From Ustilaginoidea virens (taxonomy: Eukaryota; Ascomycota; Sordariomycetes; Hypocreales; Clavicipitaceae), in contig NC_057316.1 of NCBI RefSeq assembly GCF_000687475.1, positions 5,332,001 through 5,396,000 of the forward strand: DNA of 64,000 nucleotides. Direction: 5' to 3'. The notes beneath the pieces were generated by a model that did not search any database, was not told where the DNA came from, and worked only from the letters and a program-made list of their open reading frames with translations. The translations under genes and the position numbers were made by a program. Numbering within the stretch: the first letter of the stretch is position 1; each line of letters begins with the position of its first letter. Positions 1-64,000 of the stretch are shown one piece after another.

Positions 1-989
1 CGTCGTAGTGAGCGGCGAGCTTGTGAGGCTGCTGATCGGTAGACTGGGCAATGTTGTCGGCAAGGCGAGTCTTTGCGGTTTGCACCGAGGCCCAGGCCAG
101 CGATATCCGCGCGTCTTCGATTTGAACCTCGCGGGAGCGCCAGGTAATGGTTCTGGGAGTGTTGTCTGCATTGCCACCGGATGCGGAGGAGTCGCCCCCC
201 TGGGCGAGGATGCTCGAGTCGATGCGGTCAATTTCTCGCACGAGGCTGGCATCGGATCGAGGGAACGAGTTCTTGGCAATCGAGGCGATGGGTACACTTC
301 GCGGCGTTTTCAATTGGTAGGCGGCGTAGCGAATGGAAGGGTCTATCGTCTCAGAGAGGAGGTCCTTGAAGAGATCGCCCTGACCAAGAGAGGCCAGGGC
401 GCTGTAGACGATCCTGGCGACGGCGTAGTTTTCGAGGCAAAGCTCCCAGTTTTTCTTTTCGAAAAACATGGCACCACGCATCAACGAGGCATAGGATTTC
501 GCCTCGAGAACATCGACAATGGACGCACCGGACGCAGAAGTGGACAATGCGTCGACCAGGACCTCGGCCGTCTTGGCGGCTTTGGTCAGTCTGGAAACAA
601 TGTGAGATCTAGCACGTCCGGCGATGTCCTTCTTGGCAGCGGTACGCGAGGCCTTGATGCTCATGGCCTGCGCCCAAGCTCGTTCGCTCGTGAGCAGCAG
701 CAAATGCACATGGCTGTCCAGACGAACGATGGGATGATGCAATCAGTCATGGGGATCAAGAGATAGTCAACAGCAGTCAGCGGCCAAGACCAACTCACTC
801 GTTCGTAGAAGACACGGCCTCGGATATGGCGAGACCTCGGTTTTGAAATTTGCCTCGGTTTTTGGTGACAATTCCAAGCTTCTTGCGAGCGCTCAACAAC
901 CGCTTGGCAAGCTGACGGTGATAGGTCGAGTAGTCCCCATACAAGAGGGCTTGGTCCCGACCCTGGACCACGAAGCTGGTAATATTCAT
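1..989 (-). CDS. srp68: Signal recognition particle subunit SRP68 (5' part; runs off the window start)
   Basis: SRP68 is the large SRP protein that, with SRP72, binds the S domain of SRP RNA in cytosolic SRP, which targets nascent secretory proteins to the ER. Exon 1 is 989-799, starting at an ATG (MNITSFVVQGRDQALLYGDY), followed by the basic stretch LAKRLLSARKKLGI. An 85-nt intron (798-714, GTGAGT...CAG) splits an Asp codon. Exon 2 runs from 713 off the window edge and opens with HVHLLLLTSERAWAQAMSIK, the best conserved stretch of fungal SRP68. It stays open to position 1 with helix-rich sequence such as ARSHIVSRLTKAAKTAEVLV. About 300 N-terminal codons are present; the rest lies outside the window. 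Family recognition is from these N-terminal blocks. The promoter is shared with the divergent helicase gene 2.6 kb away. The 252-codon open frame on the opposite strand (8-766) is only a shadow of exon 2. Confidence 0.9.
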
Positions 990-2163
990 TTGGGGGAGGC
1001 AGGCCTTCGAATAACGTCGCAGAGCAGCCTGATGAAGACGACGGGGTCTGTGTGGTGTGGACTTGTTGCTGGGGATTTCAGAGTCCGCACTAGTTACTTG
1101 TTGGAGATTTGTTGGTCGTGGACCGTGGTGTTTGGCAGATGTGCGTTTGACAGTGGGGCTTTGAGATGTTCCGCTTCCATGGCGCGGCGGGGCAAAAAAG
1201 GGTGGATACGATAAGAGAGGGATAAGAAATGGCCACTAGTCCCAAACGGGCCAAGAAAGGGAAGGAAGGGAGGGAAGGAGGAAGAAGAAAAGAAGAGAAT
1301 AGACGAATGTCCAGTCCCATTATAATTGCTGCTTTGCAACGTGTGGACGGAAAATGTATAGGAGAGAGAGCATAAGAGACGGCCTGGGAGTGTGCCAAAA
1401 CACCCCCAGTTGCCAGCCAGTCGTCGGCTGGAAGTCGCAGGGTTGACAGTGTGTTGGACGCATTCACATCACAGCAGCATATTTCAAGTTGGGGTGCTAC
1501 TTGGCGGCACTCCTTGCATTGACGGTTATCCGATCCGGACGCAGCCACGCCACAGATTCGTGAGCGACCTGGCCGGTGCGGTCGTGGTACTGGAAAGCAT
1601 GTGAAGTTGAGTCGAGGAGGGCGCGAGTCACCCAGACAGACAGGTATTGATAGTAGGTAAGGTATGTTAGCTAAGGTGGTACCAGGAGGGTCGGTACGTT
1701 AGGTACGAGTACCTTGGGTACTGTTGGCCAGAGAGGTACAGGTGTACGTGCAGTGTACAGGTGCAACGTTGACAGCTTCCATGGCAATGGCGACAAAGGG
1801 CACAATGGGATTTATTAGAGTTGTGCATCCATCCGGTGGTACTCGCGGTACTCGCATCCGGCCCGGATGTGTTACTTACTGCTGGAGACAGAGACAGCCT
1901 TTGGCTCTCAGCCAGCACCTTGCTGAACAGTACTCACGCTGACAACGGCAATCGCACGGCTGCAGAGCTGTTGCGACATGATGAAAGATGGGGAAAACTT
2001 GGTACTCCGTACTGAGCCTCGGAAGACAAGAAAGACGAAAGCTCAAACTCCAAAGTCTGGACTTCTGGACTTGGGCAGTTGCAGGCAGTTGCTCACGTGC
2101 AACTGCCGGCGAGCGGGCGGCTACATATCATACATAGCATGGCACCAAACTGGCTGTGCTATG

Positions 2164-2262
2164 TAAGGTACCTACCTATGCTACGGAGTACATTGATGAA
2201 TGCTATCTTAGGTACCTTACCTTAGGTACCTTACCTAGGTACCTAAGTACCTACCTAATGTA
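2164..2262. repeat. Cluster of TAGGTACC(T)-type palindromic motifs
   Basis: Several overlapping copies of the self-complementary core TAGGTACC or AGGTACCT occur within 100 bp, with looser copies at about 1655-1715. Single or double copies recur at about 40560-40572, 40868-40920, 41483-41495 and 49875-49885. All are in intergenic DNA. Function is unknown; the motif could be a dispersed repeat or a factor-binding site. Confidence 0.6.
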
Positions 2263-2474
2263 AGCGGCTGGAGGTGCTAGCGAGGCGCGTCACTAGGGGG
2301 GCGCATGGCCAATTGGAAGCCGCAGGGAGAGTCCTTGACCAAGAGTTTGTTGTGCAGGTGACCTCAACTCCGTCTTCTGTGCAGGCAGGCAGGCACCACC
2401 AGACTGCAGGCAGCCCAGCCCTGGGCTAGAAATTGAATCCGTCAAAACTGGCACATCACTCCAAAACCCGAGCG

Positions 2475-2518
2475 TTTATTTATTTATTTGTTTGTTTGTT
2501 TGTTTGTCTGTTTGTTTG
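2475..2518 (+). repeat. TTTA/TTTG tetranucleotide microsatellite
   Basis: Three TTTA-type units run into about eight TTTG units with one TCTG interruption. It is an imperfect simple repeat in the srp68/helicase intergenic region. Confidence 0.85.
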
Positions 2519-2603
2519 CCTTGGCTTGGCCAACTCTCTCGACCCGGCACCCCTGCTCTCATCAAGGGCAAAGATTGACCGTCGGCATATCGTGGCCAAG
2601 GAT

Positions 2604-2639
2604 CCTGTCCTGTCCTGTCCTGTCCTGCCCTGCCCTGCC
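2604..2639 (+). repeat. CCTGT/CCTGC pentanucleotide microsatellite
   Basis: Four CCTGT units are followed by three CCTGC units, a single C/T variant of the same 5-mer. Confidence 0.85.
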
Positions 2640-3574
2640 TCGCCTCAAGTGCTCGAACCCCAGTCACCACCAACAGTTGGCGTCTTCTCGACGACCTGTC
2701 AGCAGCAAATCGAAATCCGCATATGCAGTCTGCACATCCAGTTCTGCATATCCAGTTCTGCACATCCAGTCTGCATCACGAGGCCAGGCCTCGAAGCCGC
2801 TTGACCCAAGTCCTTTTATCCCAACTCCAAACCCAAAGCGTTCTGGCGCATCCGAATGTGCCTGGATTCGCTCCGTCACTGCGGATTGGTGGCTGATGAA
2901 TAATGCTCCTCCACCTCTGACAGCTCTTCTTTTCATCACTGGACATTCATGGGCAAGTCGAATTGCATTTCCTCGCCACAGCCTCGTCATCCGGCCAAAG
3001 ACTTGACCCTAGGAAACGGCGATTCGTGTGCTTGCTTCAACATCTCTGCCCTACCAGATGTGAAACCTCACCACATCACATCTCTTCCTCTTATTCTATC
3101 TTGGCCATTCCATCCGGGTTCGGTTCTATCCTTACTCTTTTGGAATAACGATAACCAGGCTTGCATATCGACTGGCACGCCGATCCTTCACTCCGAAATC
3201 CTTCGAACCACTCCGGTTTCTTTACTCCCTTGGAAATAATCTGAACCGATCCACAGCTCCAAAATCCTCGTTCCTCGTGACTTGCGCAAGGGTTCCGAAA
3301 ATCGTCCGTGGCTATATCGAACATTCGTGACTCTGGTGCGCGTGCCTTCCTTTCGACTTTCAAGCGCACCTATTTCTCCTTCAGCTTCTTTTTAATCATC
3401 TTGATCCGGTTTCTCACCGCCCGAGCTTGTGATGAAGGTGGCCACACTTCCTTTGGCGTGATAGCGCTCCTCTTGATCTCCCTTGCCCGTCTTGTTGGCA
3501 CATAGTATCAACGCCAACGCGTCAAGGTCCCTTAACTCTGCCGCATCCGCACCTTGGTATTTCTCTGCTTCGCA

Positions 3575-6500
3575 ATGTCTGCAAACGGCGCACCTCAACC
3601 CTCCCAACCTCCACCATGGCCCTCAAATGAAACTGCGGTACCGTTAAGAGGCTCACGATTTCATCCAGAAGCAGCAAATCAGTATGCTCCTGAGCAGCAG
3701 GCGCTGAATTCAAACTCTCGCCTTTCTGCTACTCCGGGTCGGTCATCGCAACCTCCCGGTTCGATGCCGGCATGGAATCCTGCCGCGTTGCTCCAGCCAA
3801 GCCGTCGAGGCTTCAGCGCGACTGATCTAAGAAACCTACCTTCTGGTCGCCCTCATCCCATGCATAATCCAATGCCCAACGGTCCAGGGCGACATTCTCC
3901 CTCACTGAACGATCAAATGATTTTCCAGTTCACCAGTACTAGCGACACCTCCTCCAGTGGCCACGTCAGTGGCTTTTCAACACCAACTCCACCAAATGGT
4001 GAGGCCTCGCTGTCGAATGGGGTAGGACTCTGGATAGAACGGATGAACAATGTTCAACATCGCTCCAACGTTCCCCATCCCAAACGCCGCAAGACCGAAG
4101 ATGCTCAAGATTTCGCTGCGAGATCGAATCATATTCAAGTCCGGAGTAGCAGCGGAATGCTTGGCGAGTATGTGAAAGACGGGCGGCTGCAAGCCGATAG
4201 ACAAACCGTAGCTTTGGCAGCACCTACGGTGGATTTAACAGATGGTATGATGATGCGAGACGAGCATCTGGCCTCACCTGTCCTCCCCTCCCGCGTCTTC
4301 CTTTTCCCTTCCCTTTCCCTTCCTTTTTTTTCAACTGCGCCTCTTCCCGAGTTGCTATTGCTGACCAAACTTGTAGGAACCGATGATGAACTCATGATCA
4401 TTGACGATCCCAAGGACGAGGAGGTCTGCTATGGTATGATCAAAACGAATCTCAACTGCAGCAAAGTACCCTCCCCAAAACCTGGCATGCAGAGTTTGTG
4501 GGGCCCGAGCTACAATCCGGGAATCAAGATTGTCCTTAAACGGCAGACCGGAGAACGGTCCTTGAAAATCCAGGCATCCGATCACACTCGCGACATCATC
4601 GGCCTCGTGGAGTCGTCAAGTGCGGCAGCTCTCAGTCCTCTTCTCGACACAAACATGCGTCTGAGAACGGATTGTCGCATCCCCCCGCAGCCCAAGAAAC
4701 CTGGTGAAGAGCCGGGACAGGCTATATCTTGTTCCTATGCTCTGGACATTGTCTTGTACGGCCCTCAGCGTTATACCAGGGCCGTTGGTAGTCTGCTGGC
4801 AAAGCACAGCCTGAAGCTCATTGCGCCCCATATGGTGCAAAAAGGTATCAAAGTCTGCAACCCGCATGTCTCAGAATGGCGGCCACCACCACCGAAAGTG
4901 TATCCAACCAATGCTCAGGGTACGTATAGCAGCGTCGCCAACCGTACAGTCGAAGAGATCCGCTCCGAGGTCATGGGTGTTTTCGACTCTCTAAAGCGAA
5001 ACGATGATCTACCAACCATGGAGCCCGATGCACGGATTTTGACGCCGCTGCTTAGACATCAGAAGCAAGGTTTGTACTTTATGGCCACGCGCGAGAAGCC
5101 GCTCCGGGAGCAGTCCAATAAGACAGCAATGGTGTCCTTTTGGCAAACAAAGATCAACGCCAGGGGAGAAAAATCGTATTCGAATGTCATTACTGGACAA
5201 GAACAGAGAGCAACCCCGCCCGAGACTTGCGGTGGCATCCTCGCGGATATGATGGGCTTGGGCAAGACTCTGAGCATCTTGTCCCTGGTGGCGAGCACGC
5301 TGGACGATGCTCACACCTGGGAACAAGCTGCAGTTCTGCAACGACCAAAGTCTGACCCTAGGCTCTCGAGCACAGGTTATGCTGCCGCCCAGAGTACTTT
5401 TGAACCGGCAGCAGTCACTCGCCACGTCAAGTCAACCTTGATCGTCTGCCCGTTGAGCACTGTGACCAACTGGGAAGAACAATTAATGCAGCATGTTGCT
5501 CCTGGAAGCCTCTCTTATCATATCTACCACGGATCCAGCCGTATCAAGGATATCCGCAAACTTGCCGAATTCGACATTGTCATCACCACATATGGCTCCG
5601 TCTCCAACGAACTCGGGTCGCGAAGGAAGGGCAAAGGCGGTCTGTTTCCGCTAGAAGAGATTGGCTGGTTTAGGATCGTGCTCGACGAGGCTCACATGAT
5701 ACGCGAAGCCTCGACTTTGCAGTTCAAGGCCATGTGCCGGTTGCAAGCCGAGCGGCGATGGGCAGTTACAGGCACCCCGGTACAGAATCGCCTGGATGAC
5801 TTGGCAGCGTTGCTTAGCTTCTTGCGACTTTATCCGTTTGATGACAGGACAAAGTTCAATCGTTATATTGTGGAGCCGTTCAAGGCGTGCGACCCGGAAA
5901 TTGTGCCGAGGCTGCGGGTCCTTGTCGATACGGTTACGCTCCGTCGACTCAAGGACAAGATCGATCTTCCCAAACGGGAGGATCTGGTGGTGCGGCTGGA
6001 CTTCAGCCCCGACGAGCGTGCCATCTACGAACTTTTTGCGCGGAATGCTCAAGACCGGGTTAAGGTCCTGGCGGGCGTCAACACTGGCAAAGCCCTCGGC
6101 GGCAACACCTACATCCACATTTTGAAGGCCATACTCAGGCTTCGACTTCTCTGCGCGCATGGCAAAGACTTGCTGAATGACGAGGACCTGGCCGCTCTTC
6201 AAGGCATGTCGGCAGAGCTCGCCATCAGCATCGACGACGACGACGATGGTGAGGGACCCGCTCTCTCGCATCAAAAGGCGCATGAAATGTTTTCGCTGAT
6301 GCAGGAGACCAACAACGACGTCTGCGTCGAATGCGGCAAAAAGATCCATACGGGCGAGGGCCAGACCATGGAGCCTGACCAGCAGCAGGATGACGTTCTT
6401 GCCTTGATGACGCCATGCTTCCACGTCGTCTGCCGAACCTGCTACCGAAGCTATCGCGAACGAGCTCGGAACATGCTAGAACCTGACCAGGCTGCCGGGC

Positions 6501-7189
6501 CATGTCCAGTCTGCGAAGCCCACGTCCGCTTCGAGTTTGTTGAGCTGCGGCGGGATGATGTGGACGCAGAGCATGACGGGCCAGCCAAGCCGAAGTCGCG
6601 CCATGGCGGGAAGCGGCTGGACAAGTACGACGGCCCACACACCAAGACCATAGCCCTCGTTGAGGACCTGCTACGCAACAGAGCCGCGAGCCAAGCCAAC
6701 CCGTCCGAAGCCCCGTTCAAGTCTGTCGTGTTTTCAGGCTGGACCTCGCACCTCGATCTCATCGAGCTGGCCTTGAACGCCGCCAGCGTCAGGTTTGTGC
6801 GTCTGGATGGCAGCTTGTCGAGAAGTGCGCGAACGGCGGCAATGGAAAGGTTTCGCCAAGACAACGAGGTGGAAGTCATTCTCGTATCCATCATGGCTGG
6901 GGGCTTGGGTCTCAACCTGACGGCGGGCAACAACGTCTACGTGATGGAACCGCAGTACAATCCGGCAGCAGAAGCGCAAGCGATTGACCGCGTCCACCGC
7001 CTGGGCCAGAAACGGCCTGTTCGTACGGTGCGCTACATCATGCGAGACAGCTTCGAGGAGAAGATGCTCCAGTTGCAGGAGAAGAAGATGAAGTTGGCCA
7101 GCCTGAGCATGGACGGGCAGAGCAAGGCGCTGGACAAGGCTGAAGCCGCAAGGCAGAAGTTGATGGATTTACGAAGCCTTTTCAAGTAG
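3575..7189 (+). CDS. SNF2-family DNA-dependent ATPase with RING finger (HLTF/Rad5-Rad16 type)
   Basis: Nuclear ATP-dependent DNA translocase with an embedded RING E3 domain. Relatives (HLTF, Rad5, Rad16) act in post-replication and excision repair. The start is the ATG at 3575; the open frame reaches a TTG further upstream. A 132-nt intron at 4245-4376 (GTATGA...CTGAC...TAG) is a multiple of three and contains no stop, so it reads through. Removing it joins DLTDG to TDDELMIIDD and gives 1160 residues. Domains: low-complexity N-terminus; a divergent HIRAN-like region at about 240-400; Walker A DMMGLGKT at about 513; DEAH box (LDEAHMI) at about 658; motif III TGTPVQNR; a C3HC4-type RING at about 871-935 (CVEC, CFHVVCRTC, CPVC); C-terminal helicase motifs SIMAGGLGLNL and IDRVHRLGQKRPV at about 1090. 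All catalytic motifs are intact. Which SNF2/RING orthologue this is (Rad5, Rad16 or Uls1 branch) cannot be settled here. Confidence 0.9.
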   Translation: MSANGAPQPSQPPPWPSNETAVPLRGSRFHPEAANQYAPEQQALNSNSRLSATPGRSSQPPGSMPAWNPAALLQPSRRGFSATDLRNLPSGRPHPMHNPMPNGPGRHSPSLNDQMIFQFTSTSDTSSSGHVSGFSTPTPPNGEASLSNGVGLWIERMNNVQHRSNVPHPKRRKTEDAQDFAARSNHIQVRSSSGMLGEYVKDGRLQADRQTVALAAPTVDLTDGMMMRDEHLASPVLPSRVFLFPSLSLPFFSTAPLPELLLLTKLVGTDDELMIIDDPKDEEVCYGMIKTNLNCSKVPSPKPGMQSLWGPSYNPGIKIVLKRQTGERSLKIQASDHTRDIIGLVESSSAAALSPLLDTNMRLRTDCRIPPQPKKPGEEPGQAISCSYALDIVLYGPQRYTRAVGSLLAKHSLKLIAPHMVQKGIKVCNPHVSEWRPPPPKVYPTNAQGTYSSVANRTVEEIRSEVMGVFDSLKRNDDLPTMEPDARILTPLLRHQKQGLYFMATREKPLREQSNKTAMVSFWQTKINARGEKSYSNVITGQEQRATPPETCGGILADMMGLGKTLSILSLVASTLDDAHTWEQAAVLQRPKSDPRLSSTGYAAAQSTFEPAAVTRHVKSTLIVCPLSTVTNWEEQLMQHVAPGSLSYHIYHGSSRIKDIRKLAEFDIVITTYGSVSNELGSRRKGKGGLFPLEEIGWFRIVLDEAHMIREASTLQFKAMCRLQAERRWAVTGTPVQNRLDDLAALLSFLRLYPFDDRTKFNRYIVEPFKACDPEIVPRLRVLVDTVTLRRLKDKIDLPKREDLVVRLDFSPDERAIYELFARNAQDRVKVLAGVNTGKALGGNTYIHILKAILRLRLLCAHGKDLLNDEDLAALQGMSAELAISIDDDDDGEGPALSHQKAHEMFSLMQETNNDVCVECGKKIHTGEGQTMEPDQQQDDVLALMTPCFHVVCRTCYRSYRERARNMLEPDQAAGPCPVCEAHVRFEFVELRRDDVDAEHDGPAKPKSRHGGKRLDKYDGPHTKTIALVEDLLRNRAASQANPSEAPFKSVVFSGWTSHLDLIELALNAASVRFVRLDGSLSRSARTAAMERFRQDNEVEVILVSIMAGGLGLNLTAGNNVYVMEPQYNPAAEAQAIDRVHRLGQKRPVRTVRYIMRDSFEEKMLQLQEKKMKLASLSMDGQSKALDKAEAARQKLMDLRSLFK

Positions 7190-8106
7190 ACGAACTAGAC
7201 GCTTGCATAACTTTTCACTCTCTCTTTCTCTCTCTCACACACTCTCTCTCAAGCAAAGCAAAGCAAAGCAAAGCAAAGCAATCCTTTGCATCCGACGCCA
7301 GGACCCATCATTAGCGTCTTCTTTCCGGCCTGGTCCCCTCAGCTGTCGCACCGTCCAGCACGACCAAGGGCTGTTTTCTGAATTCACCGACGAGACGCGA
7401 CGAGATGAGACGAGGCGAAAGAAAGCAACGAGTGGCATCCATCTCCTTTGGGCGTTTGGCAAGTCGGTGGGCCCGGGTCCCGGGTCCCGAGTCCCGGTTG
7501 CGGCTGGGTAAAACTGAGCGCGGGGAAAATTGCATCTTGGTGCCCTTGTGTTTTAAATTGGGAGGGAGACGTCTGCCTATCATGGTCCTTGTTTTATTCT
7601 ATTTTATTTTCATGTTAGTTTGCCGCAGCGGGGGTTTTTTGGTCATCTAGATGGGATGGATGCGTTGCGCGTCCGGTCCGGTCTGCGTGTACAGTTTGTG
7701 GGGGAACTCTTGACGAGACGGGGAACTTTGCAGACGCGCTGTTGAAGGGCGTGAGGGGGGGGGTTACTCTTCTTTTCTTTTTTAATCTACGGCAGTACGC
7801 AATTGATGACATGTGTCCGACTGGTGTCTCGGCGTGAGCTCGTCTCTTGGTGAAAAGCTTTGCTACATAGTCTGCCCGAGTCCTTTCCACATCCGCACGA
7901 ACCAAGACAACAACATGCCCGAGGCATCCCATGCTTCCCTCTTCCAAGTCCAGGTAGACGCCCCAACGCCGCCGCCGGAAGTTGGGCTATAAAAAGGGAA
8001 AAAGATGGTGAAAAAAAAAAAAAAAGAAAAGAAAAAAAAAACACCAACCAAAAAAAGACAACAAGACCGCCGGGGACATACAATGCCGACGGTCAGCCCA
8101 CCTTGC
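7190..8106. other. Convergent intergenic region (helicase 3' / GCP2 3')
   Basis: No gene is seen. It contains the 3' ends of both flanking genes, a CT-rich stretch (7215-7250), an (AAAGC)n microsatellite at about 7251-7281, a G-rich run near 7753-7765 and A-rich tracts at 8009-8042. Confidence 0.6.
7251..7281 (+). repeat. (AAAGC)n microsatellite
   Basis: About six tandem 5-bp units lie 60 bp downstream of the helicase stop codon. The complementary (TTTGC)n repeat occurs in the gdi1 5' region at 59430-59460. Confidence 0.85.
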
Positions 8107-11100
8107 TTACCCCAGATCGTCCTCTTGCCCTCGGCCGGCAAACTCGGTCCCCTGGTTGGCGGTGCTGAGCCTCGCGCAGAGGCTGAGCAGCACCACCGAC
8201 TCGGTGGCGGCGTAGTGGTTCAGGGCGTCCAGCAGGATCTGCAGGTGCCGGCTGAAGTTGCTCTCCCACTTTTTGATGATCTCGGACAGGTTGTTCACGC
8301 GGGCCCTGGCATCGTCGTCGGGCTGGGACGACGGGTCCGGCTGCGAGGAGGCGGAGGAGCCCCGCTGGCCGGCCCTGGCGGCCTGGAATCGGCGCCACTG
8401 GTCCGCCGTCATGGTGCTGGGCTTCTCGGGGCCTGCGAGGTCGGGGTCTGCTTTCTCGAGCTCGCGGGTCAGCCAGTTGGTGTAGGTGGCGAAAATGGTG
8501 CAGGTCTGCATGAGCTTGGAATGGATCTGGGCGTGGGGGAGTGTCGTTAGTGAAAAAAGAAACAAAACATCTAATAAAAGATCTGATAAAAGCAAATAAA
8601 ATACATAGTAGAATCAGGGCCAGGGCTTGCTTGCGGCAAGGGAAAAAAAAAAAAAAAAAGGAGTCTTACTTACCCTCAGAAGCTTGCTGTTGGTCAGCAT
8701 GCACTCCTTCAGGCAGGTGTTGAGAAAGTCGGCGTGGTCCTTCATCAGCTCATCCACCGTGCGAGCCGGCAGCCCCGACGCCGACGCCGATGCCGACGGC
8801 CTGTCGCCCTCGCCATCCCTGGTGCTCAGGCGAGACATGAACTTTGTCCAGTTGGGCTCAATCACCTCGGCGGTGCAAAAGTACAGCAGCTGCTGGACAA
8901 AGACGAGCATGCGGGCTCGCAGCGTCCACGCCCGGCGCTTCCAAAACTCCAGGCCGCGGTTCGACCCCCTGTGCGCCCAGCTGATGCCTCGCGTTTGCGT
9001 CTGCCACGTGGTCGACAGCAGCGACTCCAGGTGCCGCAGGGACAAGAGGTACCGGAACAGCGCCTTGTACCGCCACACCGTGTTCCTGCTGATGACGAGG
9101 GAGACGGGGAACGGCACCGAGTAGTCCAGCTCGAGCGAGTTGAACCCCGTCGCGTTCTTGTCGTTCTCGGCCGGCTGGTTCGAGACGGGCTGGAGGGCTT
9201 CTCCCTGCTCGATGCCGGTGATGTTGACGACTCGCTGCAGCGACTTGATCAGCGTCACGTCATTCATCTCCAGCTTGACGTCTTCCTTGAACGGGTCCAG
9301 GGACACGACGCTGCCGGGCTGGCGCAGGACCAGGTCCAGCAGGGACTGCAGCTTGCTCGTGTTGACGCTCTTGACGGGCTTCCGCAGCTCCGACGAGCCG
9401 AGCTCGAGGAAGTAGGAAAAGTAGTCGGAGGGGTCGAGGAAGAAGTAGTGCTTGAGGGACTGCAGCCGTCCGGGCAGGGCGTGCGTCGTGAGCAGCAGCC
9501 GCATCAGGGACTCGTTGGCGTGGGCGTAGGCGTTGTTGACGTTTTCGAGGAACCGAGCGTCGTCAAACGTGGCGGGCACGTCGGGCACGACCTGGCTAAC
9601 GTCTACCCCCCCGCACTCTCGGACAACGTTGAGGTACTTTCCGGCCAAAAGCACCTTTTCTTGGACCCCTTGCAGCTGCGGCGGGACGTGGTTTTCCCGT
9701 ATCGTGTACCTCCGCTCCCAGTACTCGTCCGTGTAGTCCTGCTCCAGCCGCTCCCTGCCGATGCTCTTTTGTTCCTTGATCACGAACTCTGCGTGGGGGT
9801 CCTTTATGCTCCCGTGGTGAAGCCACTCGTTCAGCATCACCATGTAGGGGCGGCTCGTATCCCTCAGCAGCGACGTGAGCAACGCTCTGGCCGCGGGATC
9901 GCCAGACATCTTTTCGAGGCGTCTGGTGACCAGGCCTAGAACAACACCGCCTTTGCATATCTTCTTGCTGGTCATGCTTCCGGGCACCAGGTCGCCGCCC
10001 TCTCTGAGCCGTTCTATGATATCATCGGGATTCTCAATCTCGTCATCTTCCTCGTCGCTTTCGTCGTCCAGGATGCCATTTTTCTTCAAAAGCTCGTGGG
10101 CAAGGAGGTACAGCTGGCGCATCATCTGGCTGGTTGGCATGATGTGAATGTTGAGCACGTGGACCGTGAACGAATCGCTCGTGAGAAACTGCGTCTCAAG
10201 CTGCGCAATCATGACGAGGTAATCCTGCAGAAACTTGCGGATCGAGGCGCAAAGGGCGTGGTTCACCGCACCGAATTCGGCGCGGCTCTGCACGTCGACA
10301 AAGGCCTCCAGGGCAGAGTAGTACGTTGCCATGTCCAGCATGGATCTGGTCAAGTCGGCCAAACTGGGATCCAGCCCCGGCAAAACTCGGAAGTTTGGTC
10401 CCGTTAGGCGATCTCGCTCCTCGGCCGGATCAAAGCCTTTGGCAAACCTGATGTATTGACCCTCGTAGCCCATGAAGACATACAGCAGGTCCTCCACAAT
10501 GGCAGCTTCCTGTACCTCCAACGTCAACTCATCCAAGGGCTTCGGTTGCAGCGCCTGAGGGACCGTCGAGGCAGCCGGGGCCATCGATACGCGCGAGGCT
10601 AGCGGAGCTGTGGTGTGTGGCAGCAAAGTGGCCACTGGGTTCCACGTTGCTACTGGGAAGGGCGGCATGGCAGGTGTAAGTATTCGCATCCAACTTTTTC
10701 CCCGTCTCTGCGCCAGGTACCGCACCTTGGGGCGTGACTAATAGTAGGCTTGGAACGAAACAAAACATACCTTGCCCCCCGGCCTCGGCGACAGATTCTC
10801 TGGGACGAAACTCGGCCGACCTTTGCCGCCTCACGTCTCTCTCTTTTCTGCCACCTGTTCCACTCCTTGCACGCTGCTTTTCCGGGCTGCTGGGGTTTCG
10901 CTTCAATATCCTCTCCACATGCGCCTCCAGCGTTCTCTCAGTAACGCTGCGCTGTTCGAGATGCCGCTCTTCAGTGGTCACGGACCGGCTCGAGTACCTA
11001 GGATTGCCTGACGCGGTCCTCTTATGTGCCATGCCAGGTTGTTGCGACTCCAGATGAGGGTCATTGTCCGTGGGGAGTCGAGAATCGACTCTTTCGTTTC

Positions 11101-11191
11101 TGAAGCGCCCATTCGGAACAGAGGAGGGGCGGGGGTGCTCGTCTGCGTAGCTGCTATAGCGACTTGATGTTCTTGCTGCGCCAGACGCCAT
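8107..11191 (-). CDS. GCP2: Gamma-tubulin complex component GCP2 (Spc97/Alp4 family)
   Basis: Subunit of the gamma-tubulin small complex, which with GCP3 binds gamma-tubulin and nucleates microtubules at spindle pole bodies. Three exons: 11191-10771, 10652-8674 and 8526-8107, with introns 10770-10653 (GTATGT...CAG, phase 1) and 8673-8527 (GTAAGT...CAG, phase 0), for 939 residues. Exon 1 encodes a charged, Ser/Arg-rich N-terminus (about 140 residues). The GRIP1 region begins with EDLLYVFMGYEGQYIRFAKG and LTGPNFRVLPGLDPSL. An acidic linker (DDESDEEDDEIENPDD) follows. Next come RPYMVMLNEWLHHG and DEYWERRYTI, then the C-terminal gamma-tubulin-binding GRIP2 region with HADFLNTCLKECMLTNSKLL continuing into the last exon. 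Length and motif order fit GCP2 rather than GCP3. The start ATG opens the exon with no in-frame alternative upstream. Its upstream region is interrupted 579 bp away by the nested transposon block. Confidence 0.93.
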
Positions 11192-11769
11192 ACTGTCGAA
11201 CTGAATCGGGGGGACCCCCGCGGCATCAAACTCGTCGGGATATTTCCAGCCGCATGGGAGAGGGGCGAGGGCTGGTGGGTGAGAGCTGGTGGGTGAGAGC
11301 TGGCGGCGGTGTTTCTCTCAGCCAAACGTCTCGGCGGCAAAGAGAGTGTGACTGACTGAGGGGCTATGGGAGCCAAGCGGCCATGATACGTGGGCAGCTA
11401 ATCAGATACACAGACGTCTTTTTTAAATGGTCTTTTTGTCTTTTGATCAATTCTGTCCGCGTAGTATTCGTAGTATTTGATCTTCACAAGCGGTCGCACC
11501 TTGGGGGGGGAGGGGGGAGGGGCGAGGCTTGCAAGAGGCTTTGTTACTCCCTACCGTCCGTACCGAAAAGGTGGATCCCGGGATTTCCCCATCGCGATGA
11601 CCAGACGAGACGCGTTCGTTCCTGCCTCTAGCCTATAGGCTCTGGGAGGGAGTCTGAGAAAGGCACTCACTGGATCATGATGTGATGGGGTCACCCGTTT
11701 GATAGTCCCGGGCAAACTGTTTGTCCGGTCAACCTGGAGGGGCAAGTTAGAAGCCACCATGAATGCTGC
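11192..11769. other. Upstream region of GCP2 up to the transposon insertion
   Basis: Host-like DNA with no gene. It includes a G-rich run (11503-11520). It represents about two thirds of the original GCP2/pup2 divergent intergenic region; the remainder is at 31518-31851. Confidence 0.6.
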
Positions 11770-11774
11770 GTAGT

Positions 11775-11970
11775 TGTCGGCGGGGATACCGGTGGATCAT
11801 TATATGTGTCGGGAATGTCCGGATACGAATGTGGCATATGTAACCGAGGGAATAGTAGCCCCTTAGGGTTACCCCCGTGCCCACTATAAATAGCTAGTGA
11901 CCTAAGTACTATTAAGACAGGTCAGGTCAACCCTTTACAATATACCGCTTTCTCTCCCTACTTCCTAATA
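11775..11970 (+). repeat. 5' LTR of element 1 (196 bp)
   Basis: It starts TGTCGGCGGG and ends in TA (CA in the 3' copy). It contains a TATAAATA box-like motif (11884-11891). By eye it differs from the 3' LTR at 16 positions, all transitions. Confidence 0.93.
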
Positions 11971-13801
11971 TGGTAGCAATTGTGTAAAATAACACAACAA
12001 CCTTATTCTCATCCTTTTGTTAGGTGCCATAGCACTATATCGTTCGATATCTAAGATTATGCTACGGTTACCGCCTTTATCGGATACCTATTGAGGTATG
12101 ATAGTGGATTCCTGCTAGATCTATTGAAACCTCGTGTTGCTGTTATACTCGTGTGGCCTCCCATAATAAAAAGGAAGCTATTCGGAAGATCGCGATATTC
12201 TTTCGTGGTTTAACTTTATCTATGATTAACTTATTTAGTCAGATAATCAGCCTTTTGTGCCTAGAACGTTACAGATAGCAAAGATAGGTGCTAATACGGT
12301 TAATTATAATAAACCTGCATACATTCTAATATCCTAATACGAGTGGGATATCTAGTATAATTATATTCGGAGTAAGGCTCAGGCAAGGAAGGTATAGGAT
12401 CTTATTAATCCTAATCAAGCGATAATCCTTAACAAACCTGAGGATATTGCGCTCTAACTATATCGACCTATTCTAGTATAATCGTCGGTATCGATATTAA
12501 GAGAAACACTAATAGAAAGTAGTCCTTCTAGGAATATAAAGGCAGCCTCGGCGTTAAGGGTAGCTGCAATACGAAGCTATTCGCAGTTAGACTAATAGCC
12601 AGAAGACCCGAATAATTATTTCAAATAGAGATAAATCCTAAATAGCTTAGGCCCTAACGAATAGGCTACTCTCGTTAATATTATATCAAGAAACGATTGG
12701 CATAATTATACTAAGCTGGAACGGGCCCTTTCTAAATATGCAGAGTAGTTTAATACAACCCTCGGCCCGGAATTTAAATAGATAATAGCGATAAGGTCGA
12801 TAATAAGGGATAAATTATATATCCTTATTAAGTATATACAGCCGGTAAAGACCGCTATTACCAAGCATATTATATAGCGCTTCGTTCAGGTCATAAAACG
12901 GAATCTTAATAAATATAACGTTTTAGAATGGCTTAGTAAAGTATTAACTATTTACGACTGACTAGAATAAAGTGGCTTAATCCTCCTATTAGGGAATAAG
13001 CCTGCTAATATATTAGCGAAAGCCCTCTCTTAGAAGTATCCTAGCATTTAGGATAATATCGACTAGGAGATTACTAGAGCCGAAAAGCGAGGGCAATATA
13101 TTGACTTTCGTAAGATTATTAAAGATGCGAGGCAGCGGGTAGAGCTTTAAAAGAAAAGGAATATCACTAAAAGGAAGCATACTGTATTTGCCGTTAAAGG
13201 AAAGCCTTCGTTAAAGGCCGCCGCCGCCCCTAGGAATACTACCGGTATAGCTTTAGCTTTAGCTTTAAAGGAACTATTATTAGAATTAACGCTTTGTAAA
13301 TACTGTAAGTAACTATATATCAAGAAGAAGGGACCGCATTATAAGAGCTATTGGGCTTTTATTCCTTCTTTAGCGCCTAATAAGTTCCGCTTAAAGATTC
13401 AGAAGGAAACCAAAAAGGCCGCAATAGTAAAGATAAAGCAGGAAAGTAAAGAAGTGCAAGCTGCGTTTAAGGCCTTCTAAGATATACATAATAATAACGA
13501 TAATAATAAGAATAACTCGATTAAATCGAAAGGAAAAGAAAAAGAGAAGTAGGCCTTTACCGCAAAGGGTATTTCTACTAAGTCCTTTTCTGATAAGTCT
13601 CCTATTTTATAGGCGTATATTATCGTAGATATTAGTATAACGGCATATATATTTAACGACGAAAAGTGGTTTCTATATATTAATAAGGCTGTCGATTAGC
13701 ACATTCGAGGTATATTAGGCACTACTAGGGTCTAAAGTATTAGAACCGTTTAAATCGTGCTAGAAGATAGACGAATTATTACCTTTGCTAATATTCTATA
13801 T

Positions 13802-14554
13802 TGTTAAAATCCTATAGTAGCCTACTAGGCTGCTGGCCTAATGCCCTACTAGCCTACTAATCTTCTGGCCCTTATACCGCCTCTTGGACTTACGGTAGTC
13901 TTACCAACCTTAGGCCTTTGCCTTTTACCTTAAGGATTTTCAGTGGATTATTTACTGTATATCAAGTAAGGTAGGCCTTGTTAAAAAAAAAGGTGTGGCA
14001 TTGCTAAATTAGCGTGGTTGCCTACTAGCGTGGTGGCGGCCTACTAGCGTGGTGTGGCATTGCTAAATTAGCGTGGTGGCCTACTAGCGTAGTGGCTAGT
14101 CCACTAGTGTGGTAGTTAGTCACTAGCGTGGTGACTAATTACTAGTGCGGTGGTTAGGGTGGTTGGAAAGGTCGGATATAGCGGGGTTGCTGACGTATTA
14201 TAGCGAGCATTACGGGGAGCCTTCTTACTGGCTACCCTGGATGCCTGGGCCCACCCCTTCTTCGTGTATATATAGGATAGCTTTCCCCCTTCTTTTTAGA
14301 TAGTAGAAGGGCAGCACAATCGAGTCTATTAATGCACTACATGCCTCTTAACTTCCACCTTCCCTGCGTTTTCTGGTTATCTTATATTTGCCTTGCCTTT
14401 ACACTTGCCCTGCTTTATAGCACTTGTATAGTCTTAGGACTTGGTGAAAAATCTAGTATTTATACTAAGATTAGTTCACAGGTCGCAGACAGTCTTATGC
14501 CATCTAGCTAGCTAGTAAGGCTCTGCTTTTATAGTGACCTTTAGAATTGCAATA
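13802..14554 (+). repeat. 5' LTR of element 2 (753 bp)
   Basis: It starts TGTTAAAATC and ends GCAATA. It contains internal short repeats built on CTACTAGCGTGGTGG (about 14005-14150) and a TATATATAGG motif (14268-14277). It differs from the 3' LTR by 8 transitions. Confidence 0.93.
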
Positions 14555-14739
14555 GGTTATGAGCCCGGGTTTTTACTTCTTTGTTTTTACCCTACCTTTT
14601 TGTGTTCACCCCTTGGTCTCTTTTGCTTATTAGTACTACTAATATAGCTATCCTTTGGTATCTTCGGCTTACCTTTATTAACTTTGGCTTACCTATTATT
14701 ACCTTTGGCTTACCCTCTATTACCTACGGTATTACCCTG

Positions 14740-15055
14740 CGGCAATCAACGGCGTACCTAACGGCAACTTACGGCGTAACCTCACGGCACTTTTAGCGTA
14801 ACCTTACGTTATTTTTGGAGTAACCTACGGCACCTACGGACTTTATAGTGTGATATCTATCACACTATACCACTGTATAACACCTTTGCACCTAGTGCAC
14901 GACACCCACTGCACCATACGGCACCTGTTATACTCTTCCACTTATAGCACTTTTGGTACGGCACTTACGGCACCTTTTATATTACGGCACCTATAGCACC
15001 TACGGCACCTACGGCACCTACGGCACTTACGGCACCTTTATATTACGGCACCACA
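14740..15055 (+). repeat. Degenerate TACGGCACC tandem repeats in the element 2 leader
   Basis: The 735-bp leader between the 5' LTR and the first codon of element 2 contains many copies of TACGGCACC or TACGGCACTT, four of them perfectly tandem near 15000-15030. It holds no open reading frame of note. Confidence 0.75.
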
Positions 15056-15289
15056 TAAGCACCTTAAATACTAACGCTATATTCTGGACTTGCACAACGC
15101 CTACGGCATCTGTGCTTTTATACTGAGACCTACCGCTATATTCTGCGGTTACCTTTTATAGTAGGCTACTAGCCACTATATTTACTAGCTGTCCAGCTAG
15201 TTACTCGACTATTTTGCCAGCTATTTAGCTGGTTATTCATCTGTTCCTACAGCTATTAGCACCATTTTTAACGACTTTTAACCACTATA

Positions 15290-16401
15290 ATGGCACAGTC
15301 TAGGCCTTCCACTTATAAGGCCACTTTGGATTCCAACTCTAAAGCTAATCTTACTGTACAACTACAGCTAGATATGGACTATATAAAGTCCCAGATGAAC
15401 ACCCTAACTATCCTTTTACAAGGCTTAGTTAGTAGGCAAAATAGTAATGTTCCTACTATTATAATTAGCAAGGAACTGGTAGAGGCTACTAGCCCTACTA
15501 TCTCCGGTCCTACTAATACGACTAGTAAGGACCCTGTAGAGGCTACTAGCCCTACTACTATTAATGCCGCTTCTATTAATAATAGCAAGAATAATTCTAC
15601 TAATAATAAGAAAAAGAAGCAGCAAAAGAAGAAGGAACAGGACTCTAATAATAGCAGCAAACAGCAAAATATCGAGTCCTTTATTATAGGCAATTATAAT
15701 ACCCAGGATACTAATATATCCTATTCCTCTTCTTCTACCACTATATCCACTGATATAAGCTATAGTGCTAAATTAGGCGGTAGGACCCCTAAGGATGCCC
15801 TCCTTTACGATACAGGCTCTACTTATCATATTGTAAATGATAAGAAGTATTTCACCACTTTTCACCATTTTGAAAAGGATGATAAGCCGGTAATTACTAC
15901 TGGTGGTAGCCCTATTTCCCCTACTAGTTGGGGCACAGCACGATTTACTGTGCTACAGGGCGTTAATCCCACCAAATGGGGTATTATAGAGCTCAAGAAT
16001 GCACTATATATTCCTACCTTGGATATTAACATTATTAGCGGTGTAAAGCACTATGCCGCTAAAGGGGTACTAATTAAAAATCAGCTTTGGTCAGCAAGCC
16101 GTAAATGCATCGGCATTTTTAACTTCGAAAAATACGGCTTTTTCCTTCCACAGAAAGGAATAGATACACCACTACTGCATCAACCTTGCAGCTACTATAC
16201 TAATAGTATAGTAGTAGAGGTCCCCAGCCCTACTAACCCTGCTAATTATAGTGATCCTGAGGAAACCACTATTACCCCCGTTCCTACTACTGCGACTAGT
16301 AAGGAACCTATAGAGGCTATTAGCCCTACTACCCAACCTTCCGCTATTACGACTAGCGAAGACCCTATAGAGGTTACTAACCCTACTCCTGCCCCTATAG
16401 C
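15290..16401 (+). CDS. Element 2 polyprotein, N-terminal part (protease region), interrupted by element 3
   Basis: The ATG at 15290 opens a frame coding for a short N-terminal segment, a Lys/Gln-rich basic stretch and a copia-type retropepsin with LLYDTGSTYHIV (Asp at about 15809). GAG-pre-integrase-like sequence follows (KNALYIPTLDINIISG). No canonical capsid or CCHC zinc knuckle is visible, which is unusual. Four related peptides recur: KELVEATSPT, KDPVEATSPT, KEPIEAISPT and EDPIEVTNPT. The open frame continues to a stop at 16564, but everything after 16401 is translated LTR of element 3, so that C-terminus is an artefact. The true continuation is at 23795 after the duplicated ATAGC. Confidence 0.85.
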
Positions 16402-16742
16402 TGTCGGAATCGCTGTCGCAAGGTGCCCAATTGGGCACATTGCGACGGATGTGCCGCGCACACCCGATGCGCACGATGTGGCCACTTTGGCCCCTTTTGC
16501 CCCTTTACCCCTGAGCCCGGTAGGGCACGCGGGCAGTCCGGCCCGACCGCGCCGAAGCACGTGACTACGGCACGCATAAAAAGGCCATATCGTGTAATTA
16601 CTCTTTTGCTTCCTTTCTTTCCTTTTAGTTAGTCATAGTTATAATCAAAGAAGTAATCATACCTTTGACTAGTGACCTCACGGTACTTGATACCACGCGC
16701 GCAACCCTACGTACAACTGGGTACCCCTTGGTGAAACCAATA
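16402..16742 (+). repeat. 5' LTR of element 3 (341 bp)
   Basis: It starts TGTCGGAATCGCTG and ends ACCAATA. It is GC-rich against an AT-rich interior and carries a perfect 16-bp palindrome GTGCCCAATTGGGCAC near its start. It differs from the 3' copy by about 15 transitions. Confidence 0.92.
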
Positions 16743-19700
16743 CTGATCAGTGAAGTTGAAGTTCACTTTATAGATTAGCTAGGACTAGCAAGAAGAGGCG
16801 ATTTAAAAAGATCGTGCTAATAAGGAACGTGATTTAGCCTAATTCAGTCGAAACGGCTTATATATTACGGACTAAGGAATAAATTAATTGTGTCTAACCT
16901 TCCCTACTCGTTTATCATAAGGAATAATCGCTAAATATTACACTGATTGATTGTGTTAGTTAGTAACGATCGCTAAATATTACGATATCTTCGGTTGTGC
17001 CGGGAACTATAGAACGCCAAATCTATCGTGATACTATTAGTAGGCATAAATGCAGGTTCTTATGCAAGCGACTTAGAGCCTTATAACGGTAAAGGACCTA
17101 TTTACCGATATACAGTCAAATAAGCAATCGGAACGCCTATAATATCCTGCCCGATTATTACTTCCTTCCTTTTTTCCTTCTTTTACTATTTATAACCTTC
17201 TTTTTATCAATTGCTTCCTTCCTTCTACCTTCTTTTTATTAATTACTTCCTTCTAATACCTATGCTAAATGCTCCCTTTCTCTCTGCCATACACACCTAC
17301 TCCTATCAATATTATAATGGAGGCACCACTACTGGAAAAGCTCAACCCTTTCGCTAAGATTATTATAAAAGACTAGATCGATTCGATAGACTAAGTTAAC
17401 CCTATAAATACTACGGACGAACAGTTATATAATCGTATTGCCTACCTCATCAATAGTTATATAATAGGCGATAAGAAGGATGATAATCTATAGGAATAAT
17501 TCCGTGAGGATTGTAATGAGTGGACTAAGGAGCTATTTAGCCGTATTAATAAATGGCTCCTATAGGAATTCTAAACAACCCTATGGGAATGTGGGGTGTA
17601 TATTAGAAGCATAAGATCATCAATAATTAGGACCCTTCTCCATTATATATAATAAGAGCATATGCCTGAATGGCCTTAAGAAGAAATAGACCTCTAACTT
17701 GCACGCAAGACCTTTATATCCCGGTTAAACCTAGATAGGGAATAATTAGTCCCTACTGCTTATACCGAACGGGAGATGTAAATGAACTAGGATGCCCCCT
17801 CTATTATAAGCTTAAGGAATTCACTTCCTGTTATAATTGTTCGAATACCCTTATAGATACCGTTATAAATACCCTTACGAACACCCTCGCGATTACCCTC
17901 GCGAAGACCTTTATAAGCCCCTTCGACCCCTAGGGACTTTGCAATACTAACGGCATAATAACCCCTTATCCCTCTATCTACGTTAAAGAAAGCCCCTATT
18001 CCTATTAATACCGAAGAAGAAAGGGGCCGGCCGCTATAACAGAAAGGGAAAGCGCCTATTTACAATAGGCCGCTATTTGAGACAGGGGAAAGCTCCCGAT
18101 AGTAATAACAGCACATAATAGACGATGACTATAGCCCGACCGACTAAATACTATACCCTAGGGGTTATACCCCTAGCCGAGCTAGCCGAGGCGGCTATCC
18201 TAATACCCCTTGGAATTATAGTATGCCCATAAGGACTAAAGGTTAGATTATAGGCCCCAATAATATGCTTTAATCAATAGAGAGCGCTAACGGCAATACC
18301 CTTGAAGTTGCTAGTGATACCCTCTAAGCTACTAATATCAATATTCCCCGATATGCCGTTACTAGCGGCACAGGGCAAGCCCCTAATATTAATAAAACAA
18401 CTGCCTTTAATACCAGATATCACGAATTATAGTATTGCAGCTACAACCTATAGGCATAAATGCCTTAACTACCGGCTTAAATGCCTATAATACTAAAGAT
18501 AGGCACGGCACTGGACCCCTCCCGGCACTATCAGCCTACCTAGGCCGATAAACGGACCGTTTTAACGGGAGGACCGGTAAACCTAGACCGACCTGGGTTA
18601 TAGGATAACCCAGCTAGAGATCCCGCTAGCCTACCGTAAGGCTACCGATAAGCCGTTCTGGAATACCCTCCGGAATACTACTAAGAAGATTATACCTGAA
18701 GAGCCTATATAGAGGCCGGGTTTGATGATATTTCGAAGAAGATATTTAACCTTTTACGTAGCTATCGTATAGAGGATAGATATAGCGGCAAAATAGATGA
18801 CTTCCTTATACTAAAGGTAGTATCCTTTAAGAGCAAGTGCTGCCTTCTAGGATTGCCCGATTATATATTCGCTAGAGCTTTTTAAATCATGCTAATTGGC
18901 GATATTAAGATATACTACTTCGATAATATCGAATGCATTCGTAATACCCTCACTTTTGACGATATGGTCCGCAAAGTTAAGAGCTATTTCGAGAATGAGA
19001 GCATAAAGCAATTCTATTTGCACCGTTGGAATAGAATAATGCTCTAATTAACTATTGCGAAATATCCCGATAAGTTAAAGCTAGAATGCCTTAATATCCT
19101 ACTAGAGGAACTTTAGCGCCTATATTATAGTCTTTTTCCCCCCTTTATAGCTGATATAGAGCTTCATCGGCAAGTGCTTAACGCTATAAGGGATATCCCT
19201 GAGTGTAGCTAGGCTATGTATCGTTATGCCTTTATATTCGAAGGCCTCGCCGCTGACCTATGGCGATCCCTTTCTATCTACGAGACTACCTATATGACTT
19301 AATAGCATTATTTCCTTTAATAGCAGCCCTAATAACATTAGGATGTTGAAGATATTGATAATAATATGGCGCTGTTTATAGACCGTAGATAAAGTTAATC
19401 TAACGATTGGCACTAACGCCCTTAACGCCGATTCGGCTCACAATAGCAGTATTAACGGTAATAATAGAATCGCGCCTTTCTAGCTAGGCCCCGTTAAAGA
19501 AGATACTTCGTTTGCAATAAATCAGGATGTTGGTTATCTAACTATACTGATAAAGAATAATAAGAATTAAAGGCATAATGGCTAAAGAACCGCTCCAACC
19601 GGACCGCCCCTAATGATAAGAAATTCTATATTTTCCTATAGGAATACGAAGGGACTGCCGATTAAGCCCTTAAAGATGCCGATTTTGATAATATTATTGA

Positions 19701-19884
19701 AGATATTGAAGTCATAATGGCAGGGGTCATATATTAGGATATAGAGGACGCTATCGCACCACAAATTACAGCCACTTAGTATTTCTAAGCCCCCCTGCAA
19801 ATAGAGGCATCACCAATTGAGATATTGCAAGCCTTATAAGATGAATTATGCCGATATGCCTTCCTGCAAATTGACCCCTTCCGA

Positions 19885-20232
19885 ATGCCCTTACTAAGTT
19901 CTGCCTTTCTAGAAGAAGAACGTTATGGTGACTATACCTTCTGTGGAATCCTCCTGGATACTAGCGCCTCTGGCCTATCTATAGTAGGCATAGGGCAAGT
20001 AAGAGCCCTAATAAGAGTAATAAAATCTTTAACGATCGAGTCAATAGATAAGCAGCATACTATTAATTTTAGAGCAGGCTCTGCCATATCTTTTGGCATA
20101 CTGAATATTCTGATGATATTCGGCAATATCCCCTTCCACGTTCTTAATAGTAGCACCCCCTTTCTCTATTCTATTATAGATATAGATAGGATAGGCGTAA
20201 AGCTAGATAATATCGATAACCTATTAATCTAA
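19885..20232 (+). pseudogene. Protease-region fragment of element 3 pol
   Basis: This is the longest stop-free piece of element 3 (115 codons). CGILLDTSASGLSIVG corresponds to the retropepsin active-site region (DTGA type, here DTSA). The downstream stretch TPFLYSIIDIDRIGV matches the segment that precedes integrase in fungal copia polyproteins. It is a relic of a once continuous gag-pol frame. Confidence 0.7.
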
Positions 20233-22602
20233 GGGAATATTAAGGTTCCAATTATCAGGAAATAGGGATATCTATAGTAGACTCTTAATGCCATAGATAC
20301 TATTGCCTTCTACCTTTTATTATAGGAAATCTATTAGCTTTATCGTCGATTCGGGCACCCCTCTATTAATAGGCTCTCTAAATTGCTTTAATGGGCTAGT
20401 TATAATAATATTGACCGCAATATCATCGAGAGCATCACCTATATATGCTATTAATGCTAAATGAACGCAAAGGCACCTAGCCGATTTAAATTCATGCTTA
20501 AGGATGACGATACTAGCTAATTTAATTATGAGATTATCGTTGATATCCTTTATATTAATAATCGGCCGGTATTACATATTGTGGATGCCGCGATAAGCTT
20601 CTAGGCAGCTAGATTTCTTGATCTATAAAGGCAGAAGGCCTACGATATTTGGAATGCCCTTAAGGAATGCTAGATTGATACCTATTTTGGCCTACCGGAT
20701 TAGATAGTCTACGATACCGGACTAAACTTTACTTCCGCTGAATTCCGTTATAATGCCCGGCTTCTATCTATCAATATAGATAAAATTCCTATAGAAGCCT
20801 ATAATAGTATTGGCAAAGTCGAAAGATACTACGCCCCATTACGCCGAGCCTATACTATTATTGACAACGAAATAGGCGACCTAATAATAAAGGAATAGAA
20901 ATTATAGCTTGCTATAAAGGCTGTTAACGATTCTACTAGACCTAACGGTTTAGTGCCTATATTATTGGTCTTTAGGGTATATCTTCGACTCACAGATAAT
21001 TCACCCCCTAGCTTATTAGTATTATAATGCGCCTTAACGTTACGAAAGGCTATTGATAAAGTTAGGAAATGCCTTACTAAGCGATAAGTTTATAATGCCT
21101 TCGCCTAATGGAACGGCCCGAACATATAGCCTATCTACCGACTACCCCTATAGTTAGACGTATGGGTATAGAGAGAAAAGGGTGGATAGTATAGGCCGTA
21201 CCAGCTAATCAGCCTTAAAAGTGAGACCTATATCGTATAGATGCTATATAGCCCGGTTAAGTTCCGGTTAACGGTCGTTAAGCCTTATAACTATAACCTT
21301 GATAGCGATCCCGCTGCCGATAATCCCGAAGATATCGTCTATGCCGAAGGACTAGCCCGCCCTAGCAGACTAGAGGTCAGGATACCGGCTGCAGCCCTAC
21401 CGCTAGCATATGTGATATCCGACGTTATGATTAATAAGGACTAAGAAGAGGCTCTCGTCAATGCTATCGCTTCTAATACCGTTATTAACGCCTCTTTCCT
21501 AACCGCTAAAGAGTAAGCCGACTTATAGCTTGCTAGCTAATTACGCTGGGAAGGCAAGATCACAACCCCTAGAGACCCTTTTAAGTAGTCGGACCATATA
21601 GAGATTGAAGCATTATAAGCCCGTAATATGTTCCGATTTATCACCTTTAATATCGGTTAATATAGAGCCTAACGCCTGTTTAACTTACGTATAGTACGAG
21701 AAATCAAGGGCAAAGGCATGGATATACCGTACGAGAAGTCTAGGCTTATTATTTAAGGGCATAATGATGATAAAAAGCGATTGATATTGACTTAGTCCCC
21801 TATAATTCAATGGGCGAGTTAATGGCTACTAATATCAATAGCCCCATTACTATAATAATCTTATGGCCTCTTCCTTTAGATATAGGACATTATATAAGCT
21901 TACGTGCAGTCATCAACTACCCTTAATAGATCGATTATCGCTAAGCTACCTAAGTAGATAGCGTATTAATACCCCGATAATACTATCATGGAAGTAGTGA
22001 AGCCACTATATAGAATAGCTAAGGCAGGCACCCACTAGTAGGCGATATACTTCCAGCACTATCGCGAAAAGTTGGGTATAACTATATCAACCTATAACCC
22101 CTGCTTGCTGATATCCACCGGTAATAACGATACTGATTATACTAATGCTCCTGACCGCGATACTACCATATGCTTCGGTATCGTGGGTATGTAGACTGAC
22201 GATACCCTCGGCCTAAGTGACGATGCCTTCTTCTAATGGGAAGAATTAGAGCTCACTAAGGCAGGCTTTAACGCCAAGCCTAAGACGAAGCTATTACCAA
22301 CTATACCCCTAATATTCAACGGGTATATACTAACGGCCAATGCTAACGGTATAATATTATGCTAGAAAGGTTAAAGTAAGAAGATCGCGACTATCGATAA
22401 GAATGCACCTACGGCCTAGCATAATTATGTCGAATAATGCGCTCGCGGTGCTTATGTAGCTACGGTCTGCTAGCCTAAGGCGTCTTTCGACCTGTCCGTC
22501 GCGGCATAATATTAATAGCCTAATCCTGAGGATATCGCGAGGTTGAATAAGCGCCTTCAATAGCAGCACGATAACCAGGATCGTGGCTTATAGTATATCA
22601 AT

Positions 22603-22824
22603 TTGGCCCTTACCACAGCTAAGATCTTTATATTTGTTAACGGATCCTTTGCCAATAATAAAGATTTAAGCTCCCAGATTGGTTATGTGATTGTGCTAGG
22701 GAATGAGGCAGATACTGCGAATAACGCCTTCCAGCTGACCGGTAATATTATTACTTATAGCTCTATAAAGAGCAAGCGGGTAATGCGCAGCGCACTCGCT
22801 TCGGAGCTATATAGTATGGTATAA
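22603..22824 (+). pseudogene. RNase H fragment of element 3 pol
   Basis: A stop-free window of the degraded RNase H domain: KIFIFVNGSFANNKDLSSQI, then IKSKRVMRSALASELYSMV, the conserved Glu-bearing helix. Flanking sequence in the same frame continues the domain, interrupted by TAG/TAA codons. Confidence 0.7.
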
Positions 22825-23448
22825 GGGGTCGATATCGTATATGCGATAGGCACGACCCTTAATATGATTACTAGTAGGCTGGGATTGCTAAAGATCCCTA
22901 TAGTTATGTATATGGATTCGTTTTTGCTATACGAATGCTTAGTTAAGCTAGGCACTACTAAGGAAAAGAGGCTCATAATAGATATTATAGCCCTACGACA
23001 GTTATACGAGCGCCAGGAGATTTATAAGATCTGTTAGATTAATGGAAATAACAATCTCGCCGACGCAATAACTAAGGGAACGCCTAATAAAGCCCTTAAG
23101 ACCTTCGTCGACCAAAATAAGGCTATTATACGTGTGGAAGGGTGGGTAAAGAGGTCGGTTAATGTCTGACTGCGTTTGGAAGGTATTAGTGATATTATGG
23201 GTGGCAAGTGTGTGGATTTTCCTATATTTAATGTTGTGTGCAATATTGCCCCTTTTCTGCCCCTTTGTTTTGGCTGCGATATTCAATATACCGGCTATAC
23301 GGTATGAGCCTGTATAAGCCGGCCGCGCGGCGCGATGGCGTTATCGGCGGCACAACCTGCCGAGACCGCGCCGCACTTTTCTTTCTATGTGTGCGCCTTA
23401 CATCCTAGCGATTCCGATGTTTGCTTCTATAAAAAGAGAAGCTGCTAG

Positions 23449-23789
23449 TGTCGGAATCGCTGTTGTAAGGTGCCCAATTGGGCATATTGCGACGGATGTG
23501 CCGCGTACACCCGATGCGTACGATATAGCCACTTTGGCCCCTTTTGCCCCTTTACCCCTGAGCCCGGTAGGGCATGCGGGCAGTCCGGCCCGACCGCGCC
23601 GAAGCATGTGACTACGGCACGCACAAAAAGGCCACATCGTGTAATTACTCTTTTGCTTCCTTTCTTTCCTCTTAGTTAGTTATAGTTATAATCAAAGAAG
23701 TAATCATACCTTTGACCGGTGACCTCACGGTACTTGATACCACGCGCGCAACCCTACGTACAACTGGGTACCCCTTGGTGAAACCAATA
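23449..23789 (+). repeat. 3' LTR of element 3 (341 bp)
   Basis: Same length as the 5' copy. A CpA to TpA change breaks the palindrome found in the 5' copy. It is preceded by a GC-rich stretch (about 23308-23380) unlike the rest of the element. Confidence 0.92.
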
Positions 23790-23794
23790 ATAGC

Positions 23795-26700
23795 TGCTGA
23801 TATAGAATATCAGAAGCTATTACAATTAGCCGGCATTTGGCATGTACGGCTAGGGCATATAGGTATTCAGCTACTTAAAAAGACCTGTGCTAATACCCCT
23901 GGTCTTCCTAACCTTAATAAGGTTAAAGATACTGATTTTCGCTGCCTAGCTTATATTCAAGCTAAGAAGGTTAGAAAACCTTCTAAGGATGCGATACCTA
24001 ATCCAGCTAAATGCCTGGATATTATAGAAGGTGATACTTTTGCTATATCACCTATGCCATACAACAAACGACCTGTTGCCCTTATATTAGTGGACAGAAA
24101 ATCCCGATTCCGTTGGCTTTACTTACTGCCTAATAGGGAAGGCACTATTATTTTTAAAACATTACAGAGCTTTATACAGAGCCTACAGGTCAGATATAGT
24201 AAAACGCCTATTGAATTCCACTATGATGGTGGAAATGAAATCAACAAAATGCTTAGTGATTGGCTTATCGAACAGGGTATAACTTTTAATACATCTTGCC
24301 CTTATATTCACGAACAAAACGGCCTAGCTGAGCGCTCCATTAGGGTTATAGCTGATAGGCTACGTGTTACTATGGCCTGGTCAAGGCTATCATCTAACCT
24401 CTGGTCCGCTATAATTACTGGCGTTGTTATGCTAGTAAATATAACAGCAGTTACTAACAGACCTTCTAGCCCCTATCAGGAGCTACTAAAGGATTACGAC
24501 CAGATAACACCGGAGCACTACCCTGACCTTATTAACCTTAGGGCTATTGGAGCAGCTATTGAAGTGCTTATACCACACGAAAAGCGTGTAAAAAGCCGCA
24601 AATTAGCGCCCCATACCGAGCCTAGTAGGCTCCTTGCCACTCTAGGTAATAATACTTACCTAGTCTACCTTCTAAAGAAGAAGGTTGTTACTAAAACAAC
24701 TTTTATTACCTTTATTCATCAAAATGAAGGTATAGGCCCTATTTCTACTGGCCTAGAAGGAGACTTTCACAGAGGGCAAAATACAGGTTCAGAGGGGGTA
24801 TCTAGCAGAGAACCTGCTATTTTACTGGATGACCTTAAAAGCATGCCGGACCCTACTAACCTTACTAACATTACTAATACTAATGTTATACCGGATGACC
24901 TAGAAAGCATGCCGGACCCTACTAATTTTACCAGCGTTACTAACACTAATGCTACCTTGGATAACCGTCCTATAATACAGTCCCCGGCTACTGCAAAGGA
25001 TGACCTTATAGATATCCTTACTAGCCTTAATCCTACCGACCTTACTGGCCCTACTGGCCTAGCTGGCCCTACCGACCCTACTGGCCCTACCGACTTATTC
25101 CCTCAGGAAGGTAATATCTTACACCACCTGATATGGGATTCCTGCTATGCAGCTAAGCGTAAGCTAGCTAAAAAGGCCCCCGATGGTACGCCTAATAGCT
25201 GGAAGGATGTGCTACGAAGCCCTGAAAAAGACCTTTGGATAAAGGCATTATTTAAGGAATTTAAGCAGCTATTGGATACTAAAGTCTTCCAATTTATTCC
25301 TAAGTCTAGCGTTCCTATTGATAGGAAAATTATACGCAATAGGCCTGTTTTTCGGGTTAAAAAGGATTCTAATAATCAGCCTATAAAATATAAGGCTAGA
25401 TTAGTTGTTAAGGGCTTTATGCAAGTCGAAGGAAAGGATTTTCAGCATACTTATGCTTCTACCTCTATTCCACCTACCTAGAGGGTTATACTGGCTGTGG
25501 CTGCTAGTAATAACTGGGAAATAGAGCAAATTGACTTTATAGGTGCCTTCCTAAATAGCGAACTTTCTGAGACTATTTATATGGATATCCCTGACGGATT
25601 TCTTGAATTTACGGAAAGTCTACTAACTGATAGCAAGCTTTGGTCTAATATACAGCGCTAACGGCTACTAACTTTGCTTAAAGAAGCTGGATTTAACCCT
25701 TCTATTAAGCAAGCTATCTTACTAAAGAAGGCCTTATACGGGCTAAAACAAGCACCCCGCGAATGGCAACACCGGCTAAAAGACCTGATTTCTAGTGAAG
25801 GTTTTTTACCTTTAGCTTCTGATGCTGCCGTCTTTTATAATAAGCAAACCAGCACCTTTATCGTCACCTATATTGACGATTGCCTATTAGTTGGTCCAAA
25901 TATAACTTATATTAACCAGCTAAAAAGGAAATTCTATAAGGTCTATGCTATAGAAGACCGCGGTCCGGCTTCCTTCTTCCTAGGCGTACAGATTATACGA
26001 AATAGGAAGGAAGGTTTATTGTGGCTACACCAAGCCCAATTTATAGCAGAGGTCTTAGCTAAATTCGGCTTACAGGATACTAAACCTCAGCTTATTCCAC
26101 TTCAACCAGGGATTCTAAATGAATCTAGTGGAAAAGACCTTAGCCTTACTGATCAGAGCCTTTATCAGAGCCTTACTGGCACTATAATGTGGCTTATAAT
26201 AATGACTAGACCCGACCTAGCATTTCCTACCCAATACCTCTTCCGGTTTATGTCCAAGGCAACTAATGTACATCTAAATGCTGCGAAAGGCAGTTTTAGC
26301 TACCTTAAAGGCACTGAGAACCTAGCTATTTGCTTTAGTACTACTAAAAGCAACCAACAGCCTATTATAACCGCTTATTCTGATAGCGACTTTGCTGGCT
26401 GTAAAGAAACCTCTAAATCCACTGGAGGCTTCTTGACTACTATTAATAGTGGTCCTATTAGCTGGCGTTTTAAGCGAGCCTCTTTAGTAGTGCTATCTAC
26501 TTTAGAAGCTGAATCTGATGCATTGCTTGAGACTATCCGTGAGGTACAGTGGCTTTCTAACCTTTGTAAGGAGCTAGAAATTGATATTTTACGCCCTATA
26601 CCGCTATATTGCGATAACCAGGGCTCTATTTCAAATTCTAACGACCCTAATCAGCATGCTCGCACTAAGCATACACTATTAAAATTCCGGTATATTAGGG

Positions 26701-26834
26701 AGCAAGCCCAGCTGGGCTTAGTGAAAATTACCTACTTACCTACTAATAGTATGCCTGCTGACGGCCTTACTAAGCCACTGCCGGGCCCTAAATTTACTAG
26801 GTTCCGCGAGTTACTAGGTCTTAGGGCCTGCTAA
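23795..26834 (+). pseudogene. Element 2 polyprotein, C-terminal part (integrase, reverse transcriptase, RNase H)
   Basis: Continuation of the element 2 frame beyond the element 3 insertion. GAG-pre-integrase: IWHVRLGHIGIQLLKK. Integrase core: LILVDRKSRF, FHYDGGNE and GLAERSIRVIADRL supply the D, D and E residues. In the zinc-binding part the second CxxC cysteine is Tyr. A Pro/Thr-rich linker carries repeats of DDLxSMPDPTN and GPTD. Reverse transcriptase follows: ARLVVKGFMQVEGKDF, then LYGLKQAPREW and catalytic TYIDDCLLVG (YIDD, 25869-25880). RNase H: TAYSDSDFAGCKE and STLEAESDALLE, ending near 26834. Two nonsense codons break it: TAG at about 25480 and TAA at about 25660, both explicable by C to T in a CAG or CAA codon. 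All other catalytic residues look intact, so the pol is only recently inactive. Confidence 0.88.
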
Positions 26835-26951
26835 CTTATACTAACTTACTAAGGTTTTTCCTCTGTTTTTCCTTAGCACTTTTACTGCATTTTCTTTCCC
26901 TATCCGTTATACGACGATTAGCTTGCTACTACAGTAGCTAATCAGAGGGGG

Positions 26952-27704
26952 TGTTAAAATCCTATAGTAGCCTACTAGGCTGCTGGCCTAATGCCCTACT
27001 GGCCTACTAATCTTCTGGCCCTTATACCGCCTCTTGGACTTACGGTAGTCTTACCAACCTTAGGCCTTTGCCTTTTACCTTAAGGATTTTCAGTGGATTA
27101 TTTACTGTATATCAAGTAAGGTAGGCCTTGTTAAAAAAAAAGGTGTGGCATTGCTAAATTAGCGTGGTTGCCTACTAGCGTGGTGGCGGCCTACTAGCGT
27201 GGTGTGGCATTGCTAAATTAGCGTGGTGGCCTACTAGCGTGGTGGCTAGTCTACTAGTGTGGTAGTTAGTCACTAGCGTGGTGACTAATTACTAGTGCGG
27301 TGGTTAGGGTGGTTGGAAAGGTCGGATATAGCGGGGTTGCTGACGTATTATAGCGAGCATTACGGGGAGCCTTCTTACTGGCTACCCTGGATGCCTGGGC
27401 CCACCCCTTCTTTGTGTATATATAGGATAGCTTTCCCCCTTCTTTCTAGATAGTAGAAGGGCAGCACAATCGAGTCTGTTAATGCACTACATGCCTCTTA
27501 ACTTCCACCTTCCCTGCGTTTTCTGGTTATCTTATATTTGCCTTGCCTTTACACTTGCCCTACTTTATAGCACTTGTATAGTCTTAGGACTTGGTGAAAA
27601 ATCTAGTATTTATACTAAGATTAGTTCATAGGTCGCAGACAGTCTTATGCCATCTAGCTAGCTAGTAAGGCTCTGCTTTTATAGTGACCTTTAGAATTGC
27701 AATA
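26952..27704 (+). repeat. 3' LTR of element 2 (753 bp)
   Basis: Same boundaries and length as the 5' copy, with 8 transition differences and no indels. It is followed by the target duplication TATAT and then by element 1 sequence. Confidence 0.93.
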
Positions 27705-30700
27705 TATATATTCTAGGGATATTTATTAATATTTTTTCCGAATTATTAATAAAGAAGAAAGGATTATATTAGAACACTAAGACGGATAGAATTTACCTTA
27801 GGAAAGGAAGAACACAAGAAAATATCTTTTAGATCTACCGAATTAAAGAGAAACCCTGCATTCTGTATCAGGTAGGCGGAAACGATATGCCTGCAAGCGA
27901 ATTTCTCACGAGGGCTCGGAATTTTAGAGAAGAAAAGCCTTAATATGCCTATTTAGCTCGAGGAGATAATCGCCAGCTGAAGATTTCGATAAAAACACCT
28001 TATACTATATGGCACGCCCGATTTAGGCACCTAGGAAGGGATCCGATAGATTATATCTTTAAGGATATATTAAATATGCCTCCTAAGCAGGCAAAATCGG
28101 ATTATAAGGTTTATAGCAATATGAAAATTATGCAGTAGATTTCACGATGCCCGTAAGAGGCATTAATGCCTTAGGAACCCTTTAAGGTCGTATCTTTTAA
28201 CCTTTTCGTATAATCACCTGCTTTTAACGGTAATAAATATATCGTATTATTTACCTGCCGATTTATAGGAATAAGGTCAATATTTACGATACTTAGGAAA
28301 TCAGACCTTCCGGGTTATTAGCTAACCTTCGAGCATTAGGTTCTACGCCTATATAATATGAAAATCGCGATAGTCATCTCTGATAATAAAATAGCGCTCT
28401 AGATATTATGAAGTCGGAAAAAAGCTAAGCAGAAAGGCATTATGCTTTAGTTATTAAGCCCTAGTTACTAATATTAGAACGGTTATACTGAACGTTCTAA
28501 GGGGGTATTAAAGACGAAGATATTACTTCTAAGCATATAAGCAGGATTCCCTAAGGATCTATGGCCTATTACGGCAGAAGCAGTAGTATATCTATTAAAT
28601 TGTATGCCTTGGAAATTATCTTATGATAACTAGAAATCGCTACTTTAAATCCTTTAACTTTGGCTTTAATAGAATCGGCCTGCCTAGGGATATCTACCGG
28701 AAGATATACGCCCTTATATTTACTACCTTTGCGCTTACAGATATAAGGTCTATATAATGACAAGGGATAGGATATTACGCGCCGGTCTAAAGCTTAATCA
28801 GAGGGCTTATATTGGCTATTTAGCAGGATATATCTCTATAACCTAGTATCTGATTTAGGTGCCTTCGTTAAAGAGAAGCTATTAGTTTAACTTAAGCCAT
28901 ATTACATTTAATAAGACGATCTTCTATAAGGATAAGGAATAGTTGCCGATACTAGCTAAATAGAAGGAGAACCTAAATACCTTTATTAGTAATATAGAGG
29001 AAACCCCTATTATTAATAACTTTAAGCTTATTGCATCGGGGAATCTAATTGAGAACCCCTTTACTAATAAGGTTGCCCCTAAATAGGGTACGGATAAAGC
29101 TATCGATCAGGGCATTACGCTAATTAATGCGATTAAAGCTGTTAATAATGCCCCTCAACCTACCGCTATTGACTTAAAGGTTATAGACTACCCCAAAGAG
29201 TCGATCGCTTAAGTATTACTTCTATTACTACTATTTTCGCCTGAGCCGGACGATTAGACCGAGCCGATGCCTCCCCTTAATAATATATTCTATATCAGGG
29301 TTAACAATATTAAAAGGAAGGATCATAAGGTCTTTACGGCAGCTATAATAAAGCTGTTAGCTATAATAGAAGCCCTTTATATTACGAATATACCTAAAGA
29401 GCTGGCAATATAAAGAGAGCTTTGAAAGCATCCTAAGCGCAAAGAATTTATCGCTACCGCCAAGGAAGAATACAGTAAGGTCACTAATAGGGAGATTAAG
29501 TATATTATTTATCGGAATGATTTATCTATAGACCCTAAGATCAAGCTATTAGACCTAAAGTAGGTGTTCGCCTATAAATAGGACTAAGATAGCTTCCTCA
29601 CTGGTTATAAGGCCCGATTATATATTCATGGTAATTAATAACCTTTCAACCTTTATAATACCCAGGCTGCCGCGCTCGCAGTATATACTTTTCGCCTCCT
29701 AATAGCCCTAACGTGTTACTTTAACCTAGATATGCACTAATACGACTTTATTATAGCCTTCCTAAATGTGCCACTTAATAAGACTGTCTATTGTAAGCAG
29801 TCTGATGGATTTCATAATAGTTATTTATATATTAAGCTATTACGTGCCCTTTATAGGCTTCAAAGGTCGCTATTACTATAATTCAAAGAGTTATTACGAT
29901 TCCTAATAGAAAGGGGCTTTATATAGGTCTATAAGGACCCCTATATCTTTATTAATGATACCCTTATCGTATTCTTCTATATAGATAACCTAGTCGTCCT
30001 ATACTATAAGTCACAAGCAAAGGCATTTAAGTTATTTTATACTACATTAATAGGCGCTTTCAAAATTAAGGACCTCGGCGAGTTATATTAGTTCCTAGCG
30101 ATTGAGGTTATTCGCGACCGTATAGAAGGGAAGCTATAGCTTACCTAGAGGGCGTACTTCGATAAGCTCGCGATTAAATATAACCTCACCTCTTTTGACA
30201 GAAAAGAACCCCCTAAGCACCCGTTAAATGCCGCAAGACTTAAGAAGTATAATAGAATGGCTGAACCTAATAATACTTAGCGATACCAGTTAATGGTAGG
30301 ATTATTAGTGTATCTGATTATAATTACTAGGCCTGAACTGGGTTATATCGGATCGCAGCTTTCCCGCTTCCTTTAAAATCCTAGTCTAGACCATTTGCGT
30401 GCGGTAAGGAAGGCCCTTAACTATGGCTATACTTGGAAGAATACTACTATTGAATTCAGTGCCGATAACCCGGAAATACAGGCATATTCAGATGCATCCT
30501 TTGCTAACGATATTATATCCCAATGCAGCTCATAAGGATATATAATCAAGCTATTTAGTGGCCCGATTGTATATAAAGCTGGTCAATAGGATACTATAAC
30601 AACATTATCTATAGAGGCTGAATTGCTAGCGATTTTATATACCGCGAAAGAGGTTATCGCGTTCCGTAGGCTATATAAGGAAGTTAGGCTTCATTTAGTA

Positions 30701-31316
30701 TAGGATGTCCCTATTATTCAGTGCGATAACATCTAGACTATTCGCCTATTGAAGGAAGAGTTTTTCAAACTAGTAACCCGGCTCCATCATATTGATATTC
30801 ATTATCACTAGTTGCGGCAAGAAGTCTAGAAAGGCTTTATTGATATTATATAGGTTCCCATAGGTAATATAATCGCTAATGGTTTTACTAAGCCCCTAAT
30901 AGGCTAGAAATTCGAAACCTTCCGCCATTAGCTAGGGCTAGTAGTATTAAAAGGCTCCCGCGATGCTAGGCAATCTTACGATATTCGTCGTGATATTAAG
31001 GAAATACCTTATAAAGAGGATAATAAAGATGCTCATCAAATAGATTAAAAGATGCATTTCAACAGCCGCATATGTTTTCCTATATGGACCTAAATTTTAT
31101 GGTTTATTGTTATTTTCTATTGTCTTTTATATTCCTTATAACGATACATATGAATAGGGGCATTTTTTACCTCTAAGGGTTATTTTCAATAATAGCGCCT
31201 CTACCGCTCTTCTTACTACGGTATAATGACTTCTATAGTTCTATTTACTATCTTATTTTCTATAGGAATTAGCTATATAGCAGGATATGCTCGATAAAGC
31301 ATATCCTGGGGGGGTG
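27705..31316 (+). pseudogene. Element 1 pol relic (integrase, reverse transcriptase, RNase H)
   Basis: Reading through stops on the + strand gives WHARFRHLGRDPIDYIF (GAG-pre-integrase), an integrase stretch (NGNKYIVLFTCRFIGIRSIF), and reverse transcriptase pieces: GYKARLYIHGN, IIAFLNVPLNKTVY, LLRALYRLQRS and FFYIDNLVVLYYKS (YIDN in place of the usual YVDD). RNase H pieces are AYSDASFANDIISQC and TTLSIEAELLAILYTAKE, and the end reads GFTKPLIG. Dozens of TAG/TAA codons sit where CAG, CAA or TGG are expected, the RIP pattern. It was interrupted upstream by element 2. Confidence 0.85.
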
Positions 31317-31512
31317 TGTCGGCGGGGATACTGGTGGATCATCATATATATCGGGAATGTCCGGATACGAATATGGCACATGTAACCGAGGGAACAGTAG
31401 CCCTTTAGGGTTACCCCCGTGCCCACTATAAATAGCTGGTGACCTGAGTACTGTTGAGACAGGTCAGGTCAACCCTTTATAATATACCGCTTTCTCTCCC
31501 TGCTTCCTGACA
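31317..31512 (+). repeat. 3' LTR of element 1 (196 bp)
   Basis: It ends in the canonical CA and is followed directly by the target duplication GTAGT. It differs from the 5' LTR by 16 transitions and no indels. Confidence 0.93.
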
Positions 31513-31517
31513 GTAGT

Positions 31518-31851
31518 CCCCATGCTTGCCTAAGTTTGCCGGCCGCAGCCTAGCTCCGCCGTGCTTCTGGCTGGCGCACCAGCTGCCTTCCTGCAACCAG
31601 CTGCTCCACGCAACCAGCTGCTTCAGCACACCAGCTCCCGCAACCGCAGCCAGTTTGCAGCCGCGAGCCCTGGCTTCATACAGCCCAGCCGCCAGCTTCC
31701 CGGCCACTGCCAACAACAAACAACAAACGCATTCGCAGCTGCGCCTTCTTCTCCTCGGCTCTGCTTTGCATCGTCGTCACACCCCTCTCCCATACTCGAC
31801 ACACACACAACAGCCAACAACCCAATTGATCCCTTCCAAAAGCCAGCCAAG
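31518..31851. other. Upstream region of pup2 after the transposon block
   Basis: 334 bp of host promoter/5' leader DNA with repeated CAGCTGC/CCAGCT-like words (31575-31700) and CA-rich sequence just before the start codon. No gene is seen. It once joined directly to the 11192-11769 segment. Confidence 0.6.
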
Positions 31852-32515
31852 ATGTTCATGGCAAGATCGGAATACGGTGGGCCACCCTTTTCTTTACCCC
31901 CCGGGACTGATCCTGACCACCGCTGACCCTCAGCTTCCATCTAGACCGGGGCATAAACACCTTCTCCCCAGAAGGCCGCCTCTTCCAGGTCGAGTACTCC
32001 CTCGAAGCCATCAAGCTCGGATCCACCGCCATCGGCGTTGCCACCTCCCAAGGCGTCGTTCTCGGCGTCGAGAAGAGAGTGACGTCGACGCTGCTCGAGA
32101 CCTCATCTGTGGAAAAGATTGTCGAGATCGACCGCCACATTGGTTGTGCCATGTCCGGCTTGCAGGCCGATGCCCGTTCCATGGTCGAGCACGCCCGCGT
32201 CGAGTGCCAGAGCCATACCTTCAACTACAATGAGCCCCTCGGCGTGGAAAGCTGTACGCAGGCTATTTGCGACTTGGCGTTGCGATTTGGCGAGGGCGCC
32301 GACGGAGAAGAGACCATCATGAGCAGGCCCTTTGGCGTGGCGTTGCTCATTGCCGGGTTTGACGAGCAGGGTCCTCAGCTGTTCCACGCTGAGCCGAGTG
32401 GTACATTTTATCGCTATGATGCAAAGGCCATCGGCTCTGGCTCAGAAGGCGCTCAAGCAGAGCTTCAGAACGAGTATCACAAGGTATGATGAGCACTTGA
32501 GCTTTCACTCCGGCA

Positions 32516-32592
<77 letters not shown>

Positions 32593-32829
32593 CCCTTCTC
32601 CCATCATGTGCTGTGCAAAGGGGCCAACAAATACTAACATCGGCCATCACCCAAGTCTCTCACCATCTCAGATGCCGAAACTCTGGTCTTGAAAACTCTA
32701 AAGCAGGTCATGGAGGAGAAGCTCGACGCCAAGAACGTGCAGCTGGCCAGTGTTACTAAGGAAAAGGGTTTCAGAATATACACCGACGACGAAATGGCTA
32801 CCGTTGTTGAGAGACTGCCAGCAAATTGA
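31852..32829 (+). CDS. pup2: 20S proteasome subunit alpha type-5
   Basis: Alpha5 ring subunit of the 20S core particle. Alpha subunits are non-catalytic and gate the chamber. Three exons: 31852-31876 (25 nt, MFMARSEY plus one base), 31945-32483 and 32656-32829, giving 245 residues. Introns are 31877-31944 (GTGGGC...TAG) and 32484-32655 (GTATGA...AAG). The proteasome alpha N-terminal signature reads [20 protein letters not shown] across the first junction. [37 protein letters not shown] and the alpha5-typical [16 protein letters not shown] follow. The C-terminus ends in VVERLPAN. Length matches the family. The second intron carries a (TC)n tract followed by 44 T residues, unusually long between donor and acceptor. 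The gene lies 335 bp downstream of the transposon block, so its promoter may be affected. Confidence 0.96.
32518..32592 (+). repeat. (TC)n plus 44-nt poly-T tract within pup2 intron 2
   Basis: About 15 TC units are followed by an uninterrupted run of T at 32549-32592. It takes up nearly half of the 172-nt intron, upstream of the acceptor at 32655. Confidence 0.9.
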
Positions 32830-33149
32830 GCTGCTTGGGTGTCAGACAAAGACTACAATGGTCAGCTAAGATGATAGAAATGAAGCTTTCCACAAACAGC
32901 TGGTGTCGTTCCACAATCAACCACCCGGCCGTCTACGGTCCTGCCATTCTTTGATATGTATCATGAACGCAAACTTGTCCCAAGTTATGGCATCAAGTGA
33001 AGTACATCTCTTCATACATCTGCCACTTGATCTTTCCCTACCATTCGCCGATGATAACTTTTTGCACCTGAACAAGTGCATGATGCAATCATTCGTAAGT
33101 ACAGCGACAAAGCTCCAGTCTCTCTGTTTGGAAAAAGGAAAAAAAAGGG

Positions 33150-33180
<31 letters not shown>

Positions 33181-33317
33181 CGTAGCTCAACTCGTCCCCA
33201 CTCACTCATCCTCTCCCCCCCTGGAGATGTAAGCAATGGACAGTGTGTGGTGACGCCAAATTTGGTGTGACAAGAAGACGCTCGACACCTTCACGACTCT
33301 TGACCACATGCCTGGTC
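32830..33317. other. Convergent intergenic region between pup2 and the Zn2Cys6 gene
   Basis: 3' flanks of both genes; no gene is seen. It includes a 27-nt poly-A run (33150-33176) in an A/G-rich tract. Confidence 0.6.
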
Positions 33318-36300
33318 CTAACGATCTTCTTGAAGATCCAGCACCTCCAAGTCTGTTTCGACGCCAAGTAGGCCCAAAGCAAGGTTCGTTTGTTCGGACT
33401 GACGTAGGACTAACCTTGACTCCTCCGTCTTCTCCAGGTCCCGGATCCTTTGGTCTAGTTTCCGTGGGTTCATCCACACAGACATGGGAACGTCGTCTAG
33501 ATGCTTTGGTCTTTTGTACTGGGGGCCAAGGCCCAGTTGTGAAACCTTGATCCAGGCCGTCTCACATCCAATGGCAATTTTCCGTGCCGTCTGCCATCCC
33601 GTCAACCTGGCAATGTCATAGACTCGTTGAATAACCCAACAACGCTGGCTATTTTCCTGAAGCTGCGAGAAAAGGTCAGAATGGAAAGCAGCGCGGCAAC
33701 CCGGGGCAAGTCATTGCCTACCTGGACTGCGGCCACAAAGAGACAGAATGAACTCTCAATCAGAGCCGCTGCAAGCGTAGTGCTAATCTCTCTCTTTTGA
33801 GAACAGTCATCTGTAAGGCCGGCCGCAATCCGTCCAATTTGAATGGCATAGCCCGCAGTGGACGGAGCAGCCATGCCCGCGGCCTGCATGGCTGCGGGGG
33901 GCATGTTAGGACGACTCCTGTACAAGTGGATGAGCCCCATGTAATAATTCATCCAGATGCCAGCAACCGAATAAGTGCGGTACTGTAGGGCGGTACCAAA
34001 GGGCGTTTCTTTTCTGTCGGCGTATTCGCTGTTCAATGCTTTGAACCGTGCGTCTAAATGTTTCTCGAATGTTTCAAAGGCTTGGCGAATGCTTTCCCAT
34101 TCTTGCTCCGCTGACTCGTCACTCTCGGGTGTTGTCGAGTCTCCTGGCGAATCCGATTCATCAGAATACGTCGACGAGGCGGTAAACCCCATCGGCGCAT
34201 GAAACTTCCCATGAGTAGGTACGATGCCCGGGAACTGAGACGGGGAAGATGCTCCTCTAAAGGATCCGCCTTTTGCTCGGAATGCCCTTCTCTTCCTGGA
34301 CAAATCCTTTGATGTGAAACTGGCCAGCCGGCCCAGCAGCAGAATCAGATGATCGTAAGTTCCATAACTAGATGCCCAGGAGGTTAGAAAGAAACAGCTG
34401 GCCTAATGACGGCTGCAACAAGATACTGGGGAGGGGACTGTGGAGGAGAAAAAGCCTTACATGGCGCTAATGCTGGAGAGCGGCGCTCTTGGAGGACATT
34501 GTGTCCATTCTTCATATGCCATGCTGTAATTCGTCAGCAGTGATGAATCAGGAGTATATGCGACCATGGCCTCTATCCCTTACAAGAGCTTGGTCCCTCC
34601 GAGCATACTTTGATAGACATCCATTTTAGCATACCACCAGAACAAGTCTCGTAAAATATCGTAATTCTCTATGTCTTTTTCAGTTGTCCAAAGACACTCT
34701 TCATCGAGCAACTGGCCATCTTGCAGCCCGTAGTCCTCGGCAGAGACCCGTCTTCCTGTTATCGTACTCAGGAGACCGTAATCTAAATCGACGGGTTCTC
34801 TTCTCGGTCCAACGCAATATCCAGCTGACAGCGGGCTTTGAAAATGTCTCATTCGTTTGACTGGGAGACAGACTCGGGACATTTTCCTGAGAGGTATTTG
34901 CTTAAATAAGAGCCGTCCCCCGAGCAGATGATTGCACCATTTGGTGTGATCAGACGACCAGACTTCGAAGTAGGCTAGCAAAAGGGTCGTGGCAACAGTC
35001 GTGGGCTTCGTGTTCCTCACCGGGGTGCTCACATTTCGTGCATTTCGGCGAATCGAACAATGATAATGCCGCAAGGCGGCCGTGGCAGGAGTGTTTTGTA
35101 GTGTTGCAATTTGCAAGCTTGCGGTTGCCATGATGGCGTGGAAGAGACCGGGATGGTTGAAAGAGAGTAGTGGGAAAGTGTCTGTGTCCTGTTAGAGCTA
35201 GCAGCATAACATGGCAGGGTTGAAGGCTTGAACGGCTGGTCAACATACAGCTCCACAAGTTGTTATCTAATGTAGCATCACCGTCGAAACGAGCTCCCGA
35301 GGCGAGGGACGCGGGATCTCTCTCGTACAATGACATGGTTGGACCGGTTACACTAACAAAGTGCATGAAGATCGTCTGCATATCATGCCGCCGCAATTCA
35401 GAGGAATGCGCATAGTCCATATACTCGGAAAGTGCATAGTTCTGCGCAAACGCGGAGAATGTTCTAACTTCAGTTCCTCCTGTAGAGTATGGCTTCAACA
35501 CATCTCTATAGCCTCGTACGGCGAGAGATTGTGGATCTGGTGGCTCGTCATCCGATTCGTCCAGAGATATTTCATCTTCGAACGCTGCTTGGTCGTACCG
35601 TGACATGTTGTTCTGCTGGTTTAAATCTCGCGAAGGTAAACTATCTTGCGAGACTAGCTCGATCTGCATTTCGCTTTGGAAACGATCTCGAGTGGTACGG
35701 CCTTGGGCGCCATATGATGAAACAGACTGGCAGTTTTGACTGACCGAGAGCTCGGATCCTAGAAGAGGGTTCGGCATTGGTAGCGTATCATGGCCCGTCA
35801 GAGGACCTTGTTCGGTATTTGGAAGAGCCTGTGCGTGTCGTAGTGCAAAAGTGATTGGGTGCCTATGGGTCGAAAGAAAAGGAGTTGGCCTGGGGGCAAT
35901 CGGCTGGAGCGAAGCTTGTGCCGAAACATGGCTTGAAGAATGCGGTCCCAAGGAGGAGCCGTGATGTCGAGAGCCTGGCGGATATACCGCCGAGCCAAAG
36001 TGGCCATGATGGGACAAGTTTGCCGGATCCTTGAACACAACCCGCTGGGTATATCCTTCACATGGACGCTTAGACTTGATGCAGTTTTTGCATCTCGGTT
36101 TAGTTTCGTCACATTTAATGCGCCTCTTCCGGCAAGCTGATCGGTAAAGGGGGGCAATTAGCCGGGATAATCTCACGACGATATGGCGGTGTGACGCTTA
36201 CTGAGGCAGCCTGTTTTGGTTCTCTTCTTCGCTGCAGGCTTCTTTGCTTTTTGATCTTGTTCGGCATCCATGTGCTGCTGTTGCGCAGTCGTGGAATCTG

Positions 36301-36328
36301 GCTGAGGTTGTCTGCCTTGGAGTGGCAT
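33318..36328 (-). CDS. Zn(II)2Cys6 transcription factor with fungal-specific (Fungal_trans_2-like) domain
   Basis: Nuclear DNA-binding regulator with unknown targets. Six exons: 36328-36202, 36136-35249, 35181-34584, 34523-34461, 34367-33722 and 33662-33318. All five introns (59-93 nt) have GT-AG ends and keep the frame, giving 888 residues. The zinc cluster straddles intron 1: TGCL before it and TCRKRRIKCDE after it, then PRCKNCIKSKRPCEGY, completing the six Cys. A Gln-rich and basic N-terminal tail comes before. The middle contains a low-complexity linker and an acidic patch (DEISLDESDDEPPD). The regulatory domain reads LFHAIMATASLQIATLQ, TVATTLLLAYFEVWSSDHTK, and a C-terminal helical part ending VETDLEVLDLQEDR. 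The start was chosen as the first in-frame ATG; an upstream in-frame GTG was ignored. Family assignment is by the zinc cluster and overall layout; a finer name is not justified. Confidence 0.88.
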
Positions 36329-37235
36329 CTTGTCACAGTCTATGGATTGATCGTGTCGCACATCAATGACATGAGACCGGCAATACGTACGTCGTTCGAC
36401 CTACTACACCTTGACCTCCTATGCGTTTTCTTACATGATGGGGGTATGCCGCCGTGGAGGAGATGTGGAGGAGGTCCGAGTCGTTGTCCGCCCGCACGCT
36501 TGTAAGAATGACGACACTATCACTGAAAGTTGAAGTAGGCAAGACGGAAGGGAAAGAGCGATCTCTGGTCAAGCAAAACAGTCTTGACGATGGACGTGAT
36601 GAGGGGACGAGAAGAGGGTGAGGAGCCGACAGCAGGCAGTAATGACTAGTTTCAAGCCGAGGAATTGCCAGGATTGCAGAGGGAAAAGGTTCGAGGCAAG
36701 GAGTTGCTGAAGAGCGTGAAACGCCGTAGGAGTAACACAAGGACAGACGGACGGAAAGGCGGTAGGGTAGGTCTGGAGGTCGGATACCAGGAGGTAGGTA
36801 GGTTCTAGGACGGGACGAAGACAACCAGATGAGACAAACGTCTTTAGAGAGTGAGTGGTCGAGGGTCGGCACGGGGGCTCGCAGGTCCTGGCAAAGCAAA
36901 GACACCAAGACCAAGACCCCTCTTTCTTCTTGCCGATGTGAGGAATCGATGGGAAGGAGGGATTGAAGCTGTGAGATGGAAAAGTTGCAAAACCAAAACT
37001 TCAACTTTGCCTTTTGGTCTGGTGGATGCCGGCAAAGGGTCTAGATCCTGATGGCATGGTGTGGTCTTGGCCACCAGCTCTTGTTGCGCAATCGGAGCGG
37101 CACCGTATACACACAACAAGGACAAGGATACACAGCAATATGAAGCCGTGCAAATGAGAGAAGCTCCCAGTAGAGCCGCGGGCAGTACGGAGTGGCCGGA
37201 ATCGAATTTCAACCGCGTGCGACCTGAGCCAACTT

Positions 37236-37275
37236 GGGGGGGGGGAAGGGGGGGGAAGGGGGGGGAAGGGGGGGG
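37236..37275 (+). repeat. G-rich tandem repeat (runs of G separated by AA)
   Basis: Four runs of eight or more G separated by AA. Such a sequence can fold as a G-quadruplex on the + strand (general knowledge; not tested). Confidence 0.8.
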
Positions 37276-37660
37276 ATGGATATTAGGGTTCGAATAACGA
37301 GCAACGAGCAAGGAACAACGGGCAGCGAACAGCGAACAAGGGGAGCTTGTGACGATGATCATTTGCTCAAGAGCGGGAAAGATCTCGCATGGATTCGATG
37401 GGGGGGGGAGTGGGGGAGAGGGAGAGAGGACTGGGAGCTCCAATCGTCCAATCCCATGAGGTCTGGGTCTGGTCAATGGAAGAATGCACGGGCAGCTAAT
37501 CTGGTACAAACTTGGGCCTGCAGAAGCCAGCGGGCCAGCGACGATCTGGCTGGGCCAAGCCAGCTGGGACAGCTCGCAATTGGGCTGCCAAGAGCTGGTG
37601 CGACCAGAGCCGACATACGTTTACGGAGCGTTGGGAGGGGAGGGGGGGGGGTTGGGTTAG

Positions 37661-37720
37661 GGGGCTTTGAGGGGCGTTGAGGGGCGTCGAGGGGCGTTGA
37701 GGGGCGTCGAGGGGCGTTGC
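37661..37720 (+). repeat. 10-bp minisatellite, GGGGCGTYGA, six units
   Basis: Six contiguous 10-bp units: a GGGGCTTTGA variant first, then units alternating GTTGA and GTCGA, with the last one ending TTGC. Confidence 0.9.
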
Positions 37721-40700
37721 GTCTGGTTTGGCTTCATGCGGCGCCGGACTCGACCTGGTTGGGAGAGTTGACTGGAGCTAGCAAGAGCCGGACGTAGATC
37801 TCCGCTGGGTCGGTACGCCGTAGAATTGAGCTTGACCCAACCGTCCCTGACGGACGAGACGGGTCGTCTGGGACTTGGACCTGGTATACCACGCAAGGAC
37901 GCCTCACGCCTCACGCCTCACACAAGCCGGGAAGGGGCTTGGCAACCTGATCAGAGCATATGTAGCCATGCCCGTCCTGCACGAAGCTCCATGTGCCCTG
38001 AGCCCTCTGTACGTACGGACAATGGAATGTCCTGCAGGATGCCAGAGATGCCAGAGCCCGGCCCAGTCTTGCGGGTTCAGTGGAGCCCATCGATAGTGGG
38101 ACCTCCAGACGGCCCTTGCCCTCCCAAATACCAGACTGTAGCAAATAGATACAGTACTGTACTGGTACTGTACTTGTACTGTACGTCCACTAGGCACGGC
38201 CACCCACAGCTTGCGCTAAAGCATTGGCCGAAAAAAACAATCCCCGAAGCAAGCATCCATCATCTGACTCCAGATGTCTGACAGAGTCCAGGACAACCCG
38301 AGGGTTTGCGCAGAAGGTAGCAGCCGACTTGGCTATCGATTCCTTCCATTACCACACAGAGTTTCATCTCGAGTTCGGCTTGAGGTGCGTCCTGCTTGAT
38401 CGAGCATCCCTCGCAAACAAACGTAAAGGGCACCACTTTATCCCAGGCCGGTAATGGAGGCTCTTCGCACAGGCGCGGCATCGTCACCATCTGCTGGCAG
38501 TATCAACTCCGGTAGGATTATTGATGCCGGCGGCAGTGCCAAGAATCAGCAATTCCGGCGGCATCAAAACCAGCAGCATGGTCGATATCGCGGCGTCATC
38601 ACCAGCCGTACCATGCCCTGATGCTGCATGGGTTCCATCAGCGTCCTAGGCCCAGGCGAAGCTTCGAGAGCAAAGCACTACTCGGTTGATGAGACTGCTT
38701 CGTGGCTATGCCACCTGTATCGATCGTTTTCACGTTATTGGTGATGATGCCGGTGGTATGTATCATGGCATGGGTGTCGAATTCATGCTGGTGTTGGTGT
38801 CGATAATGCTGCAGTACTGGCGGTGCTACTGGTGTCATCATGGCCCGAATCCAACCGCCTTCCTTGCAATTTACGAGGGAATTTATTAGGGCTCTCAACG
38901 CCCTGGTTTCTTAACGTAATAGTCTTCGTACTGGAGCTAAGCGGTAGTCTCGTCTCGCCCCAGTTCTCTCTATACCGAGTGGTTTTTTCCTCCTTCCACT
39001 GGACCACAGGGTTCCGACTTTATTCAGCGGCATCTAAATGAACCCGTGCTACAAATCTTTCTCGAGTCACACGAGCGACTTGTGAGCCTGACGCCAACTT
39101 CACTTGAGAGACACCTTGTACAAGGCGATGGCGATGGCGATTTGGATTGCAAATTTTGCGACCCAAAAGGATGGTTGCGCTGCAGCCGGTTCCGCCTGCC
39201 TCTGCATGCAACGCCCCTTGCACAGCTGGGGGCTGGCAGATCGCACTTCAAGTAGTACGATGCGGCATGCTTGCGAGACTCCGTGGCAAGGATCATGACT
39301 CTGAGAGCACCGTGCATTGCCGACCGCAAGCCCTCCCCTACAAGAAGCAGGAAGAAGGGGGGGAAATATCCCGGCCTGCCCTGGGTTTGCACCGGCTAGT
39401 ATCTAAGCATCCGACACACTGTTAGATAAAGCCAACGACATGTCCAAGTTTCTTCGTAGCCGGCCGATTCCTCGTGAACCACCCGAATTTTTCGGCATCA
39501 TGTAATCCGCACAGGACTGGCGGGTAGTAGCGGTAACCTGGTAGGATCTTGTGTGTCAGCAAACAATCTCGTCTTATTGTCAGACTGACCGAGTCTCTCT
39601 CTCTCTCTCTACATACGGTGAATTCTCGGTATCAGGAGCTTTGTACCGTACGGCGACATGTCATTGTGAAGGCTTTCGCCGTCGACGACATCATACTGCC
39701 AACATCAACAAGTTCTCCGAAGAGCCCACCTTCACCGAGAACGACAGGGCTCAGACGATTGGCTACTGCCGTCCAGAAACACCATCTCCCTGGATTTGCC
39801 GTGTGACAGAAGATTCTGGTTGGATAAAGCCAGCTGTCGGCCCGCCTGTGGTCCAAAGTCCGACACCCAGTCAGTTGGGTTGGTGGCACCATGTGCGCTT
39901 TCAAACTCACCACACCTAGTCTTTGCTGCGAGTAGCCTGGCAGCCGGCCGTCAGCGCCGACGATGAACAAGCTCCTAGCAGCCAGTGCTCCGCCACGGGG
40001 TCGGCGGGTTTGACGCAAAGTCATGAGAGTGCCGCGCCCCAAGCACTTGCGGCATTTCCGTTGGCATACGCTCAATGTATCCAACAGGCTAGGCTGCAGG
40101 AGCACCGGTTTAATGAAGCTCGTGTCACCATGCACCGAGATGCAACCTGAAAACATTTCACGTCATCCGAGGAGAAGCTTCTGCCCAACTGTGCTTGCAC
40201 GACATGGCATAGCTTGCGGACTTTTTTGAGATTCGAGGCTGTTTCATGTTGAGGCATGCTAGCGCAAGAACTTGAAGAGACCAGACGGTTGGGATCTAGA
40301 ACCATTCAACACTAACAAGACTGTCAAACTCTAGCGGAGAACATGAACGCTATCTAACGTGTAAAAGTTAAACACGTAAACAATGATATCATGTCTATCT
40401 TGTTTATTAGGGAAAGCGGAGCTTTGCCTGGAGCTTTACAAAGAAATCGGAAGGCAAGCAGGAAGAGCGTAGGTGCTCTTTCCCGCTTTGAACGTGCAAC
40501 AACAAGTGAGGCCGAACTGTGGAGACATCTGTCTCAGATCATCCAGGGAACTAACTACCTTAGGTACCTTAGTCGATGAAATTACCTAAAAAATACAAAT
40601 GTTGAACATGATGCTACAAAAACAGGCGGCCAGATTCTGCTACGTAAAAGGCGGTGAAGAATCAAGATTCTGCCATGCTTTCTAAGCAGAAGCTCGCTGC

Positions 40701-41756
40701 AGGCGAAAAAAACCGTCGCAGGCGGGCCCCGGCAGGGTTCCCGGAGGAGATATTATGAGATGCATCGTATGAGAATGTCTGAGTATTTTAAATGCTGTGT
40801 TTTGATGCATTGTGTGGTGTTATTGCGGTGTAATAAGGCGGTGAAATAAGGTAGTAAAACAAGCTAAGGTAGGTACATAGTAAGATTACCTAGCAGCTAC
40901 ATTGATATTAGGTACTTGTTTTAACTGGTAGTAGGTAAGTATAGTAGCTATTAAAGCAGATTGACCCGGCCTGATAGACCTGAGAGAATTCGGCGGCACA
41001 CGAGTATGACTTGTGCCTCGAATTTGGAGCAAAGTATGTATGTATCGTCCTCAACAGGAGGCCTCCCTTTTCAAGATTGGTTGCTACCTCGGCCGAGATG
41101 GGAGCACTCCGTAATATTGACGGTATACATGGCGAGAGCTGGTCAATGTATTGCTTATTAAACCTGAATGGCAAGGACCATTGTCATCCCCAAATCGCAC
41201 GCAGGTACAAGTATTGTCCAGCATAGCTTTGTCCCAGCCTTCTTGTGTGATTTATCCCTAAACAGCTGTAAAGTTGCCGTGTACTTTCCCCTCAGGGACA
41301 ATGGGCATTGAAATTTTCAAACCTGAGAGCGAGATGGGGGGGTAATGAAGAAAAGAAAGAAAAAAAAACAAACCACTGGGTTATACTAGGAGTCACCCTC
41401 TGAATTCGCACCATCTCATCACATCACCAGCCAGTAATGGAGGCAACTTGGTGTGACAAGCCGAGATTTGAGAAGACATAAATTAGGTACCTATCTCCTA
41501 GCTTGGCCGATAGGAGCGCACGCACCACCCACTCGCCGATAAAGCTCCAGACCCAGAAAAAAAAATAAAAAATCCAAAAAGTCTGGTACCTCCCCAGACG
41601 GCACGCGCAGCGGGTGTCTCGACAACGATCCAGCATTATTTCATTATATGTACCCTCGAATGGTTTGGAGCGTACGTCCGCAGTGCTACCCCAACCCGCC
41701 CCTGCTCTGCTGTCCCTCTATTTGCTCCCCTTATTGTCACAGAGTGGCGGACTATC

Positions 41757-41788
41757 CACCACCACCACCACCACCACCACCACCACCA
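41757..41788 (+). repeat. (CCA)n trinucleotide repeat in the rrp8 leader
   Basis: About ten CCA units end 25 bp before the rrp8 start codon, probably within its 5' untranslated region. Confidence 0.85.
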
Positions 41789-41813
41789 AAAAAAGAAGCA
41801 TCACAAGCCCGAC

Positions 41814-43388
41814 ATGTTTGCTGTCCCAGGATGGTCCGTGTCCGTGGACGACCTCAGGTCCGAAACAGCTTCAGCGGCTAACGGGCCGTCCGCAACGAAC
41901 CCGAAGAAGCGGAAGAGAAATGGCGCTGCTGGCCGAGACTCGCAGGTCGTCACGCCTTCCAACGTCGCCGACCTGTACCAGACTCTCGTTGCCGGCAAGG
42001 CCGGTAAAGACGACGGAGCAGGGGAGGCCGCTGTCAAAGGCGCGTCCGGTGCGGGAAAACGCCCGAGAACGGAAAACTCTGCAGCAGCGACCGCGGGCTT
42101 CGCCGCGTCTGGCTCGGCATCAGGGGAAAACGCAGACGAGAGCAAGGGTAAGAAGGAGGGCAAGGGCAAGAACGGAAAGAAGAAGGCTCGACAACCACCC
42201 CGGGGCGACGACGGAGGCGCTTCTTCTGAGCAGTGTCGCGCGAAATCGACCGCCAAGGCCTCGTCAACGCCCTCGGCTCCCGATGCTCCCGCACCACCCC
42301 TGGCTCAAGCGTCGTTGCCGCCGGCCCCGACCAAGCTGACGCCGTTGCAAGCCTCCATGAGGGAAAAGCTCACGTCCGCGCGCTTCCGGCACTTGAACGA
42401 GACGCTGTACACCAAGCCCTCCGAGGAGGCCTTTTCCCTTTTTCAAGAGTCCCCCGAAATGTTTGACGAGTACCACCAAGGCTTCAGGCGGCAGGTCAGG
42501 GTGTGGCCGGAAAACCCCGTCGACAGCTTCCTGGACGACATTCGCAGCCGCGCCAGAGCCAAGCCGCCCGCAAAGGGGCGACCGGCACCGCCACCCTCGC
42601 AACGCTCCAAGATGGCATTGCCCCGTACCATGGGAACTTGCATAATCGCCGACCTGGGCTGCGGCGACGCTCGGCTCTCCGAGTCGCTTCAGAGGGACAA
42701 GTCAAAGCTGCGCCTCGACATCCTGAGCTTTGATCTGCACAGCCCGAGCCCCCTGGTCACCAAGGCAGACATTGCCCATCTCCCCCTGGAAGACGGCTCA
42801 GTCAACGTGGCCATCTTCTGCCTCGCCCTCATGGGCACCAACTGGCTCGACTTTGTGGAGGAGGCCTATCGCATCCTCCACTGGAAAGGCGAGCTGTGGA
42901 TAGCCGAGATCAAATCCCGCTTCGGCCCCGTCCGTAGAACCGCCGCCGTGGTGGAGCACAGCGTAGGGAACCGCAGAAGGAGCGACGCTGCGCTGAGTAA
43001 AAAGGCCAAGGCTGCCCGCGAAGCAGCAGCCAATGCCGTTCACAGCGAGGACCTGGCGGTAGAAGTGGACGGCAGTGATGACCGCCGTCGCGAAACCGAC
43101 GTCACTGCCTTCGTGGCGGCCCTCCAGAAGAGGGGGTTCGTTTTGCAAGGGGATAGGTCAGATGCGGTCGACTTGACGAATCGGATGTTTGTGAAGCTGC
43201 ATTTTGTCAAGGGAGCTACTCCCACAACCGGAAAGGGCGTCAAACGACAGGAGCAGGCCCCCAAGGCAGGCAACAGGATGAACCGCTTTGCACCAAAGTG
43301 GGATGAAGAAGAAGAAGAAGAAGCTGACGACAAAGCTGACAATGACGAGACCTCCATTCTCAAGCCTTGTGTTTACAAGATTCGCTAA
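41814..43388 (+). CDS. rrp8: Ribosomal RNA-processing protein 8 (25S rRNA adenine-N1 methyltransferase)
   Basis: Nucleolar SAM-dependent methyltransferase. In yeast Rrp8 makes the m1A645 mark in helix 25.1 of 25S rRNA and helps early 60S assembly. Single exon, 524 codons from the first ATG. The N-terminal third is lysine-rich and low-complexity (NPKKRKRNGAAG; KGKKEGKGKNGKKKARQ) and is likely a nuclear/nucleolar targeting region. The Rrp8 core starts at LTPLQASMREKLTSARFRHL and LNETLYTKPSEEAFSLF, then FDEYHQGFRRQVRVWPENPV. The SAM-binding motif I is IADLGCGDARLS; motif II is FDLHSPSPLVTKADIAHLPL; motif IV is VNVAIFCLALMGTNW, followed by WIAEIKSRF. The C-terminus ends SILKPCVYKIR, typical of the family, after an acidic Glu run. 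An insert (NRRRSDAALSKKAKAAREAA) lengthens the last part. It is convergent with ddi1, 404 bp apart. Confidence 0.93.
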   Translation: MFAVPGWSVSVDDLRSETASAANGPSATNPKKRKRNGAAGRDSQVVTPSNVADLYQTLVAGKAGKDDGAGEAAVKGASGAGKRPRTENSAAATAGFAASGSASGENADESKGKKEGKGKNGKKKARQPPRGDDGGASSEQCRAKSTAKASSTPSAPDAPAPPLAQASLPPAPTKLTPLQASMREKLTSARFRHLNETLYTKPSEEAFSLFQESPEMFDEYHQGFRRQVRVWPENPVDSFLDDIRSRARAKPPAKGRPAPPPSQRSKMALPRTMGTCIIADLGCGDARLSESLQRDKSKLRLDILSFDLHSPSPLVTKADIAHLPLEDGSVNVAIFCLALMGTNWLDFVEEAYRILHWKGELWIAEIKSRFGPVRRTAAVVEHSVGNRRRSDAALSKKAKAAREAAANAVHSEDLAVEVDGSDDRRRETDVTAFVAALQKRGFVLQGDRSDAVDLTNRMFVKLHFVKGATPTTGKGVKRQEQAPKAGNRMNRFAPKWDEEEEEEADDKADNDETSILKPCVYKIR

Positions 43389-43792
43389 ATGCTACGACGT
43401 CGTGTAGTATAGGTTATTTTGTATACGAGACTCGTAGTAGAAAAAAAAAAGGGGAAAATATAAAAGGGGCGGCGTGGTTCACACCTTGTCACTCCTTGTC
43501 ACCAATCCACGGATGGCCATTTTTTTCTTCTTCCTTCTTTTGAAACTAGTTGATCTTGTCTATGGCCGATTCCTTTGATTTCCATGTTTCGCATTTACGT
43601 CTTTCAGAAGCCACCTCTATAATGGATCTTAACGATTTTACATGCGTTCCCATACTCAACAGCCAAACCACGTGGTTCCATTCCTTCAGACGCGTCTTAA
43701 AACCATGTCAAGTCATGCTCTCCACGCGTGCCTTGCGTGATCCATCCCCCCTTTTTTTTTTTCACGTCCGGCCCATAGAATTCCCACAGCCC
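43389..43792. other. Convergent intergenic region rrp8/ddi1
   Basis: 3' flanks only, with an A-run at 43441-43450 and T-runs near 43750. No gene is seen. Confidence 0.6.
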
Positions 43793-45333
43793 CTAGAAAA
43801 AGATCAATCCGGCTGCCACCTCCAGATTGTCATCGGCAGCCTGTAGAGCCTGAGTTGCCTGCTCTCGCGTGGCTCCCATGGCAATAAGACTCTCGACGTG
43901 AGCGGGAGTGACCCTTGGCACTGGCGCAGGGTTGGCTGCGGCGGTGGAAAGCGATGGAGCTGGGCTTGGACCAGGAGCAGCAGTGGCAGCCGCATGATGG
44001 CCTGCCGGGGGCTGCGTCCCCGAGGCCGTCGCCGGTAGCGACGCCGGATCTCGTGCTGCTCGAGCGGGGGGAAGAACAGCACCGGTCTCCTGGCCAATGG
44101 TGGTGCCTGCTGGTCCGGGAATCGTGGGTTCGTGTTCTACAGGCTCTTCGTCCTTGGGAATGTCGGCTTCTCCTAAAAAGGGAACCTCTTCTCCCTGGAT
44201 TATGAGCATGTCTCGGGACAGATCAATGGTTGCTTGGTATCGCTTCAACATATCCAGACCCAGGAGCAAATGTGTTGTCTTGCCCTCCATGACGGTGAAA
44301 CTACAAGGAAAGAACAAGTTGCCAACCTTGATCTGCGCCGAGTGAACGCGGCCAAGGATCTTGGCCGTGCCGACACCACGAGCTACTCCTGCAAATCTGG
44401 TGTCGATGAGTCGCATGATACCGCACGCCTCAGCACAAGCAGGGGACATGATGGTCGCTTGCGCTCCAGAATCCACCAAAGCTTTAACCTTGTGTCCGCT
44501 GACCTCGACATCAATGTACAATAAATGCACACGACCAAACACTAGAAGAAGCTTAAGCACATTATCATGGCCACGCCGTGTCAGACATCAAAGGCTTGCT
44601 TTGCTCACCTTCTGGATTGTGTTCCATGGCACTTTGTAGGTTTTCCATGACCCTCTCTTGGCGGATCATGTCCTCGATTCTTCTCTGATTTTCCACGTTG
44701 AAAGGATCTTGATTCAGCCTCTCGATTTCCCGCTGTCTCTCCTCTCGCTCACTTCGTTCTCTATCTTGGCTGCTCTGCAGTATTTGGGAGAAGCGCGCGG
44801 GTTCATCCACCGCGGCAGCAAGTTCTGGGTGCTGTCTTTGCAGCTGCTCTCTTAGGTGGGGGTTGCCCAAAATCTGCAGTCGAATCAGCTCCGAGTCAGT
44901 CCCACCGCCAGTTTGCAGTCGCGATCGCTGAGGCGTTGGTTGGGCTTGCGATGCCATGGACGTGGATGTGGGTGGATCGGCAACTCGAGCGTCGCTCCTG
45001 AGGTGTCTGACGTGGACGGCAAGCATGCCACCATCCGGAACCTGCAATTGCTCCATCGTCTTGGTCTCGTCTGTGAGGAGGCGACCGTTGTGATAGATAT
45101 GTAGCGAACTGGTGGGGATGTTGGTATCAGCCCGGACGGACTCGCGAAGGGTCTCGAGCGTCATGTCGGGAAAAATCTCCAGGTTCAACAACGTGTCCTG
45201 GTCCCCAGCTTGGGGATTGAAGATGTTGAGTGTGATTTGCCTGAAGAGCGAAGAGTGGGAGTTTCTGGTCAGCTTGACGGCATGGCTGGGTCCTTTTCTC
45301 GATCCTCGTCATTCTTGTCAAGGAAGCTCACAT
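43793..45333 (-). CDS. ddi1: DNA damage-inducible protein 1 (UBL-RVP-UBA shuttle protease)
   Basis: Ubiquitin-receptor and aspartic protease delivering or cleaving ubiquitinated substrates for the proteasome. Exons are 45333-45332, 45240-44609 and 44541-43793, giving 460 residues. The start codon itself is split: AT at 45333-45332, then a 91-nt intron (45331-45241, GTGAGC...CAG), then G at 45240, followed by QITLNIFNP. Intron 2 is 44608-44542. The UBL domain is at 1-75 ([30 protein letters not shown]). A helical Ddi1 (HDD) region follows at about 115-195 ([30 protein letters not shown]). The retropepsin-like domain at about 210-335 has active site [13 protein letters not shown] and [19 protein letters not shown] Pro/Ala-rich linker leads to a C-terminal UBA ([19 protein letters not shown]) ending GLIFF. 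Presence of all domains and the DSGAQ motif suggests an active enzyme. The protease domain is of host origin, not from the nearby retrotransposons. Confidence 0.94.
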
Positions 45334-47555
45334 GGCAGTTCAAGGCGACCAGCCCAGCGTCGGCTGGATCGCAGCGGATAGATGTCGCAATGGACAGTGG
45401 AAAATAAAGAGGGAAGGGGGAGGGGGAGGGGGGGAAACCCGTGGCCCAGCCAAGGCCGAAGAGTCGTGCGTGAGTAGAAACTGCCAGGCCCTTATTTTCG
45501 GTGCTGGCTGAGAAGCGAAAGCCGCATACTATAGTAGAAAGAGGAGGGAGGAAGAGAGGGGGGGGGGTCCGCGTGGTGGTGGTTGTGACAGGGGGTGAGT
45601 TCAGGCGAGTTCAGGCGAGACTTGTGATAAATGCGCCCAGCCCAGCCTGGCATCGCCCGCCCTCAGAACGTACAGTACAGTACAAGTGCAGTACAGGAGA
45701 AGCCACAGGTGTCGCAGGGGCGCCGTTCAGAAGACTCGGGCCCGATCCGAAACAAGCAGCAAGCAGCAAGCATTTGTCTCAGTCGTACAGAGTAGGCTAA
45801 TGAAGGCTACAGACGTGCTGGTTCTCAGGAGTCCTGCTAATGTTCTGTTGTGCAATTTGTACCATCCTCGGCCATCCGGTTGGGTCGATCCCGTCATCAA
45901 CACTGAACGATCCATGATCCCCTCAGCAGCCTCAGCAGCGGGGAGCAGGGATGTTAAGGCCCGGAGGGGCGGGGGGGGGGGGGGGGGGTTTGACAGGGGG
46001 GGCCCACCTGACAAGTCCTGATGATTACATCAATTGATGTACATATGTTTTGGATGGTACGCGGGTAGAACGGGCTTTCTGTTCCGCCATCTCCAGTCAA
46101 AAATGTAAATAATTCATGTAGATATTGAAAGGAGATGGATGACTGGGGCCTCCCGAGTAGTTGTTGTCCTTTCGTAACTGCATTGCATTATCAGAAGTGA
46201 CCACACAGTCACAACCAAAGGACTGGAAGGCGCGCCCCGTTTTGCGTCCGGTTGTGCCTTCAGCGTTCACTCTCCAGGCACCAACGTCCCCAGGCCCTTG
46301 TTCCGCGGAGGCAACCAGAGTTCTTGCCTTTGCATCACCGGAATCGACTTCAGTCTCCTTTCAAGTCTCAACTCACTCTGTCAGGGGTTGTATGTCTAAT
46401 TTTTTTTTTTAAAAAAAATTTTTTTTTCACATTTTCTGTTCTCCGTACCATCAGCTAACACCCTCTCAAGTCCTATCCGGCGACTTCACGGTTGTCGCAC
46501 AATTGCAAGCTTTGTTGACAACTTGATACCCGCCGACCCCCTTACCTCTCTCTGCTCGAGGGGTGAGATTCTGGCTCGCGTACCTAGCACAACATGCAAG
46601 ACTCCAGAACTTGGCTGCCTTTGGAAGCGCTCAAGTACCAGGCGTTGGCGACTTCACTCAGCTTTCTGTCAACATTGCCGTCCACCAAGTTCTAGCTGTC
46701 CGATGTATGCCCACCTACTTCATACCGCTCCCAGAGGCATTCACCTCAGCAGACAAAAACAAAAGAGGTCCAAAGGGCAGTTGATACTTTAGGTACTTTT
46801 TCATTCGCCCGCAATCAAAGATCCCTCCCAGCTTCCGGTGGAAAATAACCTCGGCACTTCCATTCTTTCTGGTGTAGTTACCTTACGAGGGTCAAGCATG
46901 AAATCGCGATTCCTCGTAACTCCAAATTGACCTTTCATGTCTTTGAACCTACCGCAATCAAACCAATATCACATGTTCGCATTGCTTGATTCCTCGACGG
47001 CGGCGCAAAAGATATGTTGAATGGGCTTGCTTGTGTGCTTTCCAAGAGAATTGCTCGAGGTGACTCCTTCATACAACTACTCCGCACCAGCACCACGACG
47101 GCCACCGCAAGCTGAAGTGGTACGTCCACCAGAATTAGGTGCGACACCAACTATAACCAATACCTGGCCAGCAGATGGTCAAGCTCGATCTATGCGCTCT
47201 TTGTCAGTTGACACTGTTGAGTTGACTTGTTCTCCTGTGCAATGTTCCTTCTACCTTTGCCTCGTCAGTACTGCTCTCACTTCTCGATAAGTCAAAGCTG
47301 ACGAATTTATTTTTTTCTCCAAACTCCGACACCTGGCACAGCCTCGTCACTCTTCACATCATTGAAACCGGTATTCAGGGTCATAAGCGTCCTAATCGTA
47401 TCCTCCAACCAGCTTCCTGCTCAAGGTTTCGCTTCTCCTATCGCCCTCTCGCCATACTTCCCCTACCAGTTGCCGCAGCTGGACTGACAAACGAGATGGT
47501 ATAGGATCGAAACTTGGCCGATGACCTAGGCTTCAAACGAAACATTGCTGAATCC
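45334..47555. other. Divergent intergenic region ddi1/GNAT gene
   Basis: 2.2 kb without a supportable gene. It contains an 18-nt G-run (45971-45988), repeated GTACAGTACAG words (45670-45695), and a T/A/T-run inverted repeat (46400-46427) that could form an A/T hairpin. The last few hundred bases before 47556 are C/T-rich, as expected for a 5' leader. Confidence 0.5.
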
Positions 47556-48515
47556 ATGGATAATAAACAGCGACGCCTCGATTCAGACATGTCGCACGAT
47601 CCACATGCCCTTGACGATTGCGCGATCGGAGACTCTGACGAGGACGATGAAGAGGTGGTTCAAGCCCAAAGAAGTTTGGCACAGGCTCGAATGCAGAAGC
47701 AAAAATCGCCTGAAGCTTTACGCCGAAAGGTGATCCCTTTTCATTGGGCGCCGATGCTCTCCCCTCTTACCTCGGCCGACGTGAATGCATGCGAAGCCCT
47801 AGAACATGCTGCGTTGCCAGACCAGAGCCAAGCCTGCACCAAAGACCAGGTATATACCGACGTTGCGCGTATTTGTACCATGCATAGATGTCTGTCTGAC
47901 AATGTTTCAGATCGAGTATTGTCTGAGGAGATGTGGAAACATTTGCTTCGGGCTGTTTAACACGTATCGCCCATGTGACGCACAAAGTTGGCAGATCAGA
48001 ACATTGCCTTTTGCCCGTCCCGTAGAGACCGGTAGAGTAGACGGGTCTATGCGTGTCATGTTCGCCCACATAATTGCTACCTTGGGAAAGAGACTGTACG
48101 TGACAGATCATGACATTTTAATACCTCACAATTGGCGGGATCCATCAGCTTCATGCAACTCCCCTCTAGGTCACCAGGTATCAGGAAGAACAATATGCCT
48201 GCATTCCTTCTCGGTATGTCCCGAAGTTCAAGGTGTCGGGATTGGGAAGACGGCCATGAAAGCATACATCCAAATGATGAATGAGTCAGGAATAGCTGAT
48301 CGCATTGCTCTCATTTGCAAAGAGGTAGCTGTGTTCTTTTCAATAAACATGCATGGACAAGCGCTTATTGATTTACTCAGTCTCTCATCGGCTTTTTCAT
48401 CCAAGTTGGTTTTACCTGCGTCGGGAAAAGCGAAACGAAGGTTGCCGGTCCTGACTGGCACAACATGGTGAGTTTCAACGGTGCAATGCAAGGAATGCCA
48501 CAGCAGAGACGCTGA
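47556..48515 (+). CDS. GNAT-family N-acetyltransferase (fungal arylalkylamine/serotonin N-acetyltransferase-like)
   Basis: Predicted acetyl-CoA-dependent N-acetyltransferase of the AANAT-like branch; substrate unknown, probably amines or polyamines. Exons 47556-47849, 47911-48324 and 48381-48515 encode 280 residues. Introns are 47850-47910 (GTATAT...CAG) and 48325-48380 (GTAGCT...CAG), both phase 0. The N-terminal 60 residues are acidic and Gln-rich. The catalytic domain begins with SPLTSADVNACEALEHAALP. The acetyl-CoA loop reads VCPEVQGVGIGKTAMKAYIQ, a Q/RxxGxG/A-type motif, followed by NESGIADRIALICKE. Exon 3 continues SLIGFFIQVGFTCVGKSE and DWHNMV. The start is the first in-frame ATG (47556); an upstream TTG-initiated extension was ignored. 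A strong GTGAGT sits right after the HNM codons (48473), so an alternative or additional 3' exon is possible and the C-terminus is uncertain. It is convergent with ura5 (415 bp). Confidence 0.72.
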
Positions 48516-48930
48516 AGTCAAGAGTCAATAAATAGGTGCTCAACCTTCCCGGCCCCCAAGGACCAATGCGCTTCAACCGACCAGACAAGAACAAGAGCGT
48601 GTGAATTCGAGCGCGTCGATAGAATGCTTCGCCAGCGTCTGCAAACACTTGTCCTTGCACGGCAGGGGTCCAAGGCCACATCTGATTTGGGTCAAGGAAA
48701 CGACCGGGAGAAAGCACCAGAGTTCATCTCGTCCAGGAAGCCCACTGAATGCAATTTGAAAGCAGGAAGCACATTTCTACGGAGTCAGATGAGAAGCGAA
48801 ACGGAACCTGTGCCGGATTTTAGTTTTGCGTTGGAGATATTGTCATGTGTCGCAAAACAACGCCCGTCTCATGTCACGCAACGTCACTGATGCCAAACTT
48901 GATAGCTACAATACGTTCTTTTTCTTCCAT

Positions 48931-49635
48931 TCAATCCGTTGCCCTGTATTTTTGACGATACTCGCCGAGGCGCTTGACATCATCCTCGGAAGCAAAGCTT
49001 TTTATGCCCTCAAGAATGTCATCAAGAGTGAGGATCGCGAAGATGGGAATGCCGTATTCTTTCGTCAACTCGCCGATCGCGCTGGGACCAGGCTTGGAAT
49101 CGTCACTATCAGCAGCAGGAAGCTTTTCCATGCGATCCAAGGCTACGATTATGCCGGTAACAATACCACCCTGCTTTGTGATCTTGTCAATGGCTTCTCT
49201 CTTTGCGAGTCCAGCTGTGATGACATCATCGACGATCAGAATCTTTTTCCCCTTCAGGCTGGCGCCTACGATGCTGCCTCCTTCACCGTGGTCCTTGGCC
49301 TCCTTCCTGTCGAATGAGTAGGAAACGGTATCCAGGTTCTGAGGAGCAAGCTCGCCAAGCTTGATGGTTATGGCGGAGCAAAGAGGGATTCCTTTGTATG
49401 CCGGGCCGAAAACTATATCAAACTCGAGGCCAGCATTCTGCTGGGCATCCAATATCGTCTTGGCGAAAGCGACAGAGATGGCACCAGCCATCCGAGCAGT
49501 GTGAAATTCACCAGCATTGAAGAAGTAGGGAGAAATTCTCTTCGACTTCAACTCGAAGTTGCCGAATTTTAGCACACCGCCATTGACGGCCGCCTCAAGG
49601 AACTCTTGCTTGTACGGGGCGAGCTGACGGGCCAT
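48931..49635 (-). CDS. ura5: Orotate phosphoribosyltransferase
   Basis: Cytosolic enzyme of de novo pyrimidine synthesis: orotate plus PRPP gives OMP plus pyrophosphate. Single exon, 234 codons, usual length for fungal Ura5. The N-terminus [20 protein letters not shown] is followed by [19 protein letters not shown] (orotate-binding part). Next come [13 protein letters not shown], the flexible catalytic loop [19 protein letters not shown] and the PRPP-binding signature [17 protein letters not shown]. The C-terminus reads [12 protein letters not shown]. All catalytic residues seem present. The start ATG at 49635 is the only sensible one. Confidence 0.97.
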
Positions 49636-50519
49636 GGCGGTATTGTGTCTGAAAAGATGACGAGTATGAGGAGCGAGGTATGAGAGATGATGGGTGTAAG
49701 CCTGTTGCAGACTTGTGCGGCTTCTTGGATGGCAGTATATGTTTCTCGGAAGGATTGCGAATAATGCTCACAATCGCGATGCGGAAGAAGGAAAGTGTAA
49801 GGGATAAAGAAAAACTCGCGCTCTACTCGCGCTCAAACAATTAAGAGGTTCCAAGAGAACTACAAGAAACTTTCAGTACCTACCTGCCTGTTGTTAGGTG
49901 GGGTTGCGGGGCACATCGGCGCCCAAAGGAAAGTGGTACGTACCTACTCACCATCGGATGGAAGATTGCCCGCGTGATGGCAACGGGCTTGCACCACGGC
50001 TTAGGGAGTACAGTTATTGCTGCTCAGCTTGCTATGTACTGATGCTGGTGCTACAGTACTGTATGTACATGCTGATAGAGGGCTTTCGTGGGAACACGCT
50101 GCAAGACGTTGTGCCGGACTTTTATAAATTGCCTGTCAGTTCTTTCTTTCTCGCCTGCTTTGGACCATTCTAATGGTGCCTAGTCTATACATGGCTCAGT
50201 GGACGGCGATTCAAACGTCGCTGGCAAGCTTGACATATCCACTGATTGGGTCTGTCTCCGGTATAAAAAAACACCGGAGATCGCATCATCGATAAGCCAT
50301 CTTCCGCTGCATCCGAAGGCTTGCTGTCACGAGGGCCTTTCTCTAAAGCTGTCGAGTACTCCTCGGCTCTTGGAGAAGCAGCTTTGGGCCGGGCGAACTG
50401 TCATGAGAGCACTTCTGGCAAAGGCCTGTCGCACTTCACTTCCGCAGGCTGGGTGTGTTAGTTTTTTCTCGATATTGTCAATACAGTCTACGACATTCTT
50501 CCAGGGTTCTACCGAAGAA
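49636..50519. other. ura5 upstream region grading into decayed sequence
   Basis: The first few hundred bases are the ura5 promoter/leader. From about 50130 on, sequence resembles worn coding DNA upstream of the phosphotransferase remnant, but I could not assemble a frame or place homology. Short open frames (for example 50199-50570) lack recognisable motifs except near their ends. Confidence 0.4.
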
Positions 50520-50925
50520 TATCCCCCCAACCACATGGACCTCGAGAAAGAAAGCACCAAAACATTATAGTTGATGATGATTTGAACTTCTTGGTCGTCA
50601 TTGACTGGGAGTTTCGCTCAAACCGCTCCTTGGCAAGTCAATCACTATCCAATGCCATTTCCATTTCTATGGCCAGATGACAGGATCAAAATGATGCTAA
50701 ATGATGCTCAGCACCTCGCGCACAAGCATATATCACAACAGGCCGATGCAAGGCAGTTAGATGTATTGCAGGAAGTTTCGGGAAGCCGAGGCAAGGCTCC
50801 AAGAGGAAGGAGTGACTCTTGGAAATCGAGTTCGTAGAGGTCCTGGAAAGTGCAGCGTCTCGGATCTATGCTTGTTTCTCTAGGCTTGGAGACTTGCCGG
50901 AGCAAGACGAGGGCCATACCCCTCA
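50520..50925 (+). pseudogene. Aminoglycoside phosphotransferase (APH)-like kinase, pseudogene fragment
   Basis: C-terminal half of a fungal APH-family (protein-kinase-like fold) protein, broken by at least three frameshifts. Frame a (50555-50614) gives HQNIIVDDDLNFLVVIDWEF: the Asn and Asp of the catalytic loop and the IDWE metal-binding motif. The continuation AQTAPWQVNHYPMPFPFL is in the next frame from about 50616, so one base is out of register there. Further on, RLQEEGVTLGNRV (about 50790-50830) and EVLESAASRIYACFSRLGDL (about 50838-50900) lie in other frames. The order of pieces is that of an intact homologue. Substrate unknown; fungal genomes hold many members of unknown role. Decay sets it apart from the intact neighbours ura5 and nog1. 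Confidence 0.65.
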
Positions 50926-50970
50926 TTCCCACCCTCTCTCGTCGAACTGATCATCATTCCACCTCAATCG

Positions 50971-51198
50971 ATGGCGCCATGGCTTCTACAAAAGCGAAGA
51001 AACGAGACAGTTTCTGTCGATGCAATCGCCGCTATGTACGATGCCGAGCTTGGACTATTCATGAAGAAGCATCGCCTCCCCGATGGCGGTTACGAGCTCC
51101 CCATTGATGGGCGGGACAAGCTGTCGAAGCACGAGCGCAACTGTCTCGCGCAACCGTCTCGCCGAGAGGTTGAAGTGCGTCCCCTTAGATATATCTAG
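50971..51198 (+). pseudogene. Unclassified coding remnant
   Basis: Open frame with protein-like composition: AAMYDAELGLFMKKHRLPDG, ELPIDGRDKLSKHERN. In the adjacent frame RLAERLK follows, suggesting a frameshift around 51150. I do not recognise the family; possibly a helical C-terminal tail of a larger lost gene. Low confidence. Confidence 0.3.
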
Positions 51199-51349
51199 TT
51201 CCTGTCCTTGGCGCTTTCCGCTGATTAGGATATAGGGTCCAAGATGTACATTGCATGGTACTAGTCGCCCTTCTATGCCCTAGACCTAACTATTGCGGGA
51301 AAGTCCTAGCTATCGTTGACTAGGGACGAAATAAGGTCAGGGGATTGCT

Positions 51350-52222
51350 TTAGTCGAAGATGCCCCGCCCGCCGTACTGATTCCTGATGTGTACCGCGGA
51401 CGTGCCAGACCCTTCGCCTCAACGGAATCCGCTAGGTTCGCGGTCCGATCTGCGATACCCGTGCCACGAGCTAAGGCAGTCTCGCTCCAATCATTCCCGA
51501 CTCGCACCTTTGCCCTCTCTTCACCCTTGATATGCTTTACATAGTGTCTCCCCGCGATTCCCTGAATCTTCTCGGTAACGGCCTCGGACAAGACACTATC
51601 AGTACCGGCAGCGGCGTCCTGCAGAACCTTTAAGCTCGGCTCGTCGACCACCTCGTCAATTCCTAGCTCCACGAGCTTGCGAGGCGTGGTCTTCACGGGA
51701 GATAGCTTCTCCAGATCATCCACAAATCCCGTAATTGGCTCTACCAGCTTGTCCAAGTTCTTGCCGTCACACAGCGCCCACGCCGCCTTCTTCATCAGGC
51801 CCGTTCGCTTATGTCTCTGGCGAGCGACAACCCCCCAGTCGGCCGTGCAGTCCCCGAATCACCGGCGGCATGTCCTTGTCTTCGAAGCGCATCAACTCAT
51901 CTTGGCTGACAATGATCTCGTATCGCTTGGATGACTTCTGTACGGTCTGGAAGAGCAGCCCGATCTCTTCTAGTATCGCTTGGACCTGTCGAGAATCTCT
52001 GTCGTCAGGCGCGTCGGTGGCAAAGCGTGGGTCATCGTTGATCGCGAGTGTCTCGCCCCATGTGCCCAATCGGATATTGGCCACGTCGAGTTTCAGTTGG
52101 CAGCGTTCGAAGTCTCGGCCGAAATGGCGGCTCAGTTGGATGTATTCGAAGCAGTCGACGCAGTTGTTGAACAAGGCCGCTACGCTCAAAGCGCCGGCCA
52201 CGGTGCCAAAAACTTCGGCCAT
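51350..52222 (-). pseudogene. HET-s/HET-S-like heterokaryon-incompatibility prion protein (HeLo plus amyloid domain), frameshifted
   Basis: Relative of Podospora HET-s/HET-S. In that family the N-terminal HeLo domain is a cell-death effector that acts at membranes when the C-terminal prion-forming domain adopts a beta-solenoid amyloid. ATG 52222 begins MAEVFGTVAGALSVAALFNN, followed by CFEYIQLSRHFGRDFERCQL and RYEIIVSQDELMRFEDKDM. At the C-run 51831-51836 the frame shifts by one. The second frame carries MKKAAWALCDGKNLDKLVE and then the first amyloid repeat, EERAKVRVGNDWSE (about 51522-51480). Near 51400-51414 an opposite shift returns to the original frame, which encodes the second repeat (AVHIRNQYGGRGIFD) and stops at 51350. 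End to end that is 290 codons, essentially the family length. Without correction translation stops early, at about 51797. Whether both shifts are real needs read support. It is divergent from a broken NACHT gene, 198 bp between ATGs. Confidence 0.85.
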
Positions 52223-52420
52223 GCTGGTCGTGTGAGGCGAATTGATGCGAGATTTTCTTGTGTCCGAGAGGAGCCTTTTGGTGCGGGCTGCGCCGCGTGA
52301 GGAGTTGGTACGGTTGACGAAAGAAGGCATCTCAGTGGTTCACCCAAGCGCCGTCCGCAACCAACTCCGAGCCTGCTCAGCCCGGGCAGGAAAGCCATTC
52401 TGGTCATCACCAATACCACA

Positions 52421-53079
52421 ATGGCGTCAGTGAATAACAACAAGCACATGGCACGACCAACGGCATGACCAACAAACCTCGCCCGGAATGTGAACGCCGA
52501 TGGCGAAAGCAGAATTCAGGTTGGAAACAACTACACTCAAGTCCACAACTACAACGAACCGAACCCAATCGATGCATTGCCGACCTACGATTGACTGACC
52601 CCCGCGACGACAAGAGGTGCATCGAGCAGACAAAGGGGGGCCTTCTCAAGGACTCGTACGGCTGGATCCTCGACAACGACGATTTCCAGCAATGGCGCAA
52701 CGACGAACAGAGCCGACTGCTCTGGATCAAGGGCGATCCCGGAAAGGGCAAGACCATGTTACTCTGCGGCATTATCGACAAGTTGAAGAAGCAGACCGCG
52801 AATCTAGTGTCCTACTTCTTCTGCCAGGGCACCACCGACTCGCGCATCAACAACGCAATGGCCGTGCTACGTGGGCTCATTTACCTACTCGTCGAGGAAC
52901 AGGAATTGCTCATCCCCCACGTGCAGAAGAAGTACAATGACCTGGGCAATCGGTTGCTAGAGGATGTGAATTCGTGGTGGGTCTTATCCGAGATCTTTAC
53001 AAATATTCTGCAAGATCCGAACTTGAAGAGCACCTTTTTGATCATCGACTTGCTCGACGAATGTGTTACGGATCTGTAA
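52421..53079 (+). pseudogene. NLR-type NACHT protein with N-terminal HET-s-like amyloid motif, broken and truncated
   Basis: Relic of a fungal STAND/NLR receptor like NWD2, which in Podospora is the neighbour and activator of HET-S. Frame 52421 starts MASVNNNKHMARPTA, then an in-frame TGA at 52466 (a CGA to TGA change would explain it). It continues NVNADGESRIQVGNNYTQVH (52487-52546), a 21-residue-class amyloid motif of the HET-s repeat type. A one-base frame change between about 52556 and 52577 leads into the second frame: CIADLRLTDPRDDKRCIEQT, then WILDNDDFQQWRNDEQS. Walker A is LLWIKGDPGKGKTMLLCG (about 52723-52770) and Walker B FLIIDLLDECVTDL. Homology ends at 53079 right after Walker B: the rest of NACHT and any WD40/ANK repeats are missing and a different remnant follows. 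Three lesions (nonsense, frameshift, truncation) mean no functional receptor. Confidence 0.82.
52499..52555 (+). other. Amyloid (HET-s-related, R0-type) motif
   Basis: Encodes DGESRIQVGNNYTQVHNYN. It matches the pattern of the two repeats in the adjacent HET-s-like gene: charged residue, alternating hydrophobics, then G-N. In the known systems this N-terminal motif lets the NLR template amyloid folding of the effector. Here it lies downstream of the TGA at 52466. Confidence 0.75.
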
Positions 53080-53352
53080 CGCCGCCTCTAAGTTGCTTGC
53101 GAATGATACCCCGTCCCTGGGTGGAATATTCGGCATATTCGCCCCTTGCCTTGCCGAGAGCGTGTCTCCCGAAGGCCAGAATGGCGTCGGGCAATCGTCA
53201 TTGTACTGATAGGCCCATACATACATATACTAGTCTTGCTGCCCACGCATGTCGTTGCCCAGATGGATGACCTCCCGGTATGGTAGAGGTGCGCCACAGC
53301 AAGCGGTAAACGCCTGGTATTCAACCTCGGCGATTAGATCAGCAGTGGGCAT
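53080..53352 (-). pseudogene. Unclassified coding remnant on the minus strand with an in-frame TAG
   Basis: From ATG 53352 the frame reads MPTADLIAEVEYQAFTACCG, APLPYREVIHLGNDMRGQQD, a TAG at about 53232, then YMYVWAYQYNDDCPTPFWPS and GANMPNIPPRDGVSFASNLE. It then runs into antisense of the NACHT remnant. The composition (Trp, Cys, Pro, few rare residues) looks like real protein on both sides of the stop. I do not recognise the family. The junction with the NACHT fragment at about 53080 suggests a rearrangement breakpoint. Confidence 0.4.
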
Positions 53353-54017
53353 TGGCTCTCTTGGCCTCCATGAAAAGAAACGTAGTTCCAGAATTTGGTT
53401 GTGGCCCACTCCGGCTTATGCTGGACTTGGTCACAGAGTTTCTTGAGCTGAGGTGTGTTGATTTGAGACATGATGTGGCTTTCGTGAAGGGGATGGATGA
53501 ATAAAGGACGAGAAGATGCAACGTAACGCTCGCTGTTAGAGGATGTGTTTGCTGATGGGCTATTACCGCTGTTATATGTGTGCATACTCTGTACATCTGC
53601 GCCATGTTGAAGATGCATCAGTTCATGCATCATTTTGGGAACTTGACTCTCCTCCTTATAAAGCGCGCGGTTAAAGAAGGACATGATTTTAGTGACCACG
53701 AGTGCATAAGCGTGGAACAGTTCCTGGGATAAGTCGTAATGGAGTTATAACTTGTTGGTATGATGTGGCGCGTGATCTTCGGCAGCCATTGGATGCTGGC
53801 GATTTATCGATAGGCCGTTTGCCCCCACCAACCCAAAAAAAAAATTGTGACCGCCTTGGATTGGCATGCCATGCCATGCCATGCCATGCCATGGTCGCTT
53901 AGGATTTGGTTATCCCCAGCCAGCAATCGGCAACCGTAGTGTCCACTGCGTCTCATTTTTCGTCGCCTCTTTTTTTCTTTCCCCTCTCTTTCTCTTCAGG
54001 AGCCCCGATCGCCCAGT
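53353..54017. other. Intergenic region before nog1
   Basis: It contains a minus-strand open frame (53334-53699) with KMMHELMHLQHG, which resembles an HExxH zinc-protease motif, but no other support exists. A (GCCAT)n repeat (53863-53893) and the C/T-rich nog1 leader follow. No gene I can support. Confidence 0.45.
53863..53893 (+). repeat. (GCCAT)n microsatellite
   Basis: Six tandem 5-bp units upstream of nog1, about 125 bp before its start codon. Confidence 0.85.
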
Positions 54018-56304
54018 ATGAAGACGACTTGGAAGGATATTCCTCCTGTTCCCACTCAGCAAGAGTTTCTAGACATCGTGCTGAGTAGAACGCAACGCAA
54101 GTTACCGACGCAGATTCGGGCTGGATTCAAAATTAGCAGGATTCGAGGTATGGCGGCGACGCGGGGGGTTCATGAAGCCTTCTCGTGTGCAAATCACGAA
54201 GCTTGCTGCAGTTTGCGGTTCTCGCTGACAAACTGGCCCAGCTTTCTACACCAGAAAGGTCAAATTCTCCCAAGAAACTTTCTCGGAAAAGTTCGGCGCC
54301 ATTCTCGAGAGTTTCCCGAGGCTGCAGGACATACATCCTTTCCACAAAGATTTGCTCAACACTCTATACGATGCCGACCACTTTCGTATTGCCCTCGGCC
54401 AGCTCTCGACGGCGAAGCATTTGATTGAGACCATTTCCAGGGACTATGTGCGACTGCTCAAATACGGCCAGTCCCTGTTCCAATGCAAGCAGCTCAAGAG
54501 GGCTGCGCTTGGTCGCATGGCCACCATCATCAAGCGCTTAAAAGACCCGCTGCTATATCTTGACCAGGTCCGGCAGCATCTGGGGCGTCTCCCTTCCATA
54601 GATCCAAATACCCGTACATTGCTCATTTGTGGCTATCCCAATGTGGGCAAGTCCAGTTTCTTGAGAAGCATCACTAGAGCCGACGTTGATGTCCAACCGT
54701 ACGCCTTTACGACCAAGAGTTTGTTTGTGGGCCACTTTGACTACAAGTATTTACGATTCCAGGCCATTGACACCCCTGGAATTCTGGATCATCCCCTCGA
54801 GGAGATGAATACTATTGAGATGCAAAGGTAATGCCCAAAATAGCAAAACTCATCGCCAAGCTTTCACCCTTTCTTTTTTTTCCTTTTTTCCTTTTTTTTT
54901 TTTTGGGTTTCTCGTGAGGTGTGGAGTAAATGTTGACGCGCAAAATTAGCATCACTGCCATCGCTCATCTTCGATCCGCTATCCTCTACTTCATGGATCT
55001 TTCAGAGCAGTGCGGGTACACCGTCCAGGCCCAAATCCAGCTCTTCAAGAGCATCAAGCCGCTGTTCTCCAACAAGCTGGTCTTCCTGGTCGTGAACAAG
55101 ATTGACGTCACTCGACCCGAAGATCTGAGCCCCGAGCTACAGGCTGAGCTGGAGGGGTTGGTCAAGTCGGACAACGTTGAGATGCTCCAACTCTCCTGCA
55201 ACACGCAGGAGGGTGTACAGGAAGTCAAGAATTCCGCTTGCGAACGTCTCATCGCCGAGCGAGTCAACCAGAAGCTCAAGGCCGGTACCAGCAACGACGG
55301 TGCCATCGGTGGGCGACTGGCAGACGTCATGTCCCGCATCCACGTCGCCACACCCATGGACGGGCAAACTCGCGAGACGTTCATCCCCGACGCTGTGAAG
55401 AGCATGAAGAAGTACGACAAGCAAGATCCGCAGCGCCGCAAGCTGGCGAGGGACGTCGAGGAGGAGAACGGCGGCGCTGGTGTCTACAGCGTCGACATGC
55501 GCGCCAACTATATCCTCGACAACCCCGAATGGAAGTACGACGCGATTCCCGAGATTTTTGACGGAAAGAACGTCTACGACTTTGTCGATCCCGACATCGA
55601 GGCCAAGCTGGCCGCCCTCGAGGAGGAGGAGGAGAAGCTGGAGCAGGAAGGCTACTACGACTCGGAAGAGGACCTTGGCGACGACGATGAAGCCGAGGTT
55701 CTGAGAAAGGCGGAGCTCATACGCGAGAAGCAGCAGCTGATCCGGAACGAGGCTCGCATGAAGAAGAGGCTCAAGAACCAGGCCATCATCCCCCGCAAGG
55801 CCGTCAAGAAGACGTACTCGGAGCTCGAGGATGCTCTAGACCAGCTGGGCGTCGACACCACCCACCTGGCCGACCGGGCGCAGCCAAAGGAACCCCGTCG
55901 CGGCCGCTCCATGTCCAGGAGCCGACTGGCCACCGAGGACGGCGAGGCCATGGACGTGGACCAGAGCGCCCGAGACCGCCTGCGCGCTCGATCCAAGAGC
56001 AGGGCACCCACCACCAACCGCCGCGAGGACGGCGTGGCGGACGAGCTCACCCGGACAAAGGCCGAGCGCATCGCCAAGCTCAACCAGAAGAGGATGAACC
56101 GCATGGCTCGACAGGGTGAGGCCGACAGGCACACCACTGTCTCTCTTGAAAAGCACCTGGTAAGATGTCCTCCCGCCCCGAACCCTCCCCCCCTCGTCCT
56201 TGCATTCTTACTGTTCCGTGTCATGCCGTCTCATGTGGACCCGCGCTGACTGTTGCTCGTAGTACTCTGGCAAGCGCGGCATGGGCAAGACGTCCAGACG
56301 ATGA
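54018..56304 (+). CDS. nog1: Nucleolar GTP-binding protein 1 (60S ribosome assembly GTPase)
   Basis: Essential OBG/HflX-superclass GTPase (TRAFAC) that binds pre-60S particles and occupies the peptide exit tunnel and A-site region during maturation. Exons are 54018-54147, 54242-54827, 54950-56159 and 56263-56304, giving 655 residues. Introns (94, 122 and 103 nt) all have GT-AG ends and keep the frame. The N-terminal helical bundle starts [20 protein letters not shown] and ends with the FYTRKVKF stretch. G1 is GYPNVGKSS at about 175. The rest of the G domain reads [15 protein letters not shown] (G2), [20 protein letters not shown] (G3) and VVNKIDV (G4). The NOGCT region follows, then an acidic coiled coil ([24 protein letters not shown]) and Arg/Ser-rich repeats ([21 protein letters not shown]). 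The tail is [13 protein letters not shown], a lysine-rich end typical of Nog1. Intron 2 carries poly-T/TC tracts. All G motifs are intact. Confidence 0.96.
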
Positions 56305-56577
56305 AAAAAATAAAAAATAAAAAAAAGGCAAGCGTAGCAAAAGAGGCGCGCAGATGATTAAGCGCACGCACCCCCGTTGCTTCTGTCGGTTGCCACCGTG
56401 AGCTGTGCCCATGTCTGCTGTCCTAGGTGCAGCGAATTGTCTGCTGCGGGAGTTTGGGGCGTTGACGGAACATGCCAGAAGAAGGGATGGGCAACTTTGG
56501 GATATTGGTTGAGAGCAAGTGCGGCTGGCTGATTTCACATGTCCAGGGTGATGGCCTTGATCTTGTTTGGGGGGAAA

Positions 56578-56601
56578 GGGGGGGGGGGGGGGGGGGGGGG
56601 G
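56578..56601 (+). repeat. Poly-G tract (24 nt)
   Basis: Uninterrupted run of G, preceded by GGGGG-AAA. Such runs are prone to slippage and to assembly error. Confidence 0.85.
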
Positions 56602-57093
56602 TTTGAGACGTTTCAACTTTTCACATTGTCCAGGAGGATGGGTTCGTCATGTCTCGTGTCTGCTGGGAAATTCACAACATTAAACATTCACACATGTCCA
56701 TGCCAATCCATCGGTTTTCATGTCCAGAACAATCAGTAGATTCGTCATGTCATGACGTTTAGGAAACTTTGACGACATCAGTGGATGCATGACCTGTTGC
56801 TCAGGACTCGGCAATGCATAGCATGTTTTCCTTCGCAAGAGGCACCCGCTCGACGTTGCAAATAGCCAGCCGCCTCCTTGCCACGATGAATAGACCACCC
56901 GCGAAGAATCCTCGCACCTGCTCGTCAAAATTTACCACGGCAAAGAGCTCCGGGGGGAGAGAAGAGGCCTCTTCTTGCCGCTATTTGCAAGCCGTTTCGC
57001 ATAAAGTGGACAGAAATTTTACCCCAGACAACGCAGTCCCCACCAGCAGCAACAACTTGGAATTGAAAGGGAAAGATAAATAAAGGGAAAACG

Positions 57094-57122
57094 AAAAAAA
57101 AAAAAAAAAAAAAAAAAAAAAA
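57094..57122 (+). repeat. Poly-A tract (29 nt)
   Basis: Uninterrupted A run about 110 bp beyond the gdi1 stop codon (poly-T on the gdi1 strand). Confidence 0.85.
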
Positions 57123-57231
57123 CGGGAAAGGAAAAAAAAGAGTAGAACAAGAAAGGGGAAGAAACAAGGAGAAAAGGGTGTCTGTGCATCCCCCCTCCTT
57201 GCACGTTGCCTGACAATCGTTTTGAAAAAAT

Positions 57232-59343
57232 TTACTCCTCGGAAACGGTGATGCCTTCCCTCAAGCCCTCGACCTTGAGCTCCTCGCCAGCACAACGGCG
57301 ATAGATGTCCTTGACGTCGTCGGTCGTCGTTTCAAAGTGGCTTGTAGCGTCGTAGCTCTTGGAAATGAAGAGGTTGTCCTTCCTACCGTCTTCAAGGGGC
57401 TCGTGAATGGGAATTGGCGGACCCTGAAAGTTACGAAAAAGGGTAATGGCACCAACGTTAGCTCGATTTTACGGAAAATGCCTGCAGAGTCGACCGAGGG
57501 TGTCACATACCATGAATTGTTCCTCAATCTTGCCTAGACGGTCCAGACCAGGCTGCAGCTCAAGGTGATGGTTGGCAGATGACTCGGCAATTGTTGAGAC
57601 AATGGCAATCCAGTAGCCCTTGGGGCACACGTTGTGGGCAGATGAGACGCAGGCAATGTAGATGTCTGTTGGAGGAGAGCATAGCTCTGTCAGCAAAGAT
57701 GGCGGGCGTGCCGCAATGTTGCAGGGGAACAAGGGAAGGGGATCATACCGTTCTTGCGGCCAACCTGAGATTGGGGAATAATCAACTGTGAAGAGTCGCT
57801 GTCGTTGGTGCCCGCCAAAGGGTGGTTCAGGATGCAGATGGCTCGCAAGACGTGGCCAACAACCTTGGTCTTGTTCGGAAAGTACGAGGGATCTCCCAGA
57901 ATCATCTTGGCCTTGGTTTCAAACTTCATTTCCTCGGCGCCATTTTTCATGGTTGCCTTGATACCCGACGCCTTCTCGCCGTCAAACAGCAGTTCATCCA
58001 CCGTGGTGTTGAGCATATAGGTGCCTCCATAAATGGCGGAAAGGCGAGCAAAGCCTTGAGGCAGTTCACCGAGACCATAGAGCGGGTAGATGTAGGGGGA
58101 CTTTCCGTATCGCGAGACCGAGTTGCCGTAGAGGCGGATGCGTTCAATGGCGTCGGGAGCCTGTCCCGGAGTGGTGATGTAGTCATCGGTAAGGTACAGA
58201 GCCATGGCATGGCCAATAAAGTCCTTGGTGGTGGTTTCAAGACCGAATTTGTCGTACACATCCTTCATCGTGCAAGTGTTCATGTCGAGCCCTTTGGAAA
58301 CATGTCAGCCACGAGATACTGCACGGATACGTCGTGGCGTTGATTCTTCACCTTTGTGGGTGGCAGGGTCCTTGACGTCAAACGTGCCAACCCACTCTAT
58401 AAAGGACTTCATTCGTCGCTTTTCGAAAATGCCCATCAGAGGAGACTTGAGAGCTTCGCCTGCGTCAGAGGGGACCTTGGCAACGGTTGCCTTTGGTGCG
58501 GCACCTTGCTGGACAAAGCTGCCAGCAACTTGCTTGAACTCGAGGTATCGGGTGACATCGGTGGAGACGAGTATGTTGGTCAGCTCTCCAGAGGACATGA
58601 GGAACTTGGGTACGAGGTCAATGTTCCAGTCATTCAGCCGACCGTACTTGTTCCAGGGCTCCTCGCCGGCTTTGCAGGTGCCATATTTCTTGAATAGCTA
58701 TACACGGCGTGTGGCGTCAACATGTGTGAACGAGTACAGAAACCTCGGGGAGTTGACCGGAGCGGCACCAGGAAGGGGGAGAGAGCGAACGCACTGTTTC
58801 TAGATTCACGGACGCGGCTTCTCTGCGTTGCGAGAAAGGCTTAGCAAAGACTTGGACTGTGTCTCGCGCGTGATATGCAATACAAGAATTTCATATCAAG
58901 GAAGCATCACATGATGCTGCGCCAGCCTTGTTTGTCGACTTTGGAGGGGGAAGACATACCCGCCGTAGTGGTCGTTGCGGTCGATGTGGAGGACCCTCTT
59001 TCCCTTGACACTCAGCACACTGATGTGCAAGCATTCAGTCAGCCGCCATGGTTCTTGCTCCCTCGCTGGACTGTTGACGAGACGAGACGGCTTACCCGGA
59101 TAGAATACATTCAGTGAGTCCTGGGCAGAAAGACATTTGATCAAATCGGACCCAAACGGTCAGCCAGAGTTTCTCGTTCAGCCCGGGCGGGGGAAGGGGA
59201 GGGGGAAACAAGCTCCTGGACCAGCCAGCCAGGCCTTGCTGCAGTCGATGTCGAAGCAGCGTAGGGAAGCGGTAGGACCGGACCAGGCCAAACTCACCAG
59301 TGCCTAGCACAACAACATCGTATTCCTTGGCAATCTCGTCCAT
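57232..59343 (-). CDS. gdi1: Rab GDP-dissociation inhibitor
   Basis: Cytosolic protein that extracts prenylated Rab-GDP from membranes and recycles it, serving all steps of vesicle traffic. Eight exons: 59343-59298, 59120-59096, 59019-58960, 58822-58795, 58697-58352, 58291-57749, 57665-57511 and 57423-57232. All introns are GT-AG and keep the frame, giving 464 residues, normal for GDI. The N-terminal dinucleotide-fold motif is YDVVVLGTGLTECILSG. Sequence-conserved regions follow: KRVLHIDRNDHYGGEAASVN; GRLNDWNIDLVPKFLMSSGE (Rab-binding platform); VGTFDVKDPATHKGLDM; FIGHAMALYLTDDY (mobile effector loop region); YPLYGLGELPQGFARLSAIY. The C-terminal part contains YIACVSSAHNVCPKGYWIAI and ends LREGITVSEE. 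Intron-rich 5' half with very small exons (25-60 nt) is usual for fungal GDI1. The upstream region has several short tandem repeats. Confidence 0.95.
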
Positions 59344-59404
59344 CACGGGCAGCTTTTTCTGTGCTTTGTACTTTTGTTTTCGGGTATGGACGGAGGAGGC
59401 TGCT

Positions 59405-59460
59405 TGTGCTTGTGCTTGTGCTTGTGCTTGCTTTGCTTTGCTTTGCTTTGCTTTGCTTGC
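59405..59460 (+). repeat. (TGCTTG)n then (TTTGC)n microsatellites
   Basis: About four to five 6-bp units are followed by about five 5-bp units, located 60-120 bp upstream of the gdi1 start codon and so probably in its leader or promoter. Confidence 0.8.
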
Positions 59461-59497
59461 TATGTGTGAAGCTGAAAGGAGGAAGGGCCTGGGCAAC

Positions 59498-59530
59498 TGG
59501 GCTCTGGGCTCTGGGCTCTGGGCTCTGGGC
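59498..59530 (+). repeat. (GGGCTCT)n repeat
   Basis: Four to five tandem 7-bp units upstream of gdi1. Confidence 0.8.
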
Positions 59531-59833
59531 TCACGGGACACGGGGGTAACTGGGGAGTTGGGTGGAGGGGTCAACCAACTCAAGGCGGCGGGGTTTGGGA
59601 GGAGACGATCAATTGAAGCCATCCATCGGCCAAAGTGTGGGGACTCTGCGCCTAGCGGCGTCAGGGATCCTCCCCTCCCGTCTTGCAATAAAGGGCGGTG
59701 ATGAAAGATAGGTCAATCTCGGCACGGCCTCGGATACCCAAGGCAAGATAAGATGGAAGGTGGCCGGCCATGTCTGGCCTTCCGCCGCGACGGGGAGTTG
59801 GAATCCAAAAAGAGCCACCGAGGGTGCCAAGTC

Positions 59834-59882
59834 GATGATGCTGTTGATGATGCTGTTGATGATGCTGTTGATGATGCTGCCG
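59834..59882 (+). repeat. 12-bp tandem repeat (GATGATGCTGTT)
   Basis: About four units of a 12-mer, the last diverged, in the gdi1/mrpl4 intergenic DNA. Confidence 0.8.
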
Positions 59883-60423
59883 ATGATGCCCCGTTGATGG
59901 GGCCGAGTCCCCGCCATGTCATCGAGCGGACCGTCAACAAGCCTGCGATCCTGTCCCGCACAAAGACTTGCTTCCAGTTCAAGACCGTGGAGCTCCATTC
60001 CGTCTTGACTACCCCATAACTACCGGCCAGCCAGCAATTTTTCGAAAACGGCATTATGACAACATGAGCGTGGCCATGACATGAACTCCCCCTTCGATTT
60101 GCGGCCGTTCGATGCTTATGCCGCAAGCTCTCCCTGGAACTGAAGCTCAAGGCTACTGGCGCTGCTTCCCTCGTCCGGTGCGGGTCCTGCGTAATCAAGT
60201 TGCCGTTGCTAATGATTGATACCTGTTTTACATGCGTCTCTCCAAATGTACACGCGTTTTCGTCGAGGCTTCCTCTCCTCCATACCACCCCAACCTCCCT
60301 TCCCGGGAAAAGGAACGAGAGCGAGCCTGGAAAGGGAAAAAGAACCAAAAAAAAAAAAAAAAAAAAAAAAAAGGCTGCAATTTGCTGCCACTGTCGCCAC
60401 ACCTCTCCTACTGCCTCAACTTT

Positions 60424-61248
60424 CTATCGACAAACATCTTTCTCGGCCTTGGGAGGTTCATGCGCGGGGGGCGCGTCTCTGACGTTGTCGGTCAGATTTG
60501 CTTCTGTTTCAACATCGTTCTCGTAGGCGCCCGGCTTGTAAACCTGTCCATCCTCGGCATCCAGGTCGATCTCGGGATCCGACGCAGCCACCTCAACGGC
60601 GTCTTGCCAGGTATAGCATCGCTCTGTCAGGGCATGTTTGATCGCCCTCATCGTCTTCGTGACCTATGGTTTCAAAGGTCAGTACCAAAGCCACAGCCGA
60701 GCACAATGAGTCGCCCTGCTGGGCATGGACGGCATAACTACCTCCTCGTTTCTTGTATCAATCTCTCTCTCGCCGAATCCGAGCTTGCCTCGCGCCAACT
60801 CGGCCTTGGACGTGGCCAGCAAGTTCCTCTCTTTGCAGCATACCCACCACAGCGAGTGCAGATCTTCCCATGATTTCTTTCTGAGCTCTTCGACCGTCCA
60901 TGCCCTTCCGTGCTCCTCGGTCTCGTGGGGAGCCCACAGCGCCTTGCCCGGCTCAGGGAAGAACCCCCACAGACCGTGGTCTTGGTCAACGGCTATCTTC
61001 GGTTGGAAGTCGCGAGGCTTGGGTAAAGGAATGTCGGACATGGACAGGTGTTCCCGGGGCCCCGACCCGTACAAGCTGCTCACGCCGCGACCTTTGTTGC
61101 TGTCTCTGGTCTTGCGTTTGCATTGACGGGCTGTGGTTGAGAAGGCGGCCTGTCGCGGGCGGGAAATTGATAACGCGACAGCAGTGAGATTTGCGCTCCT
61201 TCGCGACAGACACCCGGTATGGTGACGCAGGGCAATCGGGCTGGCCAT
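60424..61248 (-). CDS. mrpl4: Mitochondrial large-subunit ribosomal protein uL29m (MRPL4/MRP-L47 family)
   Basis: Component of the mitochondrial 54S (large) ribosomal subunit near the exit tunnel. Two exons: 61248-60742 and 60663-60424, joined across a 78-nt intron (GTAGTT...TAG, phase 0), giving 248 residues. The first about 45 residues ([20 protein letters not shown] and [20 protein letters not shown]) are Arg/Ser-rich, lack acidic residues and look like a mitochondrial presequence. The MRP-L47 domain follows: [40 protein letters not shown], then across the junction [20 protein letters not shown]. The acidic C-terminus ([20 protein letters not shown]) is a fungal extension. Length fits the fungal family. 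Confidence 0.93.
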
Positions 61249-62574
61249 TGTGGTGTTCCGCTCGGCCCCCCCCTTGAGGTGTGGTTGAGGTCTCGGAATC
61301 GTATCAGGACGAAGGTTGCACCTGGTCAGAATTTCGGCATGTTTCTTTTCTTCAGCAGCACACTTGATTGGGTGGGTGGTTTGGTGCTCCGCTTAGTCAC
61401 CGTGGCCTTGTGCCTACCCTGTGCTCGATGCGAAACAAGAGAATACCCATCAGCGAATATTGGATGTGCACCAACGAGAGGAAATATGTGCAACACGATA
61501 CTCTTGACTATATACTTGCGTAAATCGGTAGTCAACGCCTCCTCCTCACCCGAGGCGGCTAACTCGAGACTCGATTTTAAATCATTGTGAAGCTGGGTTT
61601 TCAGTACCGGGCACCGGGGGTTGACCTTTGTAGGAGTCTCTTGCTTACTGATTCGACTACCGACGCCGACGGAAAGCGTTTACCGAGAAAGGAAGGGAGT
61701 CAAGTCATGTCGTCCATCCCGAGGAGAAGGCTTGCTATCGAGACCCATACAGGACTTGGTCGGTTCGGCGGCGGCACAATCTCAATACAACCTGACCAAT
61801 GCACCCAAAGCATCAACGACGTGCCGGTTCTTTCCTACATTGAGTTACCGCGGTGGCAAGGCCATGATCCCGTCCCTCCGCCCGGGGAAACGCCCAGATA
61901 GGCAGTTTTAAACAAAATAGGACGGACAAAAATCAAGGGTTGACACGTGGAGCACCTATTTGCCTTGCCGCCTGTTCGGGTGGCCACAAGGTATGATTTG
62001 ATATGTATTGACCGACACCAGACACACCAGACACACCTGACAACAAGCAGCCGCAACACACTTTTGAGGGGCTATGTTGTCACTCCGTAGCACAGAGCTT
62101 CAATGTTACTTGCTGCACCAAATGCCCCAGTTGCCCCAGTTGCCCCAGTTGCCTGGCTAGACCTTTCGCAGCAACCAGACCGCTACGGTTACGGAGTACA
62201 ATATCCGAAACAATCGAGGCCAATCATGTCAATGCAATGTTTCCCCACAACCACATCAAAGTTCCTACAACTTCGACTCCATCGGACGATGCCTGCCCAG
62301 CTTTATGGTTGTGTGTACGGGCTACCAGTAATCAAAGTATCCTAGTCAAGACCGACCCTGAGCAACGAGACTTACGACTTTTTCCATCCTTCCCTTCGCC
62401 GCTCCTTACCCACTTCAGTATCCGCCAAGGGCCGGTGGCAAGGCATCTCTTGAAGCTGTGAAGCCGTGAAGGCTGTGACGGGGAAAAGGCCCAAGCATCC
62501 CGCCATCAAGTTTTGGTGAAAGAACATTGAGGCAGAGGAATATATAAAAAAAAAGGGGGGGGGGACGAAGAACC
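61249..62574. other. Divergent intergenic region mrpl4/tex1
   Basis: 1.3 kb with promoters of both genes and no supportable gene. It includes a tandem TTGCCCCAG repeat (about 62123-62150) and a G-run at 62555-62564 just before the tex1 start. Confidence 0.55.
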
Positions 62575-63940
62575 ATGACACCAGTTCTAAGGGCCAGGCA
62601 AAGCTTGCCAAAGGACCGGTTTTCAACGTACTTTGGGAATTTGCGCAGCCAGCCGTACAACGACCCGAACTCGGCAAGGGGGTTTTCGCATTCGTACGTT
62701 TGAATATTCCTTTACATGGATACATGGGCTATTCTCTGCGCGGGATGCTAATAGTCGAAAGGTTTCGAACCATTGCGTGGAATCCGTTGGGGACTTTGGT
62801 GGCGACAGGCTCATCAGACAAGACGCTGCGAGTCTGTAAGATTTGGCGGGTTTATTTCTTTCCGGCTAGCTGCTGAGTATGAGCTGAGAATTTTACTTGC
62901 CCAGGGAACCCTGAAAAACCTCATGTCAAGTTTTCCACGGAACTCAAGGGTCACAATGCTTCCGTGGAGAAGGTTGCCTTCAACCCAACAAAGGACGCGG
63001 AGCTGTGTAGCGTGAGCGCTGATGGAGTGGTCAAGTTCTGGGATGTGCGGACCAAAGCCTGCTTCAACGAGGTTAAGGGCTTGGGGGAAGCGTTGAGTTT
63101 GGCCTGGGCGCCCGACGGGGAAACACTGGTTGTTGGGAACAAGGTGAGTGGCCCTTACATGGCCACGGGTTCGTCTTTTGCCTTGCCATTATCCCGATAT
63201 TTTCCCTTTTCCTTTTCCCTGCTCTCCCGCCTTCCCCGGGGCAAGAATTACCCCAAAGGAGAGAAGAGGGCCGGGTGGGATGAGACAGAAGACTGGGTGA
63301 CCGCCTGTGACGCATACAAGGCCGTTTTGTCGAGAGCTTCCGCAGAGCAAAAGTACCGTCCGCTAACTTATTCCGCCCCCAGACTGACAGCATATTCGTC
63401 CTGTCGCCCAGACAATCTACCCATCTTGCCATCCACCAGCAAAATGTTCCAACCAACCAAATCACGTTTTGCTATAGCGGCACCAAAGTATTCGTCACTA
63501 CCTCGGAAGGCAAGATTCGCATCCTCTCCTATCCGAGCTTCAAGCCAGCTCTCAGCGTTCAACATGGCGAAGAGGAGCAAGAGTTCATGCTCAACGGACA
63601 CACGTCGTCGTGCCTTACGGCGGAGATGCAACCAACGGCGAGGTATTTGGCTACAGGGGGCTCAGATTCCATCATTGCCTTGTGGGACACGAACGACTGG
63701 TTGTGTCAGCGTACGCTGACAAGAATGACGGGGCCGGTGAGGAGTATCAGTAAGCTTTGCTCCTTTTCCAGTGCCATTTCTTCTTTTTTTTTCTTTTTTT
63801 TTCTTTTTTTTTCGTGAGGTGTGCTGTTGCTCTACTGTTGTTGGGAAATTCTTGCTGCTGTTTCGACGTAGCCACTAACAGACTGGGAAACCCAGGCTTT
63901 ACGTTTGACGGGAGCTACATTGTTGGCGGCAGTGACGAAG
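62575..63940 (+). CDS. tex1: THO complex WD40 subunit Tex1/THO3 (3' end outside the window)
   Basis: WD40-repeat protein of the TREX (THO/TREX) complex coupling transcription to mRNA export. Exons read so far are 62575-62693, 62762-62835, 62905-63143, 63383-63749 and 63896-63940. The last donor (GTACGT, 63941) points to further exons beyond 64000. The N-terminus MTPVLRARQSLPKDRFSTYF is followed by the first blade, IAWNPLGTLVATGSSDKTLR. Other blades carry GHNASVEKVAFNP, SVSADGVVKFWDVRTK, LAWAPDGETLVVGN, GHTSSCLTAEMQPTARYLAT, GGSDSIIALWDTNDWLCQR and FTFDGSYIVGGSDEG. These match Tex1/THOC3 in order. The start is the first ATG in exon 1; the LPKxRF segment after it is family-typical. Intron 3 (63144-63382) is the longest at 239 nt; intron 4 is CT-rich. 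Confidence 0.92.
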
Positions 63941-64000
63941 GTACGTGTAACTTTTTCAACGCTGTTTCTGGGTACGGCGTCAAGCGTCGGCTGACTCTGG

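Follow-up and report, generated by a model that had tools for sequence, protein, structure and literature searches.

Evidence that Ustilaginoidea virens carries a het-S/nwd2 pair, with canonical HET-s motifs, decayed to pseudogenes

A stretch of 64,000 nucleotides from contig C1 of Ustilaginoidea virens UV-8b (Clavicipitaceae, Hypocreales; genome of 37.16 Mb in 8 contigs), hereafter the window, was found to contain what we identify, with high confidence, as a het-S/nwd2 pair that has canonical HET-s motifs and has decayed to pseudogenes. The het-S/nwd2-type system itself is already known, and the U. virens copy is a decayed member of it that appears to be dead and mis-annotated. The locus represents a prion-signalling cell-death module with both partners lost, in a plant-associated fungus, the agent of rice false smut.

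The pair sits between two housekeeping genes, ura5 on the minus strand and nog1 on the plus strand; the exact name ura5, given in the original prediction for the PF00156 gene at 48931–49635, is presumably right. The features of the locus, in coordinates of the window, are as follows:

48931–49635, minus strand: flanking gene ura5 (name presumed; orotate phosphoribosyltransferase), open frame; PF00156, E 3.2e-12; start read from the sequence
51350–51415, minus strand: third piece of the het-S-type gene, again in the first frame, with the end of r2, the C-terminus and the stop; residues 268-288 of P0003, 86% identity
51371–51438, minus strand: amyloid repeat r2, in two frames; first half 18.7 bits, second half in the other frame
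51409–51834, minus strand: second piece of the het-S-type gene, in another frame, with the C-terminal part of HeLo, r1 and half of r2; residues 130-271 of P0003, 82% identity
51484–51546, minus strand: amyloid repeat r1, 21 residues; 32.4 bits with the relatives-only motif profile
51833–52222, minus strand: first piece of the het-S-type gene, with the start codon and the N-terminal part of HeLo; residues 1-130 of P0003, 89% identity (tblastn)
52223–52420, no strand: intergenic stretch of 198 bases, with a start codon on either side and the two genes divergent
52421–52468, plus strand: NLR start codon and 15 codons, then an in-frame stop ahead of r0 (three-frame translation)
52475–52537, plus strand: amyloid motif r0, 21 residues, in the frame of the ATG and past the stop; PF17108, E 1.5e-6; 27.4 bits in the motif scan
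52558–53079, plus strand: NLR linker and NACHT, in another frame than r0 and ended by a stop; PF24883, E 5.7e-30; PF05729, E 1.2e-9
54018–56304, plus strand: flanking gene nog1, encoding a nucleolar GTPase and containing introns; PF17835, PF01926, PF06858 and PF08155; ends placed by eye

The start codons of the het-S-type gene (52222, minus) and of the NLR (52421, plus) are divergent and 198 bases apart, which reproduces the predicted spacing and gives the adjacency of effector and NLR that characterizes a het-S/nwd2 pair. The likeness to Podospora in gene pair and polarity was likewise confirmed: in Podospora anserina a two-repeat HeLo protein is also encoded divergently from an NLR with one motif (PMC3321046, PMC4344463), although there the frames are 0.6 kb apart (PMC4344463). 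In the 2012 species set, the het-S homologue always adjoins a STAND gene whose N-terminal motif matches its own, and the pair is divergent in Podospora and some other species (PMC3321046); in a larger set, an adjacent NLR is given for 98 of 155 HeLo-related proteins (PMC4518210). In view of this published adjacency and divergence, the layout in U. virens is the published one, the difference being that both partners have been lost. In contrast to the Podospora genes, both U. virens partners are broken and the NLR lacks everything past the middle of its NACHT domain.

All three profiles proposed for verifying the pair, HeLo PF14479, HET-s PF11558 and NACHT PF05729, gave matches. On the minus strand, the expected HeLo domain with two amyloid repeats was recovered over the Pfam cut-offs in two frames. 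The frame with the ATG at 52222 matched PF14479 with 115 bits (E 4.7e-33, profile positions 1-129 of 205) and the second frame with 45 bits (positions 136-205), against a cut-off of 23.2, and the second frame also matched PF11558 with 70.9 bits (E 8.9e-20, positions 1-57 of 65; cut-off 32.2). Chains of the ‘small s protein’ in PDB matched both frames, with 182 bits for 2wvn in the first piece and with 92 bits for 2wvo and 32 bits for 2kj3 in the second, so that the predicted HeLo fold is settled as far as sequence matches to PDB go.

An intact protein of 288 aa from Dactylonectria estremocensis (P0003) spanned the minus strand from end to end as three colinear pieces in two frames by tblastn. 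Therefore, the het-S-type gene retains its whole content and is interrupted at two points, in HeLo and inside r2. Both r1 and r2 are present as predicted, but r2 itself is divided between two frames. As regards the features of the HET-S/HET-s family, the HeLo domain and the two-repeat prion-forming domain were found and a single open frame was not; with three pieces in two frames, the gene is a pseudogene of this family and not a functional member. The closest sequences are HET-s homologues of Nectriaceae (P0003 and P0004-P0008 from Fusarium spp.), with 83-89% identity in HeLo and 78-81% in the C-terminal part of HeLo and the prion-forming domain. These homologues have 288 aa and are unbroken; the gene of U. 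virens, by contrast, is in pieces and shows more changes at otherwise invariant columns. Position 1 of r1 is H here, compared to N in nine and I in two of the 11 full-length relatives, and position 17 of r2 is R, compared to G in all 11.

On the plus strand, the predicted NACHT domain and third amyloid motif were both detected, with the corrections that a stop lies between the in-frame ATG and r0 and that the NLR stops in the middle of NACHT, with no later part detected downstream. The NACHT frame matched PF24883 (NPHP3_N) with 105 bits (positions 3-137 of 164) and PF05729 (NACHT) with 38.7 bits. Compared to NWD2, the single N-terminal HET-s motif is there, the NACHT domain is there in truncated form, and C-terminal WD40 repeats are absent. 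Six longer NLR sequences (P0031, P0032, P0035, P0040, P0103 and L022), all of which extend further, matched the window by tblastn only to 53076, which indicates that the remainder of the receptor is gone. Accordingly, neither the longer NLRs nor their WD40 parts showed homology at E below 0.1 from 53077 to 62.5 kb, and the WD40 parts of L022 and L023 gave only chance-level matches (E above 0.7) between 53080 and 62.5 kb. WD40 matches at 62.5-63.8 kb were considered as the lost end of the NLR and rejected, as they lie beyond nog1 and form part of another gene.

The order of motif, short linker and NACHT was found in P0032 from Fusarium oxysporum and P0033 from Ilyonectria robusta, with about 72-73% identity in NACHT; in them motif and NACHT belong to one protein, whereas in U. 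virens they lie in separate frames. When compared with the window, each matched with its NACHT in one frame (E 3e-80 and 3e-78, respectively) and its motif in the other (E 0.004 and 0.03), and P0103 was likewise divided between two frames (NACHT E 1e-67, motif E 5e-4). The stretch from motif to NACHT is common to the window, P0032, P0033 and P0103, the last retaining only the end of the motif. The shortness of P0032 and P0033 (256-258 aa) is due to the limit on protein length in the search, in which the candidates were proteins of 117-371 aa only and 120 of 828 relatives of the NACHT piece were listed. Among these 120, an N-terminal HET-s motif scored above 10 bits in four (P0126, 26.4; P0069, 18.6; P0047, 13.3; P0094, 12.1) and more weakly in three (P0032, 8.4; P0033, 5.9; P0127, 3.6), and P0126 was the one with PF17108. 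The original prediction would have been weakened by intact NLR relatives devoid of the motif; the outcome was mixed and does not refute it, most of the listed relatives having other N-termini. The NACHT part belongs to a large family in which N-termini are of various kinds, so that the pair's family is named by the motif and could not be named from NACHT by itself.

The relatedness of the three motifs was assayed with a profile of 14 distinct 21-residue repeats from 11 full-length intact relatives, excluding U. virens. The repeats were picked by a pattern requiring G17-N18, and P0014 and P0015 contributed r1 only, their r2 having G17 but not N18. A scan of 245,014 six-frame positions, comprising the window and 15 loci, some of them overlapping, gave four places above 5 bits: r1, r0 and the first half of r2, which ranked first, second and third with the scores listed above, and a place in L002 (9.7 bits). 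In Pfam terms, r0 reached 28.4 bits with PF17108 (cut-off 24.3) and 17.6 bits with PF11558, below its cut-off of 32.2. Its alignment with r2 of P0003, with 50% identity over 20 residues, is weak alone (E 0.15), and r0 alone matched no HET-s chain in PDB at E<=1, the one match being by chance (E 0.76). Compared with the consensus given in PMC3321046, r0 agrees at N1, V6, G10, R13, I14, V16, G17 and N18, and has A at position 3 rather than a large hydrophobic residue. In canonical pairs r0 is reported to be closer to r2 than to r1 (PMC4518210).

That the HeLo protein and the NLR could be unrelated neighbours, with r0 arising by chance, was weighed against these data. The shortness of r0 (21 residues), the other N-termini of most listed NACHT relatives and the fact that 4 of 14 control genomes gave chance matches to the PF17108 model at E<=1, none over the cut-off, speak for such a coincidence. 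Nevertheless, r0 is over the PF17108 cut-off and is the sole PF17108 match in the genome, it holds its second place with a profile built without it, it occupies the position directly before NACHT, like the motifs of P0032, P0033 and P0126, and the published rule of the family is that the two genes are neighbours and their motifs match (PMC3321046), so we assign this reading a negligible probability. More generally, a chance origin of the matches was ruled out by the Pfam matches, the genome-wide searches and the motif scan.

Two further explanations concern the frame changes of the het-S-type gene. The UV-8b model UV8b_01234 (P0011, 231 aa) matches part of the window at 100% identity and omits exactly the stretches with both frame changes, of 46 and 131 nt, as predicted introns with GT..AG ends. 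As this model stands in public databases, the gene might be thought alive and remodelled, its two introns yielding a 231-aa HeLo protein with a partial amyloid domain. We consider this very unlikely: in P0003 and other intact relatives the omitted stretches code for protein, neither intron has a CTRAY branch site, the model of a second U. virens record (UVI_02037020; P0002, 147 aa) differs, and the adjoining NLR is broken too. In UV8b_01234, the two frame changes are thus masked by introns that lack plausibility. Assembly errors in a pair that is intact in the fungus would be another source of frame changes, small indels being, as general background, common errors in long-read assemblies; this is extremely unlikely, since the loss of the NLR past mid-NACHT is unexplained by indel error and P0002 shows the same off-frame end of r2. 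The UVI_ prefix of its locus tag presumably denotes strain IPU010. P0002 starts downstream of the first frame change in HeLo, and this start fits a real lesion there rather than a sequencing error, without being proof; P0002 has one difference from UV-8b in 129 aligned residues, S in UV-8b and F in P0002, P0003, P0004, P0006 and P0012.

The preferred reading therefore remains that of a decayed pair. The prediction that both genes are broken was upheld by locating lesions in each, and both are pseudogenes because of the two frame changes in the het-S-type gene and, in the NLR, the stop before r0, the frame change after it and the loss past mid-NACHT. As a caution for users of databases, UV8b_01234 and UVI_02037020 appear to be pseudogene-derived gene models. 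We infer the order of decay and the present-day inactivity of both remnants.

In the intact state, and by analogy with Podospora, the binding of a ligand to the C-terminal repeats would have caused the NLR to oligomerise via NACHT; the clustered r0 motifs would then have adopted the HET-s beta-solenoid amyloid fold and templated r1 and r2 on the effector. The HeLo domain of the latter would in turn have permeabilised the membrane and led to cell death. The two genes may thus once have worked as one signalling module, as their Podospora counterparts do (PMC4344463).

Sequence constraint was compared at the columns invariant in 10 intact homologues, at which UV-8b was altered in 4 of 64 (first part) and 8 of 56 (second part). 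When each of the eight Nectriaceae rows was left out in turn, 0-4 of 64-68 and 0-4 of 56-60 columns were altered, with at most 5 of 125 combined; of the two more distant rows, Coleophoma had 9 of 73 and 10 of 66 altered, and Monosporascus 7 of 71 and 14 of 70. The excess of changes in UV-8b may fit relaxed constraint and is suggestive only, because U. virens belongs to another family and near twins shield some of the Nectriaceae rows. RIP was rejected as a cause of the decay, as the pair has TA/AT of 0.58 and 0.49 and GC of 57% and 52%, like the flanking genes (ura5, TA/AT 0.42 and GC 52%; nog1, 0.52 and 56%). Regarding the length of the HET-s homologues, 11 of 28 have the full length of 286-297 aa, and 17, with both U. 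virens rows among them, have less than 270 aa; P0009 from Dactylonectria macrodidyma also seems to finish off-frame in r2. P0009, P0012, P0024, P0026 and P0028 may reflect repeated gene breakage in the group, or poor models or fragments.

In the rest of the genome, PF11558 matched only at this locus (two candidates scored; none of 14 control genomes matched), as did PF17108 at E<=1 (three scored), a model of 23 positions. Thus, no intact HET-s-type pair was found in the genome with these two profiles, nor any second HET-s-type effector or motif. PF14479 gave three matches (four scored; 0 of 14 controls), two at this locus and the third on contig C2. This third match (L002:1483-3399; C2:1556519-1558435), the one HeLo match outside the locus, heads a longer gene, the later part of which seems, by eye only, to hold a kinase-type domain. 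NPHP3_N gave seven matches including this locus (24 scored; 9 of 14 controls matching, 5 over the cut-off), NACHT five (26 scored), NB-ARC two pieces in one frame (8 scored) and HET ten (12 scored), the counts for large families being lower bounds; PF17111 matched neither in this genome nor in the controls. Few NLR domains were found in the UV-8b genome. For reference, a survey puts the mean at 46 STAND proteins for the 122 strains having any and the number of NLRs per species in Hypocreales at 78, both obtained by methods other than ours (PMC4986451).

When 3801 bases comprising the pair and its surroundings were searched against the genome at the DNA level, no duplicate emerged; the only matches were the locus itself and, restricted to the NACHT part, a HET-NACHT-WD40 paralogue with 68% identity. 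This nearest NLR paralogue (L022:882-5229; C1:1861381-1865728; PF06985, PF24883, WD40) lies in three overlapping frames that by eye leave no room for introns, and it may be a second decaying NLR.

With respect to origin, 28 homologues of the HeLo/prion-forming piece were obtained in a search limited to 95-303 aa. Two of them are from U. virens, none carries another Clavicipitaceae name and three lack a species name; the named genera are Dactylonectria, Fusarium, Thelonectria, Ilyonectria, Mariannaea, Coleophoma and Monosporascus. In the first trees, part A was built from 17 rows and part B from 22, with P0002, P0009, P0012, P0016 and P0017 left out of part A only and P0011, P0018, P0023, P0024, P0026, P0028 and P0029, which are fragmentary or model rows, left out of both; the second trees comprised 10 of the 28 homologues plus UV-8b. 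It is possible, though we think it improbable, that the pair came horizontally from a Nectriaceae-like fungus as a linked module and died in a fungus that dropped most NLR-based self/non-self cell death. The absence of any other Clavicipitaceae name among the homologues of that size range speaks for it, as does the identity of 89.2% that the decayed HeLo part retains to D. estremocensis, to which the intact Fusarium nematophilum is equally close. As a clade of the eight intact Nectriaceae rows without U. virens was not rejected by the AU test (p-AU 0.224 and 0.216) and the trees are unresolved, descent with losses elsewhere fits equally well. With this locus, a comparison of strains and relatives could address whether receptor and effector decay jointly.

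A literature search found no paper naming the locus tags of both gene models or the two neighbours, and among the papers listed for U. virens with NLR or incompatibility (15 of 179 and 10 of 27), none dealt with this locus, judging by titles and the opening lines of abstracts. The other coding remnants that had been predicted nearby were not borne out, as none of five flanking frames had a Pfam domain at E<=0.1, and the sole protein match of the flanking frame 50887-51195 was its own UV-8b model. Minus-strand frames at 53200-53744, between the pair and nog1, lack a Pfam domain; they may represent a small gene that is unannotated, or nothing. Finally, an AT-rich block at 12000-31000, with TA/AT of 1.37 and about 40% GC, carries a RIP signature, unlike the rest of the window.
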